A DNA stretch of 54,145 nt from Thermincola ferriacetica (GTDB taxonomy: Bacteria > Bacillota > Thermincolia > Thermincolales > Thermincolaceae): NCBI RefSeq assembly GCF_001263415.1, contig NZ_LGTE01000022.1, positions 1 to 54,145 on the forward strand, given 5' to 3'. The notes under the pieces were generated by a model. The model saw nothing but the letters and a program-made list of their open reading frames with translations, was not told the origin of the DNA and did no database searches. Positions 1 through 54,145 of this stretch are shown in pieces. How positions within the stretch are numbered: position 1 is the stretch's first letter; every line of letters begins with the position of its first letter. A program made the translations under genes and the position numbers.

Positions 1-165
1 CCCCTGCCTTCTTGTCTGTGGTTTTGCGGGCGCAGTCGCTCCTTAACGGTAGCCTGAGAACCCCACCCACCCCTCTATGAAAAACCGGCGGATTAAGCCA
101 GAGCCCCGCTCCGGAACATATTTAAGCTCCCCAAATTTATCCGTGAGACCTTTGTCGACAGCCTG
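1..165 (+). ncRNA. 3' part of an unidentified structured RNA or leader
   Basis: No ORF of useful length covers this stretch, it is more GC-rich than the DNA after it, and it runs into a strong intrinsic terminator at 166-197. That is the pattern of a stable RNA gene or a riboswitch leader whose 5' part lies outside the window. A 6S-like RNA, or the tail of a cobalamin riboswitch (the first bases resemble the end of a B12 box), are both possible. I cannot identify it by eye. The strand is inferred from the direction of the terminator. Confidence 0.3.
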
Positions 166-197
166 AGGTCCGATTTAATATCGGACCTTTCATTTTT
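166..197 (+). terminator. Rho-independent terminator
   Basis: AGGTCCGAT (166-174) and ATCGGACCT (180-188) form a perfect 9-bp stem with a 5-base loop, followed by a T-rich tract. It ends whatever transcript covers 1-165 and insulates the pyl operon from upstream transcription. Confidence 0.85.
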
Positions 198-207
198 GAG
201 TTAAGTT

Positions 208-240
208 TGACTTAAAAAAGTAACTTGTGACTTAATCTGA
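208..240 (+). promoter_or_regulatory. Putative activator sites upstream of pyl sigma-54 promoter
   Basis: TGACTTAAAAAAGT (208-221) is followed by a second, weaker TGACTTAATC copy (228 on). The motif recurs upstream of the three other sigma-54 promoters in the window, twice as a perfect TGACTT-N5-AAGTCA palindrome. It lies 120-130 bp upstream of the -24 element, a normal distance for an enhancer-binding protein. Binding by the activator encoded at 6592-8016 is inferred. Confidence 0.6.
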
Positions 241-339
241 TTTGGGTTTATGGAATTTGTACCGGAATCTCTCAAAATAAATATTTGTTTCAAGCATAAT
301 TTGACCTTCTATCGTTAATTTGGCCGGGGAACCCTACTC

Positions 340-355
340 TGGCATAAAAATTGCA
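340..355 (+). promoter_or_regulatory. Sigma-54 promoter of the pyl operon
   Basis: TGGCATAAAAATTGCA has the -24 GG and -12 GC elements at the required 10-base separation. The same 16-mer occurs on the minus strand in front of mttB (6480-6495). It lies about 80 bp before the pylB start, so pyrrolysine synthesis and the pyrrolysine enzyme appear to share a promoter type. Confidence 0.85.
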
Positions 356-437
356 ATATTTTTATATTGGTCTGTCTTCGCAGTTGTTTTTCCCGAAGGG
401 TTTGTGTAGTTGTTTAAAAGTAAAAGAAGGTGTTTAC

Positions 438-1529
438 ATGGTAAGGGGAGCTACAGACCAAAGGTTGGATGATATATTGAACAAGGCTCTTAAAGAAACA
501 CCTTTAACAAAAGAGGACTTGATATATCTGCTCTCATTAACCGATCCGGCAGGGATAAATCTAGTTTTTCAGACGGCCAGGACTTTACGGGAGCGATATT
601 TTGGCAACAAAGTGTTTCTTTACGGCTTTGTATATTTTTCAACTTATTGTCGCAATAATTGTGCTTTTTGTATGTATCGCAGGTCCAACCGTAATTTTAA
701 ACGTTATCGTAAGACTGAAGCGGAGATATTAGATACAGCTAACAGATTGGTAGAATCGGGAGTTCATTTACTTGATTTGACTATGGGGGAAGACCCGGCG
801 TATTTTTCTAACAATTGCGAAGGATTCGAAAAATTGATTAGGACTGTGGAGAACATCAAAAAGGCTACGCAAATGCCCCTTATGATTTCTCCCGGCGTGG
901 TTTCCGAAGAAATCCTCAGGGAATTTAAGAAAATCGGTGTTGACTGGTATGCTTGTTATCAGGAGACCCATAACTTAGATCTATTCAATAATCTCAGATT
1001 GGAACAGAGTTACGATACGCGTATGGAAAAAAAGATTTTTGCTCATAAGGTGGGTCTTTTGATCGAAGAAGGTATTATGACCGGCGTGGGGGATACGGCT
1101 GAAGACATAGCTCATTCTCTCGAAATAATGAATGAAATAGGCGCTGAACAGGTAAGGGTGATGAGTTTTGTTTCACAGGAGTGGACACCCATGTATCCCT
1201 GGCCGGTTGTTCCCAGACTTCGGGAATTATTGATTATTGCTGTAATGCGTTTATGTTTCCCCAACCGATTGATTCCGGCATCTCTGGATGTGGACGGGCT
1301 TAGCGGCCTCCAACAGAGGCTGAATGCCGGCGCTAACATAGTTACTTCAATAATACCTCCGGGTGCGGGATTGGCCGGTGTGTCACAAAGTTCGCTGGAT
1401 ATCGAGGAAGGCAAGCGGACCGTCAGTAGTATCATTCCTGTATTGGAAGAGTGTAACTTGACCACGGCATCAAGGGATGATTATAGCGCTTGGGTTACTG
1501 ATAAGCAGAACGGCATTTTCGCTTGGTAA
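438..1529 (+). CDS. pylB: PylB, methylornithine synthase (radical SAM)
   Basis: Radical SAM mutase that turns lysine into (3R)-3-methylornithine, the first step of pyrrolysine synthesis. The cluster-binding motif CX3CX2C is seen at C71, C75 and C78 (CRNNCAFC). The ATG at 438 is chosen because GAAGG sits about 8 bases upstream and because it gives 363 residues, normal for PylB; a frame opening at 351 would start inside the sigma-54 promoter. pylC follows after 13 bases and pylD comes next, the usual pylBCD order. No pylSc or pylT precedes it, unlike the known bacterial pylTScBCDSn layout. Expression from the sigma-54 promoter at 340-355 is inferred. Confidence 0.93.
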   Translation: MVRGATDQRLDDILNKALKETPLTKEDLIYLLSLTDPAGINLVFQTARTLRERYFGNKVFLYGFVYFSTYCRNNCAFCMYRRSNRNFKRYRKTEAEILDTANRLVESGVHLLDLTMGEDPAYFSNNCEGFEKLIRTVENIKKATQMPLMISPGVVSEEILREFKKIGVDWYACYQETHNLDLFNNLRLEQSYDTRMEKKIFAHKVGLLIEEGIMTGVGDTAEDIAHSLEIMNEIGAEQVRVMSFVSQEWTPMYPWPVVPRLRELLIIAVMRLCFPNRLIPASLDVDGLSGLQQRLNAGANIVTSIIPPGAGLAGVSQSSLDIEEGKRTVSSIIPVLEECNLTTASRDDYSAWVTDKQNGIFAW

Positions 1530-1542
1530 AGGGGATAAAAAA

Positions 1543-2727
1543 ATGCGGGTAGCAATTATAGGAGGTAAATTACAGGGAGTCGAAGCCGCGTACCTGGCCC
1601 AAAAGGCCGGATGGGAAGTTATTTTGATTGATAAGGACAAAACAGTTCCTGCTGCGCGGCTGTGTGATTCGTTTCGATGTCTTGATGTCACGAGACAGGA
1701 CGAACTGGTCAAGGTTTTAAATAAATGTGAACTTATAATTCCCGCCTTCGAAAACAAAGAAGCTCTGGCCAGTCTTCTTTTGTCCAGTCAATTAACAGGT
1801 ATCCCTATGCTTTACGATGACGGCGCTTATAGTATTTCTTCGTCTAAGATCCGGTCGAATAGTCTTTTTGCCGATTTGGGCGTGCCGGCGCCTGTACCAT
1901 GGCCGAAATGCGGATTTCCCGTAATAGTTAAACCTTCCGATGCCAGCGGCAGTGAGGGAGTACTGAAAATACGCAACCAGTCTGAACTTAATCTGCAGAA
2001 AACGTTGTTAAAGCAAAACCACCCATGGGTAATTGAAGAGTATCTGGAAGGACCTTCTTATTCCATTGAGGTAATAGGATTTGCAGGTCAATATAAGGCA
2101 ATGCAGGTTACAGAACTACAAATGGATGGCAATTACGATTGTAAAAGAGTTCTGGCGCCTGCCCGACTTGAAAGGGGTCTAAAAAAACAATTTGTAGAAA
2201 CGGCGCTAAAAATTGCCCGGAACTTGCAGTTAAACGGCATTATGGATGTGGAAGCCATTTTACACAAAGGTCAACTGAAGGTAATCGAAATTGATGCCCG
2301 GTTACCTAGCCAAACGCCCACGGTTGTATATAAATCAACCGGTCTAAACATGCTGCAGATTATCGGGGAGGCTTTTGCCAAAGGACAGCCATGGAAAGCT
2401 TTTGAGATTGAGGACAATCGGGGAGTGGTTTACGAGCATATTAACGTTTTTCCATACCGTATGGAAATTTCAGGCGAACATATCATGGCCGGCGCCGAAA
2501 ACCTTCAATTATATAATGGATTATTTGGCGCCGATGAAGTGATTACTGATTATATTCCCGGTAAAAAACACTGGGTGGCAACTCTAATCGTTACCGGAAA
2601 AAACAGACAGGAAGCCTGGAACAAACGGTGCCAGGTAATCCAGCGCATTAGGGAAGAAATGGGTATCAGCAGCTACCTAGATACGTCGCCTTATGAGAAA
2701 AGTTTATCTGAATTAAGGAGTATGTAA
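1543..2727 (+). CDS. pylC: PylC, methylornithine-lysine ligase (ATP-grasp)
   Basis: ATP-grasp ligase that joins methylornithine to the epsilon-amine of a second lysine. An N-terminal Rossmann-like segment (VAIIGGKLQG) is followed by the ATP-grasp core with VIVKPSDASGSEG, the VIEEYLEGPSYSIEV segment and the late metal-binding region VIEIDARLPSQTPT. The ATG at 1543 is preceded by AAAGGGG; an earlier ATG at 1477 lies inside pylB without a ribosome site. The product of 394 residues is slightly longer than the archaeal enzyme. Spacing to pylB is 13 bases and to pylD 5 bases, indicating translational coupling in one operon. Confidence 0.93.
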   Translation: MRVAIIGGKLQGVEAAYLAQKAGWEVILIDKDKTVPAARLCDSFRCLDVTRQDELVKVLNKCELIIPAFENKEALASLLLSSQLTGIPMLYDDGAYSISSSKIRSNSLFADLGVPAPVPWPKCGFPVIVKPSDASGSEGVLKIRNQSELNLQKTLLKQNHPWVIEEYLEGPSYSIEVIGFAGQYKAMQVTELQMDGNYDCKRVLAPARLERGLKKQFVETALKIARNLQLNGIMDVEAILHKGQLKVIEIDARLPSQTPTVVYKSTGLNMLQIIGEAFAKGQPWKAFEIEDNRGVVYEHINVFPYRMEISGEHIMAGAENLQLYNGLFGADEVITDYIPGKKHWVATLIVTGKNRQEAWNKRCQVIQRIREEMGISSYLDTSPYEKSLSELRSM

Positions 2728-2732
2728 CTGTT

Positions 2733-3560
2733 ATGACAAGGCTGAAAACAGAAGACATTTGTCACATTGAGGCATCATTGGAGAAATATAACAGGGACTT
2801 AATTGCCAAAACGGGTGCCACTTTGGGACAGATAGCCGCCTATGCGGCAGAAACCAGAGAAGAAAAGGTTTGCCGTAATTTTAAGGTGGCCGTCATACCC
2901 CTTACCTGTGGGCGGGGAATAATAGAAGGTTTCACGCAAACTATTGCCAGTATAACCGGTTTTTTGGGCTTTAACTCTTTTGTTACTAAAAATACCGATG
3001 CCGGGGGAGTGGCTGAAGCGGTGGAAAAAGGCGCCGAAATCTTAATGATGGCCGATGACGACAAGTTCGTGGCAATTAACCGCGTTACAGGGCGAGTATC
3101 TGATAACGGAGAAGCCACCGGCAGGGGATATGCCGCTGCCCTTGATTTGATGACCGGCGGCCTGAGAAACAGAAATGTCCTCATTTTGGGCGCCGGTCCC
3201 GTTGGAAAGGGAGCCGCTTTAGCTCTGGCCAGGCTGGGGGCCAAAATATCGGTATATGATATTGAACCAGGGTGCAGTAACAGACTTGCAGAAGAAGTAC
3301 GCGAAAAGACAGGTATCACGGTAAGAACAGAAGAGAAACTTGATAGGGCTTTGCTGGTCAATAAAATTATTTACGATGCTACTCCCACACCAAGTTTCAT
3401 TCATAAAAAGCACATAACCCCGGACACTTTTATTGCCGCACCCGGTATACCGTTGGGGGTTGACGGTGAAGCGCTTCCGGAGGTAGCCGACCGACTGCTC
3501 CACGATCCCCTAGAAATAGGGGTAGCTACTATGATTTATGACGTATGTAAACAGGCTTAA
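2733..3560 (+). CDS. pylD: PylD, pyrrolysine-forming dehydrogenase
   Basis: NAD-dependent dehydrogenase that oxidises the lysyl-methylornithine amide so that it cyclises to pyrrolysine. The 275 residues match the family. A dinucleotide-binding motif, LILGAGPVGKGAA, is seen near residues 150-162, after an N-terminal domain containing PLTCGRGIIEGF (about 56-67), which is conserved in PylD. It begins 5 bases after pylC and is followed after 23 bases by pylSn. Together pylBCD form a complete pathway from two lysines. Confidence 0.93.
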   Translation: MTRLKTEDICHIEASLEKYNRDLIAKTGATLGQIAAYAAETREEKVCRNFKVAVIPLTCGRGIIEGFTQTIASITGFLGFNSFVTKNTDAGGVAEAVEKGAEILMMADDDKFVAINRVTGRVSDNGEATGRGYAAALDLMTGGLRNRNVLILGAGPVGKGAALALARLGAKISVYDIEPGCSNRLAEEVREKTGITVRTEEKLDRALLVNKIIYDATPTPSFIHKKHITPDTFIAAPGIPLGVDGEALPEVADRLLHDPLEIGVATMIYDVCKQA

Positions 3561-3583
3561 GTATCAGATAAAGAAGATTGGAG

Positions 3584-3958
3584 ATGAACAATTGGAGTAT
3601 GTGCAAAAAGGAGCAGGGTTATACCAAAAAAGTACAGGCGCTTGATGCAAAAGATAAAAAGAGGTATTACCGTAAGAACGTGGAGTTCTTCAAACTTCTT
3701 GAAAAGATAAAGCTTTGGCCTTCACGTTCTGGCACGTTGCACGGGATTAAAACTATTACCATCCGTGGTAATACTGCGGAAATTGTCACCCATTGCAACG
3801 AACGCTTCATTGTACGTAATTCCAGAAATAGCCGGGCGGCCAGATGGCTGAGAAACAAGTGGCACCTTGGCATCTGTAGGGCTTGCCGGGTTCCCGAATG
3901 GAAGCTGGAAAAGTATTCGGCTACAGGTTTAAATCAATTCTATGGGTCTAATCTTTAG
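3584..3958 (+). CDS. pylSn: PylSn, N-terminal tRNA-Pyl-binding protein
   Basis: In bacteria the pyrrolysyl-tRNA synthetase is split: PylSn binds the compact tRNA-Pyl and PylSc charges it. This basic protein of about 124 residues carries the recognisable core with KLWPSRSGTLHGIK, a conserved THCNE segment and VRNSRNSRAARWLRNKW. Residues past the core, with three cysteines in GICRACR, may be a lineage-specific tail. The start is uncertain: TTG 3578, ATG 3584 and ATG 3599 are in frame, and 3584 is chosen for the purine-rich stretch before it. It ends in TAG, an odd choice in a gene for UAG decoding, but another stop follows five codons later. The catalytic partner pylSc is not in the window. Confidence 0.85.
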   Translation: MNNWSMCKKEQGYTKKVQALDAKDKKRYYRKNVEFFKLLEKIKLWPSRSGTLHGIKTITIRGNTAEIVTHCNERFIVRNSRNSRAARWLRNKWHLGICRACRVPEWKLEKYSATGLNQFYGSNL

Positions 3959-3985
3959 GTTAAAGCACCAGTTTAACCTTTAATA
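3959..3985 (+). terminator. Weak hairpin after pylSn
   Basis: GGTTAAA and TTTAACC form a 7-bp AT-rich stem with a 7-base loop followed by TTTAAT. It is a weak candidate for partial termination or mRNA processing between pylSn and mttC. No clear promoter lies between it and mttC, so read-through is likely. Confidence 0.35.
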
Positions 3986-4097
3986 ACAAAATAAATCAAA
4001 ACTTCAAAAAGGAGGGACAGGGGAAGCATATTATTAACCAACAATTTCACTGAATTTAGTTTACCAGATTATCAAAAACATAAGGGGGAAGAAAATT

Positions 4098-4733
4098 ATG
4101 GCAAGTTTTGAGAGTGTTGCACAAAGTGTTATTGCCGGTCAGGAAGCTCAGGTGAAGGAGCAGGTGAAAGCTTTAATTGATGCGGGTACCAACCCGTTAC
4201 AAATTATTAATGAAGGTTTAATTGCGGGTATGAACGTAGTAGGCGCCCGGTTCAAAGCTGGAGATATGTTTGTTCCGGAAGTACTTATGTGTGCAAAGGC
4301 CATGGCAGCAGGTGTTGAGATTGTAAAACCTTTAATCGCTGACAACGATGTACAGAGTAAAGGTAAAGTAGTTCTTGGAACGGTAAAAGGCGACCTGCAC
4401 GATATTGGGAAAAACCTGGTTGCCATGATGATGGAAAGTGGCGGATTGGAAGTTATTAACCTGGGGATAGATGTTTCTCCCGAAAAATTTGCCGATGCCG
4501 TGAGAGAGCACGAACCTCAGATTGTAGCCATGTCTGCGCTGCTTACCACTACCATGCCGGCCATGAAGGAAACTATCGAGTACCTTGAACAAGCAGGCTT
4601 AAGGGACAAAGTAAAAGTTATCGTTGGGGGCGCTCCTATTACCAAGGATTTTGCTGATTCTATCGGCGCTGACGGTTTTGCTCCTGACGCTGCGTCTGCC
4701 ACCGATCTTTGCAAAGAACTGATTGGTGCATAA
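4098..4733 (+). CDS. mttC: MttC-like corrinoid protein
   Basis: Methyl-carrier corrinoid protein of the MttC/MtgC family, 211 residues. An N-terminal four-helix cap (about 1-90) is followed by a B12-binding Rossmann domain. The base-off cobalamin motif DLHDIGK contains the cobalt ligand His101, and the later SALLTTTMPAMKE and VGGAPITKDFA segments are typical. SD AAGGGGGAAG lies 5-10 bases before the ATG. The pyrrolysine-containing MttB is encoded convergently just downstream, and pyl genes lie upstream, so it most likely accepts the methyl of trimethylamine as Co(III)-methyl. The partner assignment is by context; two other corrinoid proteins occur in the window. Confidence 0.9.
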   Translation: MASFESVAQSVIAGQEAQVKEQVKALIDAGTNPLQIINEGLIAGMNVVGARFKAGDMFVPEVLMCAKAMAAGVEIVKPLIADNDVQSKGKVVLGTVKGDLHDIGKNLVAMMMESGGLEVINLGIDVSPEKFADAVREHEPQIVAMSALLTTTMPAMKETIEYLEQAGLRDKVKVIVGGAPITKDFADSIGADGFAPDAASATDLCKELIGA

Positions 4734-4740
4734 ATTGCGT

Positions 4741-4772
4741 AGGGACTGCCCAAAAAGGGCAGTCCCTGCTTT
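4741..4772 (+). terminator. Terminator of the pyl-mttC transcript
   Basis: AGGGACTGCCC / GGGCAGTCCCT is an 11-bp GC-rich hairpin with a 5-base loop, starting five bases past the mttC stop and followed by GCTTTAT. The T-run is short, but stem strength and position support termination. Confidence 0.7.
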
Positions 4773-4790
4773 ATAGTAACTGGCCATAAG

Positions 4791-4827
4791 AGAAGGGACT
4801 GGCGCCTACCAGTCCCTTCTTCGTTTT
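4791..4827. terminator. Hairpin between convergent mttC and mttB
   Basis: AGAAGGGACTGG / CCAGTCCCTTCT (12 bp, 6-base loop). On the plus strand it is followed by TCGTTTT; on the minus strand it starts five bases past the mttB stop. It can serve both convergent transcripts, and it shares the AGGGACTG core with the hairpin at 4741-4767. Confidence 0.65.
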
Positions 4828-6340
4828 AGAATTTAGGTTTCTTAAAGGTCTTTTCTTTCTCCTTTGCTTTAATTTCAGCAGTTTCTGCTTCGGCTTCCTT
4901 AACAATTTCTTTCAGTTGACGCTGGATATTTTCCGGAAGCGGACTTGGATTTTTAAAGTTTTCAAGAATGTCAATGGCTTTTTCGTAGGACTTCTGGACG
5001 ATATCCTTACCGCCGTCAGCCATCCAACCATCGCGATTCTTGCGGTCGATCAGTTCGCTTCTGGATAATTCCTTGAAATTCTGGTAAGTATGCTGATGGC
5101 TAATGAATTCCCCGCCGGGTCCTACCGAACGGACTACTTCCAATGCCATCTTGGTGTCATTTACCGGAATTCCTTTAATGGTATGCATAATCATCCTGAC
5201 AAATTCATTTTGCATTACCAGAGTTGCGTAGTCCCAGGTCAAGCCTCCTTCGAGCAGGCCCAGACCATATATCATGTTAGCTCCTGCTAACGCTGGTATA
5301 ATTCCGGTAAGGGCAAACTCGAAAGCTTGCTGGGGATCAGGAACTTTACTGTCAGTCTATCCACCGGCAACCCAGCTTGGAATGTTATAGAATTGAGCAA
5401 GTTTGGCGACAGCGGCGCTGAAAAGGGCTAATTCAGGACTGCCAACGCAGGCAACGGTGGTCCTGAGATCCATCATAGTGGTGGAAGTACCGTACACCAT
5501 GGGATGGCCCTTCTTGACCAACTGGCTCAATACAAACATACTGAGAATTTCGGCATTGTGGGTTACCAAAGTACTTGCCAGGTGCACACAGGTTGTACCG
5601 CCGGCCAAACCCATGGAGTTGATTTTGGCGGGTACACCGCACTCAATGGCCTGCAGGAGGGTGTCGGTAGCGCCTTTGGAATGTACCAATGGGCTTACCG
5701 GGTCAGTACTCTGGGAAAAAAGGGGTCTTTGCCTGAACTTGTCCTCGCCCCCGGCTACAACGTAACCCATTTTGGCAACAGCCCGCATGTTCTCCGGGCG
5801 GTTCATGCCAATATATGCGTGTTTTGTGCTATAGTTGTAGAAGGATTCTGCAATATGCACCTGAGAAACGTCAGGATCTACTTCTGATGGGCCAATGGCT
5901 CTTTCGAAAACCACAATTTGGTCCATAGCTTCGCAGAATCTGGTTACATCGTCAACATCTTTTTTGGTTGGTTTCCGAATTTGTTTGGTGTAGGGATCGA
6001 TCAATTGGACTGCCTCACCAAAGTTAACAAATCCGGTTCTGTTCCCTTCGCATACCCAATCATTTTCCGGATTTCTTCCGCAAGCCCGGAAAGTTTTCGG
6101 AATAGTGCGCAGAGCATCTTCTACAAGGTGTGCAGGGATTTTAACAATTTGCGTCTCCGGGTCGATAACACAACCGTTACTGTAGAAAATTTCCCGGGCC
6201 TTTTCGCTTTCAACTTTTACGCCAATGTTCCACAGTACATCCAGTGTAGCCAGGTGGATGTCGTAAAGTTCATCATCTGTAAACATTTTTAGCCCGATTC
6301 CTTCCATTCGAGTGGAACCGGCATGTAAAGCTCTGTACAA
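4826..6340 (-). CDS. mttB: MttB, pyrrolysine-containing trimethylamine methyltransferase
   Basis: Transfers a methyl from trimethylamine to its corrinoid protein. Read conventionally, the gene is split by an amber codon at 5357-5359, but the frame continues unbroken. The residues around it, IPSWVAGG-UAG-TDSKVPDPQ, match the pyrrolysine site of MttB, so the UAG is read as pyrrolysine (residue 328 of 504). The length fits MttB (about 495-505). GGAGGTGA lies 5 bases before the TTG at 6340; a GTG at 6349 overlaps the ribosome site and is less likely. A perfect sigma-54 promoter lies 140 bp upstream on the same strand. A pseudogene is unlikely given frame continuity, a complete pyl pathway nearby and a normal TAA stop. 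Confidence 0.93.
5357..5359 (-). other. In-frame UAG pyrrolysine codon of mttB
   Basis: CTA on the plus strand is TAG in the mttB frame. Coding similarity to MttB continues on both sides without a shift: GGVAWSP-type text reads as VAGG before and TDSKVPDPQ after. The position matches the conserved amber codon of the trimethylamine methyltransferase family. Confidence 0.93.
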
Positions 6341-6479
6341 GAGATTCACCTCCGAAATAGTTCGAAATTTTAAAATATACTGCCTATGAAAGAGTCGAGA
6401 GGACTGAATTCACCCCCTTCCAAAGATAATTACCCCTGACAGACCGGTATTTAATGAAGTGTCTCATTTATCTCTAGAA

Positions 6480-6495
6480 TGCAATTTTTATGCCA
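6480..6495 (-). promoter_or_regulatory. Sigma-54 promoter of mttB
   Basis: On the minus strand this reads TGGCATAAAAATTGCA, with GG and GC 10 bases apart, identical over 16 bases to the promoter before pylB. It lies about 140 bp from the mttB start, leaving a long untranslated leader. Confidence 0.87.
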
Positions 6496-6502
6496 TAAAA
6501 GT

Positions 6503-6583
6503 AAGCCCCGGTTATACCGGGGCTTCAGATTGAAGACAAAGTTAACCTTTGCTAACAGCCTGAAGCCCCGGTGATACCGGGGC
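6503..6583 (-). terminator. Paired GC-rich hairpins after the sigma-54 activator gene
   Basis: Two near-identical hairpins, AAGCCCCGGT-TAT-ACCGGGGCTT (6503-6525) and GCCCCGGT-GAT-ACCGGGGC (6565-6583), lie head to head about 40 bp apart. On the minus strand the distal one is followed by TTACTTTT, so together they probably end the activator transcript just before the mttB promoter. They are also inverted copies of one another and could pair as a longer structure. Confidence 0.65.
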
Positions 6584-6584
6584 A

Positions 6585-6599
6585 TACTTTTTTAAGTCA
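6585..6599 (-). promoter_or_regulatory. Putative activator site for mttB, overlapping a stop codon
   Basis: On the minus strand the site reads TGACTTAAAAAAGTA, the same first 15 bases as the site at 208 before pylB. It contains the last Thr codon and the TAA stop of the activator gene, and lies about 90 bp upstream of the -24 element of the mttB promoter. Confidence 0.6.
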
Positions 6600-8016
6600 C
6601 TTTTGATTTGGTTTTAAGTTGTTTTTGGCCTGAGCAATATTTTCTTATCAGTCTGTTGGCTTTGCTTTGGCTTATGTGAAGGGCCTTTGCCACTTCATAG
6701 GAACTTCCCAGTTCCTGGTATGCTTTTTGAATTATTTCCTTCTCAAGCTGGCTTATTGCCTCACCCAGGGATGACGAATTTTTGGGTAAGTCTGGAGGCA
6801 GAGACTTCTGGACGCTATGAAAACTTTTCGGCAGGTCAATGTCTTCTATAACTGGCCCGGGGCTCACAACCACCAGGCGTTCGATCAAGTTTTGCAGTTC
6901 GCGGACGTTGCCCGGCCAGTCGTAATTTAAAAAGGCTTGCATGCATTTTTCTGAAATTCTGTGGTTCTGTTTATATTTTTTGTTATATTTCTCCAAAAAA
7001 TAATTTACCAGAGGCTCTATTTCATCTTTGCGGAAACGCAGGGGCGGTATTTCGATTTCAAAAACATTGAGTCGATAATACAGGTCTTCCCGGAATTCTC
7101 CCTTTTCCACCATTTGCTGCAGGTTCCGGTTGGTGGCAGTTATAATCCGGCAGTTTACTTTTTTGATTTCCCGGCCGCCCACTTTGAAATACTGGTTATC
7201 CTGTAACACCTGGAGAAGTTTGGCCTGCATTTTCAGAGAAAGTTCGCCGATTTCATCAAGAAAAAGAGTCCCCTCCGCTGCCAACTCGATCAGACCAATA
7301 TTGCCTTTTTCGTTGGCCCCTGTAAAGGCGCCCCGGGAATAACCGAATAGTTCCGATTCCATCAATTCCTGCGGGATGGAAGCACAGTTGACGGTGATGA
7401 AAGGCCCGTTTTTCCGGGGGCTGTTTTTGTGAATATATTTTGCCAGGAGGCTTTTGCCGGTCCCGGATTCTCCAAGCAACAAGACAATAGAATCAACGGC
7501 AGCCACGCGTCTTGCCAAACGAAGGATGCCTTCCATTTGCTTGCTCTGATGCATTATATCAGGAATAGCCATTTCTTTTTTCCGGAGCACTTCTAGCTCT
7601 GTTTTATAGCGTTTGAGCAGGCGGAGACTTTTTTCCAGTTCATGACGAATTCCTTCAGACTCTGTAATATCCCGTGAATTTTCTACGATATATTCTATAT
7701 TACCGTTGCTGTCAAAGATAGGGGTGGCTGTGGTCAGTAGAGTTTTACCCGTGCAGGTTTTTTGCTCGAGGGTAAAGCTTCGCTTTCTTTTTAACACTAT
7801 TGGGCTTACCCGAGGTGCCCAGTAGTTCATTTTGGATAATTCTTCCGACTTCTTTCCAATAATGTCTGAAGCCTTCACACCGTAATGTCTTTCGCAGGCA
7901 TTGTTAACATAAATTACTATACCGTCTGCATTGGTAACGTAAATTTCATCATGGGAATTATCCAAAATTTTTTTTAGGGTTTCATAATCTAACTGCGGTA
8001 TTTTTTCGTCAGCCAT
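6592..8016 (-). CDS. Sigma-54-dependent activator with PAS domain
   Basis: NtrC-type enhancer-binding protein, 474 residues. A PAS domain (about 10-120) is followed by a short coiled linker, the AAA+ domain with Walker A GESGTGKS (182-189) and the sigma-54 contact loop GAFTGA (229-234), and a C-terminal helix-turn-helix (VAKALHISQSKANRLIRKY). The ATG at 8016 is chosen because GGGGGAGG lies five bases upstream; the frame remains open to 8103. It sits between mttB and the kinase/transporter genes, both with sigma-54 promoters and a common upstream palindrome. It is therefore the best candidate regulator of the pyl, mttB, kinase and eut operons. The PAS ligand is unknown; a methylated amine is a guess. 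Confidence 0.92.
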   Translation of the reverse strand: MADEKIPQLDYETLKKILDNSHDEIYVTNADGIVIYVNNACERHYGVKASDIIGKKSEELSKMNYWAPRVSPIVLKRKRSFTLEQKTCTGKTLLTTATPIFDSNGNIEYIVENSRDITESEGIRHELEKSLRLLKRYKTELEVLRKKEMAIPDIMHQSKQMEGILRLARRVAAVDSIVLLLGESGTGKSLLAKYIHKNSPRKNGPFITVNCASIPQELMESELFGYSRGAFTGANEKGNIGLIELAAEGTLFLDEIGELSLKMQAKLLQVLQDNQYFKVGGREIKKVNCRIITATNRNLQQMVEKGEFREDLYYRLNVFEIEIPPLRFRKDEIEPLVNYFLEKYNKKYKQNHRISEKCMQAFLNYDWPGNVRELQNLIERLVVVSPGPVIEDIDLPKSFHSVQKSLPPDLPKNSSSLGEAISQLEKEIIQKAYQELGSSYEVAKALHISQSKANRLIRKYCSGQKQLKTKSKVT

Positions 8017-8203
8017 AGCATCCTCCCCCATTGAAATATGCTGATTGGCATCACATATTCTGTATAATGCAAATTTTCTTTTAATTTTAAGCATTCGACA
8101 CAATTCGCCATATTCCTCTGTTTGCAGACAAAAAATGAGTCATTTTTGAATTACAGTTTCTGTAATAATGAGTTGATGCATACTTTGCCAGGAGGATAAA
8201 AAA

Positions 8204-8220
8204 TGACTTAAAAAAAGTCA
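8204..8220. promoter_or_regulatory. Palindromic activator site, TGACTT-N5-AAGTCA
   Basis: Perfect inverted repeat TGACTTAAAAAAAGTCA, about 135 bp upstream of the -24 element of the kinase promoter and about 190 bp from the activator start, so it could also mediate autoregulation. The same architecture is at 11590-11606 before the eut promoter. Confidence 0.65.
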
Positions 8221-8351
8221 ATATGGACTTTAGCGGACCACAAAAAAGAACGCAAAATATGCATAAAAAAACACAAAATACGTCAAAAAACCGGACAAGC
8301 AAGCCATGGGGGCGGGTAAACTTGAAAAAGGGGCCTGTCAGGTTCCGAGGA

Positions 8352-8367
8352 TGGCATGGTTTTTGCA
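8352..8367 (+). promoter_or_regulatory. Sigma-54 promoter of phosphotransferase gene 1
   Basis: TGGCATGGTTTTTGCA with GG (8353-8354) and GC (8365-8366) 10 bases apart, about 90 bp before the kinase start. Between it and the palindrome at 8204 lies an A-tract-rich stretch (8242-8290). Two short overlapping open frames in this 440-bp intergenic stretch show no family resemblance and were not called. Confidence 0.8.
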
Positions 8368-8458
8368 ATAATTTAATAATACCCTGGAGGGATAAGAAAA
8401 TTCAGAAAAAGGGGGTGGATTCAAAAAATTCAGACCCAGTGGGAAAAAGGGGGATGTT

Positions 8459-9667
8459 ATGAATTTATCCAATATGCATCGCCTTACGCCGTTAGATACT
8501 GACCAGACATTGTCCCTGGTATCGCAGAGTGGGCAACTGAAAAACATTGCCATCAAACTCAGTGAGCTTCTTGAGGGAGCGTTGGTTTACAGCCAGATTG
8601 TCAGCGTTTTCACCCATTATGACCTGGGTACAGTAACCGACGTTTATCAAATGCTGGGGGGTTACGTTAACAAAAGTTATGGAGTCTGTACGGAAAAGAA
8701 CGGGATAAAACACTGGTATTTTGTGAGGATGTATAAGTCCGGTATTACAGAATCAGAGATACAACTGGAGCATTCCCTGATTGATTTTTGTATTGCCAAC
8801 GGTCTGGATATTGCTGCCGGTTTAATCCGCACTCACAACCAAAAAACCTACGTGAAAATCAGCGAAGACAATAATGGCAAGGCCGTTGACCGTTTCTTTG
8901 CCGTATATGATTTTCTGCCGGGCGAAGATAAGTATACCTGGGACAATCCCACCCTGAATGATAAAGAATATGTCAGCATGGCAGAGGCATTGGCTACCTT
9001 CCACAATGCGGCCAGGAACTTTGACCCCCAGGGAAGGGAAAGGGTAGAACCCAGGATTATGGAGCTTTTGCCCATGCTTCCGGTGTTATTTAAGGAATTT
9101 GCCGAACGGAAGAACGAATCAAAATTTCACGTTTATTATGTAAAGAATCTACCGGAATTTCTGGAAACAATTAATAGGACCCGGATCCCCGAAGAGGACC
9201 TGGATAAAATGCCGCTAAATCCTATACACTCGGATTTTCATCCGGGGAACCTGAAGTTCAAGGACAACCGGGTGGTGGGTATTTTTGATTTTGACTGGTG
9301 TAAAATAGATTTGCGTATTTTTGATGTGGCCTTGGCCATGGTGTATGCATGCTGTTCGTGGCTGGACGAGAGCGACGGTGTTCTATTGCTTGATAAATGC
9401 CGTATTTTTCTGGAATCGTATCAACGAACATTAACTGCACTGAATGGGTTGGCTCCTCTGAATGAGACGGAAATACACTACCTGCCCACCATGATAGCCG
9501 CGGCCAACATGTATTTGATCAACTGGACAGTTACGGCGTTTTATACAGGCAGTGACCTGAATGTTTATGAATACCTGGCATATTTGCAGCATAACGTCCG
9601 GGTGATGAAATGGATTGAAAATCACGGGGATGAAATTCTGCAAGTGGGTAAGTCTCTCGAATACTAA
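8459..9667 (+). CDS. APH/choline-kinase-fold phosphotransferase, paralogue 1
   Basis: Kinase of the aminoglycoside phosphotransferase / choline kinase / ThrB-II superfamily, 402 residues. The catalytic loop HSDFHPGN is at 257-264 (base Asp259) and the Mg-binding segment GIFDFDW at 274-280. A second copy is encoded at 31947-33152 and aligns without gaps over the first 290 residues, with 30 of 40 residues identical at 251-290. SD AAAGGGGGA precedes the ATG. A sigma-54 promoter lies upstream, and a symporter gene follows after about 100 bp. The substrate cannot be read from sequence; the neighbouring methylamine genes suggest a hydroxylated amine such as choline, ethanolamine or a betaine derivative. 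Confidence 0.85.
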   Translation: MNLSNMHRLTPLDTDQTLSLVSQSGQLKNIAIKLSELLEGALVYSQIVSVFTHYDLGTVTDVYQMLGGYVNKSYGVCTEKNGIKHWYFVRMYKSGITESEIQLEHSLIDFCIANGLDIAAGLIRTHNQKTYVKISEDNNGKAVDRFFAVYDFLPGEDKYTWDNPTLNDKEYVSMAEALATFHNAARNFDPQGRERVEPRIMELLPMLPVLFKEFAERKNESKFHVYYVKNLPEFLETINRTRIPEEDLDKMPLNPIHSDFHPGNLKFKDNRVVGIFDFDWCKIDLRIFDVALAMVYACCSWLDESDGVLLLDKCRIFLESYQRTLTALNGLAPLNETEIHYLPTMIAAANMYLINWTVTAFYTGSDLNVYEYLAYLQHNVRVMKWIENHGDEILQVGKSLEY

Positions 9668-9695
9668 TGCTTAAATTAAATGCAAGATGAAAGTT

Positions 9696-9724
9696 TTGCT
9701 TTTAATCTTTATTTGCTTTATAAT
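9696..9724 (+). promoter_or_regulatory. Sigma-A promoter before the symporter gene
   Basis: TTGCTT, 17 bases, TATAAT in the roughly 100-bp gap between the kinase and the symporter. It would give basal symporter expression independent of the sigma-54 promoter upstream. Confidence 0.55.
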
Positions 9725-9769
9725 TTCCAACATGTAATAACTTAATATTAGCAAGGAAGGTGATTATTA

Positions 9770-11449
9770 ATGGGCAACGATGTCAGTCCGTTATGGTATT
9801 GGGCCGTTTTACTGGTTTATTGTTTGTTTGTGGTTTATCTCGGATGGGATGCCTACAAAAAACAAAAAAGTGCCGGCAGTGCGGAAGAGGAACACCACGA
9901 TTTCTGGATTACCGGCCGTTCACAGCCTGCTTACATGGTGGGTATGTCTGTTGCATCCGGATGGATGTTAATAGGCATGATTACCTGGATGACATGGGCC
10001 ACTTACGACCAGGGTCTATCGGGGCTCTGGGTTGTGGCTATACCGTGGTTTCTGTCAAACCTGCTTCAGTTTGCTCTGGCGCGTCCGTTGAGGAGAATTA
10101 AAGCAATTTCACAGTGTGAGATGCTGCAAAACCGTTTCGGTTTACCGGCACGAACATTAGCTGCCATGGTAAATATATTCTCCTATACACTGTGGTCTGC
10201 GGCGGAGTTGTATGCTGCGGCTCTAATTATGGCGCCGGCCCTGGATATCTCTGTTAATGCCATGATTATCATATATGCAATTCCTATCGCGTTATACATG
10301 TACATGGGTGGATTCCGTTCGGTAATAAATGCCAACATTATTCAGTTTTTCATGGGTGCCATCATATTGGTTGTAACGGCGGGTGCCATGTATTTCACTG
10401 CGCACGGAATTGCGGCAGAAAACCATACAACAATCTGGGAAATGCTGAAACAACAGGCAATTATCAACGAAATGGCTTATCCTTATCAGGAGGGAGCCAA
10501 AGCGACCAACCTGTTTGCTTTTGTATCTTTATCCTTCCCGTTGATAATCATGTTTGGCCTTGTACCCGGCTGGGGAGCTGCTGAAGATTTCTGGTTGAAG
10601 GCACAGGCTGCTGTAAGCACCAAAGAAGCTCGCAAGGGAGCCATATACAGCCTTATTTACAATACCACTCTGATTGTGGCCTGTTCTTCCATTATCGGGA
10701 TATTCGGCTTGATTATTTTCAAGCCTGAAGTTAAAGACGGTGTTTTACATGCGGCAAAAGTTCTGGGAGACAAGGGTGGTTATAACGTAATATCTGTTTA
10801 TATCAACCAGTATATGTCACCGTGGGTCAAAGCTTTACTGATCTTCCTGCTTTCCGCCCACAGTATGTCCACTGTAGCTAACTACAGTAATGTTTCCGCC
10901 ATGAACGTTTCCTACGACGTTCTCCAGCCATTATGGTATAAGAGGAAAGGCTGGTCTGACGAAAAAATTGTTAAATGGTCACGTATTATCACCTTCTTAA
11001 TGGTTATTATTAACATCGGAATCGCCATGCTTTATAATATGCCGACTGTCGGAGCAACACTTAACGATGCATACTTCCTATCGTCAGGCCTATTGACTGC
11101 CGGGGTAGCGGTAATGCTTTATGCGCTGTTCTGGAAACGCGCCAACCTCTTTGGGGTAATGGCAGGAGGTATTTCCGGACTTATCGGTACCATAGTGTTC
11201 TTTATTCTGGAATACAAGGTGTGGAATTTCTCCTATACCATGCCCATCTGGGACTGGATATTCGGTAAAGGCTCAATGGCTTCCTCATACCTGGGTTATT
11301 GCGTAGTGGGCCTGGTTTGCGGTCTGGCCGGATTAATCATCGGTACCTACCTGACTGCTCCTCCTACCGAAGCGCAATTGGCTGCTGTAGCCGATGAACC
11401 GATTGACGATAACGAGGAGTTTTTCAAGGCATTGCGGGAAAACGCATAA
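9770..11449 (+). CDS. Sodium:solute symporter (SSS family)
   Basis: Integral membrane importer of 559 residues with about 13 predicted hydrophobic segments. The early DFWITGRSQPAYMVGMSVASG stretch is typical of SSS proteins, and a YMYMGGFRSVINANIIQ-type loop follows. SD AAGGAAGGTGA lies before the ATG. It sits between a sigma-54-controlled kinase gene and the ethanolamine operon, so the substrate may be an amine used by either pathway; sequence alone does not decide. No choline/betaine (BCCT) signature is evident. Confidence 0.85.
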   Translation: MGNDVSPLWYWAVLLVYCLFVVYLGWDAYKKQKSAGSAEEEHHDFWITGRSQPAYMVGMSVASGWMLIGMITWMTWATYDQGLSGLWVVAIPWFLSNLLQFALARPLRRIKAISQCEMLQNRFGLPARTLAAMVNIFSYTLWSAAELYAAALIMAPALDISVNAMIIIYAIPIALYMYMGGFRSVINANIIQFFMGAIILVVTAGAMYFTAHGIAAENHTTIWEMLKQQAIINEMAYPYQEGAKATNLFAFVSLSFPLIIMFGLVPGWGAAEDFWLKAQAAVSTKEARKGAIYSLIYNTTLIVACSSIIGIFGLIIFKPEVKDGVLHAAKVLGDKGGYNVISVYINQYMSPWVKALLIFLLSAHSMSTVANYSNVSAMNVSYDVLQPLWYKRKGWSDEKIVKWSRIITFLMVIINIGIAMLYNMPTVGATLNDAYFLSSGLLTAGVAVMLYALFWKRANLFGVMAGGISGLIGTIVFFILEYKVWNFSYTMPIWDWIFGKGSMASSYLGYCVVGLVCGLAGLIIGTYLTAPPTEAQLAAVADEPIDDNEEFFKALRENA

Positions 11450-11589
11450 GGGTACTGATTTTCAAGGTTGTGAAAACAGAAGTGAATGTGGTTGTTGATT
11501 GAGTTGTTATCTTGCCGGACAATCAATTATGATCCTTTTTTATGGAATCAGATTGTTGTCCGGCAGATAATTTTTAGGCCAAAAGCTTT

Positions 11590-11627
11590 TGACTTAGAAG
11601 AAGTCAGAATTGACTTATTAATTTTGA
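11590..11627. promoter_or_regulatory. Activator sites upstream of the eut operon
   Basis: Perfect palindrome TGACTTAGAAGAAGTCA (11590-11606), then a half-site TGACTTATTAATTTTGA (11611-11627). The half-sequences equal those of the palindrome before the kinase gene although the spacer differs (AGAAG versus AAAAA), which argues for selection on the half-sites. It lies about 75-90 bp upstream of the eut -24 element. Confidence 0.65.
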
Positions 11628-11679
11628 AAAATTCAGGCGAATCTGCGGGTTATCCGCTGGCTGTACGGGATATGTCTAT

Positions 11680-11695
11680 TGGCACGATTTTTGCT
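11680..11695 (+). promoter_or_regulatory. Sigma-54 promoter of the eut operon
   Basis: TGGCACGATTTTTGCT has GG (11681-11682) and GC (11693-11694) 10 bases apart and the TGGCAC consensus at -24. It lies about 100 bp before eutS in a 348-bp gene-free stretch. No eutV/eutW antiterminator hairpins of the type used in Enterococcus or Listeria were seen. Confidence 0.83.
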
Positions 11696-11797
11696 TCAAT
11701 TAAATTAACGTAAGGTGATAATGACAGTGGTTAAAATTTCGGCAAACTGAACAAAAGGGGCAAGTCTATCACGGTTCCAACGGGAGATGAGGAGTTT

Positions 11798-12148
11798 TTG
11801 GATAAGGACAATTCCAAGAAACAGCGACTAATTCAGGAATATGTTCCGGGCAAGCAGGTCACTCTGGCCCATGTGATTGCCCATCCGGCCCGTTCCATCT
11901 TTGAGAAACTGGGACTTCCTGCAACCGGGGCAATAGGGATATTAACCCTGACTCCTGGTGAAACAGCGATTATTGCAGCTGATATTGCTACAAAGGCGGC
12001 CCCGGTGGACATTGGTTTCCTGGACCGGTTTACGGGTGCGGTAGTAATAACCGGAGATGTGGCCGGGGTAGAAGCGGCTCTTAGAGAAGTAAACAGTGTT
12101 CTGGAAAATGAACTTAATTATTCGCCCGCAAGGATGACCAGGTCATGA
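11798..12148 (+). CDS. eutS: EutS, microcompartment shell protein
   Basis: Circularly permuted BMC-domain hexamer that forms bent shell facets. The protein of 116 residues closely resembles enteric EutS ([45 protein letters not shown]). The TTG at 11798 is preceded by GAGATGAGGAG. It is the first gene of the operon, and its stop overlaps the start of eutP by four bases. Confidence 0.95.
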
Positions 12149-12582
12149 GCAAGCACCGGGTTATGGTCGTGGGAGCGGTGGGCAGTGGAAAAAGCACCCT
12201 GATTTCGGCTCTCTACGGGGGCCGGGGCGAAGTAAAAAAAACCCAGGCCCTAAATTATAATGCCGGTTCCATTGACACTCCCGGAGAGTATATGGAAAAC
12301 CCCTTTTTTTACAGGGCCCTTTTTGCAACTTCTCTGGAAGCAGAAATACTCCTATTTGTTCAGGATGCCACCAGAACACAATCTGTTTTTCCGCCCGGTT
12401 TTGCCGGGGCTTTTTCCAGGCGAACCATAGGTGTTGTGACTAAAACAGACCATCCCGAAGCTGATCCCGAAAGGGCCCGGGGCTTTTTAAAAAGTTTGGG
12501 ATTAAGCGGTCCTGTGGTTGCCGTTTCGGCTTACACAGGGGACGGGATGGATGAGTTGAAAAAGTTGCTAACTCAATTTTAA
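12145..12582 (+). CDS. eutP: EutP/PduV-type GTPase-like protein
   Basis: Small P-loop protein of 145 residues. Walker A is GAVGSGKS near the N-terminus, and DTPGEYMEN marks the G3 region; TKTDHP is the G4-like motif. EutP has been reported to have acetate kinase activity, and PduV to link compartments to filaments; neither can be decided here. ATG overlaps eutS (ATGA), which implies translational coupling. Confidence 0.9.
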
Positions 12583-12606
12583 TTCTCACGGAGGGAGGTA
12601 ATTTCT

Positions 12607-13971
12607 TTGAATTTAAAGGCCAAGGTTAACAACAAAGTATTTAGTTTCAAAAGCGTGAAAGAAGTGCTGGCAAAGGCGAACGAAGAAAAATCAGGTGATA
12701 TGTTGGCAGGTATCGGGGCTTCTTCTGCTTCTGAGCGGGTTGCCGCCAAGCTGGTGTTAAGCGAGCTTACTCTCGAAGATATCTATAATAACCCGGTTAT
12801 TCCTTACGAGGAAGACGAGGTTACCAGAGTAATCTATGACACGCTTAACCAGCGTATTTACCAGAAATTTAAAAATTTTACGGTAGGAGAACTGCGTGAT
12901 TATATTCTGGACAGTGATACCACGGGTGAGGACCTTTTGCACCTGGGGCGGGGTCTTACCAGTGAAATGATTGCCGCTGTGGCCAAACTGATGTCCAATC
13001 TGGATCTGGTTTACGCCGCGAAAAAAATGAGGGTTCAGGCCCACTGTAATACCACCATCGGAATACCCGGCACTCTTGCCTTCCGCAACCAGCCCAACCA
13101 CCCGACGGACAGCATTACCGGAATCATGGCCAGTGTAAAAGAGGGGCTTACTTTTGGTAGCGGTGATGCGGTAATTGGGGTTAACCCTGTGGAAGATAAT
13201 GCGGAAACCGTAGGCAGGATTTTGAGCACAATTAAAGAGTTTATGGAAAAATGGGAGATTCCCACACAGGTCTGTGTACTGGCCCATATTACCACGCAGA
13301 TGAAAGCGGTAGAAAAAGGTGCACCGGCTGACTTGTTGTTCCAGAGCATAGCCGGTACCCAAGCGGCCAATGATGCCTTTGGGGTTACTGCTGCCATGCT
13401 GGAAGAGGCTTATCAACTGGCGTTAGTCAAGGGAACCGGTACAGGGCCGAACCTGTTGTATTTTGAAACGGGGCAGGGTTCAGAGATTTCCCTTGACTGT
13501 CATCATGGAGTAGACGAAATGACTCTGGAAGCCAGGACCTACGGTTTTGCCCGGAAGTTCAGACCCTTCATGTTAAACAACGTCTCCGGCTTTATCGGTC
13601 CGGAAACCATTTATGACGGTAGGGAAGTTATCAGGGCGGACCTGGAAGACCTGTTCATGGGCAAACTGCATGGGTTGCCGATGGGTATTGCCCCCTGCTA
13701 CACAAACCATATGAAGGCCGACCAGAATGACCAGGAAATCGGTACCATGCTGTGCGCCATGGCCGGGGCTAACTATTTCATGGGGGTTCCTGGGGGTGAC
13801 GATGTCATGCTCAGTTATCAGGATACCAGTTATTATGATGATGCCAGTGTCAGGGAAATTCTTGGGTTGAGACCCCTGCCGGAGTTCGAAAAGTGGTTGG
13901 AAAGGATGGGTATTATGGAAAACGGGAAACTTACCAAACGGGCCGGCGACCCATCAATATTTGATGAATAA
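12607..13971 (+). CDS. eutB: EutB, ethanolamine ammonia-lyase large subunit
   Basis: Catalytic subunit of the adenosylcobalamin-dependent ammonia-lyase that turns ethanolamine into acetaldehyde and ammonia inside the compartment. The 454 residues match the family (about 453). Recognisable stretches include ANEEKSGDMLAGIGASS near the N-terminus, HCNTTIGIPGTLAFRNQPNH, the SGDAVIGVNPV segment and the C-terminal MGVPGGDDVMLSYQDTSYYD. The TTG at 12607 follows GGAGGGAGG. eutC starts 16 bases after the stop. Bound B12 is kept active by EutA, two genes downstream. Confidence 0.97.
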   Translation: MNLKAKVNNKVFSFKSVKEVLAKANEEKSGDMLAGIGASSASERVAAKLVLSELTLEDIYNNPVIPYEEDEVTRVIYDTLNQRIYQKFKNFTVGELRDYILDSDTTGEDLLHLGRGLTSEMIAAVAKLMSNLDLVYAAKKMRVQAHCNTTIGIPGTLAFRNQPNHPTDSITGIMASVKEGLTFGSGDAVIGVNPVEDNAETVGRILSTIKEFMEKWEIPTQVCVLAHITTQMKAVEKGAPADLLFQSIAGTQAANDAFGVTAAMLEEAYQLALVKGTGTGPNLLYFETGQGSEISLDCHHGVDEMTLEARTYGFARKFRPFMLNNVSGFIGPETIYDGREVIRADLEDLFMGKLHGLPMGIAPCYTNHMKADQNDQEIGTMLCAMAGANYFMGVPGGDDVMLSYQDTSYYDDASVREILGLRPLPEFEKWLERMGIMENGKLTKRAGDPSIFDE

Positions 13972-13987
13972 TTAGGGGGTGACACCG

Positions 13988-14893
13988 ATGGAAATGGAAC
14001 AACTGATTATTGAAAATGTGGTAAAAGAGCTTGCCAAAAGAGGATTACTGGGAAATGCAGAAAGTACAGAACCGACGATACAGAAAAAAAGATTAGAGGT
14101 GAACACCGGTGCAGATGTAAATGATAATCCGGGCCAGGAACCTATTGAGGTCCCGGATATCAGTGGTGTATGGGTTCCCAATCCGGCTAACTATGAAGCC
14201 ATTGTGGCCATGAAGAAAGAGACTCCTGCCAGAATCGGTTTATATCGGGCGGGCACAAGGCCGAAAACAAAGGCGTTTTTGAAATTTCTAGCTGATCATG
14301 CGGCGGCAATGGATGCTGTTTTCTTGGATGTGTCGGAAGAATTTCTCGAGCGAATGAACCTGTTCTGTGTACAGACAAAAGCAAAGGACAAAGAAGAATT
14401 TCTGAAACGGCCTGACCTGGGGAGAAAGCTTTCCGATGAGGCGGTCAAGACTGTTTTGGAAAAGTGCCAGAAGGACCCACAGGTACAAATTATTGTTGTT
14501 GACGGACTCAGTTCTTCTGCTATTGAGGCCAATGTGCCCGATGTTTTACCGGTATTGACCCAGGGTTTGACGGCTGCAGGGATCAAAGTGGGAACACCCT
14601 TTTTTATCAGAAACGGCCGGGTCGGGGTTCAGGACCATGTTGGAATGCTGTTAAATGCCGAAGTGATTATCTCCTTGATTGGTGAGCGGCCAGGACTTGT
14701 GACTGCTGACAGCATGAGCGCCTATATTATATACCGGCCAAACGAAAAGACTGTCGAAGCTGACAGGACTGCTTTCTCTAACATTCATAAAGGAGGCACT
14801 CCCCCTGCTGAAGCAGGCGCCCACCTGGTTGATGTAATTAAACAAATACTGGCAGCCAAGGCCAGCGGCATGAAACTCAATCTGCACGCATAA
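13988..14893 (+). CDS. eutC: EutC, ethanolamine ammonia-lyase small subunit
   Basis: Small subunit that completes the B12 site of the ammonia-lyase. The ATG at 13988 is chosen because AGGGGGTG is 8 bases upstream; a GTG at 13979 lies inside that ribosome site. The product has about 301 residues. The N-terminus (MEQLIIENVVKELAKRG) is an amphipathic helix of the kind that targets EutC to the shell, followed by a variable linker (about 20-60). The conserved core with ARIGLYRAGTRPKTKAFL, VVDGLSSSAIEANVP and GERPGLVTADSMSAYI follows. Confidence 0.95.
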   Translation: MEMEQLIIENVVKELAKRGLLGNAESTEPTIQKKRLEVNTGADVNDNPGQEPIEVPDISGVWVPNPANYEAIVAMKKETPARIGLYRAGTRPKTKAFLKFLADHAAAMDAVFLDVSEEFLERMNLFCVQTKAKDKEEFLKRPDLGRKLSDEAVKTVLEKCQKDPQVQIIVVDGLSSSAIEANVPDVLPVLTQGLTAAGIKVGTPFFIRNGRVGVQDHVGMLLNAEVIISLIGERPGLVTADSMSAYIIYRPNEKTVEADRTAFSNIHKGGTPPAEAGAHLVDVIKQILAAKASGMKLNLHA

Positions 14894-14908
14894 AACAGGT
14901 GGTTTCAG

Positions 14909-16384
14909 GTGAACAAATCAGAAAACGTGAACTGCCAGAGCATCATAAGCGTGGGCATTGACATCGGTACAACAACCACTCAACTGGTTATTAGCCGCAT
15001 GACTATAAGAAATACGGCTCCCGGGTCGTCGGTGCCGCGCATGGAGATTACCGACAAGGAAGTGTTGCACAGGAGCAAGATTTATTTTACTCCCCTGCTG
15101 GACCACCATATTATAGATGCTGCTGCTGTTTCCGGTATAGTGGAAGAGGAATACCGGACAGCGGGGTTAACACCCGGAGATATTGATACAGGAGCTGTTA
15201 TTATCACAGGCGAAACGGCCAAAAAGGAAAATGCCAGAAAGATTGTTGAGTCTATGGCTGGTTTGGCGGGAGATTTTGTTGTAGCTACCGCCGGCGTTAA
15301 CCTGGAATCTATTCTTGCGGGCAAAGGCTCAGGGGCGGCGCAGTATTCAAAAGAAAAGCACCGCGTTACTGTAAACGTCGATGTTGGCGGCGGCACAGCC
15401 AATATAGGCGTTTTTAAAGAAGGCAGGGTAATTGACACGGCTTGCATCAATATTGGAGGGCATCTGATAGAACTGGAACCCTGCACTGATAAAATCATCT
15501 ACATTGCCGATCCTGCAAGGATTGTGCTGCGGGAGTGCGGGTTTCAGTGGCAGGTGGGAGACCGTGTGGGGATTGAGGAACTGAAAACTGTGGCCCGGCA
15601 TATGGCCGGAAGTATTGTAGAGGCTATCACATCAACTGACATCTCAGATATGACCCGTGAATTATTGATGACACCTCAGTTGAAACTGGATTATCCAGTG
15701 GAAATCGTTATGTTCTCGGGTGGAGTGGCGGATTATGTATACAGTGATTTCCAACCGATTTCCGTTGCCCAGGTTTCGCGATACGGAGATATCGGACCTC
15801 TGTTGGGGTGGGCTATCAGGGAAGAGTCAGCCCGTGCCGGCATCAGTCTGGAAAGACCCGGCGAAACCATCAGGGCTACGGTAATAGGCGCAGGTGCCCA
15901 TTCTGTAGATATCAGTGGCAGTACCATCACTGTGGAAGATACCGCTCTTCCAATACGTAATGTGACTGTCGTTTCTCCCTTCAGCCGGGAAATGCCGCAG
16001 TCGCCGGCAGAAATTGCTGACCAGATCAAAAGGACTGTGCACCGGGTGATTTCCGACGGTTCTGCTGAGAGTGTGGCCTTGGCCATGGAAGGCCCAAAAA
16101 CCATTTCATTCCAGGCCATTCAGGACCTTGCAGAGGGCCTGGTGCAAGGCATGGCAGGTTTTATTTCCAAAGAAAGACCTTTAATTGTTGTATTGCGCAA
16201 AGATTGTGCCAAGGTGCTTGGGCAGACTTTGCAGCTAAAATTAGGGCATGCTGCTGATGTAATATGTGTTGACCAGGTAGAAGTCGGTGAAGGCGACTTT
16301 ATTGATATCGGAAAACCTATAATGGGTGGCAGAGTCGTACCGGTTGTGGTCAAAACGCTGGTATTTGAAAACCTGAAAATCTGA
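14909..16384 (+). CDS. eutA: EutA, ethanolamine ammonia-lyase reactivase
   Basis: ASKHA-fold ATPase that releases damaged cobalamin from EutBC. The N-terminal phosphate-binding motif VGIDIGTTTTQLV and VNVDVGGGTANIGVF identify the fold. The 491 residues are a little longer than enteric EutA (about 467). The GTG start at 14909 is 16 bases past eutC with AGGTGG before it. It is encoded directly after its client enzyme. Confidence 0.94.
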   Translation: MNKSENVNCQSIISVGIDIGTTTTQLVISRMTIRNTAPGSSVPRMEITDKEVLHRSKIYFTPLLDHHIIDAAAVSGIVEEEYRTAGLTPGDIDTGAVIITGETAKKENARKIVESMAGLAGDFVVATAGVNLESILAGKGSGAAQYSKEKHRVTVNVDVGGGTANIGVFKEGRVIDTACINIGGHLIELEPCTDKIIYIADPARIVLRECGFQWQVGDRVGIEELKTVARHMAGSIVEAITSTDISDMTRELLMTPQLKLDYPVEIVMFSGGVADYVYSDFQPISVAQVSRYGDIGPLLGWAIREESARAGISLERPGETIRATVIGAGAHSVDISGSTITVEDTALPIRNVTVVSPFSREMPQSPAEIADQIKRTVHRVISDGSAESVALAMEGPKTISFQAIQDLAEGLVQGMAGFISKERPLIVVLRKDCAKVLGQTLQLKLGHAADVICVDQVEVGEGDFIDIGKPIMGGRVVPVVVKTLVFENLKI

Positions 16385-16420
16385 AATGAGCAATAAACAA
16401 AAGGAGGTTTAGACAATCCG

Positions 16421-17083
16421 ATGGCAATTTTAGACCCTATTAAAGCGGAAATTCTGGCGGTAAGAATGATACCGAATGTGTCTAAGGATTTGGCCGAAAG
16501 TCTAAATTTAAGGCCTGACCAGAGAAGTATAGGGATGTTTACCTGTACTATAGACGATGTTGGCTATACCGCCATTGATGAAGCCACAAAAAAGGCAGAG
16601 GTGGAAGTTGTTTACGCAAAATCTTTTTACGCCGGCGCTGCCCATGCATCAGGACCTTTGTCCGGTGAGTTTATTGGTATATTAGCCGGCCCTGACCCGG
16701 CTGAAATAAAAGCGGGTTTATCGGCGGCTGCTCAGACTGTCAACGAGGAAGCCTTCTTCTATTCCGCTGATCCGGAGGGGAAAATAGCTTTTTATGCGCA
16801 CACCATTTCCCGGACCGGCTCTTATCTCTCCAAGGTAGCGGGGATCAAAGAAGGGGATGCCCTAGCCTACCTTATTGCTCCTCCTCTTGAGTCTGTATTT
16901 GGCGTGGACGCAGCTCTTAAAGCTGCAGATGTAAGGATGGCCGTATGGTACGGGCCTCCAGGTGAAACCAACTTTGGTGGCGGATTGCTTACCGGTTCAC
17001 AGAGCGCCTGCAAAGCAGCTACTGAGGCTTTCCGTGATGCTGTTCTTGGTGTAGCCCGTAGTCCCAAGGATTATGCCATTTAA
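16421..17083 (+). CDS. eutL: EutL, tandem-BMC shell trimer
   Basis: Shell protein with two fused BMC domains that forms pseudohexameric trimers with a gated central pore, thought to pass larger molecules such as cofactors. The product has 220 residues, equal to known EutL. Diagnostic text includes MIPNVSKDLAESLNL, YAKSFYAGAAHASGPLSGE and YGPPGETNFGGGLLTG. AAGGAGG precedes the ATG. Confidence 0.96.
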   Translation: MAILDPIKAEILAVRMIPNVSKDLAESLNLRPDQRSIGMFTCTIDDVGYTAIDEATKKAEVEVVYAKSFYAGAAHASGPLSGEFIGILAGPDPAEIKAGLSAAAQTVNEEAFFYSADPEGKIAFYAHTISRTGSYLSKVAGIKEGDALAYLIAPPLESVFGVDAALKAADVRMAVWYGPPGETNFGGGLLTGSQSACKAATEAFRDAVLGVARSPKDYAI

Positions 17084-17122
17084 TTTACTGTCAGCCAAAA
17101 GGCTACGGGGAGGCCGGGTAAT

Positions 17123-17890
17123 ATGAGAGTAATTACGGAATCAGAGCTCAGGGAGCTGTATAAGCAAAAGGAATTTACTTCTTTCACAGTACCGGCCGGG
17201 GTAAAACTGACACCTTCGGCACTACAGTTTCTCAGTGAGCGAAGGATAAAAGTTATTGAGGAATCGGCTAACAAAAAGGCAGCGGCACAGATGCCGAAGG
17301 CTCAGTTCCACGCGAACAGCAGTGGAAGCCCTCCAGGCGGAAGTCCGGCAACCCACGAAAACAGCGGAGAAAAACCTGAGCATATGACCCACTTGCGGGG
17401 CAGCACACTGGTGTTAAAAAACCATCCACGCATTAAATTCAGAGGCAAGTTAGATTCCTTCGAAGCGTTTTTAATCGAAGCTATCGTAGAAGCAAAAAAC
17501 GCTGGATACGGGGATTTGGCCCAGGACCTGCACCAACTGCTGGAGTACAGCCGGCAAATTATGAGCGCCGAGGTCAGAGAACAACCTTTACCTCCGCTAA
17601 GTTATCGCGGATTGTCGTTACAGGAAATCAGGGAACATTCACATAAACCGGACAAGTATTACGGGGTAGGCCACATTACGCCTCAGCCTGCCCACGGCAA
17701 ATTGATGGCTCTGCTGAATCTTCTCCGGACCCAGTGCCGTGAACTGGAGTTGGCGGCGATGGATGCTTTTTGCGGGCAACCGGCTGAAGTAGAGCGCCCG
17801 GACATTATCCAGGCCTTAAATAGGTTAAGCAGCCTGATTTACATCATGATGATTCAGTTAACCGCAGGTCGCTATAAAGTTGGTTGTTGA
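17123..17890 (+). CDS. eutT: EutT, corrinoid adenosyltransferase
   Basis: Makes adenosylcobalamin for EutBC from ATP and reduced B12. The 255 residues carry an N-terminal module (VITESELRELYKQ...VPAGVKLTPSALQF) similar to that of EutQ, a low-complexity Ser/Pro/Gly linker (about 58-88), then the adenosyltransferase core ending in LLNLLRTQCRELELAA and RPDIIQALNRLSSLIYIMMI. The HX11CCX2C metal motif of the enteric enzyme is missing, as in other Firmicute EutT proteins. It is near its cofactor partner PduS. Confidence 0.9.
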   Translation: MRVITESELRELYKQKEFTSFTVPAGVKLTPSALQFLSERRIKVIEESANKKAAAQMPKAQFHANSSGSPPGGSPATHENSGEKPEHMTHLRGSTLVLKNHPRIKFRGKLDSFEAFLIEAIVEAKNAGYGDLAQDLHQLLEYSRQIMSAEVREQPLPPLSYRGLSLQEIREHSHKPDKYYGVGHITPQPAHGKLMALLNLLRTQCRELELAAMDAFCGQPAEVERPDIIQALNRLSSLIYIMMIQLTAGRYKVGC

Positions 17891-17910
17891 CAGATGGGAG
17901 AGAAACTACG

Positions 17911-18738
17911 TTGAAAAACTTGGACGACGTGAACAGGGTTATAGGGGAATTTGCCAACAGAATATCTAACCCCAAGCCTGTAAAAAAGGGTGCCAGGCTT
18001 TATACCGGGGTGGATTTGGGGACGGCCTACATTGTCCTGGCGGTTGTCGATGAAGAAGGGACGCCGATAGCAGGCGCTTCGCGTTTTGCTCAGGTGGTAA
18101 AAGACGGCCTGGTGGTTGATTACCTGGGAGCCGTCGGCATTGTCAGAGAGTTAAAAAACAAGCTGGAAGAAGATTTGAATACCGAACTGGAACTGGGTGG
18201 AGCTGCATATCCTCCAGGGACAGAGGTAGGTGACCAGCGGGCAATTCGCAATGTTGCCGAGGCTGCCGGTTTCGAAGTAACGGCCCTGGTGGACGAATGT
18301 ACAGCGGCAAACAAGGTTTTGGGTATCCAGAATGGGGCCGTCATTGATATAGGGGGCGGTACTACCGGGGTTGCCGTTTTAAAAGGTGGAAAAGTTGTAT
18401 ACGTTGCTGATGAGCCTACGGGAGGAACCCATTTTAACCTGGTCATTGCCGGGGCATGCAAAGTGTCCTTTGAGGAAGCCGAAAGTTTAAAACAGGACCC
18501 GCATAAACAGCTAGAACTGTTCCCTATAGTGAAACCCGTAATGCAAAAAGTGGCCTCTATAATCAACAGGCATATTCAAGGTCAAAATGTGGATGCCATC
18601 TACCTGGCCGGTGGGACAAGCTGTTACGCAGGAATTGAAAAGGTAATCAGGGACGAGACGGGGGTCCCTACCTTTAAACCCGAAAATCCTTTCCTGGTAA
18701 CTCCGCTGGGAATTGCCCTCAGTGTTCCCAGGAGTTAG
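17911..18738 (+). CDS. eutJ: EutJ, DnaK-like chaperone homologue
   Basis: Actin/Hsp70-fold protein of unknown exact role found in ethanolamine operons, about 275 residues. Phosphate-1 motif GVDLGTAYIVLAV, the VIDIGGGTTGVAVLKGGK phosphate-2 motif and the adenosine-site text YLAGGTSCYAGIE identify it. The TTG at 17911 is preferred for GGGAGAG about 10 bases upstream; an in-frame TTG at 17884 overlaps the end of eutT without a good ribosome site. It ends in TAG. Confidence 0.9.
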   Translation: MKNLDDVNRVIGEFANRISNPKPVKKGARLYTGVDLGTAYIVLAVVDEEGTPIAGASRFAQVVKDGLVVDYLGAVGIVRELKNKLEEDLNTELELGGAAYPPGTEVGDQRAIRNVAEAAGFEVTALVDECTAANKVLGIQNGAVIDIGGGTTGVAVLKGGKVVYVADEPTGGTHFNLVIAGACKVSFEEAESLKQDPHKQLELFPIVKPVMQKVASIINRHIQGQNVDAIYLAGGTSCYAGIEKVIRDETGVPTFKPENPFLVTPLGIALSVPRS

Positions 18739-18748
18739 GAGGGATTAG

Positions 18749-19063
18749 ATGCATATCCAGTTTATAAAATCCCCTTCCAGAGGCGCCTTGTCAATGTTGG
18801 CCAGGAGGAGTCCCGGTCAGCCGGATCTGGAACAAAATCCACCCGCGGCAATAGGGCTAGTACAGGGGAACCTAGCTGAAATGGTTGCGGCTGCAGATAT
18901 TGCTGAGAAAGCGGCTCAGGTAAAGGTAGAGGAAATCAGAGGGGTTTGTCCCCAACATTTCACCATGATTGCCATATATGGCGATACCGCTGCCGTGGAG
19001 TGCGCCCTTAAGGATATAGCGGACAGATTTGAAATCCCGTGGGCCTCCGCCGGGCAGCGATGA
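18749..19063 (+). CDS. BMC-domain shell protein with N-terminal extension
   Basis: Short BMC-type shell protein of 104 residues. The BMC core begins near residue 34 (AIGLVQGNLAEMVAAADIAEKAA) and is shortened at the end. The N-terminal 33 residues (basic, Ser/Arg/Pro-rich) are not part of the usual fold. GGAGGG precedes the ATG by about 8 bases. It lies between eutJ and eutN. It is more divergent than EutM and may occupy minor sites; I do not recognise a named family member. Confidence 0.8.
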   Translation: MHIQFIKSPSRGALSMLARRSPGQPDLEQNPPAAIGLVQGNLAEMVAAADIAEKAAQVKVEEIRGVCPQHFTMIAIYGDTAAVECALKDIADRFEIPWASAGQR

Positions 19064-19084
19064 CGGGTGTGATGAGGTGAAAAG

Positions 19085-19363
19085 ATGATTATTGGAAAAG
19101 TAGTCAATAGTATATGGTCGACACGAAAGCTTGACTGCCTAAACGGACTGAAGTTAATGGTGGTCAAAACCCTGGATAAGCCGCCCGGTCGCTATATTGT
19201 TGCCGCCGATTTTGTGGGAGCAGGGATTGGCGAAAGAGTGCTGGTTACCCAGGGCGGGTCCGCCAGACGAGCACACGGCCTGGATAATACTCCTGTTGAT
19301 GCCATAATTGTAGGAATTATAGATGAAAACCAGGAAGAGCCACTAAACGGGGTGGTTGAATGA
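19085..19363 (+). CDS. eutN: EutN/CcmL pentameric vertex protein
   Basis: BMC-P protein of 92 residues that caps the shell vertices. The characteristic start MIIGKVVNSIWSTRK, the central GAGIGERVLVTQG and the closing VDAIIVGIID are all seen. Its stop overlaps the start of pduS by four bases (ATGA). Confidence 0.95.
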   Translation: MIIGKVVNSIWSTRKLDCLNGLKLMVVKTLDKPPGRYIVAADFVGAGIGERVLVTQGGSARRAHGLDNTPVDAIIVGIIDENQEEPLNGVVE

Positions 19364-20697
19364 AAGCGGAAACGATTAAACTCGTGCGAGAAGCAGGGGT
19401 AGTGGGCGCTGGAGGGGCAGGATTCCCTTCTCATGTGAAAATAGCGGCCGAGGCAGAATTTATAATTATCAATGGCGCAGAATGCGAGCCTTTATTGAGG
19501 GTGGACCAGCAATTGATGGCTGCCCGGGCAGAACAGTTAATTAAAGGTATAGAGGCGGTAATGGAGGCTACCGGGGCTTCCAGAGCCTTCATAGCTCTAA
19601 AGTATAAGTATAAGGAAGCCATAGAGGTCCTGACAGAGGCAACAGCCGGAAAACCTGTAGAAGTTTTTACGCTGGGGGACTTTTTTCCGGCCGGTGATGA
19701 ACAGGTTTTAGTGTATGAGGTAACGGGCAGGGTGGTCCCGGAAGGGGGTATCCCCCTCAAGGTCGGATGCGTGGTCACTAACGTTGAGACTGCTATCAAT
19801 ATTGCCAATGCCATCGAAGGTATCCCTGTCACGGAAACCTACCTTACCGTAACCGGTGAAGTGGAACAGCCTGTTACTCTGAAACTTCCCATCGGAACAA
19901 GCATTTCCGAAGCGTTGGCCCTGGCTGGAGTAAAAGATATGCAGAATAAAGCTGTCATTGACGGGGGGCCCATGATGGGACCGGTTGTGCCTGATGTTTC
20001 TCAGCCCGTAACTAAGGTTACCAAAGGCTTGATAGTTCTGCCGGCAGACCATAAATTGATAGTCAGTAAAAGCCTGCCATGGGAAACGGTCGTAAGGAGA
20101 TCCAGGTCAGTATGTATTCAATGTTCCATGTGTACCGAGGTTTGCCCACGTCATTTGCTGGGACACCGGTTATCCCCACATAAAATTATGCGGGGACTTG
20201 CCTGGATGAGGCCAAATGAAGACACGAAAACGGCGTTACTCTGCTGTGAATGTGGAGCATGTGAATTATATGGATGCCCTATGCAGCTTTCTCCCAGGCA
20301 GGTAAACGCGGCAATCAAAAGAGAACTTGGCAAACAGGGTATAAAATGGGCCTCATCAGATAACTCCACCAATGTCTCCATTGTTCGTGAATACCGGAAA
20401 ATACCGTCCAAACGGCTGATAGCAAGGCTTGGGTTAACTGCATACGACCAACCGGCCCCGCTCTCTGAGGAAACTTATGTTCCCAGACTAGTCCGTATTC
20501 CTTTGCGGCAACACATTGGCGCGCCAGGTATCCCGGTGGTGCATGTAGGTCAAAAAGTGCAAAAAGGAGATTTAGTAGCCGCAATACCGGAAAGCGCCCT
20601 GGGCGCAAATGTTCACGCCAGCATTAACGGTACTGTAACAGCGATAAAGGACTATGTAGAGATCGAATCGGATGGGGAGAGAGGTGGTGAATCATGA
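19360..20697 (+). CDS. pduS: PduS-type corrin reductase (RnfC-like, two [4Fe-4S])
   Basis: Flavin/iron-sulfur protein that in propanediol compartments reduces cobalamin for the adenosyltransferase. The 445 residues show the N-terminal Gly-rich VGAGGAGFPSHVK (15-27), a SLBB-like middle, and two cluster motifs: C252, C255, C258, C262 and C295, C298, C301, C306. It overlaps both eutN and pduT by four bases. In this operon it would feed EutT and exchange electrons through PduT. Confidence 0.9.
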   Translation: MKAETIKLVREAGVVGAGGAGFPSHVKIAAEAEFIIINGAECEPLLRVDQQLMAARAEQLIKGIEAVMEATGASRAFIALKYKYKEAIEVLTEATAGKPVEVFTLGDFFPAGDEQVLVYEVTGRVVPEGGIPLKVGCVVTNVETAINIANAIEGIPVTETYLTVTGEVEQPVTLKLPIGTSISEALALAGVKDMQNKAVIDGGPMMGPVVPDVSQPVTKVTKGLIVLPADHKLIVSKSLPWETVVRRSRSVCIQCSMCTEVCPRHLLGHRLSPHKIMRGLAWMRPNEDTKTALLCCECGACELYGCPMQLSPRQVNAAIKRELGKQGIKWASSDNSTNVSIVREYRKIPSKRLIARLGLTAYDQPAPLSEETYVPRLVRIPLRQHIGAPGIPVVHVGQKVQKGDLVAAIPESALGANVHASINGTVTAIKDYVEIESDGERGGES

Positions 20698-21242
20698 TCC
20701 GGGCCATTGGTTTAGTTGAGTTTAACAGCATTGCCAAAGGAATAGAAGCAGCAGACATTATGTTTAAGGCAGCACAGGTAGAGCCCCTTGTCTGCCGGAC
20801 TGTTTGTCCGGGTAAATATGTAGTTCTGGTCTGGGGTGATGTGGCTGCTGTGCAAAGCTCCGTTAAAGCAGGTATAAACCAGGGCTCAGCTTCCGTTGTT
20901 GATGAATTTGTACTGCCGAATGTTCACCCGTCCGTGATTCCTGCTATAAACGGCACGGCCCAGGTAAAAGAAATCAGGGCTTTAGGCATAATCGAAACCT
21001 TTTCGCTGGCTTCGCTGATAGTGGCTGCCGATACGGCAGTGAAAGCTGCTGAAGTTGATTTACTGGAAATTCGTTTGGGGCTGGCTATCGGCGGTAAGTC
21101 TTTTGTCACCCTTACCGGGGATGTGGGCGCCGTTAAGACGTCCGTTTCAACCGGTGCGGCTACCGCTGCAGAGAAAGGGTTGTTGGTTAATCAGATAGTT
21201 ATCCCTTCGCCGCACCCCAACCTTAAATCACACCTTTATTGA
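20694..21242 (+). CDS. pduT: PduT-type tandem BMC shell protein with Fe-S site
   Basis: Two BMC domains in 182 residues (about 1-88 and 97-180). The first contains C34 and C38 in VCRTVCPGK; Cys38 of PduT is the ligand of a [4Fe-4S] cluster at the trimer pore, thought to pass electrons across the shell. Close similarity to PduT continues at LPNVHPSVIPAI and IVIPSPHP. It directly follows, and overlaps, the gene of its likely electron partner PduS. Confidence 0.92.
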   Translation: MIRAIGLVEFNSIAKGIEAADIMFKAAQVEPLVCRTVCPGKYVVLVWGDVAAVQSSVKAGINQGSASVVDEFVLPNVHPSVIPAINGTAQVKEIRALGIIETFSLASLIVAADTAVKAAEVDLLEIRLGLAIGGKSFVTLTGDVGAVKTSVSTGAATAAEKGLLVNQIVIPSPHPNLKSHLY

Positions 21243-21299
21243 TAAAATATGCGGAGATTTTGCACTGAGGTTTAAAAATATCGAAAGGGAGGTGAAAAG

Positions 21300-21989
21300 G
21301 TGAAAAAACTCATTACTGCTGCGGATGTCAAAAAACTTTCCGCTTCAGGGCAGGCGGTGCTGTATGTTGAACCGGGCACCATTATTACACCTTCGGCCAA
21401 AGACCTGGCCAAAGAAATGAAAATTACAATCAGTTATGAGACGCCTCCTGAACAACCATCTTCTGGCATAAACGGGCAGGTTTCGACAACAAATGAAGCT
21501 TTGGACACCAAGAAGCATACTGTCAGTTCTGTTACAAAAATAGAAGACATTCCTCCGCATCTGATTGCTGAAATTGTGAAAAAAGTGCTGGATTCTTTGC
21601 CCGGTGTGCCAAAGGAACCGAATCTGGTCAGAGAGGTTGATGGTTCCGGTGTTGTACTGGTAAAAGGCAATTCTGTAAAAATGGAACCTTTTGATGCGGG
21701 TAATCCGAACCTCAAAGTAGGCATTCGGGAGACCATGACCCGTGAATTGAGTCCCCACCTGGCTGCAGGGTTTATGGAAATGGAAGAATCGGCTTTTGAT
21801 TGGACGCTAACCTATAATGAAATGGATTATGTGATTGAGGGCACCCTGGATATTACAGTGAACGGTAAAACGTACAGGGGCCAGGCCGGGGATGTGTTCT
21901 ATATCCCGGAAGGGACTTCCGTCACCTTCTCTACTCCGGATAGATGCAAATTCTTTTATGTTACCACCCCGTGGCCCGCATTCCTTTAA
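21300..21989 (+). CDS. eutQ: EutQ, cupin-fold ethanolamine-utilisation protein
   Basis: EutQ of 229 residues. An N-terminal module (ITAADVKKL...EPGTIITPSAKDLA) similar to that of EutT is followed by a linker and a C-terminal cupin (GFMEMEESAFDWTLTYNEMDYVIEG, YIPEGTSVTFST). EutQ has been reported to act as an acetate kinase and in compartment assembly. The GTG start at 21300 has GGGAGGTGA upstream. Since ackA and pduL are also present, a structural role is as likely as a catalytic one. Confidence 0.92.
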   Translation: MKKLITAADVKKLSASGQAVLYVEPGTIITPSAKDLAKEMKITISYETPPEQPSSGINGQVSTTNEALDTKKHTVSSVTKIEDIPPHLIAEIVKKVLDSLPGVPKEPNLVREVDGSGVVLVKGNSVKMEPFDAGNPNLKVGIRETMTRELSPHLAAGFMEMEESAFDWTLTYNEMDYVIEGTLDITVNGKTYRGQAGDVFYIPEGTSVTFSTPDRCKFFYVTTPWPAFL

Positions 21990-22071
21990 TGCGAAGGACC
22001 GGAGTCCATGGAACATCATTGATTAAAATATAGGAAACAAAAAACTAAATTAATCAGGAGGGTTATGAATT

Positions 22072-22350
22072 ATGACAAATGCATTAGGAATGATTGAAAC
22101 AAAAGGCCTGGTTGCAGCAATAGAGGCTGCAGACGCTATGGTCAAGGCTGCTAACGTAACTTTAATCGGTAAGGAGCATGTCGGCGGCGGATTGGTTACT
22201 GTTATGGTAAGAGGCGACGTAGGCGCCGTAAAGGCTGCTACCGATGCTGGCGCTGCTGCTGCGCAGCGGGTTGGCGAACTTATTTCAGTACACGTAATCC
22301 CAAGACCTCACGGAGATGTAGAGTTTATCCTTCCCTCCATAAAAAAATAA
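22072..22350 (+). CDS. eutM: EutM/PduA-type hexameric shell protein
   Basis: Canonical BMC-H protein of 92 residues, probably the main facet component. It has the typical [20 protein letters not shown] start and the [11 protein letters not shown] ending. AGGAGGG precedes the ATG after a roughly 80-bp gap from eutQ. It is followed by a related BMC protein with a long tail. Confidence 0.96.
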
Positions 22351-22371
22351 TCTTGCCGGGAGATTTGGGAA

Positions 22372-23019
22372 ATGAATCAAAAAGCTTTGGGAATGATTGA
22401 AACTTACGGACTGGTTGCCGCTATCGAGGCAGCTGACGTGGCGCTGAAGACGGCTGCTGTCGAACTTATTAACTACGAAATTGTAAAAAGCGGCCGGATT
22501 ATGATTGCCATATACGGAGAGGTGGCAGCAGTCCAAGCTTCTGTGACGGCTGGCGCTGCTGCTGCCGCCAAAATAAACACAGTTTTTAGCGCGCATGTAA
22601 TTCCCAGGCCTCTTGCTGACCCACGGCTCCTGATTAAACACAGGGATTCGGAAGAAGGACCTCTCAATCCAGGTGATGGCAGTCCGGATTCAGGCGGTAA
22701 TGGCCCGGGTCCGGTGTCCCCGGAAGAATATACAGAAAAAGAAGGCATTAATGAAGGCATTAATAATGAGGCTCTGGAAGAAGAAGGGCCGGGAAATATT
22801 CAGTCAAGGGCACCGGAAAATTTGGGAAATAGCGGCATGACAGTTTCAGACGAACAGGCGCAGTTACCTCCCGGTTTAGAGCACTTAAAGTCTATGTCAG
22901 TAGAAGAACTGCGCAGGTTAGCCAGGCGAACAGAAGGTATTGCCATTAAAGGCAGGCAAATATCCAGAGCCAACAAAGAAAAATTAATAGCTGAAATTGT
23001 ACGTGCCAAGAAAAATTAG
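22372..23019 (+). CDS. EutK-like shell protein with C-terminal SAP/Rho-N-like module
   Basis: N-terminal BMC-H domain (1-90) closely similar to EutM, then an acidic Gly/Pro/Asn-rich linker (about 91-165) and a basic helical module at about 168-213 (LKSMSVEELRRLARR...RANKEKLIAEIV). The module looks like the helix-extended-helix of SAP or Rho N-terminal domains, which often bind nucleic acid. Salmonella EutK likewise has a BMC domain plus a C-terminal helical nucleic-acid-like domain, but of a winged-helix type. It ends in TAG. Function of the tail is unknown. Confidence 0.88.
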   Translation: MNQKALGMIETYGLVAAIEAADVALKTAAVELINYEIVKSGRIMIAIYGEVAAVQASVTAGAAAAAKINTVFSAHVIPRPLADPRLLIKHRDSEEGPLNPGDGSPDSGGNGPGPVSPEEYTEKEGINEGINNEALEEEGPGNIQSRAPENLGNSGMTVSDEQAQLPPGLEHLKSMSVEELRRLARRTEGIAIKGRQISRANKEKLIAEIVRAKKN

Positions 23020-23066
23020 AAAATGCATAATTTTACCCAGAGAAAACCCAGGAAAGGAGGCAAAAC

Positions 23067-24530
23067 TTGGAAATGGCCTTTGATTATGATCTTATTTCTA
23101 TCCAGGAAGCAAGGGACATTGCCCGCAAAGCCAAAGCTGCCCAGGAGATTCTGGCCGAATTTTCCGAAGAGAAAATTAACCGTATTGTGGCTGCTATGGC
23201 GGAAGCAGGCAAAGCCAATGCCGAGTGGTTGGCCAAGATGGCAGTGGATGAAACCAAGTTTGGGGTTTTTGAGGATAAGGTAACTAAAAATATTTTTGCA
23301 TCAACTAATGTCTATGAATATATAAAAGACATGAAAACAGTAGGGGTGCTTAAGGAAGACCCCGATAAAAAGATAGTGGAAATAGCTGCGCCTGTTGGTG
23401 TAATCATGGGGATTATTCCCTCTACAAACCCGACTTCCACCACCATATATAAGGCTCTGATATCTGTTAAAGCCGGCAATGCTATTGTCTTTTCTCCCCA
23501 TCCGAACGCTGCCCGGTGTACTTATGCGGCTGCCCAGGTCATGCATGAGGCGGCAGTCAAGGCCGGCGCTCCCGAAGGGATTATCGGCTGCCTGACCAAA
23601 ACCACCATGGCTGCTACACAAGAGCTGATGCGCCATGATGATATAGCGATGATTCTGGCAACCGGCGGGTCCGCCATGGTTAAAGCGGCTTATAGTTCAG
23701 GCAAGCCTGCTTATGGTGTAGGGCCCGGTAATGTGCCTGCGTTTATTGAGCGTACGGCAGATGTTAAGCAAGCGGTCGCTGACATCATCAGGAGTAAAAC
23801 TTTCGATAACGGCGTAATCTGTGCTTCTGAACAGGCCATAATTGTGGATGAGCCCATCAAAGACCAGGTAATAGCCGAATTAAAGGCTCAAGGCGCTTAT
23901 TTCCTGAACAAAGAAGAAATAGAGGCTGTCAGCAGGGTGGTTATGACTCCCCGGGGCGGCATGAATGCGGCTATGGTAGGCAAGAGCGCTCAGGTTATTG
24001 CCGAAAAGGCAGGTATTAAAATCCCTGTTGGAACTCGTATTTTGATTGCCCCATTGGATGGGTATGGACCTGATTATCCGCTATCCTATGAAAAACTTAC
24101 AACTGTGCTGGCTTTTTATACTGTTAAAGATTGGCATGATGCCTGCCTCCTGAGCATTGAACTGCTGAAACTGGGAGGTATTGGGCACAGTTTTGTGATT
24201 CATACTCAGGATGAACAAGTAGCGCGGGAATTTATTCGTAAACCGGTGTTCCGTATTCTGGTCAATACTCCGTCGGCACTGGGAGGCATTGGCTATACAA
24301 CAGGGTTGGCTCCTTCCCTGACCTTGGGATGTGGGTCCTGGGGAGGTAGCAGCACGTCAGACAACGTCACTCCGCTGCACCTTATCAATATTAAAAGACA
24401 AGCTTACGGCTTGCGGCAGGCAGCGCCTGGAACAGCTCAGCTTTCCAATGCGGGGCGGTTCACCTCAGAAGATATTGCCGATGTGGTCAAGGCGGTTTTG
24501 ACCCAACTTCAATGCAAGGCTACCGGCTGA
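23067..24530 (+). CDS. eutE: EutE, acylating acetaldehyde dehydrogenase
   Basis: CoA-dependent aldehyde dehydrogenase that oxidises acetaldehyde to acetyl-CoA with NAD inside the compartment. The 487 residues show the cofactor region PVGVIMGIIPSTNPTS and the active-site segment TFDNGVICASEQ with Cys252. AGGAGG lies 7 bases before the TTG at 23067. The N-terminal helix (LISIQEARDIARKAKAAQEI) could be a targeting helix. No eutG alcohol dehydrogenase is present, so NADH must be re-oxidised another way, for example through PduS/PduT. Confidence 0.95.
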   Translation: MEMAFDYDLISIQEARDIARKAKAAQEILAEFSEEKINRIVAAMAEAGKANAEWLAKMAVDETKFGVFEDKVTKNIFASTNVYEYIKDMKTVGVLKEDPDKKIVEIAAPVGVIMGIIPSTNPTSTTIYKALISVKAGNAIVFSPHPNAARCTYAAAQVMHEAAVKAGAPEGIIGCLTKTTMAATQELMRHDDIAMILATGGSAMVKAAYSSGKPAYGVGPGNVPAFIERTADVKQAVADIIRSKTFDNGVICASEQAIIVDEPIKDQVIAELKAQGAYFLNKEEIEAVSRVVMTPRGGMNAAMVGKSAQVIAEKAGIKIPVGTRILIAPLDGYGPDYPLSYEKLTTVLAFYTVKDWHDACLLSIELLKLGGIGHSFVIHTQDEQVAREFIRKPVFRILVNTPSALGGIGYTTGLAPSLTLGCGSWGGSSTSDNVTPLHLINIKRQAYGLRQAAPGTAQLSNAGRFTSEDIADVVKAVLTQLQCKATG

Positions 24531-24548
24531 TAGGGCAGGTGGGAACCG

Positions 24549-25205
24549 TTGGACAGGGAAGAACTGGTTTCAATCATAACAGAACAGGTTATCAGCCAGT
24601 TACAGCAAATGGCTAAAGTTGCGCCTGCCGATCACAGGAATAAAAAAATCCCATTGGGTATTTCCAACCGCCATGTGCATATTTCGGCAGAAGACCTGGC
24701 AACGCTATTTGGTAAGGGCGCACAGTTGACCAAGTTGAGGGATCTTTCACAACCCGGTCAGTTTGTAAGTGAACAGATGGTTACCCTGGTGGGTCCCAAG
24801 GGAGTCATAGAAAAAGTCCGCGTTTTGGGTCCCGTAAGAAAGAAAACGCAGGTAGAAATTTCAATTTCTGACTGTTTCAAGTTAGGCGTAAAAGCGCCTA
24901 TCAGGGATTCAGGGGACCTGGAGGGCTCGGCGCCTATAACGGTGGTAGGGCCGGTGGGATCAGTAACCTTGCCGGAAGGCTGTATCATTGCTGCCCGGCA
25001 TATCCATTTGCATCCTGCCGATGCCGAAATTTTCGGTTTAAAAGATGGCGACCGGGTCAATGTAAAATGTTCCGGCCCAAGAGGGATAATATTCACAGAG
25101 GTGCTGGCCAGGGTTAATGAAAACTACAGGCTGGAAATGCACCTTGACGTAGATGAGGCAAACGCTGCTTCCCTAAGGAACGGTGATTTGCTGGAGATTG
25201 TATAA
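24549..25205 (+). CDS. pduL: PduL, phosphotransacylase
   Basis: Converts acetyl-CoA and phosphate to acetyl phosphate and recycles CoA within the shell. The 218 residues contain two PduL zinc/substrate motifs, SNRHVHIS and ARHIHLHP. The N-terminal helix (EELVSIITEQVISQLQQM) resembles compartment-targeting peptides. It replaces the EutD phosphotransacetylase of enteric operons. The start codon is TTG. A strong hairpin lies between it and ackA. Confidence 0.94.
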   Translation: MDREELVSIITEQVISQLQQMAKVAPADHRNKKIPLGISNRHVHISAEDLATLFGKGAQLTKLRDLSQPGQFVSEQMVTLVGPKGVIEKVRVLGPVRKKTQVEISISDCFKLGVKAPIRDSGDLEGSAPITVVGPVGSVTLPEGCIIAARHIHLHPADAEIFGLKDGDRVNVKCSGPRGIIFTEVLARVNENYRLEMHLDVDEANAASLRNGDLLEIV

Positions 25206-25209
25206 CGGG

Positions 25210-25237
25210 GGCCACACAGCCCTTCGGTTGTGTGGCC
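25210..25237 (+). other. Hairpin between pduL and ackA
   Basis: GGCCACACA / TGTGTGGCC forms a 9-bp GC-rich stem with a 10-base loop containing CTTCGG-like sequence. No T-run follows, so it is probably an mRNA stability or partial attenuation element and not a terminator. Confidence 0.55.
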
Positions 25238-25266
25238 GCCTTAAATAAGCAGAAGGAAGATGAAGC

Positions 25267-26460
25267 ATGAAGGTTTTGGTAATTAATTCCGGTAGCTCAT
25301 CATTAAAATACCAACTGTTCGACATGAAAGAAAGACAGGCAATAGCAAAAGGGCTGGTAGAGCGAATCGGTATTCCGGGGTCCCGCCTGACCCATTACCC
25401 TGCAGACCGGGAACCTTATAGGGTGGAGCGGGAGATTAAACATCACGGTATGGCCCTGGAGATTATTTTTGATGCATTGACCCATGCCGGGCATGGAGTG
25501 ATAAACAACATTAAGGAAATTGACGCAGTTGGACACCGTGTAGTACACGGAGGAGAGATATTCAAGGGACCGGTCCTGGTGGATGATGCTGCCAAGGAGG
25601 GAATCAGGCGGCTTGCCGAACTGGCGCCCCTTCATAACCCGGCGAATCTGCTGGGTATAGAGGCATGTGAAAGACTTCTCCCCGGCATCAGGCAGGTGGC
25701 AGTATTCGATACCAGCTTTCATCACACAATACCGCCCCATGCGTACATGTATGGCTTGCCTTATAGATATTACGAGGAATACGGAATCCGCAGGTATGGA
25801 TTTCACGGGACATCCCATAAATATGTGGCCCAACGGGCCGAAGCATTGTTAAGCAGACCGCTACAGGAACTTAAAATTATATCCTGCCATTTAGGGAGTG
25901 GTTCCAGTATAACTGCCATTCTGGGCGGATGTTCGATAGATACCAGTATGGGTTTTACCCCGCTGGAAGGTCTTACAATGGGCACAAGAAGCGGAGACCT
26001 TGACCCGGCCATTATCACGTATTTAATGGAGAAAGACAATTTGTCTCCGGCACAAATCAACAAAATTCTTAACCACATGGGCGGTGTGCTGGGGGTTTCC
26101 GGCTTAAGCAGCGACTTCCGTGACCTGGAAAAGGCTGCTGCTGAAGGGAATAAACGGGCCAAGCTGGCTATTGATTTGTTTGTACACAGGGTAAAAAAAT
26201 ATATCGGCGCTTATGCAGCTGAACTAAACGGCCTTGATGTACTTATTTTCACTGCCGGTTTAGGAGAGAATTCGCCCGAGATAAGAGCAGCCATCTGTCA
26301 GGGACTGGATTACCTGTATCTATGGGTCGATCCGGAGAAAAATATGGTCCGGGGCCGGGAAGCGGATATATCAACATCGGGTTCGAGGGTAAGAGTACTG
26401 GTGATTCCTACGAATGAAGAATTAATGATAGCGTCGGAAACAATGCAATTGATAAATTAA
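25267..26460 (+). CDS. ackA: Acetate kinase
   Basis: Makes acetate and ATP from acetyl phosphate, the energy-yielding end of the ethanolamine path. The 397 residues are typical. Signatures include VLVINSGSSSLKYQL at the start, VFDTSFHHTIPPHAY, RRYGFHGTSHKYV and FTAGLGENSPEIR. AAGGAAGATG precedes the ATG. It is the last gene of the eut operon; only a small CCCG/CGGG hairpin follows. Confidence 0.97.
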   Translation: MKVLVINSGSSSLKYQLFDMKERQAIAKGLVERIGIPGSRLTHYPADREPYRVEREIKHHGMALEIIFDALTHAGHGVINNIKEIDAVGHRVVHGGEIFKGPVLVDDAAKEGIRRLAELAPLHNPANLLGIEACERLLPGIRQVAVFDTSFHHTIPPHAYMYGLPYRYYEEYGIRRYGFHGTSHKYVAQRAEALLSRPLQELKIISCHLGSGSSITAILGGCSIDTSMGFTPLEGLTMGTRSGDLDPAIITYLMEKDNLSPAQINKILNHMGGVLGVSGLSSDFRDLEKAAAEGNKRAKLAIDLFVHRVKKYIGAYAAELNGLDVLIFTAGLGENSPEIRAAICQGLDYLYLWVDPEKNMVRGREADISTSGSRVRVLVIPTNEELMIASETMQLIN

Positions 26461-26509
26461 TTGTTCCCCCGGTTATTCGGGTAATGACTTTCCCCTGCAA
26501 TGAAAAGGC

Positions 26510-26539
26510 TTGCAAATGCTCCAAAGCATATTGTATACT
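26510..26539 (+). promoter_or_regulatory. Sigma-A promoter of the ubiX-pocR-corrinoid cluster
   Basis: TTGCAA, 18 bases, TATACT, about 85 bp before the ubiX-like start. It gives the cluster from 26624 on a transcript of its own, separate from eut. Confidence 0.6.
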
Positions 26540-26623
26540 AGGTTAACAATATCTGGCGATTTATGCCATGGTAGGAGCATAACAAGCCAGGGCTTGAGCA
26601 AAGAAAGAGAGGGGAAGGAAAAA

Positions 26624-27184
26624 TTGAAATTGGTTGTTGCTATTACCGGCGCTTCAGGCGCTATTTATGGAATAAAAATAATGGAAGAAATTAAAAAGAA
26701 GGCCTTTGAAACCCACCTTATCATTAGTAAATGGGCAAGGACCACAATAGAAACAGAAACCAGGTATACAGTGAAAGAGGTTGAAAAACTGGCCACCTAT
26801 TGTTATAACGAAGATGATCTGGCAGCGCCTCTTTCTAGCGGTTCCTTTAAGTGGGACGGTATGGTTATTGCCCCTTGCAGTATGAAGACACTGTCCGGCA
26901 TAGCCAATGGTTATACCGACGGGCTGATTGTTAGGGCAGCCGATGTTGCTCTCAAAGAAAAGAGGCCCCTGGTGCTGATAACCAGGGAAACTCCGTTGAA
27001 TCCGATTCATCTGGAAAATATGTTAAAGCTAGCCAGGATTGGGGTTACAATTATGCCGCCTGTACCTGCTTTTTACGCGGCGCCGGCAACGATTGACGAT
27101 ATAGTAAACCAGACTGTTGGAAGGGCGTTGGACCTGTTAGGCATAGAGACTGATTCCGTGAAACGTTGGGGCGGAAAAACCTAA
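26624..27184 (+). CDS. ubiX: UbiX-type flavin prenyltransferase
   Basis: Makes prenylated FMN, the cofactor of UbiD decarboxylases, from FMN and dimethylallyl phosphate. The product has 186 residues with the family text VVAITGASGAIYGIK, PCSMKTLSGIANGYTDGLIVRAADVALKE and RETPLNPIHLENM. The TTG at 26624 has AGAGAGGGGAAGG upstream and gives the normal family length. No UbiD homologue is in the window, and the neighbours are a regulator and a corrinoid protein, so its substrate partner here is unclear. Confidence 0.9.
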   Translation: MKLVVAITGASGAIYGIKIMEEIKKKAFETHLIISKWARTTIETETRYTVKEVEKLATYCYNEDDLAAPLSSGSFKWDGMVIAPCSMKTLSGIANGYTDGLIVRAADVALKEKRPLVLITRETPLNPIHLENMLKLARIGVTIMPPVPAFYAAPATIDDIVNQTVGRALDLLGIETDSVKRWGGKT

Positions 27185-27213
27185 TAACGACATAGGTCGC
27201 GGGAGGGAAAATT

Positions 27214-28509
27214 ATGAGCGGACTTATGGATTTATTGCATCATGTATCGGAAGACGTTTTATTGAGAATTTTATCATCCTTTACTGCGGCTACCGGACTT
27301 AATGCAATTATAGTGGACAGGGACGGCCGGACGCTGCTCCCAGCAAACTCTGAAAAGGATTGTACATTTTGTAGGATTATTAAGGGTGACCCTGTCGGTT
27401 GTAATAAATGCAGGGGGTCTTATGCAAGGGCCGGCTTGCAGGCGGCCCAGTTCGGGGAACCTTATATTTTTCGGTGCCATGCCGGATTGGTAGCTTTTGC
27501 GGCCCCCATTGTGATTGAAGGTACACTTTTAGGTTCCATTATTTGTGGGCAAGTACTAATGTGGGAACCGGAAGACTTCTTTTGGGAAGAAATTTCAGAG
27601 ATGACCGCCGGATTAAACGTAAAACAAGGCGAATTAATAAAGGCAGCCGGGGAGTTGGAGGTGCTATCCGGCCGCAAGGTACAAGCCGCAGCTGACCTGT
27701 TATTTGTTGTGGCTAACCATGTTATGCAAAGTAGTAACGTGGCGGTACAGCAGCGTAAGGAAATCGCTCGCCGGCAGGCGCAGTTAAACGATGAAATTCG
27801 CCAGCGCAAAGAGTTGGAACAAAAACTTGTCGAAGTGGAAGGCCGCATTTATGGCCACTCTATGCTGCAGAAGGAAAAAGAATTAATGGCGGCGGTGCGA
27901 CTTGGCGACAAAGAAAATGCTATGAACCTGTTGAACTGGTTAGTTTCCGACCTGGTCGAAAAATTTGTGGCTAAACCGCGTGTTTTTAAGGTCCGTATCC
28001 TGGAATTAATGGTTACTATTTCCCGGGCTGCGGCGGAAGCGGGCGCAGACCCGGATAAGCTGCTCGATTTGAACTACCGTTATCTCGATGAATTTTCCCG
28101 GAATGAGCGGGTAGACGAGCTGTCCAACTGGATTTTCAAAGCTCTGGATAGTATAATGGACATTATTTATGGTAATGTCAACCTAAAACACCTTGAGGTA
28201 ATAGAAAGGGCAACGGAATTTATCCGGAAAAATTATGACCGCAACCTAAGTCTCAACGATATTGCCCAGGCTTGTTTTATCAGCTCGTATCATCTCAGCC
28301 ACATCTTTAAGGAACAGTTGAATTGCACCATTATGGAATATTTGACCAGGGTGCGCATGGAAGAGGCCAAGAAAATGTTGTCCAATCCCCGTTTCACTAT
28401 AATAGATATTGCTGAAAAAATCGGTTACAACGACCCCGGGTATTTTTGCCGGGTCTTCAAGAAAAAAGAAGGAATCACCCCGTCCGCTTATAAGAAGCAG
28501 TTGATGTAA
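27214..28509 (+). CDS. PocR-domain AraC-family regulator
   Basis: Transcription regulator of 431 residues. The N-terminal PocR sensory domain (about 8-175) has a cysteine pattern C50-X2-C53, C63-X2-C66 and C88. A coiled segment (about 185-215) and a helical region follow, then a C-terminal AraC-type double helix-turn-helix (about 330-428; SLNDIAQACFISSYHLSHIFKE and DIAEKIGYNDPGYFCRVFKKKEG). PocR itself controls B12-dependent propanediol use; ligands proposed for the domain include small hydrocarbon derivatives. It lies directly upstream of an orphan corrinoid protein gene and may control it or the adjacent eut operon. Confidence 0.9.
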   Translation: MSGLMDLLHHVSEDVLLRILSSFTAATGLNAIIVDRDGRTLLPANSEKDCTFCRIIKGDPVGCNKCRGSYARAGLQAAQFGEPYIFRCHAGLVAFAAPIVIEGTLLGSIICGQVLMWEPEDFFWEEISEMTAGLNVKQGELIKAAGELEVLSGRKVQAAADLLFVVANHVMQSSNVAVQQRKEIARRQAQLNDEIRQRKELEQKLVEVEGRIYGHSMLQKEKELMAAVRLGDKENAMNLLNWLVSDLVEKFVAKPRVFKVRILELMVTISRAAAEAGADPDKLLDLNYRYLDEFSRNERVDELSNWIFKALDSIMDIIYGNVNLKHLEVIERATEFIRKNYDRNLSLNDIAQACFISSYHLSHIFKEQLNCTIMEYLTRVRMEEAKKMLSNPRFTIIDIAEKIGYNDPGYFCRVFKKKEGITPSAYKKQLM

Positions 28510-28530
28510 GACAGAAAGGAAGAGAGGAAT

Positions 28531-29166
28531 TTGTATCTTGCGCAGATAGCTTATGCCCTTAAAACAGGAGATACGGCGGAAATTCGGCGCCTGACCGCCA
28601 TGGCTCTGGAGGAGGGCGTCTCGCCCGAACAAATTCTTAATGAAGCATTGATTCCCTCTATGGAAGAAGTGGGCCAGCAGTTCAGGGGAAGTGAGATATT
28701 TATTCCTGAGGTTATGAAATCTGCCCGGGCTATGCATGGAGCTATTCGCCTGTTGCAGCAGAAACTTGTTTATTCACCGAAACAGGAAAAGACGGTTAAG
28801 ATTCTCATCGGAACAGTAGCCGGCGATCTACATGATATCGGGAAAAACCTGGTCAGTATGTTTTTGACAGCTAAAGGGTATGAGGTTATTAACCTGGGGA
28901 TAGATGTACCCGTTGAGGATTTTGTTTGGGCTGTACGGAAACATAAACCGCATGTTTTGGCCATGTCGGCACTGCTGACAACAACAATGCCGTCCATGCT
29001 CGATACAATTAACGAATTAAAGAGAGTCGGGTTAAGGGATAAAGTAAAAGTTCTTGTCGGTGGGGGGCCGGTAACGAAGCAATTTGCCGAAGAAATAGGC
29101 GCCGACGGTTACGGGTATGATGGTAAAGCCGCTGTTGACTGGGTGGCGGAACACGTTAAAATTTAG
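28531..29166 (+). CDS. Orphan corrinoid protein (MttC/MtgC family)
   Basis: Second methyl-carrier corrinoid protein, 211 residues. It has the cap helical region and DLHDIGK with the cobalt ligand at His101, then INLGIDVP and SALLTTTMPSM. The TTG at 28531 follows AAAGGAAGAGAGG. No methyltransferase gene is next to it; its neighbours are a PocR regulator and DUF2284/MoxR/VWA genes. Its methyl donor enzyme may be encoded elsewhere, or it may serve as a sensor. It ends in TAG and is followed by a hairpin. Confidence 0.9.
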   Translation: MYLAQIAYALKTGDTAEIRRLTAMALEEGVSPEQILNEALIPSMEEVGQQFRGSEIFIPEVMKSARAMHGAIRLLQQKLVYSPKQEKTVKILIGTVAGDLHDIGKNLVSMFLTAKGYEVINLGIDVPVEDFVWAVRKHKPHVLAMSALLTTTMPSMLDTINELKRVGLRDKVKVLVGGGPVTKQFAEEIGADGYGYDGKAAVDWVAEHVKI

Positions 29167-29179
29167 AAGAATATGAAAG

Positions 29180-29203
29180 CGCTTTTTGCTTTGGCAAAAA
29201 GCG
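29180..29203 (+). terminator. Hairpin after the orphan corrinoid gene
   Basis: CGCTTTTTGC / GCAAAAAGCG, a perfect 10-bp stem with a 4-base loop, followed by ATGTTTTATAAA. The tail is weak, so partial termination and lower expression of the genes after it is the likely effect. Confidence 0.6.
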
Positions 29204-29238
29204 ATGTTTTATAAAGAAATTTTTTAGGGGTGATGTCT

Positions 29239-29790
29239 TTGGAAAGCGGGAACGACTTATTTAATTATCTTAAAGATATTGCCAATAATTGCGGAGGAAA
29301 CCTTCTGGAATTAAACATTAAACACATAAAACCCAAACAGAGCATCCGGTTAAAATGCCAGATGCCATTGTGCAGACACTACGGTGTCTGTAAAGTTTGC
29401 CCTCCCTTTATTCCGAGCGTTCAAGAATTTACAGAAGCCTTGAGTGATTACAGCAAGGCATTTCTTATTGTTTACCGGGAAAGAATTTCTGATATAGAAG
29501 AATACAGGAAGGACTATGCCGCAGAACTTAAACTGGCTGAAATAGTACACAACCTTGAAGCAGCCGCCTTTAAGCGCGGCGAATATCAGGCTATAGGGCT
29601 GGTTGTAGGCGGTTGCAAACTATGTGAAAAATGCGCACCCCCCGGAGAGTCGTGCCGTCACCCCAGAAAGGCCCGCCCTAGCCCGGAAGGACTTGGGATT
29701 GATATAACCAAGCTGGCCAGGGAAGCCGGTGTGCCTATTGAATGGCCGCCTAAAGAATATGTGCATTTGCTTGGATTGCTGTTAATATAG
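29239..29790 (+). CDS. DUF2284 predicted metal-binding protein
   Basis: Cysteine-rich protein of about 183 residues. Two clusters are seen: CRHYGVCKVCPPF in the N-terminal half and CKLCEKCAPPGESCRHP in the C-terminal half, followed by RPSPEGLGIDI. Such proteins are described as metal-binding and occur often near corrinoid methyltransferases; the function is not established. TTG 29239 is chosen because AGGGGTGAT is 5 bases upstream; GTG 29230 and ATG 29233 lie inside that ribosome site. It ends in TAG, and the next ORF is in the same frame. Confidence 0.83.
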   Translation: MESGNDLFNYLKDIANNCGGNLLELNIKHIKPKQSIRLKCQMPLCRHYGVCKVCPPFIPSVQEFTEALSDYSKAFLIVYRERISDIEEYRKDYAAELKLAEIVHNLEAAAFKRGEYQAIGLVVGGCKLCEKCAPPGESCRHPRKARPSPEGLGIDITKLAREAGVPIEWPPKEYVHLLGLLLI

Positions 29791-29826
29791 CCGATAAAGC
29801 GATTGGAAGACAGGAGTGTAATAAGG

Positions 29827-30777
29827 GTGCTTAAAATTTATACTAATTTGGTGAAGACAGTAGTAGGGCGGAACCGTGAGCTGAAAGCCATTCTTTCTGC
29901 TATTGATGCAGGTAAACATATCTTGTTGGAAGGGCCGCCGGGGACCTCAAAATCTACTATATTACGCAACATTGCCAGGGAAGCTAAAATGCCCTTTTAC
30001 ATAATAGAAGGGAATATTGATTTAACGCCGGGAAAGCTGGTTGGCCATTTTAACCCGGCCAAAGTGATGGCCGATGATTACCGGCCGGAATACTTTGAAA
30101 AAGGACCTCTTACCAAAGCCATGGAGGAAGGAGGAATCCTGTATATAGAGGAGTTTAACCGGATGCCGGCCGATGTGTCTAATGTACTCATTACTCCCAT
30201 GGAAGAAGGGGAGCTTTTTATTCCAAGGTACGGCACTGTTAAAGCCGCTGACAGATTTACGGTTGTTGCTTCCCAAAACCCTTACGATGATGTAGGTACT
30301 GTGCGGGTAAGTCGGGCCTTCATGGACCGGATCTGCCTGATAAAAATGGAATACCAGCCCCAACAAGAGGAAGAAATTATTGTTAAACGAAAGACCGGCT
30401 GTACAGATCAAAGGATTATTGAGTTGGCTGTTAAATTTGTCAGGAAAACGCGGGAACACCCTGATATAAAGATGGGTGCTTCAGTCAGAGCGGCCATTGA
30501 TATAGTTGATATATTTAACAGCCTGCAGAAGTTGGATACTTTTATTGATGAAAATATACTAACTGCTGCCCGTATGGCTCTGGGCAATAAAATTTGGCTC
30601 AACGAGATTACTACGAAAACGGTGGATAAAATAATTGAAGCTATTTGGGAAGATTTAAGGGCAGACGTAAGTAACCTTAAGGAATTAAATGAAGGCAATG
30701 TAGGTGCGGTAAGTTCGCATAACGGACCTCCGGCTATAAATGGGGAAAAAGAGTTAAAAAAAAGGAACCTGGTATAG
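29827..30777 (+). CDS. MoxR-family AAA+ ATPase
   Basis: AAA+ ATPase of about 316 residues. Walker A GPPGTSKS (about 36-43), Walker B ILYIEEFNRMP and sensor-1 VVASQNP are visible. MoxR proteins work with a VWA partner to insert cofactors or remodel enzymes (NorQ/NorD, CbbQ/CbbO, CoxD/CoxE); the VWA gene follows directly. GTG 29827 is chosen for AGGAG 10 bases upstream; the frame stays open to a TTG at 29803 and is in phase with the DUF2284 gene across one TAG. It ends in TAGTAG. The client enzyme is unknown; the corrinoid neighbours are candidates. Confidence 0.88.
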   Translation: MLKIYTNLVKTVVGRNRELKAILSAIDAGKHILLEGPPGTSKSTILRNIAREAKMPFYIIEGNIDLTPGKLVGHFNPAKVMADDYRPEYFEKGPLTKAMEEGGILYIEEFNRMPADVSNVLITPMEEGELFIPRYGTVKAADRFTVVASQNPYDDVGTVRVSRAFMDRICLIKMEYQPQQEEEIIVKRKTGCTDQRIIELAVKFVRKTREHPDIKMGASVRAAIDIVDIFNSLQKLDTFIDENILTAARMALGNKIWLNEITTKTVDKIIEAIWEDLRADVSNLKELNEGNVGAVSSHNGPPAINGEKELKKRNLV

Positions 30778-30791
30778 TAGAAAAAGTTTCT

Positions 30792-31631
30792 TTGGCAGGG
30801 TACCGCGAAGGGCCGTATCATTACCGGATTGCCCAGTATTTAAATACGCATCCGGGAGATTTGCAGGAATTTGTTGAAACCGCCAATTCGCTGGATGATT
30901 TTGCCAAAGTTTTTGACATGCTGAAACCTCGGGTTCGGGCTTTAGCGGTAAAATTTGCTTCCCGCATAATTACCAAGACGGCAAAGCAAATTGCCGATAC
31001 GGGATATAGGTCCGGGAAACTGAAGATTGTTAAGGGCTTCCCGGAGACCGGTGAAATAGATTTGGACCGCAGCCTGGAATACTTCATGGATGAACCGGAA
31101 CGGGGAATCCTGGACAACCTCGCTACATATAACCGGCTGAGAGAAAAAAGCGCTTTTGTGATTATGATTGATCACAGTTACTCGATGAGGGGCTTAAAAA
31201 TTGTTTTGGCTGCTATTACAGCGGCAACAATAGCTTATCATTTTAAAACGGATTTTTCAGTTTTGGCATTTAGCAATAAAGTAAAAGTTCTTAAAGCGAT
31301 AAACCATATGACTGGACCGGAAAAAGTCGTGGAACAGTTGTTTGACCTGAAACTGCAGGGGGATACTAATGTACGTCTTGCATTGGAGGAAGGATTGAAG
31401 CAGGTTAGTGATTTTGCCGAGAAAAAGGGCTTAATACTGACAGACGGCTCTTGGAATACAGGAGGTAATCCCCTGGACATGGCAGCAAAGTATGACAAAC
31501 TAAATGTTATTGGTTTCCCGCCGGCTAACCCGGACAAAGTCAAACTACTTTCCAACCGGGGAAAAGGGGAATTTGCCTTTGTAGAGACGGAGAAGCAAAT
31601 TGCCAATGCTATAATCAAATGCCTTAATTAA
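30792..31631 (+). CDS. VWA-domain protein (CoxE/NorD-like partner of MoxR)
   Basis: Protein of 279 residues with a C-terminal von Willebrand A domain. The MIDAS metal motif DHSYS is at 127-131, with TNVRLAL and ILTDGSWN as the later MIDAS segments. It follows the MoxR gene by 14 bases, which is the standard pairing. The TTG at 30792 is the first usable start; its ribosome site is poor. Likely the substrate-adaptor half of an ATP-driven activation machine. Confidence 0.86.
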   Translation: MAGYREGPYHYRIAQYLNTHPGDLQEFVETANSLDDFAKVFDMLKPRVRALAVKFASRIITKTAKQIADTGYRSGKLKIVKGFPETGEIDLDRSLEYFMDEPERGILDNLATYNRLREKSAFVIMIDHSYSMRGLKIVLAAITAATIAYHFKTDFSVLAFSNKVKVLKAINHMTGPEKVVEQLFDLKLQGDTNVRLALEEGLKQVSDFAEKKGLILTDGSWNTGGNPLDMAAKYDKLNVIGFPPANPDKVKLLSNRGKGEFAFVETEKQIANAIIKCLN

Positions 31632-31946
31632 ACAGATTCATGTTACACTGGCAAAACAACAATACCTATCCTGAAGTTTTTGCCTTTTAAAGGGACAAAG
31701 CTTTATTTTTTTATGCTTGCTAGAGTTGTTAGCAATATTCTACTCGAAAACGCAAGATGTTACATATTCTGCACAATATCATCTATGGGATTTGAAAACT
31801 TTTTATCAGATAATTTTAATAAAGAAAGGAACAAGCGGGACAAGCAACAAGAAATTGTCAAAAAATTTTGAAAGGGGGAAAAATGGGGAAAATTATCGTC
31901 AACTTATTTTGGGGCGAACTAATGACAGGGGAAAAGGAGGATATGA
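31632..31946 (+). other. Gene-free AT-rich stretch before phosphotransferase 2
   Basis: About 315 bases of AT-rich DNA. Short overlapping open frames here have no ribosome sites that suit them and no recognisable sequence. No clear sigma-54 element was found (TGGCA at about 31653 lacks a GC at the right distance), so regulation of the next operon may differ from that of the first kinase. Confidence 0.5.
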
Positions 31947-33152
31947 ATGGACACATCAAAAATGCAGCAATTTCCCGAACTGACAACCGACAGGATTTTT
32001 GGCTTGTATATAGAGAGCGAAGAGAACAAAAAAAGGTCCGAAGAGCTATATAAAGCCCTGGACCAGGCCTTTATCTGGTCCATAATTTCAGAAGTCGTTG
32101 CTCATTATGACATTGGCAAGGTTACAGAGCTTTATGAAATTTTCGGCGGGTATGTGAACAGGAGTTTTGGGATCTATACCGAGAAGGACGGGCAAAAGCA
32201 GGAGTTTTTTGTGAGGCTTTACAAAAAGGGTGTAACTGAAAAGGAAATTATGTTTGAACATTCCCTGCTTGACTTTGTTAAGGCAAACGGTTTGGATATG
32301 GCTGCCGGAATCTACCGGACAAAAGACGGCAGAAGTTTTCTGAAGAAGATTATTGGAACCGGGGAAAAAGCTGAAGAGCGGTATTTTGCTGTTTACGAAT
32401 TCCTTCCGGGCGAAGACAAGTATACCTGGGTTGAAAACGTGCTTACGGATGAGGAATTTGCCAGCATAGCAGAGATACTGGCCACGTTCCATAATGCGGC
32501 CAGGGGATTTGATCCCAAAGGTTTGGAAAGAGTGGAGCCAAAAATTCTGGAACTCATTCCCACTTTGAAAGCCAAATTCAAGGAATACGCGGAAACTGAC
32601 TGGAAAGATAAGTTTACTGAATATTTCCTGAAAAACCTTGACTCTATTTTGGAAGAGATAGATCGGATAAAAATACCGGCCGAAGAATTGGCCAAAATGC
32701 CCATGAATCCCATCCACTGCGATTTCCATCCGGGAAACCTGAAATATGCTAACAATAAAGCCGTAGGTATTTTCGATTTCGACTGGTCCAAGATAGATCT
32801 GAGGCTGTTTGATATCGGGTTGGGTCTGGTTTATTGCTGTAGTTCGTGGATAGATGAAACAGACGGGACAATGATGCTTGACCAGAGTGCCATATTCTTG
32901 AAAGCCTATCAGAACAAACTCAAAGAGCTTGGCGGGTTAGAGCCTCTCAACGAAGTGGAAAAGAAACATTTACCCACTATGTTGGCAGCCGGTAATATGT
33001 ATTTAATTTTCTGGGCTCTTAGGGATTATTACAGTAATTTAGGCGAGCTGAACGTGTTTGAATACCTGACCTATTTGCAGCACCAGGTTAAGTTAATGAA
33101 CTGGATTCGGAAAAACTGGGATGTGCTCCTGGAAATTGCTAATAGCATTTAA
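31947..33152 (+). CDS. APH/choline-kinase-fold phosphotransferase, paralogue 2
   Basis: Second kinase paralogue, 401 residues, aligned residue for residue with the protein at 8459 through at least position 290. The catalytic loop HCDFHPGN is at 257-264 and GIFDFDW at 274-280. FLPGEDKYTW and ATFHNAAR-FDP-G-ERVEP are shared with paralogue 1. AAGGAGG lies 6 bases before the ATG. It is followed by a second MttB-type methyltransferase, so both copies stand next to methylamine genes. Substrate unknown. Confidence 0.85.
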   Translation: MDTSKMQQFPELTTDRIFGLYIESEENKKRSEELYKALDQAFIWSIISEVVAHYDIGKVTELYEIFGGYVNRSFGIYTEKDGQKQEFFVRLYKKGVTEKEIMFEHSLLDFVKANGLDMAAGIYRTKDGRSFLKKIIGTGEKAEERYFAVYEFLPGEDKYTWVENVLTDEEFASIAEILATFHNAARGFDPKGLERVEPKILELIPTLKAKFKEYAETDWKDKFTEYFLKNLDSILEEIDRIKIPAEELAKMPMNPIHCDFHPGNLKYANNKAVGIFDFDWSKIDLRLFDIGLGLVYCCSSWIDETDGTMMLDQSAIFLKAYQNKLKELGGLEPLNEVEKKHLPTMLAAGNMYLIFWALRDYYSNLGELNVFEYLTYLQHQVKLMNWIRKNWDVLLEIANSI

Positions 33153-33218
33153 TCAATCCGCCTGGAAAGGGCCTATTGCCGGGAACACAAAATCATAACT
33201 AAAAGGGAGTGTTACATC

Positions 33219-34664
33219 ATGCAACAATTTACCAGGTTTTTTACAGATGAACAACGTGTGCGGATTCACGAGGCTTCTCTGGAGATCCTCGAAAATGTTG
33301 GTCTTTTGGTCCGCAACAAAAAGGCGCGCGAAATTTTTGCCAAACACGGGTGCGAAGTGGACAACCAGACAACCCTGGTGAAAATTCCGCGCAAAATCGT
33401 TGAAGAATGTCGAAAGTCTTTTGTCCCTACTTATACCTTTACAGCTCAAGACCCGCAGTATGATGTTACCTTGCCTGGGGACAGGCCGGTGGTGGTAACA
33501 GGAAGCTCTGCTCCGAACATCATAGACCCCATTACCGGGGAAGAAAGGCGCGCAACTTCTGCCGACATAGCCAACATAGCTTATCTGATTAACGAACTGC
33601 CTGGCTTTGACGTATTTTCTATTTCCACTCTGGCTGAAGATGCTCCTAAAGGCCAGTTCAGTTTATCCCGTTTCTACCCGGCATTGAAGAACTGCAAGAA
33701 ACCTGTTCGTAGCAACACTCCGAGTATTGCAGACCTTGAGCAGGTTTTAGAACTGGGTTACCTGATAGCCGGCAGCAAGGAAGCTTATATGGAGCGCCCC
33801 TTTATTAACCATCACTATTGTCCGGTAGTATCTCCGTTGACTATGGATGTGGAATCAACGGAGGCTGTAATATACCTAACTGAAATGGGCCTTCCTGTAT
33901 ACGGTACGATAGTTCCGAACGCTGGGATGACCTCACCGATGACAATGATGGGAACCTTGGTTCTGGGTAATGCAGAATTCCTGGCTTTGGCTACCCTGAT
34001 TCAGCTTATCCGTCCAGGAGCTCCAATGATTTATGCCGTATTGTCCACTGTTGCAGACATGCGTACAGGAAACTATGCTCCCGGCGCTGTAGAAACAGGC
34101 ATTCTGCAGATGGCTCACACCGAAATGGCCAGGTTTTATAACGTACCATCCGGTGGTTATATTGGCTTAACTAATTCCCATGTAAATGATGCCCAGTCCG
34201 GTTATGAGACCGGTATTAATACCACCGCAGCCCTTTGTGCCGGAGCAGACCTCTTTAATATGGGCGGACTGCTGGGCAGCCTGATGGCCTTTGATTTTGC
34301 CAAGGCTGTAATTGACAACGAAATTGCTCTCATGCTCAAACGTATCAAGAGAGGCATGGAATTTAGCGAAGAAAACATGGCTCTCGACCTGATCAAGCAG
34401 GTAGGTCCGGGAGGTTCTTACATGGATCTTGAGCACACTATGGCCAATATGCGTACCACTGCTGTACTGCCCAAAGTTGCCAACCGTGACCCCAGAGGTC
34501 GTTGGGAAGATATGGGCCGTCCGGATGCTCATGCCCGTGCACTGAAGGAAGCTAAGAAAATATTGACCAAGGAAAACCCGGCCCGGTTCCCGGCAGAACT
34601 GGATGAAAAAATCCGGGCTCATTTCCCGGGCATAGTAGCAGGCGACGCCCGTTGGTATGAGTAA
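33219..34664 (+). CDS. MttB-family methyltransferase without pyrrolysine
   Basis: Corrinoid-dependent methyltransferase of 481 residues. Its C-terminal half aligns with the pyrrolysine enzyme: FYNVPSGGYIG-L-TNSHVNDAQ against FYNIPSWVAGG-Pyl-TDSKVPDPQ, so Leu317 sits where MttB has pyrrolysine. Members without pyrrolysine, such as the glycine betaine enzyme MtgB, demethylate quaternary amines. Immediate neighbours are its corrinoid protein and a methyltetrahydrofolate methyltransferase, a complete three-part module. Substrate could be glycine betaine, proline betaine, carnitine or a similar compound; not decidable from sequence. Confidence 0.9.
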   Translation: MQQFTRFFTDEQRVRIHEASLEILENVGLLVRNKKAREIFAKHGCEVDNQTTLVKIPRKIVEECRKSFVPTYTFTAQDPQYDVTLPGDRPVVVTGSSAPNIIDPITGEERRATSADIANIAYLINELPGFDVFSISTLAEDAPKGQFSLSRFYPALKNCKKPVRSNTPSIADLEQVLELGYLIAGSKEAYMERPFINHHYCPVVSPLTMDVESTEAVIYLTEMGLPVYGTIVPNAGMTSPMTMMGTLVLGNAEFLALATLIQLIRPGAPMIYAVLSTVADMRTGNYAPGAVETGILQMAHTEMARFYNVPSGGYIGLTNSHVNDAQSGYETGINTTAALCAGADLFNMGGLLGSLMAFDFAKAVIDNEIALMLKRIKRGMEFSEENMALDLIKQVGPGGSYMDLEHTMANMRTTAVLPKVANRDPRGRWEDMGRPDAHARALKEAKKILTKENPARFPAELDEKIRAHFPGIVAGDARWYE

Positions 34665-34721
34665 AACCTATTGTTTGCCAGGTATTTCACCGTAAATTTT
34701 TAAAAATAAGGAGCGATAAAC

Positions 34722-35348
34722 ATGAGCATTAAGGATATTTATCAGGCAGTAATTGATTTTAATAATGCAAAGGTTGTTGAGCTGGTTAAGCATGAACTGG
34801 CCAACGGGACTGATGTGTCAACCATTTTAAATGACGGCTTGATTGCAGCTATGGATGAAGTGGGCCGCCTTTTCAGCGAAGGAGAGCTATTTGTTCCGGA
34901 GATGCTGAGGTCTGCGCAGGCTATGAAGGCCGGTTTGGACGAATTAAAACCCCTCCTTGCTCAATCAGCGGCCAAATCCGCGGGGACCATTGTCATAGGT
35001 ACAGTTAAAGGTGACCTGCACGATATCGGCAAGAACCTGGTGGCTATGATGATGGAAGGTGCTGGATTTGACGTAATTGATTTGGGTGTTGACGTTGACA
35101 CAGAGAAGTTTGTGAAGACTGCCAAAGAAAAGAACGCCAACGTTATTTGTATGTCGGCTCTTCTTACTACTACGATGCCCGGTATGGAAGAAGTTATCAA
35201 GGCTGTCAAGGCTCAGGGCCTGGACATTAAGACTATGGTTGGAGGGGCGCCTGTCACCCAGGAGTTTGCCAATAAAATTGGAGCCGACGGTTATGCTGAA
35301 GATGCGCCAGGAGCTGTTGAAAAAGCCCGTGAATTGGCATCGGCATAA
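34722..35348 (+). CDS. Corrinoid protein (MtgC-like)
   Basis: Third methyl-carrier corrinoid protein, 208 residues, with DLHDIGK (cobalt ligand His100), VIDLGVDVD and SALLTTTMPGMEE. It starts 57 bases after the methyltransferase and 57 bases before the methyl-H4folate gene, with AAGGAGCGA upstream. It should carry the methyl from the enzyme at 33219 to the enzyme at 35406. Confidence 0.92.
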   Translation: MSIKDIYQAVIDFNNAKVVELVKHELANGTDVSTILNDGLIAAMDEVGRLFSEGELFVPEMLRSAQAMKAGLDELKPLLAQSAAKSAGTIVIGTVKGDLHDIGKNLVAMMMEGAGFDVIDLGVDVDTEKFVKTAKEKNANVICMSALLTTTMPGMEEVIKAVKAQGLDIKTMVGGAPVTQEFANKIGADGYAEDAPGAVEKARELASA

Positions 35349-35405
35349 GGAATAATGGCACGACCAGCACATTTATAAAAACTTACACACAGGAGGAATC
35401 GGTCA

Positions 35406-36203
35406 ATGATAGTAGTGGGAGAACTCATCAATGCCAGCCGCAAACCTATTAAAGAAGCTATTGAGACTCAAAATGCGGATTATATTAAGCAGATTGCCAA
35501 AGAACAACATGAAGCAGGCGCAAACTATATAGATGTTAATGCCGGTATCTTTGTGGGCAAAGAGCCTGAATACCTGCAGTGGCTGGTTAAAAATGTTCAG
35601 GAAGTGGTAGACGGGCCTTGCTGTATTGACAGCCCTGACCCGAAGGCTATTGAAGCGGCTCTTGCCGTGCACAAAGGAACCCCGATGATAAATTCCATAT
35701 CGCTGGAGAAAGAGCGTTATGATGCATTATTGCCGATTATCGCCGGTACCGATTACAAGGTAGTAGCTTTGTGTATGAGTGATGGCGGTATGCCTGAAAC
35801 TACAGAAGACAGGCTGAAAATTGCCGACGAACTGATTAACGGTCTGGTTAAAAACAACATTCCTATAGACAACATTTATGTAGACCCATTGGTTCAACCG
35901 ATAGGAACCAACAGCAATTTTGGCATTGAATTTCTCAACGCCGTAGAAGCTATTATGACCAGGTTTAAAGGAGTTCATACCATGTGCGGGTTGTCAAACA
36001 TTTCCTACGGTTTGCCTAACCGTAAATTCCTGAACCAGGCCTTTGCCATAATGGCTATTGCCAAGGGACTTGACGGTCTGATTATCAACCCGCTGGACAA
36101 GCAAATGATGGCCGGTCTTATTGCTGCTGAAGCTTTGGCCGGAAGAGACGATTTCTGTTGCAATTACCTTGGCGCATTCCGTGCAGGTAAATTTGAATTC
36201 TAA
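35406..36203 (+). CDS. Methylcobamide:tetrahydrofolate methyltransferase (MtgA-like)
   Basis: Pterin-binding TIM-barrel methyltransferase, 265 residues. Characteristic text is VVGELINASRKPIKEAI, DVNAGI, CIDSPDPKAIEAAL, DPLVQPIGTNS and GLSNISYGLPNR. It moves methyl groups from the corrinoid protein to tetrahydrofolate (compare AcsE and MtgA), which feeds the Wood-Ljungdahl pathway. AGGAGG precedes the ATG. Followed by a terminator at 36257. Confidence 0.92.
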   Translation: MIVVGELINASRKPIKEAIETQNADYIKQIAKEQHEAGANYIDVNAGIFVGKEPEYLQWLVKNVQEVVDGPCCIDSPDPKAIEAALAVHKGTPMINSISLEKERYDALLPIIAGTDYKVVALCMSDGGMPETTEDRLKIADELINGLVKNNIPIDNIYVDPLVQPIGTNSNFGIEFLNAVEAIMTRFKGVHTMCGLSNISYGLPNRKFLNQAFAIMAIAKGLDGLIINPLDKQMMAGLIAAEALAGRDDFCCNYLGAFRAGKFEF

Positions 36204-36256
36204 AAAACAAATTTTTGCTATCTAGAACCCTACTTAGCTCCTTTTCTTCTTGTCAT

Positions 36257-36291
36257 TCCCCTTCCTCTACTGAGTAAGGGGATCTTTTTTC
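36257..36291 (+). terminator. Rho-independent terminator
   Basis: TCCCCTT / AAGGGGA stem with a 12-base loop, followed by TCTTTTTT. It ends the methyltransferase operon. Confidence 0.8.
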
Positions 36292-36294
36292 AGT

Positions 36295-36323
36295 TTTTAG
36301 CCAGGACATAAAAATGGTATAAT
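36295..36323 (+). promoter_or_regulatory. Sigma-A promoter before the HAD gene
   Basis: A perfect TATAAT (36318-36323) with a weak -35 (TTTTAG) 17 bases upstream, directly after the terminator. Confidence 0.45.
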
Positions 36324-36356
36324 TATTTATGTTCATAAAACAAACCGGGAGGCGCT

Positions 36357-37001
36357 TTGGAGATGGCTTTGGTGATGTTTGATTATGACGGGGTCATTGT
36401 AGACTCCCTTGCACAGTTTACCAACAATTTTATTAGGGCTTGCCGGGAAAACGGCTTTCTTGGGTTGAAAAGTCAGGAGGATGCGCTGGCTCTTTTTGAC
36501 GGCAATGTTTATGAAACGTTAGCCCGTTTTGGTGTAGATGCCGTTACTATAAATAAAATTCTGGTTCGCTATGAAGAACTGGCCAAAGGATATTTAGACA
36601 AAATCCGGCTCTTCCCCGGCATGGGACAGGCATTAGAGAGAATAGCCGAACAAAATACTATTTATATCATCACCTCCAACATATCCAGCGTCCCCGTAAA
36701 GGTACTGGGTAAGCACGGTATCAGTTGTTTTAAGGAGGTACTCGGGGCCGAAAAGGAAAAAAGCAAAATAAAAAAGATACAATCCACTATTAAAAAACAT
36801 CCAGAATTACCCGCTTTTTACGTGGGAGATACCCGAGGAGACATCATCGAAGGTAGAGAGGGCGGTGCCAGTACCGTCGGAGTTGCATGGGGATGGCACG
36901 GAGCTCAAAAACTCAAAGAAGTTTTTCCTGATTATTTAGTGGAGACTCCGGAGGAACTTGCGGAATTATTATCAGAGAAGAGCAAGCAATCGGAAGAATA
37001 A
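36357..37001 (+). CDS. HAD-family phosphatase (phosphoglycolate-phosphatase-like)
   Basis: Haloacid dehalogenase-type hydrolase of 214 residues. Motif I is DYDGVIVDS (8-16 region), motif II is ITSN, and motif IV is YVGDTRGDI. A helical cap lies between. The TTG at 36357 has GGGAGG 5 bases upstream; an ATG two codons later is possible. Its substrate is unknown. It precedes the RamA-like gene by about 40 bases. Confidence 0.85.
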   Translation: MEMALVMFDYDGVIVDSLAQFTNNFIRACRENGFLGLKSQEDALALFDGNVYETLARFGVDAVTINKILVRYEELAKGYLDKIRLFPGMGQALERIAEQNTIYIITSNISSVPVKVLGKHGISCFKEVLGAEKEKSKIKKIQSTIKKHPELPAFYVGDTRGDIIEGREGGASTVGVAWGWHGAQKLKEVFPDYLVETPEELAELLSEKSKQSEE

Positions 37002-37042
37002 CAAAAATACAACCGGGTTAACCGGAAGAAGGGGCAGGAGAA

Positions 37043-38668
37043 ATGGCTGTGAATAAAAACCTTTATGAGATAACCTTTCATCCTTTAAAATTGTCAGTAA
37101 AAATCCCCGCCGGTATTTCTGTTCTGGAAGCGGCGCTACAAAATAACATACCTTTGGAGGGTCCATGTAACGGTAAAGGTACCTGTGGAAAGTGCCGGGT
37201 CCGGTATAAAGGAAGGCTCTCCGCACCCACCGAAACGGAAACAAGGATTCTGGGGCCAAAAGTTGGTTCCGGATGGCGGCTTGCCTGCCAGGCCAGGGTA
37301 ATGGGCGATGTAGAAATCTGGCTGGAAGAAAAACAGGCGTTTCATACCGTTGATGCTGGGCAGGCAAGTAATTATCCCTTTGATCCGCCGATATTATCCC
37401 GAGTGGCTTATAAAGAAACTATCTATGGAGTGGCAATAGATATTGGCACAACCAGTATCGTGGCTTCCCTGGTCGACCTAAAAAACGGGGGAAAAGAAAT
37501 AGGTGTTGCTTCCTGCCTGAACCCGCAGACTCAATATGGCGGAGACGTAATAACACGTATCACTTTTGCTCATCAGTCAGAAGAAAACACAAAAAAGCTG
37601 CAGAGCGCCGTTATTGATGGCATAAACCGATTAATCGGGGAACTGGTTGCTAAGACAAAGGTGGATCCAAGTGATATTCTACACATGACTGTAGCGGCAA
37701 ATACCACTATGCTGCATTTACTGGTGGGCATTGACCCCATACCTTTGGCCCGGGCGCCTTATAATCCCGTATTCATAGACTACAGGGAATACAAAGCTGC
37801 CGAACTCGGCATCAAAATAGCGTCCGATGCGGTAGTCAGCCTGCTGCCTTCCTTGTCAGCATTTGTAGGCGCTGATATTTTGGCAGGCATGATAGCCATT
37901 GATTACCATAAAGAAACGGCCCCTTCGTTGTTTGTCGATATCGGTACCAACGGTGAAATAGTAGCGAACGTAAAAGGCAAACTTGCAGCAACTTCCTCGG
38001 CAGCCGGCCCGGCTTTGGAGGGTATGAATATTCATCACGGCTGTAGAGCTGAGGATGGAGCCATATCTGAAGTAAAGATTAACGAAAAAGGAGAAGTAAT
38101 CGTTAAGTCAATCGGTACTGCGCCAAGAAAAGGCATTTGTGGGAGCGGGCTGGTGGATTTGGTGGCTGAGTTGGTTAAGTCGAAAGTTATCTTATCCAGC
38201 GGAAGTTTTGCCGGGACAGCAGATTTACCGCCGGTTCTTGGGGAACGGGTAATCGAATTTCAGGGGCAGAAAGCATTTTTGGTCGACCCGGAAGCGGGAA
38301 TAATTTTAACACAAAAAGATATCCGCCAGGTTCAACTGGCTAAAGCGGCCATCGCAGCGGCCATAGAAATCCTCTTTCAACGCCTGGAATTCGATATTAG
38401 AGAAGTGGAAAAGATTTATATTGCCGGCGCCTTTGGTTATCATTTAAAACCTGCGTCATTGAAAACTTTGGGCTTGTTGCCGGCAGGCCTGGGGGGCCAC
38501 ATTGCATTTGTGGGGAACACGGCCAAAGAGGGGGCGCGTCTTTGCCTGACAAGCAAGCTGGCCTTGGAGGAAATAGTGGCTGTACAGAAGAAAATAAATG
38601 CGGTAGAGCTTTCTTACGCGCCTGAATTTATGGATAATTATGTGCAACAGATGAATTTTCCCGATTAA
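37043..38668 (+). CDS. RamA-like corrinoid reductive activator (2Fe-2S, DUF4445)
   Basis: ATP-dependent activator that re-reduces Co(II) corrinoid proteins to Co(I). The 541 residues have an N-terminal plant-type ferredoxin domain with C42, C48, C51 and C82, then an ASKHA-type domain with GVAIDIGTTSIVASL, VDIGTNGEI and YIAGAFGYHL. Family members such as RACE proteins and bacterial RamA homologues occur beside methylamine and O-demethylase genes. One such activator could serve all three corrinoid proteins here. GGGGCAGGAG precedes the ATG. Confidence 0.92.
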   Translation: MAVNKNLYEITFHPLKLSVKIPAGISVLEAALQNNIPLEGPCNGKGTCGKCRVRYKGRLSAPTETETRILGPKVGSGWRLACQARVMGDVEIWLEEKQAFHTVDAGQASNYPFDPPILSRVAYKETIYGVAIDIGTTSIVASLVDLKNGGKEIGVASCLNPQTQYGGDVITRITFAHQSEENTKKLQSAVIDGINRLIGELVAKTKVDPSDILHMTVAANTTMLHLLVGIDPIPLARAPYNPVFIDYREYKAAELGIKIASDAVVSLLPSLSAFVGADILAGMIAIDYHKETAPSLFVDIGTNGEIVANVKGKLAATSSAAGPALEGMNIHHGCRAEDGAISEVKINEKGEVIVKSIGTAPRKGICGSGLVDLVAELVKSKVILSSGSFAGTADLPPVLGERVIEFQGQKAFLVDPEAGIILTQKDIRQVQLAKAAIAAAIEILFQRLEFDIREVEKIYIAGAFGYHLKPASLKTLGLLPAGLGGHIAFVGNTAKEGARLCLTSKLALEEIVAVQKKINAVELSYAPEFMDNYVQQMNFPD

Positions 38669-38716
38669 CCAGAATACGCCGGGCAAAAATTTATCTAATA
38701 TCTATGTGATGCAGAA

Positions 38717-38745
38717 TTTACAAAAGTTTTTCCCGGTGATATAAT
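38717..38745 (+). promoter_or_regulatory. Sigma-A promoter of the thiamine operon
   Basis: TTTACA, 17 bases, TATAAT, placing the transcription start about 30 bases before the TPP riboswitch. Confidence 0.8.
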
Positions 38746-38783
38746 AAATTCAATAATTATTTATCCAAAACATAATATTGTAT

Positions 38784-38876
38784 TAGGGGAGCCGGGAGAG
38801 CCCGGCTGAGAGGGTACCCAAAATGTACCGACCCTTGAACCTGATCTGGGTAATGCCAGCGTAGGGAATAGCTTTG
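38784..38876 (+). ncRNA. TPP riboswitch
   Basis: The thi-box core CTGAGAGGGTACCC, then ACCCTTGAACCTGATCTGGG and TAATGCCAGCGTAGGGAA, are nearly identical to the consensus aptamer. It precedes thiamine uptake genes and is followed by a strong terminator at 38905-38936, so thiamine pyrophosphate should shut transcription off. Confidence 0.96.
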
Positions 38877-38904
38877 CATGGTCAACGCTTGTTTTTTTAA
38901 GTAT

Positions 38905-38936
38905 AAAAAGGCTGCCTTACGGCAGCCTTTTTGGCC
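38905..38936 (+). terminator. Terminator of the TPP riboswitch
   Basis: AAAAAGGCTGCC-TTAC-GGCAGCCTTTTT, a 12-bp stem and 4-base loop ending in T. It lies about 30 bases past the aptamer and is the likely ligand-controlled terminator. Confidence 0.85.
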
Positions 38937-38992
38937 TTGAAATTAAACCGGCGTTTATATTTCGTACAGTGATTCGTATAAAGAAAGCTAAA

Positions 38993-39080
38993 GCCGGCGC
39001 TTTGCGCCGGCAGAGAGTTTTTTGGGGCGTCTATTATGGCATTAAGCGCACGCATAAACCCAGCAGTGCGCTTTTACTTT
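38993..39080 (+). terminator. Two further terminator-like hairpins in the thi leader
   Basis: GCCGGCGC-TTT-GCGCCGGC (38993-39011) is followed by AGAGAGTTTTTT, and AAGCGCAC...GTGCGCTT (39044-39073) by TTACTTTTA. They stand between the riboswitch terminator and the first thi gene. Confidence 0.6.
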
Positions 39081-39148
39081 TATTTAATATAAACAGATTT
39101 TTTCGATGGAAAGAGAGGCTTGTATCATACCTGAAAGGGGGGAAAGTA

Positions 39149-39436
39149 ATGCCAGTGGTCAATGTAGGGTTTCAGGTGCTTCCTAAAGTGGCAGATGATA
39201 AAGTTTATGCTGTCGTTGATAAGGCTATCGAAGTGGTCCAAAAGTCTGGCGTCAAATACGAAGTCGGGGCTATGGAAACAGTTATGGAAGGGGAGCTGGA
39301 CCATTTGATTGAGATAGTCAAAAAGGCCCAGGAGGTCTGCGTTGAAGCTGGGGCTTCCGAAGTTATGACCTACATAAAAATTCATTATCGTCCGGAAGGG
39401 GTTTCCATGGATGAAAAACTTGCCAAATACAGATAG
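39149..39436 (+). CDS. Thiamine-binding protein (MTH1187/YkoF family)
   Basis: Small ferredoxin-like protein of 95 residues of the Thiamine_BP family. Recognisable text: VNVGFQVLPKV and YEVGAMETVMEGELDHLIEIVKKA. The ATG at 39149 is preceded by AAAGGGGGGAAAG; an in-frame ATG at 38969 would run through the leader hairpins. Its end overlaps the permease start by 26 bases. Probably binds thiamine or its pyrimidine part for the transporter. Confidence 0.88.
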   Translation: MPVVNVGFQVLPKVADDKVYAVVDKAIEVVQKSGVKYEVGAMETVMEGELDHLIEIVKKAQEVCVEAGASEVMTYIKIHYRPEGVSMDEKLAKYR

Positions 39437-40220
39437 GAGATTTAGCTTTTGGGCAGGATGGAAAGAACAATGGCTGTCCGTTTTGCTTCCGGGCCTGACC
39501 CTCTTTTTGCTTCTTGTGTTTTGGGAAATCTTTGTCCGGCAGGCGGCAATAGAAAAATGGCTATTGCCAAGCCCCTTACAAATCGTCCAATCCCTTTGGC
39601 AGTCAAAAGAACTAATTTTGCAGCACAGCCTGCAAACCCTTGCAGAAACAGCGTTGGGTTTTATAGTTGCTGTAGCAGCCGGCATCACTGCAGCTACTCT
39701 CATTGATTTATCCACCCTTTTACGAAAAGCCGTCTATCCGTTGCTGGTAATTTCGCAGACCATACCCATTATTGCCGTTGCCCCTCTTTTTATTATCTGG
39801 TTTGGTTACGGGTTACTCCCCAAAGTTGTTGTGGTTGCCCTGGTCTGCTTCTTCCCGATAACCGTCAACCTGGCAGACGGTTACCGCCAGGTTGACCCCG
39901 AGATGCTGCGGCTTATGGCGGCTTGGGGGGCAACCAGAAGCCAGGTTTTTCGCATAGTGAAAATACCTGCTGCCATGCCCTTTTTTTTCTCGGGTTTGCG
40001 CATCGCAGGGACATACAGTGTAATGGGAGCGGTAATTGGGGAATGGCTTGGATCAAGCAAGGGCCTAGGGATACTGATGACCCGTTCTTCCCAGTCGTTT
40101 TTAACGGACCGGGTATTTGCTACTATCATGGTTATTTCTCTACTCAGCCTGTTGGTTATAGCGCTGATTGAAGGTTTGGCCCGGGTGGTTATGCCGTGGT
40201 ATTACAGGCGGGGAGAGTAA
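39411..40220 (+). CDS. thiX: ThiX-type ABC transporter permease
   Basis: Inner-membrane permease of 269 residues with about six hydrophobic helices and the EAA-type loop (MAAWGATRSQVFRIVKIPAAMP). It resembles SsuC/TauC-type permeases of the NitT/TauT family. Its place after a TPP riboswitch and before a THI5-like binding protein supports uptake of a thiamine precursor such as HMP. Confidence 0.9.
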   Translation: MKNLPNTDRRFSFWAGWKEQWLSVLLPGLTLFLLLVFWEIFVRQAAIEKWLLPSPLQIVQSLWQSKELILQHSLQTLAETALGFIVAVAAGITAATLIDLSTLLRKAVYPLLVISQTIPIIAVAPLFIIWFGYGLLPKVVVVALVCFFPITVNLADGYRQVDPEMLRLMAAWGATRSQVFRIVKIPAAMPFFFSGLRIAGTYSVMGAVIGEWLGSSKGLGILMTRSSQSFLTDRVFATIMVISLLSLLVIALIEGLARVVMPWYYRRGE

Positions 40221-40250
40221 AAATGTAGAGCTACAGGAGGAGATAAGGAA

Positions 40251-41273
40251 ATGGCAAAAAGCATTTACCATGTAATGAAAAGGTTTCTCATAATATCTCT
40301 TTTACCGGCCCTGGTGGTTACCGGCTGCACAAAAAGCAACCTGTCCGAAAAGGCCGGAAAAGACAAAAAAGCAGCCCTCAAAAAAGTTACCATAATGCTG
40401 GATTGGATGCCAAATACAAATCATACGGGCCTTTATGTGGCCAAAGACAAGGGCTTTTATAAAGCGCAGGGCCTGGATGTAGAAATTATACAACCAGGGG
40501 AGGGAACAACCGCCGACCAATTGGTGGCTGCAGGCAAAGCAGATTTCGGCATCAGTTACCAGGAGAGTGTAACCCAGGCCAGAGCCACCGGTATTCCTTT
40601 AGTTTCCATTGCAGCAGTTATTCAGCATAATACTTCTGCTTTTGCCTCCCTAAAAAAAGATAATATTACATCGGTAAAAGATTTTGAGGGGAAACGCTAT
40701 GGCGGATGGGGTTCGCCGGTAGAAGAGGCAGTGCTTAAAGCCATAATGACAAAGGCGGGGGCAGACTATGCTAAATTGAAAAATATAACTCTCGGAGCAA
40801 CTGACTTTTTTACTTCTATTGGAAAAGACGCGGATATCGAGTGGATTTACTATGGATGGGACGGGATTGAGGCCAAACGCCGCGGCATAGAGCTAAACCT
40901 CCTTATGGTTAAGGACCTTGACCCGGCGCTGGATTATTACACACCGGTTATAGTTACCAACGAAAAACATATTGCGGAACAGAAAGAACTGGTGCAAAAA
41001 TTTGTGAAGGCTACTGCCCAAGGGTATGAATTTGCTATTATGAACCCTGCAGAAGCTGCAAAAATACTTTTGAAAAACGCGCCGGAATTAAACCCTGAAT
41101 TGGTTAAGGCCAGCCAGGAGTGGTTAAGTAAGAAATATCAGGATGACGCCGAAAAATGGGGTATCCAAAAAGAAGAAGTATGGAACAGGTATGCCCGTTG
41201 GATGTATGACCGCCAACTTATTCCCAGGATGATTGAACCCCAAAAAGCCTTTACGAATGAATTCCTCCCTTAA
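40251..41273 (+). CDS. thiY: ThiY-type substrate-binding lipoprotein (NMT1/THI5-like)
   Basis: Periplasmic-type binding protein of 340 residues anchored by a lipobox VTGC with Cys26 after a hydrophobic signal sequence. The NMT1/THI5-like domain begins near residue 46 (VTIMLDWMPNTNHTGLYVAKDKGF), which is diagnostic for pyrimidine-precursor binding. Preceded by AGGAGG. Confidence 0.92.
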   Translation: MAKSIYHVMKRFLIISLLPALVVTGCTKSNLSEKAGKDKKAALKKVTIMLDWMPNTNHTGLYVAKDKGFYKAQGLDVEIIQPGEGTTADQLVAAGKADFGISYQESVTQARATGIPLVSIAAVIQHNTSAFASLKKDNITSVKDFEGKRYGGWGSPVEEAVLKAIMTKAGADYAKLKNITLGATDFFTSIGKDADIEWIYYGWDGIEAKRRGIELNLLMVKDLDPALDYYTPVIVTNEKHIAEQKELVQKFVKATAQGYEFAIMNPAEAAKILLKNAPELNPELVKASQEWLSKKYQDDAEKWGIQKEEVWNRYARWMYDRQLIPRMIEPQKAFTNEFLP

Positions 41274-41341
41274 AGTTTTAAGGAGGTAACAGTTTTTCAG
41301 GGAGATAAAGAAGCAAATTTTTACGGTAGGTGAGGCTAAAA

Positions 41342-42154
41342 GTGCCGGGGTACAAGCTGGAAGTTAAGGGGCTGAGTAAAACATTTGATGGTCATGGAAA
41401 ATTATCGATTGTAGCCTTGCAGGAGGTTTCGCTTTTTGTGCGGGAAGGGGAATTTGTCAGCCTGATTGGCCCGAGCGGCTGCGGGAAAAGCACGTTGCTC
41501 GATATAGTGGCCGGGTTAACCCGGCCTGATGAAGGGGATGTATTATTAGATGGTGCTTCCATTGTGGGGCTAAAAGGGAAAGTAAGCTATATGCCCCAAA
41601 AGGATGTGCTTTTTCCCTGGCGAACTGTGCTCGATAATGTGATTGTCCCCCTCGAAGTACAAGGAATTAACCGGAAAGAAGCCAGGGAAAAAGCCCTTTC
41701 ACTTTTGCCGGTTTTTGGGCTGGGGGATTTTTCTGACAAGTATCCTCCCGCCTTATCAGGCGGCATGCGGCAGAGAGCTGCTTTTTTGAGAACTTATTTA
41801 TGTGGTAGAGAAATACTGCTTCTGGACGAACCCTTCGGAAAACTTGATGCCCTAACCAGAAGACAGATGCAGCAATGGCTTTTAGATATATGGCAGAATT
41901 TTCAACACGCTGTTTTACTGGTTACCCACGATGTTGACGAAGCTATTATGTTATCTAATCGGATTTATGTCCTATCGGCCAGGCCGGGCCGGGTAATTGC
42001 CGAGGTAGAGGTTCCGTTGCCGAGGCCCAGACATGCCCAAATGGCCTTAAGCCAGGAATTCACGGAGATCAAGGCTAGACTTTTGAAAGCCCTTGAAGAA
42101 GGCAGTTTTGGTGAGGTGAGCAATAAAAAATGTTTAGTGATAAGCGCATCTTGA
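41342..42154 (+). CDS. thiZ: ThiZ-type ABC transporter ATPase
   Basis: ATP-binding subunit of 270 residues. Walker A GPSGCGKS, Q-loop text MPQKDVLFPW, signature ALSGGMRQR and Walker B EILLLDEP are present. GTG 41342 is chosen because GGTGAGG is 6 bases upstream; an in-frame GTG at 41330 is the alternative. Overlaps thiN by 25 bases. Confidence 0.92.
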   Translation: MPGYKLEVKGLSKTFDGHGKLSIVALQEVSLFVREGEFVSLIGPSGCGKSTLLDIVAGLTRPDEGDVLLDGASIVGLKGKVSYMPQKDVLFPWRTVLDNVIVPLEVQGINRKEAREKALSLLPVFGLGDFSDKYPPALSGGMRQRAAFLRTYLCGREILLLDEPFGKLDALTRRQMQQWLLDIWQNFQHAVLLVTHDVDEAIMLSNRIYVLSARPGRVIAEVEVPLPRPRHAQMALSQEFTEIKARLLKALEEGSFGEVSNKKCLVISAS

Positions 42155-42774
42155 TCTTCTCCGGAGGCAATCTGGGCAATTGGGCGGTAGACGAGATTGA
42201 ACAGGGTGATTTTCTTGTCGGAGCGGACAGGGGAGCATTATTTTTACTGCAGCATGGTATTCAGCCTGACTATGCTTTAGGTGATTTTGATTCCGTTACA
42301 GATAAAGAATTTGCAGAAATTAAGGATAAATGTAAGAACCTGTTTTCCTGTAACCCTGTTTACAAGGACTATACCGATACAGAAATGGCCTTTAACTGGG
42401 CACTGGCCAAAAGACCGAAAGAGATCCTTTTGCTGGGGGTAACGGGGACGCGCTTCGACCATAATATTGCTAATATTCATCTGCTAAGCAAAGGGTTAAA
42501 AGAAAAAGTGCCGGTGAGATTAATAGATGAAAAAAACGAGATAACCCTCATAGATTCTTTTATAGAAATAAGCGGAAACCGTTTCAGGTACATCTCCATT
42601 TTGCCTTTTAGTTATGAGGTAAAAGGGGTTACGCTTGAAGGTTTCAAATATCCATTGCATAAGGCCAGTCTAACTAGGGGGACTTCAATAGGAATAAGCA
42701 ATGAATTAATAGAAGACAGGGCGACTATTAATATTGATTCCGGTCAATTATTGGTTATCAGGAGCATGGATTAA
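42130..42774 (+). CDS. thiN: Thiamine pyrophosphokinase
   Basis: Converts thiamine to thiamine pyrophosphate with ATP. The 214 residues contain GADRGALFLL, YALGDFDSV, KDYTDTEMAFNWA and GVTGTRFDHNIANI, typical of ThiN. It overlaps the ATPase gene, so uptake and activation are coupled, and TPP feeds back through the leader riboswitch. Confidence 0.94.
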   Translation: MFSDKRILIFSGGNLGNWAVDEIEQGDFLVGADRGALFLLQHGIQPDYALGDFDSVTDKEFAEIKDKCKNLFSCNPVYKDYTDTEMAFNWALAKRPKEILLLGVTGTRFDHNIANIHLLSKGLKEKVPVRLIDEKNEITLIDSFIEISGNRFRYISILPFSYEVKGVTLEGFKYPLHKASLTRGTSIGISNELIEDRATINIDSGQLLVIRSMD

Positions 42775-42881
42775 ATATTCCATATTATTATCCCCATTAT
42801 TTTCCGGCAATAAATATTTTCCGAAAATGAAAATCTAACCTTAAGAAACCATTTAAAAAACCGGAAAAAGGATGGGGTGCA

Positions 42882-43334
42882 ATGGAAGCGATAACCGACA
42901 GGTTTACGCGAGGTTGTATAGCAGGTATACTGGCCGGCCTGGTATCAAGTGTTTTTAATTTAACAGCCTACTACGTTGGTTTTGCCAAACTGCGTTACCT
43001 GGATTTTGCCGGCGTGATGATTTATGGCAGGAAACCAACAAGTGCTTTGGAAGCTCTGTTTGCCTGGTTTGGAATGTATATGTTCATGGCTTTGCTGGGC
43101 GCTATATTCGCTTATCTGATTTTGGGAATAACAAGTAAAAATTATTTATTTAAAGGCTGGTTCTACGGTGTAATTGTATGGTTCGCGGTGTATGCCATAA
43201 TTATCCTTTTTAAGGTGCCTGAGTTATCCGTTTTTAATCTACGGACTACTTTCGCCAATTTTATAGGAGCTTCTCTATGGGGATTGGCATTGGGATATAT
43301 ATTCGATAAACTGGATGCCAGAGCAAAAGTTTAA
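42882..43334 (+). CDS. Small membrane protein, four predicted helices
   Basis: 150 residues with four hydrophobic segments (about 12-32, 58-83, 93-110, 122-142). I do not recognise a function; it is of the general YqhR-like kind found in spore formers. GGATGGGGTG precedes the ATG. It lies between the thiamine operon and tRNA-Ser and has no obvious operon partner. Confidence 0.7.
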   Translation: MEAITDRFTRGCIAGILAGLVSSVFNLTAYYVGFAKLRYLDFAGVMIYGRKPTSALEALFAWFGMYMFMALLGAIFAYLILGITSKNYLFKGWFYGVIVWFAVYAIIILFKVPELSVFNLRTTFANFIGASLWGLALGYIFDKLDARAKV

Positions 43335-43435
43335 AAGGATAAATTTACCCGATGATGATTTGGGTCGGAGACCTTTTAATGGCATCCATACCAATTATTT
43401 TGTCCCTTAAAACGCTGGAAAACAATTAAAAGTAC

Positions 43436-43464
43436 TTGCATCATAAACAAATAAATTGTATAAT
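43436..43464 (+). promoter_or_regulatory. Sigma-A promoter of tRNA-Ser
   Basis: TTGCAT, 17 bases, TATAAT, about 60 bp before the tRNA. Confidence 0.7.
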
Positions 43465-43529
43465 GATTAAGCGAAATCAGTTGACTCCTTTATCTGACAA
43501 AGAGGAAGCAACAAACTTAATCAGACCAC

Positions 43530-43623
43530 GGAGAGATGTCCGAGTTGGTCGAAGGAGCACGACTGGAAATCGTGTAGTCGGGGAAAACCTGGCTCGAGGG
43601 TTCGAATCCCTCTCTCTCCGCCA
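43530..43623 (+). tRNA. tRNA-Ser (GGA anticodon)
   Basis: Acceptor GGAGAGA pairs with TCTCTCC, followed by G and an encoded CCA. The anticodon stem CACGA/TCGTG encloses CTGGAAA, giving GGA, which reads UCC and UCU. A long variable arm and the T-loop GGTTCGAATCC confirm a class II serine tRNA. Confidence 0.97.
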
Positions 43624-43636
43624 TAATGTATACAAT

Positions 43637-43790
43637 GGTCAGTGACTAGCGGCTAGCGGCTGGAATTGGGCAGAGCGGTTAGTCTCTGGCCTTTAATAAT
43701 ATTCATTAGAATTTTTCCGGCTATCAGCCATTGGTTACTGGTCAAGGTCTATCGGCCACCGGTTATGACTACCGGCCATAGTTACTGACC
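43637..43790. repeat. GGTCAGT-type repeat flanked by inverted copies
   Basis: GGTCAGTGACTAGCGGC at the left and its inverted relative GGCCATAGTTACTGACC at the right bound a stretch with internal copies (TAGCGGC, GGTTACTGGTC, ACCGGCC). A related GGTCAGTTACCGGTAACCGG block sits in the aroF T-box leader near 47158. It looks like a small dispersed, foldable repeat with no coding capacity. Confidence 0.5.
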
Positions 43791-43813
43791 TTCAGAAAAG
43801 CTAATAAAGTTTA

Positions 43814-44081
43814 GCCGTGCTAGACGGGGAGGTAGCGGTGCCCTGTAACCCGCAATCCGCTATAGCGGGGTTGAAGTCCTGCCTGCGGCCTTTTTTCATA
43901 AGGTCTGACCGGCGCAAGTGGCGTTGAAGAGCGGGTCCTGCGCAACGGAAACTTGTGAACCCCGTCAGGTCCGGGAGGAAGCAGCGGTAAGCAAGCCCTT
44001 TCGTGTGCCGCAGGGGAGCCTGTTCCGAGTTAACTACGTTGGTAACGCTTGGGAGAAAAGAGTCAAAGGCGGGTGCACGGC
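43814..44081 (+). ncRNA. ffs: SRP RNA, large type (scRNA)
   Basis: About 268 bases closed by GCCGTGC (43814-43820) and GCACGGC (44075-44081). The conserved helix 8 sequences GTCAGGTCCGGGAGGAAGCA and GCGGTAAGC are present, with Alu-domain text near the 5' end. In Firmicutes it normally stands just before dnaX, as here. It scaffolds Ffh in membrane-protein targeting. Confidence 0.95.
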
Positions 44082-44091
44082 AAATTTTTAT

Positions 44092-44133
44092 AAAAAGAGA
44101 GCTACAAATTATATTGGTGGCTCTCTTTTTTTA
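44092..44133 (+). terminator. Terminator of SRP RNA
   Basis: AAAAAGAGAGC...GCTCTCTTTTTTT with a further short ACC/GGT type pairing inside; long T-run. Confidence 0.8.
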
Positions 44134-44277
44134 GTAGGTTAAATCTATATCTGTCAATAGAATTAACAGAAGGAGAATTGTTGTCCGGCATAGAAATTAG
44201 ATTAACATTAAGGTATAATATTAACATGTCAGTTTCGTTTAATTATCATAACCCGCATTGGAGAGGGAGTAACTTAT

Positions 44278-45891
44278 ATGTCTTACATGGCCTTGTACCG
44301 GGAATGGCGGCCCCAGATTTTTCAAGATATAGTTGGGCAACAACATATCACCAGAACCCTGCAAAATGCTATTAAGGCCAATAGAATTGCCCATGCTTAC
44401 CTTTTTTGCGGACCCCGGGGTACGGGTAAAACTACTACGGCTAAAGTTTTTGCAAAGGCGCTCAATTGTAAGGAAGGGCCGAATGCCGAACCCTGCAACC
44501 AATGCAACAATTGTATCCGTATTACAGACGGAGTTTCTATGGACGTCTTGGAAATAGATGCTGCTTCTAACAGGGGGATCGATGAGATCAGGGATTTACG
44601 TGAAAAGGTCAAGTTTTCCCCCACAGAGGGCCGCTATAGAATATATATAATAGATGAAGTTCACATGCTTACTACTGAAGCGTTTAACGCCCTGTTGAAA
44701 ACCCTGGAAGAACCGCCGCATCATGTGATTTTTATATTAGCTACCACAGAACCGCATAAAATCCCAACTACCATATTGTCACGGTGCCAGCGGTTTGATT
44801 TCAGGAGAATCGGTACCGGGGAGATAGTGGACAGATTACGCGATGTCTGCGAGAGTTTGCAGGTGCAAACCGATGAAGAAACACTTACTCTTTTGGCGAA
44901 AACAGCAGAGGGCGGCCTGAGGGACGCATTGAGTGTGTTGGACCAGTGTATAGCATTTGGGGGTCAGCGAGTTACTGTTGAGGAAGTAAATACAGTTTTG
45001 GGAACCGTAGACCAGGAACTTCTTTTTAAAATGGTAGACTATTTTATTAACAAGGATTCTACATCGGCTTTGTTCCTGATCGATGATATTGTCAACCAGG
45101 GAAAAGACCTTCGACAGTTCAGCAAAGATATGACAGAGCATTTAAGAAACCTGTTGTTAATTCAGGTATCGGACCATGCCGGAGAATTGATTGCAGTTAC
45201 GGAAAGCACCTTGCAAATGTTAGAAGAACAGGCCCAAAAGGTATCCCGCAATATGATTTTGAGGTTAATCGATATTTTTTCTCTTACCGAACGGGAGATC
45301 AGGTGGAGCAATCAACCGAGGTTAAACCTGGAACTGGCAGTGATCGAGGCCTGTAAGGCAGAACCTAAATATAGTTTTGAAGATCTGGCGGCCAAAGTTG
45401 AAGAACTGGAGGCTATAATCAGGCAGGGATACGTTACACCGGCCATTGCGGTTAATTCCAAAAAACAACCGGAAAAACAACCGGTTGACCAAAAAAATTC
45501 CGTTAAGCTTGCACCAAAGAATGATGTGCCTGGCAATAGTTTAACTCTGGAGGCTCTAAAGAATAGCTGGCCGGAAATTATGGAAAAATTAAAAAAAGCC
45601 AAACGCACGGCTCATGCCTTTTTGATTGAAGGCAACCCAGTAGGGCTATCAGGGCGGCGGCTAATTATCGCTTTTCCGGAAGACTATGCTTTTCATAAAG
45701 AAAATATAGAAAAGCCGGAAAACAGGGAAATTATAGAGAAGGTTATTAAAGATATTACAGGCGAGGAAATCAGAGTAAAATGTAAGTTTTTATCCGAAAC
45801 AATGAGTGAGGAAAATGAGGAGGAAGAAAACTCTTTGGTTGAAACAGCTATTCAATTATTTGGCGAAAACGTCATTGAATTCAGTGACTAG
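44278..45891 (+). CDS. dnaX: DNA polymerase III subunits gamma and tau
   Basis: Clamp-loader ATPase of 537 residues. Walker A GPRGTGKT, a zinc site with C64 and the CNQCNNC cluster, DEVHMLT and the SRC box LSRCQRFDF are visible. The C-terminal tau part (about 370-537) is charged and variable. GGGAG precedes the ATG. It begins the dnaX-ybaB-recR cluster typical of Firmicutes and ends with TAGTGA. Confidence 0.96.
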   Translation: MSYMALYREWRPQIFQDIVGQQHITRTLQNAIKANRIAHAYLFCGPRGTGKTTTAKVFAKALNCKEGPNAEPCNQCNNCIRITDGVSMDVLEIDAASNRGIDEIRDLREKVKFSPTEGRYRIYIIDEVHMLTTEAFNALLKTLEEPPHHVIFILATTEPHKIPTTILSRCQRFDFRRIGTGEIVDRLRDVCESLQVQTDEETLTLLAKTAEGGLRDALSVLDQCIAFGGQRVTVEEVNTVLGTVDQELLFKMVDYFINKDSTSALFLIDDIVNQGKDLRQFSKDMTEHLRNLLLIQVSDHAGELIAVTESTLQMLEEQAQKVSRNMILRLIDIFSLTEREIRWSNQPRLNLELAVIEACKAEPKYSFEDLAAKVEELEAIIRQGYVTPAIAVNSKKQPEKQPVDQKNSVKLAPKNDVPGNSLTLEALKNSWPEIMEKLKKAKRTAHAFLIEGNPVGLSGRRLIIAFPEDYAFHKENIEKPENREIIEKVIKDITGEEIRVKCKFLSETMSEENEEEENSLVETAIQLFGENVIEFSD

Positions 45892-45916
45892 TGATTAATA
45901 AAAAGGGGGAAATAAA

Positions 45917-46240
45917 ATGTTTGGCAATATGGGGAATATGAACAAGATGATAAAACAGGTACAGAAAATGCAACAGGATATGGCCAAGATGCAGGAGGAA
46001 CTGGCCAATAAAACAGTAGAAGCTACTGCCGGCGGCGGGGTTGTTAAAGTAGTGGCTAACGGAAAACAAGAAATAAAATCTATAGAGATTAAACCGGAAG
46101 CTGTTGACCCTGAAGACGTGGAAATGTTGCAGGATTTGATATTAGCTGCTGTTAACGAGGCTTTACGCCAGTCCCAGGAGATGGTAGCCAACGAAATGGG
46201 TAAATTAACAGGCGGCATAAAAATACCGGGGTTATTTTAG
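45917..46240 (+). CDS. ybaB: YbaB/EbfC nucleoid-associated protein
   Basis: DNA-binding dimer of 107 residues. An N-terminal Met/Gln-rich coiled helix ([21 protein letters not shown]) leads to the [16 protein letters not shown] sheet and a C-terminal helix. Normally encoded between dnaX and recR, as here. Stop is TAG, with TAA four codons on. Confidence 0.96.
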
Positions 46241-46287
46241 AATAAGTGTTCTTAATTTAGCAGACGCCTTTAAGGTGGTGACTTAAC

Positions 46288-46884
46288 TTGTACTATGCCG
46301 AACCGGTGGCTCGTTTAATTGAAGAATTTGCGAAATTGCCGGGCATTGGCCCCAAGACGGCTCAACGGCTGGCTTTCCATATACTAAACAGTGATGCGGA
46401 AAGTGCGCATGGTTTGGCAAAAGCTTTGATAAACGCAAAGCAAAAAATCAGGTATTGTTCCATTTGTTCCAACCTTACCGATACTGATCCTTGTAAGTTG
46501 TGTCAGGATAGCACAAGGGACAGAAATACCATTTGTGTTGTTGAACAAGCCAGAGATGTGGTGGCGATAGAACGGACAAGGGAGTATAAAGGCTTATACC
46601 ACGTCCTGCATGGGGCGATTTCTCCTATGGACGGTATTGGTCCGGAACAGCTTAAAATAAAAGAGCTGTTGGAGCGGCTCCAAAAAAATTCTGTACAGGA
46701 AATTATCTTAGCCACGAACCCAAATATTGAAGGTGAAGCCACAGCTATGTACCTGGCCAGACTCTTAAAGCCTATGGGTGTCAGGGTTACCCGCATAGCC
46801 CACGGCTTACCCGTTGGCGGTGATTTGGAATATGCCGATGAAGTTACCCTGTCAAAGGCTTTTGAGGGGCGCCGGGAAATGTAA
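46288..46884 (+). CDS. recR: RecR recombination mediator
   Basis: Recombinational-repair protein of 198 residues that acts with RecF and RecO. The N-terminal helix-hairpin-helix [15 protein letters not shown], a zinc finger with [16 protein letters not shown], and the Toprim text [19 protein letters not shown] are seen. The TTG at 46288 follows AAGGTGGTGA. Confidence 0.96.
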
Positions 46885-46907
46885 ATTTTGGTATTAGGAA
46901 AAAATTA

Positions 46908-46936
46908 TTTACATTATTGATTTGGTGTGGTAAAAT
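46908..46936 (+). promoter_or_regulatory. Sigma-A promoter of the aroF-pheA T-box transcript
   Basis: TTTACA, 17 bases, TAAAAT, about 25 bp upstream of the T-box start. Confidence 0.7.
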
Positions 46937-46961
46937 ATTTCACAAAATTAATAGTAGCAAA

Positions 46962-47372
46962 AGCGATGACAAAGATAAGTAAGCTGAATCATTTTGTTTC
47001 CAGGGAAAAAGGGTCGGCGACTGAGAGCCCTTTAACAAAAGTTCGGCTGAAATTCCCTTTTGAGCTGCAGGTTGAAGAAGCGTCAGCTTTTGTAGACTGA
47101 GCCGGGTCTTTCCCGTTAAAAGAAAGCGAGTATCGGTTTTTTTAGTGGTCAGTTACCGGTAACCGGTAAGCAGCATTAACTGAACGCTAAATTGACCCGT
47201 ACTTTGAAATGAGAGGGTTGCTTTTTTCAACCAACTTAGGGTGGTAACGCGGAAGTAAAACTTTCGTCCCTGGAGGGCGAAAGTTTTTTTATTTAGCAAC
47301 CAATTTGGGTGGTACCGCGGAAGTCTACGACTTTCGTCCCATTGGGATGATGTCGTAGGCTTTATTTTTTAT
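46962..47372 (+). promoter_or_regulatory. Phe-type T-box leader with two antiterminator/terminator modules
   Basis: Stem I begins with GCGATGAC and AAGATAAGTA and carries the specifier text GAAA-TTC-CC at 47053-47055; UUC is a phenylalanine codon, fitting aroF-pheA control. The tRNA-contact bulge is duplicated: AGGGTGGTAACGCGG (47238-47252) and GGGTGGTACCGCGG (47307-47320), each followed by its own terminator (about 47259-47291 and 47324-47370). Only one stem I is seen. A GGTCAGT-type repeat is inserted between stem I and the first module. Confidence 0.9.
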
Positions 47373-47392
47373 TATAAAAGGGGGAGATTAAA

Positions 47393-48412
47393 ATGGTAGT
47401 TGTAATGAATTTAAACGTATCAGAAAAACAAATTCAGGACGTGAAAAACAGGCTGACCCGGTTAGGGTTTAAAACTCATTTGATCAGGGGGGTTGAGCGT
47501 ATAGTTATCGGAGCCATCGGTGACAAAAAAAATATCGATACTTCTACTCTCGAAATGATGCCGGGGGTAGAAAAGGTTGTCCATATAATGCAGCCCTTTA
47601 AGCTGGTCAGCCGCGAAGCCAAAAGCGACGATACTATTATAAAAATTAAAAATGTGGAAATAGGTGGCAACCAGGTGGTAATAATGGCCGGGCCGTGCGC
47701 TGTAGAGAGCAGGGAACAAATGATGGCTGCTGCCAGGGCCGTTAAAGAGGCAGGGGCCCGGATTTTTCGGGGCGGCGCCTATAAACCCCGCACATCCCCT
47801 TATTCTTTCCAGGGGTTCGAGGAAAAAGGACTGGAACTAATGGCGGAAGCGGCCCAGCAGGAAAATTTGATTACGATTACAGAGGTAATCGATCAGCAAA
47901 GCGCCGAATTAGCAGCCCAATATATTGACATTCTGCAGATAGGCACCCGGAACATGCAAAATTTTCAGCTGTTGAAAAAAGTGGGGCAGCTCAAAAAACC
48001 TGTTTTATTAAAAAGGGGGCTTTCGGCAACTATTGAAGAGTGGCTGATGGCGGCAGAGTATATCATGGCCGAAGGGAATTACGAAGTAATATTATGTGAA
48101 AGAGGTATCCGCACTTTTGAAACTTATACTAGGAACACTCTTGATTTAACAGCCGTACCTGTTATAAAACGGCTTAGCCATTTACCGGTAGTTGTTGACC
48201 CCAGCCACGCCACAGGGGACTGGAAATTGGTGGCGCCTATGGCGAAAGGGGCTGTGGCAGTCGGTGCAGACGGATTATTGATTGAAGTGCATCCGGATCC
48301 GAGTAAAGCGTTATGTGATGGACCACAATCCCTGACACCGGAGAATTTTAAAAACCTGGTCCTGGAGTTAGAGCCTATAGCAAAAGCTACGGGGAGGTCT
48401 TTAGCTGTATGA
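47393..48412 (+). CDS. aroF: DAHP synthase (AroF, type I-beta with ferredoxin-like domain)
   Basis: First step of the shikimate pathway: condenses phosphoenolpyruvate and erythrose 4-phosphate. The product has 339 residues. An N-terminal regulatory domain (about 1-75) precedes the KDO/DAHP synthase barrel with MAGPCAVESREQM, RGGAYKPRTSPYSFQG, IGTRNMQNF and PVVVDPSHATG. GGGGGAG precedes the ATG. Overlaps pheA by four bases and is governed by the T-box. Confidence 0.95.
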   Translation: MVVVMNLNVSEKQIQDVKNRLTRLGFKTHLIRGVERIVIGAIGDKKNIDTSTLEMMPGVEKVVHIMQPFKLVSREAKSDDTIIKIKNVEIGGNQVVIMAGPCAVESREQMMAAARAVKEAGARIFRGGAYKPRTSPYSFQGFEEKGLELMAEAAQQENLITITEVIDQQSAELAAQYIDILQIGTRNMQNFQLLKKVGQLKKPVLLKRGLSATIEEWLMAAEYIMAEGNYEVILCERGIRTFETYTRNTLDLTAVPVIKRLSHLPVVVDPSHATGDWKLVAPMAKGAVAVGADGLLIEVHPDPSKALCDGPQSLTPENFKNLVLELEPIAKATGRSLAV

Positions 48413-49572
48413 TAAAAATAGGGTATTTAGGTCCCAAGGGAACATATACTGAAAAGGCTGCCGAAAAGTATTTTACCGGTATCGATAAAGAAATGAGGGC
48501 TTATAGGACGCTGCCGGAGTTGTTTAGCGCCGTGAAAAGCGGAGAAATTGATAAAGCAGTAGCACCCATTGAAAATTCTGTTGAGGGCTCTGTAAATCAG
48601 ACTCTGGATTTATTGGCCCAGGAAAAGGGAGTCGCCATACAAGGGGAAATAATTCTTACAATTAAACACGCATTGATGGCCAAGCCGGGGGTTAAGGTGA
48701 ATGAAATTACAAAGGTAATCAGCCATGGCCAGGCACTGGCCCAGTGCAGCCGGTTTTTGGAAACATTCCTGCCTGATGCTGCCCTGGTTGAAGCGGTAAG
48801 CACTGCGGAAGCTGCAGTACAAATTGTCAATTCCGACCAACCCTGGGCGGTTATTGGAAATCCCGATATTGGAGAAATATATAGCCTAAACATTTTAGAA
48901 TACGACATTCAAAACTGCACCGCCAACAGGACCCGTTTCGTTATTTTGGGACAGTCCGGCCAACCCATTACCAATGCTAATAAAACTTCTATTTTGATTT
49001 CAATTACCGATAGACCTGGCGGGCTATACCAGGTTTTGAAAGAGTTTGCCTTAGTCAATATTAACTTAACAAAAATTGAATCGAGACCGGCCAAAAACAA
49101 ACTGGGAAATTACATTTTCTTTATTGATTTTATGGGCAATCCGGCAGACGGTTTAGTAGAAAAATGTTTAAACCGGGTAAGAGAAATGACCGCCGAATTT
49201 CGTATACTTGGTATTTATAAAGGGGCAGAAACAGCCTACTCTTATAGCGTGGAAAAGTCCGTTTTAAATTTGGAGCAAGTCAGGGAAGACATTGATATAA
49301 TAGACAGGCAGATTGTTGAGCTGCTTGCTATGAGAACGCAATTGGTGAAGATTATCGCTGATCTTAAGGGCGCGCATCAAAAAATACGCGACAGGAAACG
49401 GGAGGAACAAATACTGGAGCGTTTGACTGCTGAAGCGAGGAAAAAAGGCGTTAGCCCTAAATTAATAAAAGAACTTTATAATTTGTTGTTTACCCATTTT
49501 GTCGGGCTGCAAAAAATCCGGCGACAAAGAGGAAAGGCCTATCGCCAGGTTTCTACAAAACAATTACCATAA
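48409..49572 (+). CDS. pheA: Prephenate dehydratase with ACT and C-terminal chorismate mutase
   Basis: Bifunctional phenylalanine-branch enzyme of 387 residues. Prephenate dehydratase domain at 1-185 (YLGPKGTYTEKAA; PIENSVEGSVNQTLDLL), ACT regulatory domain at about 197-272 (SITDRPGGLYQVL; KIESRPAKNKLGNYIFFID) and a chorismate mutase type II domain at about 288-380 (REDIDIIDRQIVELLAMR). The order is opposite to that of E. coli PheA, where the mutase is N-terminal. Overlaps aroF by four bases (ATGA). Confidence 0.93.
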   Translation: MIKIGYLGPKGTYTEKAAEKYFTGIDKEMRAYRTLPELFSAVKSGEIDKAVAPIENSVEGSVNQTLDLLAQEKGVAIQGEIILTIKHALMAKPGVKVNEITKVISHGQALAQCSRFLETFLPDAALVEAVSTAEAAVQIVNSDQPWAVIGNPDIGEIYSLNILEYDIQNCTANRTRFVILGQSGQPITNANKTSILISITDRPGGLYQVLKEFALVNINLTKIESRPAKNKLGNYIFFIDFMGNPADGLVEKCLNRVREMTAEFRILGIYKGAETAYSYSVEKSVLNLEQVREDIDIIDRQIVELLAMRTQLVKIIADLKGAHQKIRDRKREEQILERLTAEARKKGVSPKLIKELYNLLFTHFVGLQKIRRQRGKAYRQVSTKQLP

Positions 49573-49595
49573 AATTACTTTAAATTGGTAATACC

Positions 49596-49643
49596 TTGTA
49601 CACCTCCTAAATATAATTTACAAACAAAAAAGGAGGGGTACAA
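49596..49643 (+). promoter_or_regulatory. Hairpin sequestering the yaaL ribosome-binding site
   Basis: TTGTACACCTCCT (49596-49608) can pair with AGGAGGGGTACAA (49631-49643) at 12 of 13 positions. The second arm contains the whole ribosome-binding site and ends at the base before the ATG of the next gene. Confidence 0.65.
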
Positions 49644-49949
49644 ATGGGAAACAGGCAAATAAAGAAAGAAGCAGTTATTCATTTTTGTTCAACTTTGCTT
49701 GCTAAAATAGGGATCATTCCCAAACAAGAAACCGAATTGTCACCGGAAGATAAAACCTTTCAAGAGGTTTGGCAAGCTCATCAAGAATGGCAGAACGCTC
49801 TGAACAATTTTAATTTTATAAGTGAACCTGATCTTATTGATTATTTTGTATATAATATAGAAACTTCTGTGAAGAAATACATGTTTCTTTTGAAGCAGGC
49901 CAAAGAGCAAAACATATGCGTTTCCTCCCTAAAAGATTTAATTGAATGA
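49644..49949 (+). CDS. yaaL: YaaL-like protein (DUF2508)
   Basis: Small helical protein of 101 residues of unknown function. In Bacilli and Clostridia yaaL stands between recR and bofA; here aroF-pheA intervene. It contains a Trp/Gln-rich region (FQEVWQAHQEWQNALNNF) and a helical C-terminus. The ribosome site lies in a hairpin (49596-49643). Role unknown. Confidence 0.85.
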   Translation: MGNRQIKKEAVIHFCSTLLAKIGIIPKQETELSPEDKTFQEVWQAHQEWQNALNNFNFISEPDLIDYFVYNIETSVKKYMFLLKQAKEQNICVSSLKDLIE

Positions 49950-50011
49950 ATGTGTCGTCAGATTTACTTCTCACATACTTTAACATTTTTTACTTTTTAG
50001 GAGGGGTCGGA

Positions 50012-50272
50012 ATGGATGGCGCTGTTTTAGCATTTACCATTGGCCTGCTTATACTGATTGTGGTCGGTAATGTTTTGGTGGTGCCGCTGAAATATGTAGT
50101 AAAGTTTGTTGCTAACGGTGTTTTGGGCGGCATACTTTTATGGTTAGTTAATTTAGTGGGAGCAGGATTTTCTCTGCACGTTCCGATAAACATTGTTACG
50201 GCTCTGATAGCGGGGTTTCTGGGTATTCCCGGGGTAATAATGCTTATAGGTTTAAGATTAATTTTAGCCTAA
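50012..50272 (+). CDS. bofA: BofA, pro-sigma-K processing inhibitor
   Basis: Membrane protein of 86 residues that inhibits SpoIVFB cleavage of pro-sigma-K during sporulation. Two hydrophobic helices are seen, with the family text PLKYVVKFVANGVLGGILLWL and HVPINIVTALIAGFLGIPGV. The ATG at 50012 is preferred: AGGAGGGG lies 6 bases upstream; an ATG at 49946 overlaps yaaL without a site. Its presence marks the organism as a spore-former or a descendant of one. Confidence 0.9.
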   Translation: MDGAVLAFTIGLLILIVVGNVLVVPLKYVVKFVANGVLGGILLWLVNLVGAGFSLHVPINIVTALIAGFLGIPGVIMLIGLRLILA

Positions 50273-50300
50273 ATAGTCAGAAAATTAACTGGATTTTTCC

Positions 50301-50329
50301 TTGACTAGCAAAAATCGTTTTAGTATACT
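50301..50329 (+). promoter_or_regulatory. Sigma-A promoter followed at once by a terminator
   Basis: TTGACT, 17 bases, TATACT. The predicted start near 50336 lies only about ten bases before the terminator hairpin at 50345-50391. Confidence 0.7.
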
Positions 50330-50344
50330 AGGTATAAAAGCTTT

Positions 50345-50391
50345 CGACAAGACACCCTATTTTTTAGGAATGTTTTGTCGGCTATTTTTTT
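50345..50391 (+). terminator. Long terminator hairpin downstream of bofA
   Basis: CGACAAGACA...TGTTTTGTCG with an inner CCTA/TAGG stem, then GCTATTTTTTT. It ends bofA read-through and would stop the short transcript from the promoter at 50301. Confidence 0.82.
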
Positions 50392-50453
50392 AACCCAGTA
50401 AATAATTAACTGTTTTTTACAAATAATATAGCTGTGTATTTGACATACTTTGG

Positions 50454-51146
50454 GTGAGACTCTGTTCGGGGGGTGAAATTTCTATCAAAGGTTTAGCCGA
50501 AGCTTATGTTGGGGAATATGCCAGCGGAAAAAGTGAAGTAGCCATTAACAGGGCTTTGGAACTCTTAGCCCTGGACAGAGAAGTTACCTTAGTAGACCTG
50601 GATTTGGTAGAACCATTTTACACATTAAGACCATTAAAAAGGGCCCTGGAAGAAAAAGGTCTCCGTGTAGTGGCATGGGAAACTTCTCAAACCATAGGTC
50701 TTGGGGAAGCCGGTAACGTAATAAAACCGGAAATGCGGTGGGTTCTCAGAAGAAACGGAGATGTGATACTGGATGTGGGCTATGGGGTTGATGGATTACG
50801 CACCCTTAATTTATTAGAGGAAACACAAAACCGTAAGGATTTGAAGGTTTATGTTGTGGTTAATGTCGGAAGGCCTATGACATCTTCCGTTGAAGATATT
50901 GTTGCATATGTAAGTGATATGGGGAAAGTTGATGGTTTGATTAATAATTCTCACCTGGGAGACGAAACTACAGCAGATTTTGTACAAAATGGTGCGGTTG
51001 TTGTTAAAAATGCAGCAGATATCCTGAACATTCCCCTGGTTGCCACTTATGCCGAAGAGAGGATTCTGGATGCTCTGGGGACAAAAGATATTACCGGGAC
51101 GCCGGTAAAAGGGATAAAAAGGCATATGAAGACTTCTTTTTGGTAA
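50454..51146 (+). CDS. ParA/MinD-like P-loop ATPase
   Basis: Nucleotide-binding protein of 230 residues with a deviant Walker A (GEYASGKSE) and VTLVDLDLVEPFYTLRPLKR, a MinD/CooC-like layout. No partner-specific motif is visible. The start is uncertain: GTG 50454 has a weak site; a ribosome site GGGGGGTGA lies at 50468-50476 just before ATT 50478 and ATC 50484. It precedes the 2-oxoacid oxidoreductase genes by 75 bases and may serve that complex. Confidence 0.75.
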   Translation: MRLCSGGEISIKGLAEAYVGEYASGKSEVAINRALELLALDREVTLVDLDLVEPFYTLRPLKRALEEKGLRVVAWETSQTIGLGEAGNVIKPEMRWVLRRNGDVILDVGYGVDGLRTLNLLEETQNRKDLKVYVVVNVGRPMTSSVEDIVAYVSDMGKVDGLINNSHLGDETTADFVQNGAVVVKNAADILNIPLVATYAEERILDALGTKDITGTPVKGIKRHMKTSFW

Positions 51147-51221
51147 CAAGAGGTGTTCAAAAAACACCCTTTTTAATATTATAAAATTTCATCTGTAATT
51201 TACAGGAGGTGTCTTGATACG

Positions 51222-52307
51222 ATGGGTGATACTCCTATTCAGGGAGAAAAAAGGGTATTTATGACCGGGAATGAAGTGGTTGCCTGGGCAGCATTGGCCG
51301 CAAAGGCTGACATAATGTATGGATACCCGATTACACCGCAGAATGAAATTATGCATTATTGGACTCGCATGGCGCCCAAGTATGGGAAGAGATTTCTGCA
51401 AACTGAGGATGAACTCTCCGCAGGCTTTACGACTGTTGGAGGCGTTTTAGCCGGGAGAAAAGCATTTACTGCTACTGCCGGTCCGGGAAATACCTTGATG
51501 CAGGAACCAATGTCAATGGCTGAAATGATGCGCATCCCCACTGTTCTTGTTGTTCAGCAACGGGGAGGGCCTTCTACTGCTACGGTAATCTATTCCCAGC
51601 AGGAAGTAACAATGACCACCTATGGCGGAAATGGCGAAGGGTTAAGGATAGTATATTCAACTTCTACTCATCAGGAACTTTTTGATTATACTATTAAAGC
51701 TTTCAATACCGCCTGGAAGTACAGGTTTCCAACATTTATACTAGCCGATGGTTATCAGGCTAAGATGCGTGAGTCACTGACCCTATACAATCCTGAAGAC
51801 AGAGGCATTAAATTGATTGATCCCGAACCTCTGCTGGGCAAGGAGCCTGTCAATGGAGAAAAGAAGCCTACTCATTTAAGAAATACATACAATACGGAAG
51901 AAGAATTGTATGAAGTTATAACCAAATACATGGATGAGTATTTAAAAGTCGCCCCTGAAATTATGGAGTATGAAGAAGGTAACGTAGATGATGCCGACAT
52001 TATAGTTGTCAGCCATGGGGTAGTTACCAGGGCAGCGAGAGGGGCGGTACAGGAATTAAGAAACGCGGGCTTGAAAGTCGGTTATTTTAGGCCAATTACT
52101 TTACGTCCGTTCCCCGGAGAGCAGTTAAAGAAAGCTGTGGTTAATGCCAAAACTATGTTGATTGTTGAATCTGCATATGGGCAATTGGCGAAGTTAGTGA
52201 AGGATGCTATTTACGGAACAACTATTAATCTAGAGTATTTATTTAAACCGGGCGTTGGGATAACGGCAGAAGAAATAGTGGCCAAATGTAAAGAACTGTT
52301 GAAATAG
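51222..52307 (+). CDS. 2-oxoacid:ferredoxin oxidoreductase, alpha subunit
   Basis: Pyrimidine-binding domain subunit of 361 residues (Vor/Kor type). Text GNEVVAWAALAAKADIMYGYPITPQNEI and ATAGPGNTLMQEP identify it. AGGAGGTG is about 10 bases before the ATG. It ends TAG, and beta is in the same frame after a short ATG-TAG. Which oxoacid (2-oxoisovalerate or 2-oxoglutarate) is used cannot be read reliably; I favour a branched-chain or 2-oxoglutarate enzyme. Confidence 0.9.
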   Translation: MGDTPIQGEKRVFMTGNEVVAWAALAAKADIMYGYPITPQNEIMHYWTRMAPKYGKRFLQTEDELSAGFTTVGGVLAGRKAFTATAGPGNTLMQEPMSMAEMMRIPTVLVVQQRGGPSTATVIYSQQEVTMTTYGGNGEGLRIVYSTSTHQELFDYTIKAFNTAWKYRFPTFILADGYQAKMRESLTLYNPEDRGIKLIDPEPLLGKEPVNGEKKPTHLRNTYNTEEELYEVITKYMDEYLKVAPEIMEYEEGNVDDADIIVVSHGVVTRAARGAVQELRNAGLKVGYFRPITLRPFPGEQLKKAVVNAKTMLIVESAYGQLAKLVKDAIYGTTINLEYLFKPGVGITAEEIVAKCKELLK

Positions 52308-52325
52308 GGAAGGGGGTACATGTAG

Positions 52326-53087
52326 ATGTCAGTTGAACCGCAAATGCCAAAATCCTGGAACAGAGAGACCAAACCGCATAAGTTTTGCCCAGGTTGCGGG
52401 CATGGATTGGTTTTAAAAGCGCTTGGCGAAGCAATAGATGAACTTGGCATTCAGGATAAAGTGGTTTTTGGTTGTGATATAGGTTGCTCATTGTTGGCAT
52501 GGGACTTTTTCAATGTAGACACTGTACAGACTCACCACGGAAGGACTACGCCCGTTGTTACAGGGATTAAGAGAGCGAACCCTGATGTTATTTGTATAGC
52601 ATATATGGGTGACGGCGGTGGATATGCTATCGGCTCTCAGCATTTAGTCAATGCTGCCGCGAGAAACGAACGTATCACTGCAATTCTTGTAAACAATACA
52701 AATTATGCTATGACCGGCGGTCAGATGGCTCCTACGACCCTTCCCGGACAGAAGACGGAAACGTCTCCTTATGGTCGGGATGTCCAGTTAATGGGTTATC
52801 CGACTCAGGGACCGGAAATGGTCGCCGCTATCACCAGAGAAGGAGCTTATGTGGCAAGAGGAACTGTGGCAAATTTGAGGCAACTTAAAAAATACCTGAA
52901 AAAGGCTCTGGAAAACCAGATGGCCGGAAACGGTTTTTCTTTTGTGGAAGCTTTGTCCACCTGCCCAACCAATTGGCGCACTAATGCTAAGGAAACATGG
53001 GCTTTTCTCGAAAACGAAATGCCCAAATACTTTAAGGTGGGGGAAATAAAAGTGCCCGGTCAGAAGGAGGCAGGTCAAGATGGCTAA
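52326..53087 (+). CDS. 2-oxoacid:ferredoxin oxidoreductase, beta subunit
   Basis: Thiamine pyrophosphate-binding subunit of 253 residues. The cluster/TPP motif KFCPGCGHG, then GDGGGYAIGSQH and NNTNYAMTGGQMAPTT, define the family. It overlaps the gamma gene by eight bases. ATG 52326 is preceded by ATG-TAG at 52320-52325. Confidence 0.92.
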   Translation: MSVEPQMPKSWNRETKPHKFCPGCGHGLVLKALGEAIDELGIQDKVVFGCDIGCSLLAWDFFNVDTVQTHHGRTTPVVTGIKRANPDVICIAYMGDGGGYAIGSQHLVNAAARNERITAILVNNTNYAMTGGQMAPTTLPGQKTETSPYGRDVQLMGYPTQGPEMVAAITREGAYVARGTVANLRQLKKYLKKALENQMAGNGFSFVEALSTCPTNWRTNAKETWAFLENEMPKYFKVGEIKVPGQKEAGQDG

Positions 53088-53646
53088 AACGGTTAAAATA
53101 GCTCTTGCCGGTGAAGGGGGCCAGGGCGTCCAGTCAGTAGCGGAAATTATCGCCGAAGCTGCAAACGAAGAAGGCAAAGAAGCGTTATATATACCCAATT
53201 TTGGGGTTGAGCAAAGAGGGGGCGTTTCTGTTGCCTATTTACAAATTGGGACCGAGCCAATTGGTTCACCGAAATTTCAGATTGCAGACATAGTAGTGGC
53301 TCTCAGTGACCGCGCTGTTTTAAGAACGCAGAGATATGTCGGGCCTAATACTATTTTTGTATATGATAGTTCCATTGAGGGAGTGAAAGAACATTTGCCG
53401 AAAAATGCCGGCCGAATTCTTGCTATCCCGGCAATTGAGATTTCCAAAAATGAATTGCACCCAAGGGTATTCAACATTATTATCATGGGTGCGGTTATTA
53501 AGGCTACCGGGGTGGTAAGCCTGGAAGAAGCTAAAAAGGCTATAGAACAAAAACTTGGCTATAAGTTCGAACAGAACCCCAAGCTCAGGGAATTAAACTA
53601 CAAAGCAATGGAACGTGGCATGGAGTTAGTGGAACAAGCCCAATAA
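53080..53646 (+). CDS. 2-oxoacid:ferredoxin oxidoreductase, gamma subunit
   Basis: Gamma-domain subunit of 188 residues with ALAGEGGQGVQSVAEIIAEAA and FGVEQRGGVSVAYLQIG. It supplies the CoA-binding catalytic domain of the complex. AAGGAGG lies within the end of beta, 10 bases before the ATG. Confidence 0.92.
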   Translation: MAKTVKIALAGEGGQGVQSVAEIIAEAANEEGKEALYIPNFGVEQRGGVSVAYLQIGTEPIGSPKFQIADIVVALSDRAVLRTQRYVGPNTIFVYDSSIEGVKEHLPKNAGRILAIPAIEISKNELHPRVFNIIIMGAVIKATGVVSLEEAKKAIEQKLGYKFEQNPKLRELNYKAMERGMELVEQAQ

Positions 53647-53658
53647 GGAGGGTCTCCG

Positions 53659-53904
53659 GTGAGTGTGGCATATAAATTAAATACTTATCAGGGAGAAAAA
53701 GGTACAGTTACTGTCTATACAAGTTTATGCAAAGGATGCGGGCTTTGTATTCAAAAATGCCCAAAGGAATGCCTTAAATGGTCTAATCACTTAGGTATTT
53801 ATGGAACTCCTTCCGTTGAACCTGATATGGAAATATGCATAGCTTGCGGTACCTGTCAAAATGTATGCCCTGATTGTGCAATTTCTGTCCAAAGGAATAA
53901 ATAA
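53659..53904 (+). CDS. 2-oxoacid:ferredoxin oxidoreductase, delta (ferredoxin) subunit
   Basis: Ferredoxin-like subunit of 81 residues with two [4Fe-4S] motifs, CKGCGLCIQKCP and CIACGTCQNVCP. It starts with GTG, AAGGAGGG upstream. Electrons leave the complex through this subunit to ferredoxin. Confidence 0.92.
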   Translation: MSVAYKLNTYQGEKGTVTVYTSLCKGCGLCIQKCPKECLKWSNHLGIYGTPSVEPDMEICIACGTCQNVCPDCAISVQRNK

Positions 53905-53956
53905 AATTGCAGGAAAAAAATAATATAATAAAAAATAAAAAGTTATTAAAGAAGCG

Positions 53957-53985
53957 TTGACAAAGGATAATCCGTATGCTATATT
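53957..53985 (+). promoter_or_regulatory. Strong sigma-A promoter 1 at the right edge
   Basis: Perfect -35 TTGACA, 17-base spacer, TATATT. A GC hairpin (GGTCGCGGC/GCCGCGGCC, 53996-54017) follows the start. Confidence 0.8.
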
Positions 53986-54073
53986 AGACAATGTCGGTCG
54001 CGGCAATAGCCGCGGCCAACAAATCAGAAATCACAGCAAATACAAAGGTTGCTGTTGATGCAAAAACTACCGG

Positions 54074-54103
54074 TTGACGAAAAGCAGCCAGTTATGGTAG
54101 TAT
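54074..54103 (+). promoter_or_regulatory. Strong sigma-A promoter 2 at the right edge
   Basis: TTGACG, 18-base spacer, TAGTAT, 117 bp after promoter 1. Tandem promoters after bofA suit an rRNA operon (as rrnA in B. subtilis); the gene itself is outside the window. Confidence 0.65.
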
Positions 54104-54145
54104 GGAATTCCGCGGCTGGTTGAGAGCCGGTGCGGGAGAAGAAAT

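Follow-up and report, generated by a model that had tools for sequence, protein, structure and literature searches.

Two conserved corrinoid-linked gene modules beside ubiX in Thermincola ferriacetica: a possible PocR-corrinoid regulatory pair and a candidate DUF2284-MoxR-VWA remodelling chaperone

We analysed a 54,145-nucleotide stretch of the Thermincola ferriacetica genome, here called the window, in which six genes follow one another on the + strand, with an ethanolamine microcompartment operon on one side and a corrinoid methyltransferase operon on the other. Profile matches confirmed that all six genes and their order were correctly recognised in the first-pass annotation. The first, ubiX (26624..27184, 187 aa), encodes a UbiX-family flavin prenyltransferase (PF02441) scoring 273.1 bits against TIGR00421, above the cut-off of 108.9 bits, and its start codon was revised to the TTG at 26624, behind GGAAGG. 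It is followed by pocR (27214..28509), coding for a regulator with a PocR sensory domain (PF10114, 157 bits) and an AraC-type DNA-binding domain (PF00165/PF12833), and by the gene for a corrinoid protein (28531..29166) made of a cap domain and a B12-binding domain (PF02607 and PF02310), in which the cobalt-ligating DxHxxG motif is present as GDLHDIG. With its catalytic histidine present, this protein could still be a methyl carrier. The remaining genes encode a cysteine-rich, predicted metal-binding DUF2284 protein (29230..29790; PF10050, 153 bits), a GvpN-like AAA+ ATPase of the MoxR type (29827..30777, start revised to the GTG at 29827; AAA_5/AAA_3, Walker A GPPGTSKST, Walker B LYIEEFNR) and a CoxE-like VWA protein (30792..31631; PF00092/PF05762) with a complete MIDAS (D127-x-S129-x-S131, T192, D218). 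Matches of the VWA protein to pentatricopeptide-repeat profiles span 25 residues and were dismissed as noise.

The six genes had been read as one cluster with its own sigma-A promoter. The sequence proposed for it at 26510-26539 (TTGCAA-18-TATACT) scores 9/12; shuffled versions of the region give about 10 matches of that quality, and the promoter was not confirmed. A terminator-like hairpin with a 10-bp stem and a T-rich tail (29180..29203, + strand) lies between the corrinoid and DUF2284 genes and splits ubiX-pocR-corrinoid from DUF2284-MoxR-VWA; terminator-like hairpins of the region are not enriched over shuffles. A single six-gene machine was ruled out, as no other fetched genome carried all six genes together, but co-occurrence did hold for two sub-clusters, DUF2284-MoxR-VWA and PocR-corrinoid, each of which recurs in other genomes. 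The stretch is thus composed of three modules, namely ubiX, pocR with its corrinoid gene (module A) and DUF2284-MoxR-VWA (module B).

The order ubiX-pocR-corrinoid was found in one other genome (G003, locus L143, on a short contig), with 67/65/68% identity, and no VWA homologue was found in that genome. Since the linkage occurs there only, ubiX was rejected as a regular partner of pocR. UbiX had been described as lacking a UbiD, which is in fact encoded elsewhere in the genome (C11:14171); most likely, UbiX would supply prenyl-FMN to UbiD made from such a distant gene.

The corrinoid protein had also been presented as standing without a methyltransferase, a description that the surrounding sequence contradicts. 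A downstream methyltransferase group opens with an APH/choline-kinase-like phosphotransferase (31947..33152, + strand; PF01636, PF01633). The MttB-MttC-MtgA-RACo genes begin 1.6 kb downstream of the six-gene stretch on the same strand and encode an MttB-family methyltransferase without pyrrolysine (33219..34664; PF06253, 297 bits), its cognate MttC-like corrinoid protein (34722..35348), an MtgA-like corrinoid:tetrahydrofolate methyltransferase (35406..36203; NF005719, 360 bits) and a RACo-type corrinoid activator (37043..38668; PF14574, PF17651, PF00111). The mttB frame is complete with no amber codon, and its product was compared by alignment with the pyrrolysine (Pyl) MttB of the window, whose gene lies with the pyl genes at 351-6349. 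Both mtbB and mtmB were searched for in the T. ferriacetica genome and are absent.

The PocR-corrinoid pair recurs across Bacillota. With a threshold of E<=1e-60, 62 of the 398 Bacillota genomes scanned contained PocR homologues, and at 35 of the 50 PocR loci with enough sequence a corrinoid gene lies directly downstream of pocR; at 7 more it is adjacent on the opposite strand. In G114 the pair stands beside eut genes, as in the T. ferriacetica window. Corrinoid proteins drawn from both the PocR matches and the corrinoid matches, 137 in all, were placed in a quick tree with SH-aLRT values and no bootstrap. The window's protein fell in a clade of 35 members (SH-aLRT 98) and the MttC-like protein at 34722 outside it. 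Every clade member has a PocR neighbour (within 135 bp for 34 of them, at about 745 bp for the other), compared with 8 of the 102 proteins outside. Distances among PocR proteins and among their partner corrinoid proteins were correlated (r = 0.82), a value reached in 0 of 2000 permutations. The corrinoid protein of the window appears to be a B12-binding protein dedicated to the PocR regulator. Its conserved histidine would bind a cobamide, and the protein would signal cobamide availability, or methylation or redox state, to PocR-AraC much as AerR serves CrtJ; PocR-AraC may in turn control the B12-dependent pathways for amines encoded nearby.

The corrinoid protein might instead belong to a subfamily that carries methyl groups in catalysis in the usual way, serving MttB-type enzymes encoded a few genes away and sharing a transcript with the regulator of that pathway; we regard this explanation as quite possible, if somewhat doubtful. 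The D, H and G residues of DxHxxG are present in all 35 clade members, and the best family of the window's protein is MtgC-like (254.7 bits against the glycine betaine profile NF047996, below its 370-bit cut-off). Two mttB genes lie just upstream of pocR in G127, RACo or MtgA genes follow some PocR-corrinoid pairs, and a PocR kinase (MecA) and a corrinoid protein (MecB) are both listed for the dichloromethane cassette, a locus with methyltransferases of its own (PMC9768040). However, an MttB, MtbB or MtmB gene was found within 400 bp of none of the 35 clade members, as against 34 of the 102 other corrinoid proteins, and the clade has drifted at cap-domain residues common elsewhere (e.g., G55 and M75), and also at M118 and A186. 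Moreover, the methyltransferases of the window are already paired with corrinoid proteins at 4098 and 34722.

Module B was characterised at the level of its single proteins. In the MoxR ATPase, Walker A, Walker B, the sensor 1 N, the arginine finger and sensor 2 are conserved across homologues; midasin, 2r44, NorQ and CbbQ are among its closest relatives of solved structure. The MIDAS residues of the VWA protein (D127, S129, S131, T192 and D218) are invariant in 14 sequences, and its predicted model (pLDDT 85.8) found the VWA domain of NorD in the NorQD complex as best PDB match (E 3e-10). Natural MoxR-VWA fusions occur in three genomes (loci L038, L044 and L048), away from methyltransferase genes, and support MoxR and VWA as a probable working pair. 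In DUF2284, four cysteines are invariant and others nearly so among 12 homologues. All five DUF2284 copies of the T. ferriacetica genome lie within corrinoid clusters, one of them fused to a methyltransferase in a B12 lower-ligand (bza) operon. A QueG-like or B12-processing fold for DUF2284 was rejected, the top foldseek matches being MMACHC and nitroreductases at no significant score (best E 0.14); profile comparison with a neighbouring QueG-like protein gave no match.

The order DUF2284-MoxR-VWA is kept beside methylamine methyltransferase genes in Thermincolia, Desulfobacula, a Peptococcaceae MAG and UBA8154, and the neighbouring methyltransferases are of the pyrrolysine type (mtbB, mttB or mtmB with in-frame TAG). 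Among the 398 Bacillota genomes, pylB was present in all seven with a close VWA homologue and in 18 of the remaining 391; Fisher's test gave p = 1.6e-9 when genomes were counted and 8e-7 when genera were. A scan of named genomes, in which a single-sequence query gave no match and an alignment query gave the matches, returned eight VWA carriers, one of them identical with G194; six of the eight had pylB over the cut-off and in a seventh pylB was split over contigs. One carrier of a fused MoxR-VWA protein, from Methylomirabilota (34-39% identity), had no pylB over the cut-off. VWA homologues were not found on plasmids. T. ferriacetica has in addition a second MoxR cluster, which also occurs, in variants, in eight other genomes and joins a CbbQ-type MoxR to a 980-aa protein, DUF2284, a UroD-type methyltransferase, CobW and a corrinoid protein.

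The first-pass annotation had proposed a maturation or repair machine for corrinoid enzymes. For DUF2284-MoxR-VWA this is a sound inference from sequence and context, and the idea of an accessory machine is partly supported; the corrinoid protein, which belongs to the regulator-linked clade, drops out of it. Module B would be a chaperone that remodels corrinoid methyltransferase systems at the expense of ATP: a MoxR hexamer would grip the VWA protein, the VWA metal site would dock on the client, and the client would be opened to load or rescue its cofactor or metal, with the cysteine-rich DUF2284 as a putative metal or electron carrier.

Somewhat unlikely, in our judgement, is that module B matures one methyl-branch enzyme, such as a UroD-type methyltransferase or an Fe-S activator, by inserting zinc, cobalt or an Fe-S cluster, rather than rescuing corrinoid proteins. 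The nearest structural precedent, NorQD, is a metal-insertion system that inserts iron (PMC13036017). In the second cluster a UroD-type methyltransferase stands with MoxR and its partner, in most cases along with the metallochaperone CobW, and CobW adjoins one of the fused MoxR-VWA genes (L044). Against it, module B of the window has neither a UroD-type gene nor CobW beside it, and MttB is not known to hold a catalytic metal. A service to pyrrolysine proteins in particular, in their folding or quality control, is improbable: it would account for the presence of pylB in each of the seven Bacillota genomes with the VWA gene and in most carriers outside that set, and for the amber-containing neighbours, but a non-Pyl mttB follows module B in the window and the parallel MoxR-DUF2284 cluster showed no methyltransferase gene with an amber codon. 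Moreover, module B is absent from 18 of the 25 pylB-positive Bacillota genomes and is therefore unneeded for Pyl methyltransferases in general. Dependence on MtbB was ruled out by T. ferriacetica itself, which has neither mtbB nor mtmB. That the genes are chance neighbours in a methylotrophy island, brought together by shared ancestry and joint transfer, is highly improbable: one class does supply six of the seven Bacillota carriers and the six genes recur together nowhere else among the fetched genomes, but in Desulfobacula and further distant lineages module B keeps its gene order next to methyltransferases, and PocR-corrinoid pairs occur in both orientations and in many families.

We therefore favour, at close to even chances, two conserved corrinoid-linked modules next to ubiX, with module A as a PocR-corrinoid regulatory pair and module B as a remodelling chaperone. 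A broader proposal is unlikely, namely that module A represents a widespread, no longer catalytic corrinoid sensor for PocR-AraC and module B a rescue or loading machine recruited at least twice, both so far undescribed; our literature search found no paper describing either. It is through corrinoid methyltransferases that acetogens, sulfate reducers and methanogens use methylamines, choline and betaine without oxygen. How the corrinoid proteins of these systems, which are easily oxidised, are loaded and rescued is understood only in part. The conserved ATPase-VWA-DUF2284 module offers named genes open to deletion and gives DUF2284, a domain of no known function, a consistent corrinoid context, while PocR with a paired corrinoid protein, common in Bacillota, would if true be a new way to sense B12 or methyl supply.

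Among known systems, module B resembles NorQ/NorD, which inserts non-haem iron into cNOR, in that a MoxR ATPase adjoins a VWA protein with complete MIDAS, and a predicted strand-helix-strand extension before the MIDAS strand (residues ~77-115) could play the part of the NorD finger. However, the window's VWA protein has 279 aa against 638 in NorD and no large N-terminal domain and linker, its MoxR is GvpN-like with no CbbQ_C match in the profile search, and its genomic partners are corrinoid methyltransferases and DUF2284 instead of NOR. The MoxR-VWA principle is also common to CoxD/CoxE, in carbon monoxide dehydrogenase maturation, and to the Rubisco activase CbbQ/CbbO. The VWA protein matches the CoxE family, and a true CbbQ_C-type MoxR is found in the second cluster of T. 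ferriacetica (C13), but module B is surrounded by methyltransferase genes and not by those for CO dehydrogenase or Rubisco. RamA and RACo provide the kind of ATP-dependent service to corrinoid methyltransferases proposed here and occur in the same clusters; their proteins are unrelated to module B, which, since RACo or RamA-like genes are present besides it, is no replacement for them.

As for module A, AerR/CrtJ and CarH offer a precedent in which B12 is bound by a separate protein that cooperates with a transcription factor (PMC5362033, PMC6199135), and CarH is a weak family match of the window's corrinoid protein. Unlike AerR/CrtJ, module A has PocR-AraC as its regulator and a corrinoid protein of the methyltransferase type as its putative B12-binding partner, the pairing being suggested by gene order and sequence. 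PocR regulators of pdu/cob and EUT2D loci have the same sensory and AraC domains, and the EUT2D type, reported to have PduS, acetate kinase and, where other loci use a two-component system, a PocR regulator, may correspond to the B12-dependent microcompartment operon of the window, where pocR lies 0.75 kb after ackA and the microcompartment genes were read from open reading frames alone; a paired corrinoid protein, present in the window, is not mentioned for the EUT2D loci (PMC4207490).

The gene content recorded at 26510-31631 (ubiX, pocR, a corrinoid protein gene, DUF2284, MoxR and VWA, all on the + strand) proved correct. The first-pass annotation had read these genes as a possible maturation or repair machine for corrinoid or B12 enzymes, or a pathway with its catalytic enzyme encoded elsewhere, and had given the cluster its own sigma-A promoter. 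At 29180-29203, a hairpin whose tail is T-rich divides ubiX-pocR-corrinoid from DUF2284-MoxR-VWA, and the promoter rested on a 9/12 match, of which about 10 arise from shuffles of the region. The window UbiX is a normal UbiX-family protein and its supposed lack of a UbiD did not hold, as UbiD is encoded elsewhere in the source genome (3.18 Mb, of which the window is one contig of 54,145 bases); no UbiX was found within the 13 kb read around that UbiD, and linkage of ubiX to pocR recurred in one relative only (G003). Among the nearest relatives are Thermincola ferriacetica MAGs and further Bacillota.

The corrinoid protein had also been described as lacking a methyltransferase. mttB genes lie on both sides of the stretch, therefore this description fails for the region. 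The genes at 351-6349, reading outwards from the stretch, form a bacterial pyrrolysine cassette (pylB, pylC, pylD and a short gene interpreted as pylSn) together with a corrinoid protein gene, mttC, and an mttB whose reading frame is broken by an amber TAG codon, and include a PYLIS_3 Rfam match at 5260-5359. A kinase and a sodium-solute-type transporter separate them from the ethanolamine microcompartment (eut) operon at 11798-26460. Downstream of the stretch, the genes up to 38668 encode a kinase, non-Pyl MttB, MttC, MtgA, a HAD phosphatase and the corrinoid activator RACo. Across 8459-38668, mttB-type genes and choline kinase-related kinases (8459 and 31947) flank the eut operon on both sides, which suggests that choline-like amines are demethylated stepwise to ethanolamine and then cleaved in the compartment. 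An ssu/thi-type ABC transporter operon lies behind a TPP riboswitch at 38775-41330.

PocR homologues occurred in 62 of 398 Bacillota genomes (E<=1e-60). Among 50 fetched loci with room for a neighbour, a corrinoid gene was directly downstream of PocR in 35 and adjacent on the opposite strand in a further 7. Against bias from PocR-only sampling, the corrinoid protein was also used as query, and 60 more regions were taken from the top matches not yet linked to PocR. The resulting tree of 137 corrinoid proteins placed the window protein in a clade of 35 rows (SH-aLRT 98 by a quick method). Every member of this clade has a PocR neighbour, 34 at <=135 bp and the remaining one (L189) in convergent orientation about 745 bp away, compared with 8 of 102 proteins outside (Fisher 3e-25, uncorrected for relatedness). 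MttB, MtbB or MtmB was found within 400 bp of none of the 35, against 34 of the 102. The PocR and partner distance matrices correlated with r = 0.82, a value reached by 0 of 2000 permutations and in keeping with joint inheritance of the two genes. All clade members retain the cobalt-ligating motif, while cap-domain residues frequent among other corrinoid proteins have drifted. From these comparisons, we infer that the clade protein is a sensory partner of PocR. A catalytic role is possible, because some PocR-corrinoid pairs sit in mttB-containing operons. A smaller PocR-adjacent group outside the main clade (loci L158, L163, L165-L168, L194 and L221) is associated with UroD-type methyltransferases. 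The pair adjoins eut genes in two genomes, the source and G114; EUT2D loci have been reported to encode PduS and acetate kinase along with a regulator of the PocR type (PMC4207490). A description of the PocR-corrinoid pair was not found among the open-access papers searched.

Close homologues of the VWA protein (61-64%) were found within its own class in G004, G005, G006, G007 and G009, next to in-frame-TAG methylamine methyltransferase genes, corrinoid proteins, MtrH-like and UroD-type methyltransferases and RACo. The DUF2284-MoxR-VWA order also occurs in two Desulfobacula MAGs, one Peptococcaceae MAG and Bacillota UBA8154; a Syntrophomonadaceae MAG keeps MoxR-VWA with no DUF2284 visible. In two Thermincola MAGs an EamA-type permease, perhaps a methylamine transporter, and a 95-aa protein lie between DUF2284 and MoxR (L029 5405-6487, L030 12587-13672). 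Within the 398 Bacillota genomes, pylB exceeded the cut-off in 7/7 with a close VWA against 18/391 others (Fisher 1.6e-9 by genome, 8e-7 by genus), values that overstate independence because six of the seven carriers belong to one class. Of eight VWA carriers obtained by scanning named genomes, one being G194 again, six have pylB over the cut-off and one has it split over contigs; the most distant shows none over the cut-off. MoxR and VWA are fused in three of these carriers, away from methyltransferase genes, and these natural fusions argue that the two proteins work together.

A second MoxR cluster lies at 71.8-81.5 kb of contig C13 (L035 9808-19541), comprising DUF2284, DUF1638, DUF2284, a CbbQ_C-type MoxR, a 980-aa protein, DUF2284, a UroD-type methyltransferase, CobW and a corrinoid protein. 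Pfam returned no VWA domain or other family match in the 980-aa protein, a putative VWA-type partner of this MoxR judging by position and size only. Variants of the cluster were found in G004, in G006-G009 and, at a greater distance, in G233, G276 and G306; identity to the G009 proteins is about 92% for the methyltransferase and the corrinoid protein but 63% for the 980-aa protein. A fifth DUF2284, fused to an O-methyltransferase-like domain (L036 9028-10563, contig C33), sits beside bzaD, thiC-like bza genes, cobT and cobS in an anaerobic lower-ligand operon, possibly in the BzaC position. Therefore, all five DUF2284 copies of the genome, in the window, the second cluster and the bza operon, occur in corrinoid contexts.

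No relevant paper linking MoxR and VWA with corrinoid methyltransferases or pyrrolysine was found among the open-access papers searched. The window MoxR retains every ATPase motif and the VWA protein its full metal site (MIDAS). The VWA model (pLDDT 85.8) best matched NorD of NorQD (E 3e-10), with a whole-alignment TM-score of about 0.5 and rmsd of about 10, which places the closest agreement in the VWA core. NorQD inserts iron through a finger-in-pore twisting mechanism (PMC13036017). By analogy, MoxR would twist the VWA protein, whose MIDAS may hold some client from the corrinoid system, and this movement would load a metal or cofactor or else rescue it, with DUF2284 as a candidate cysteine-rich helper.
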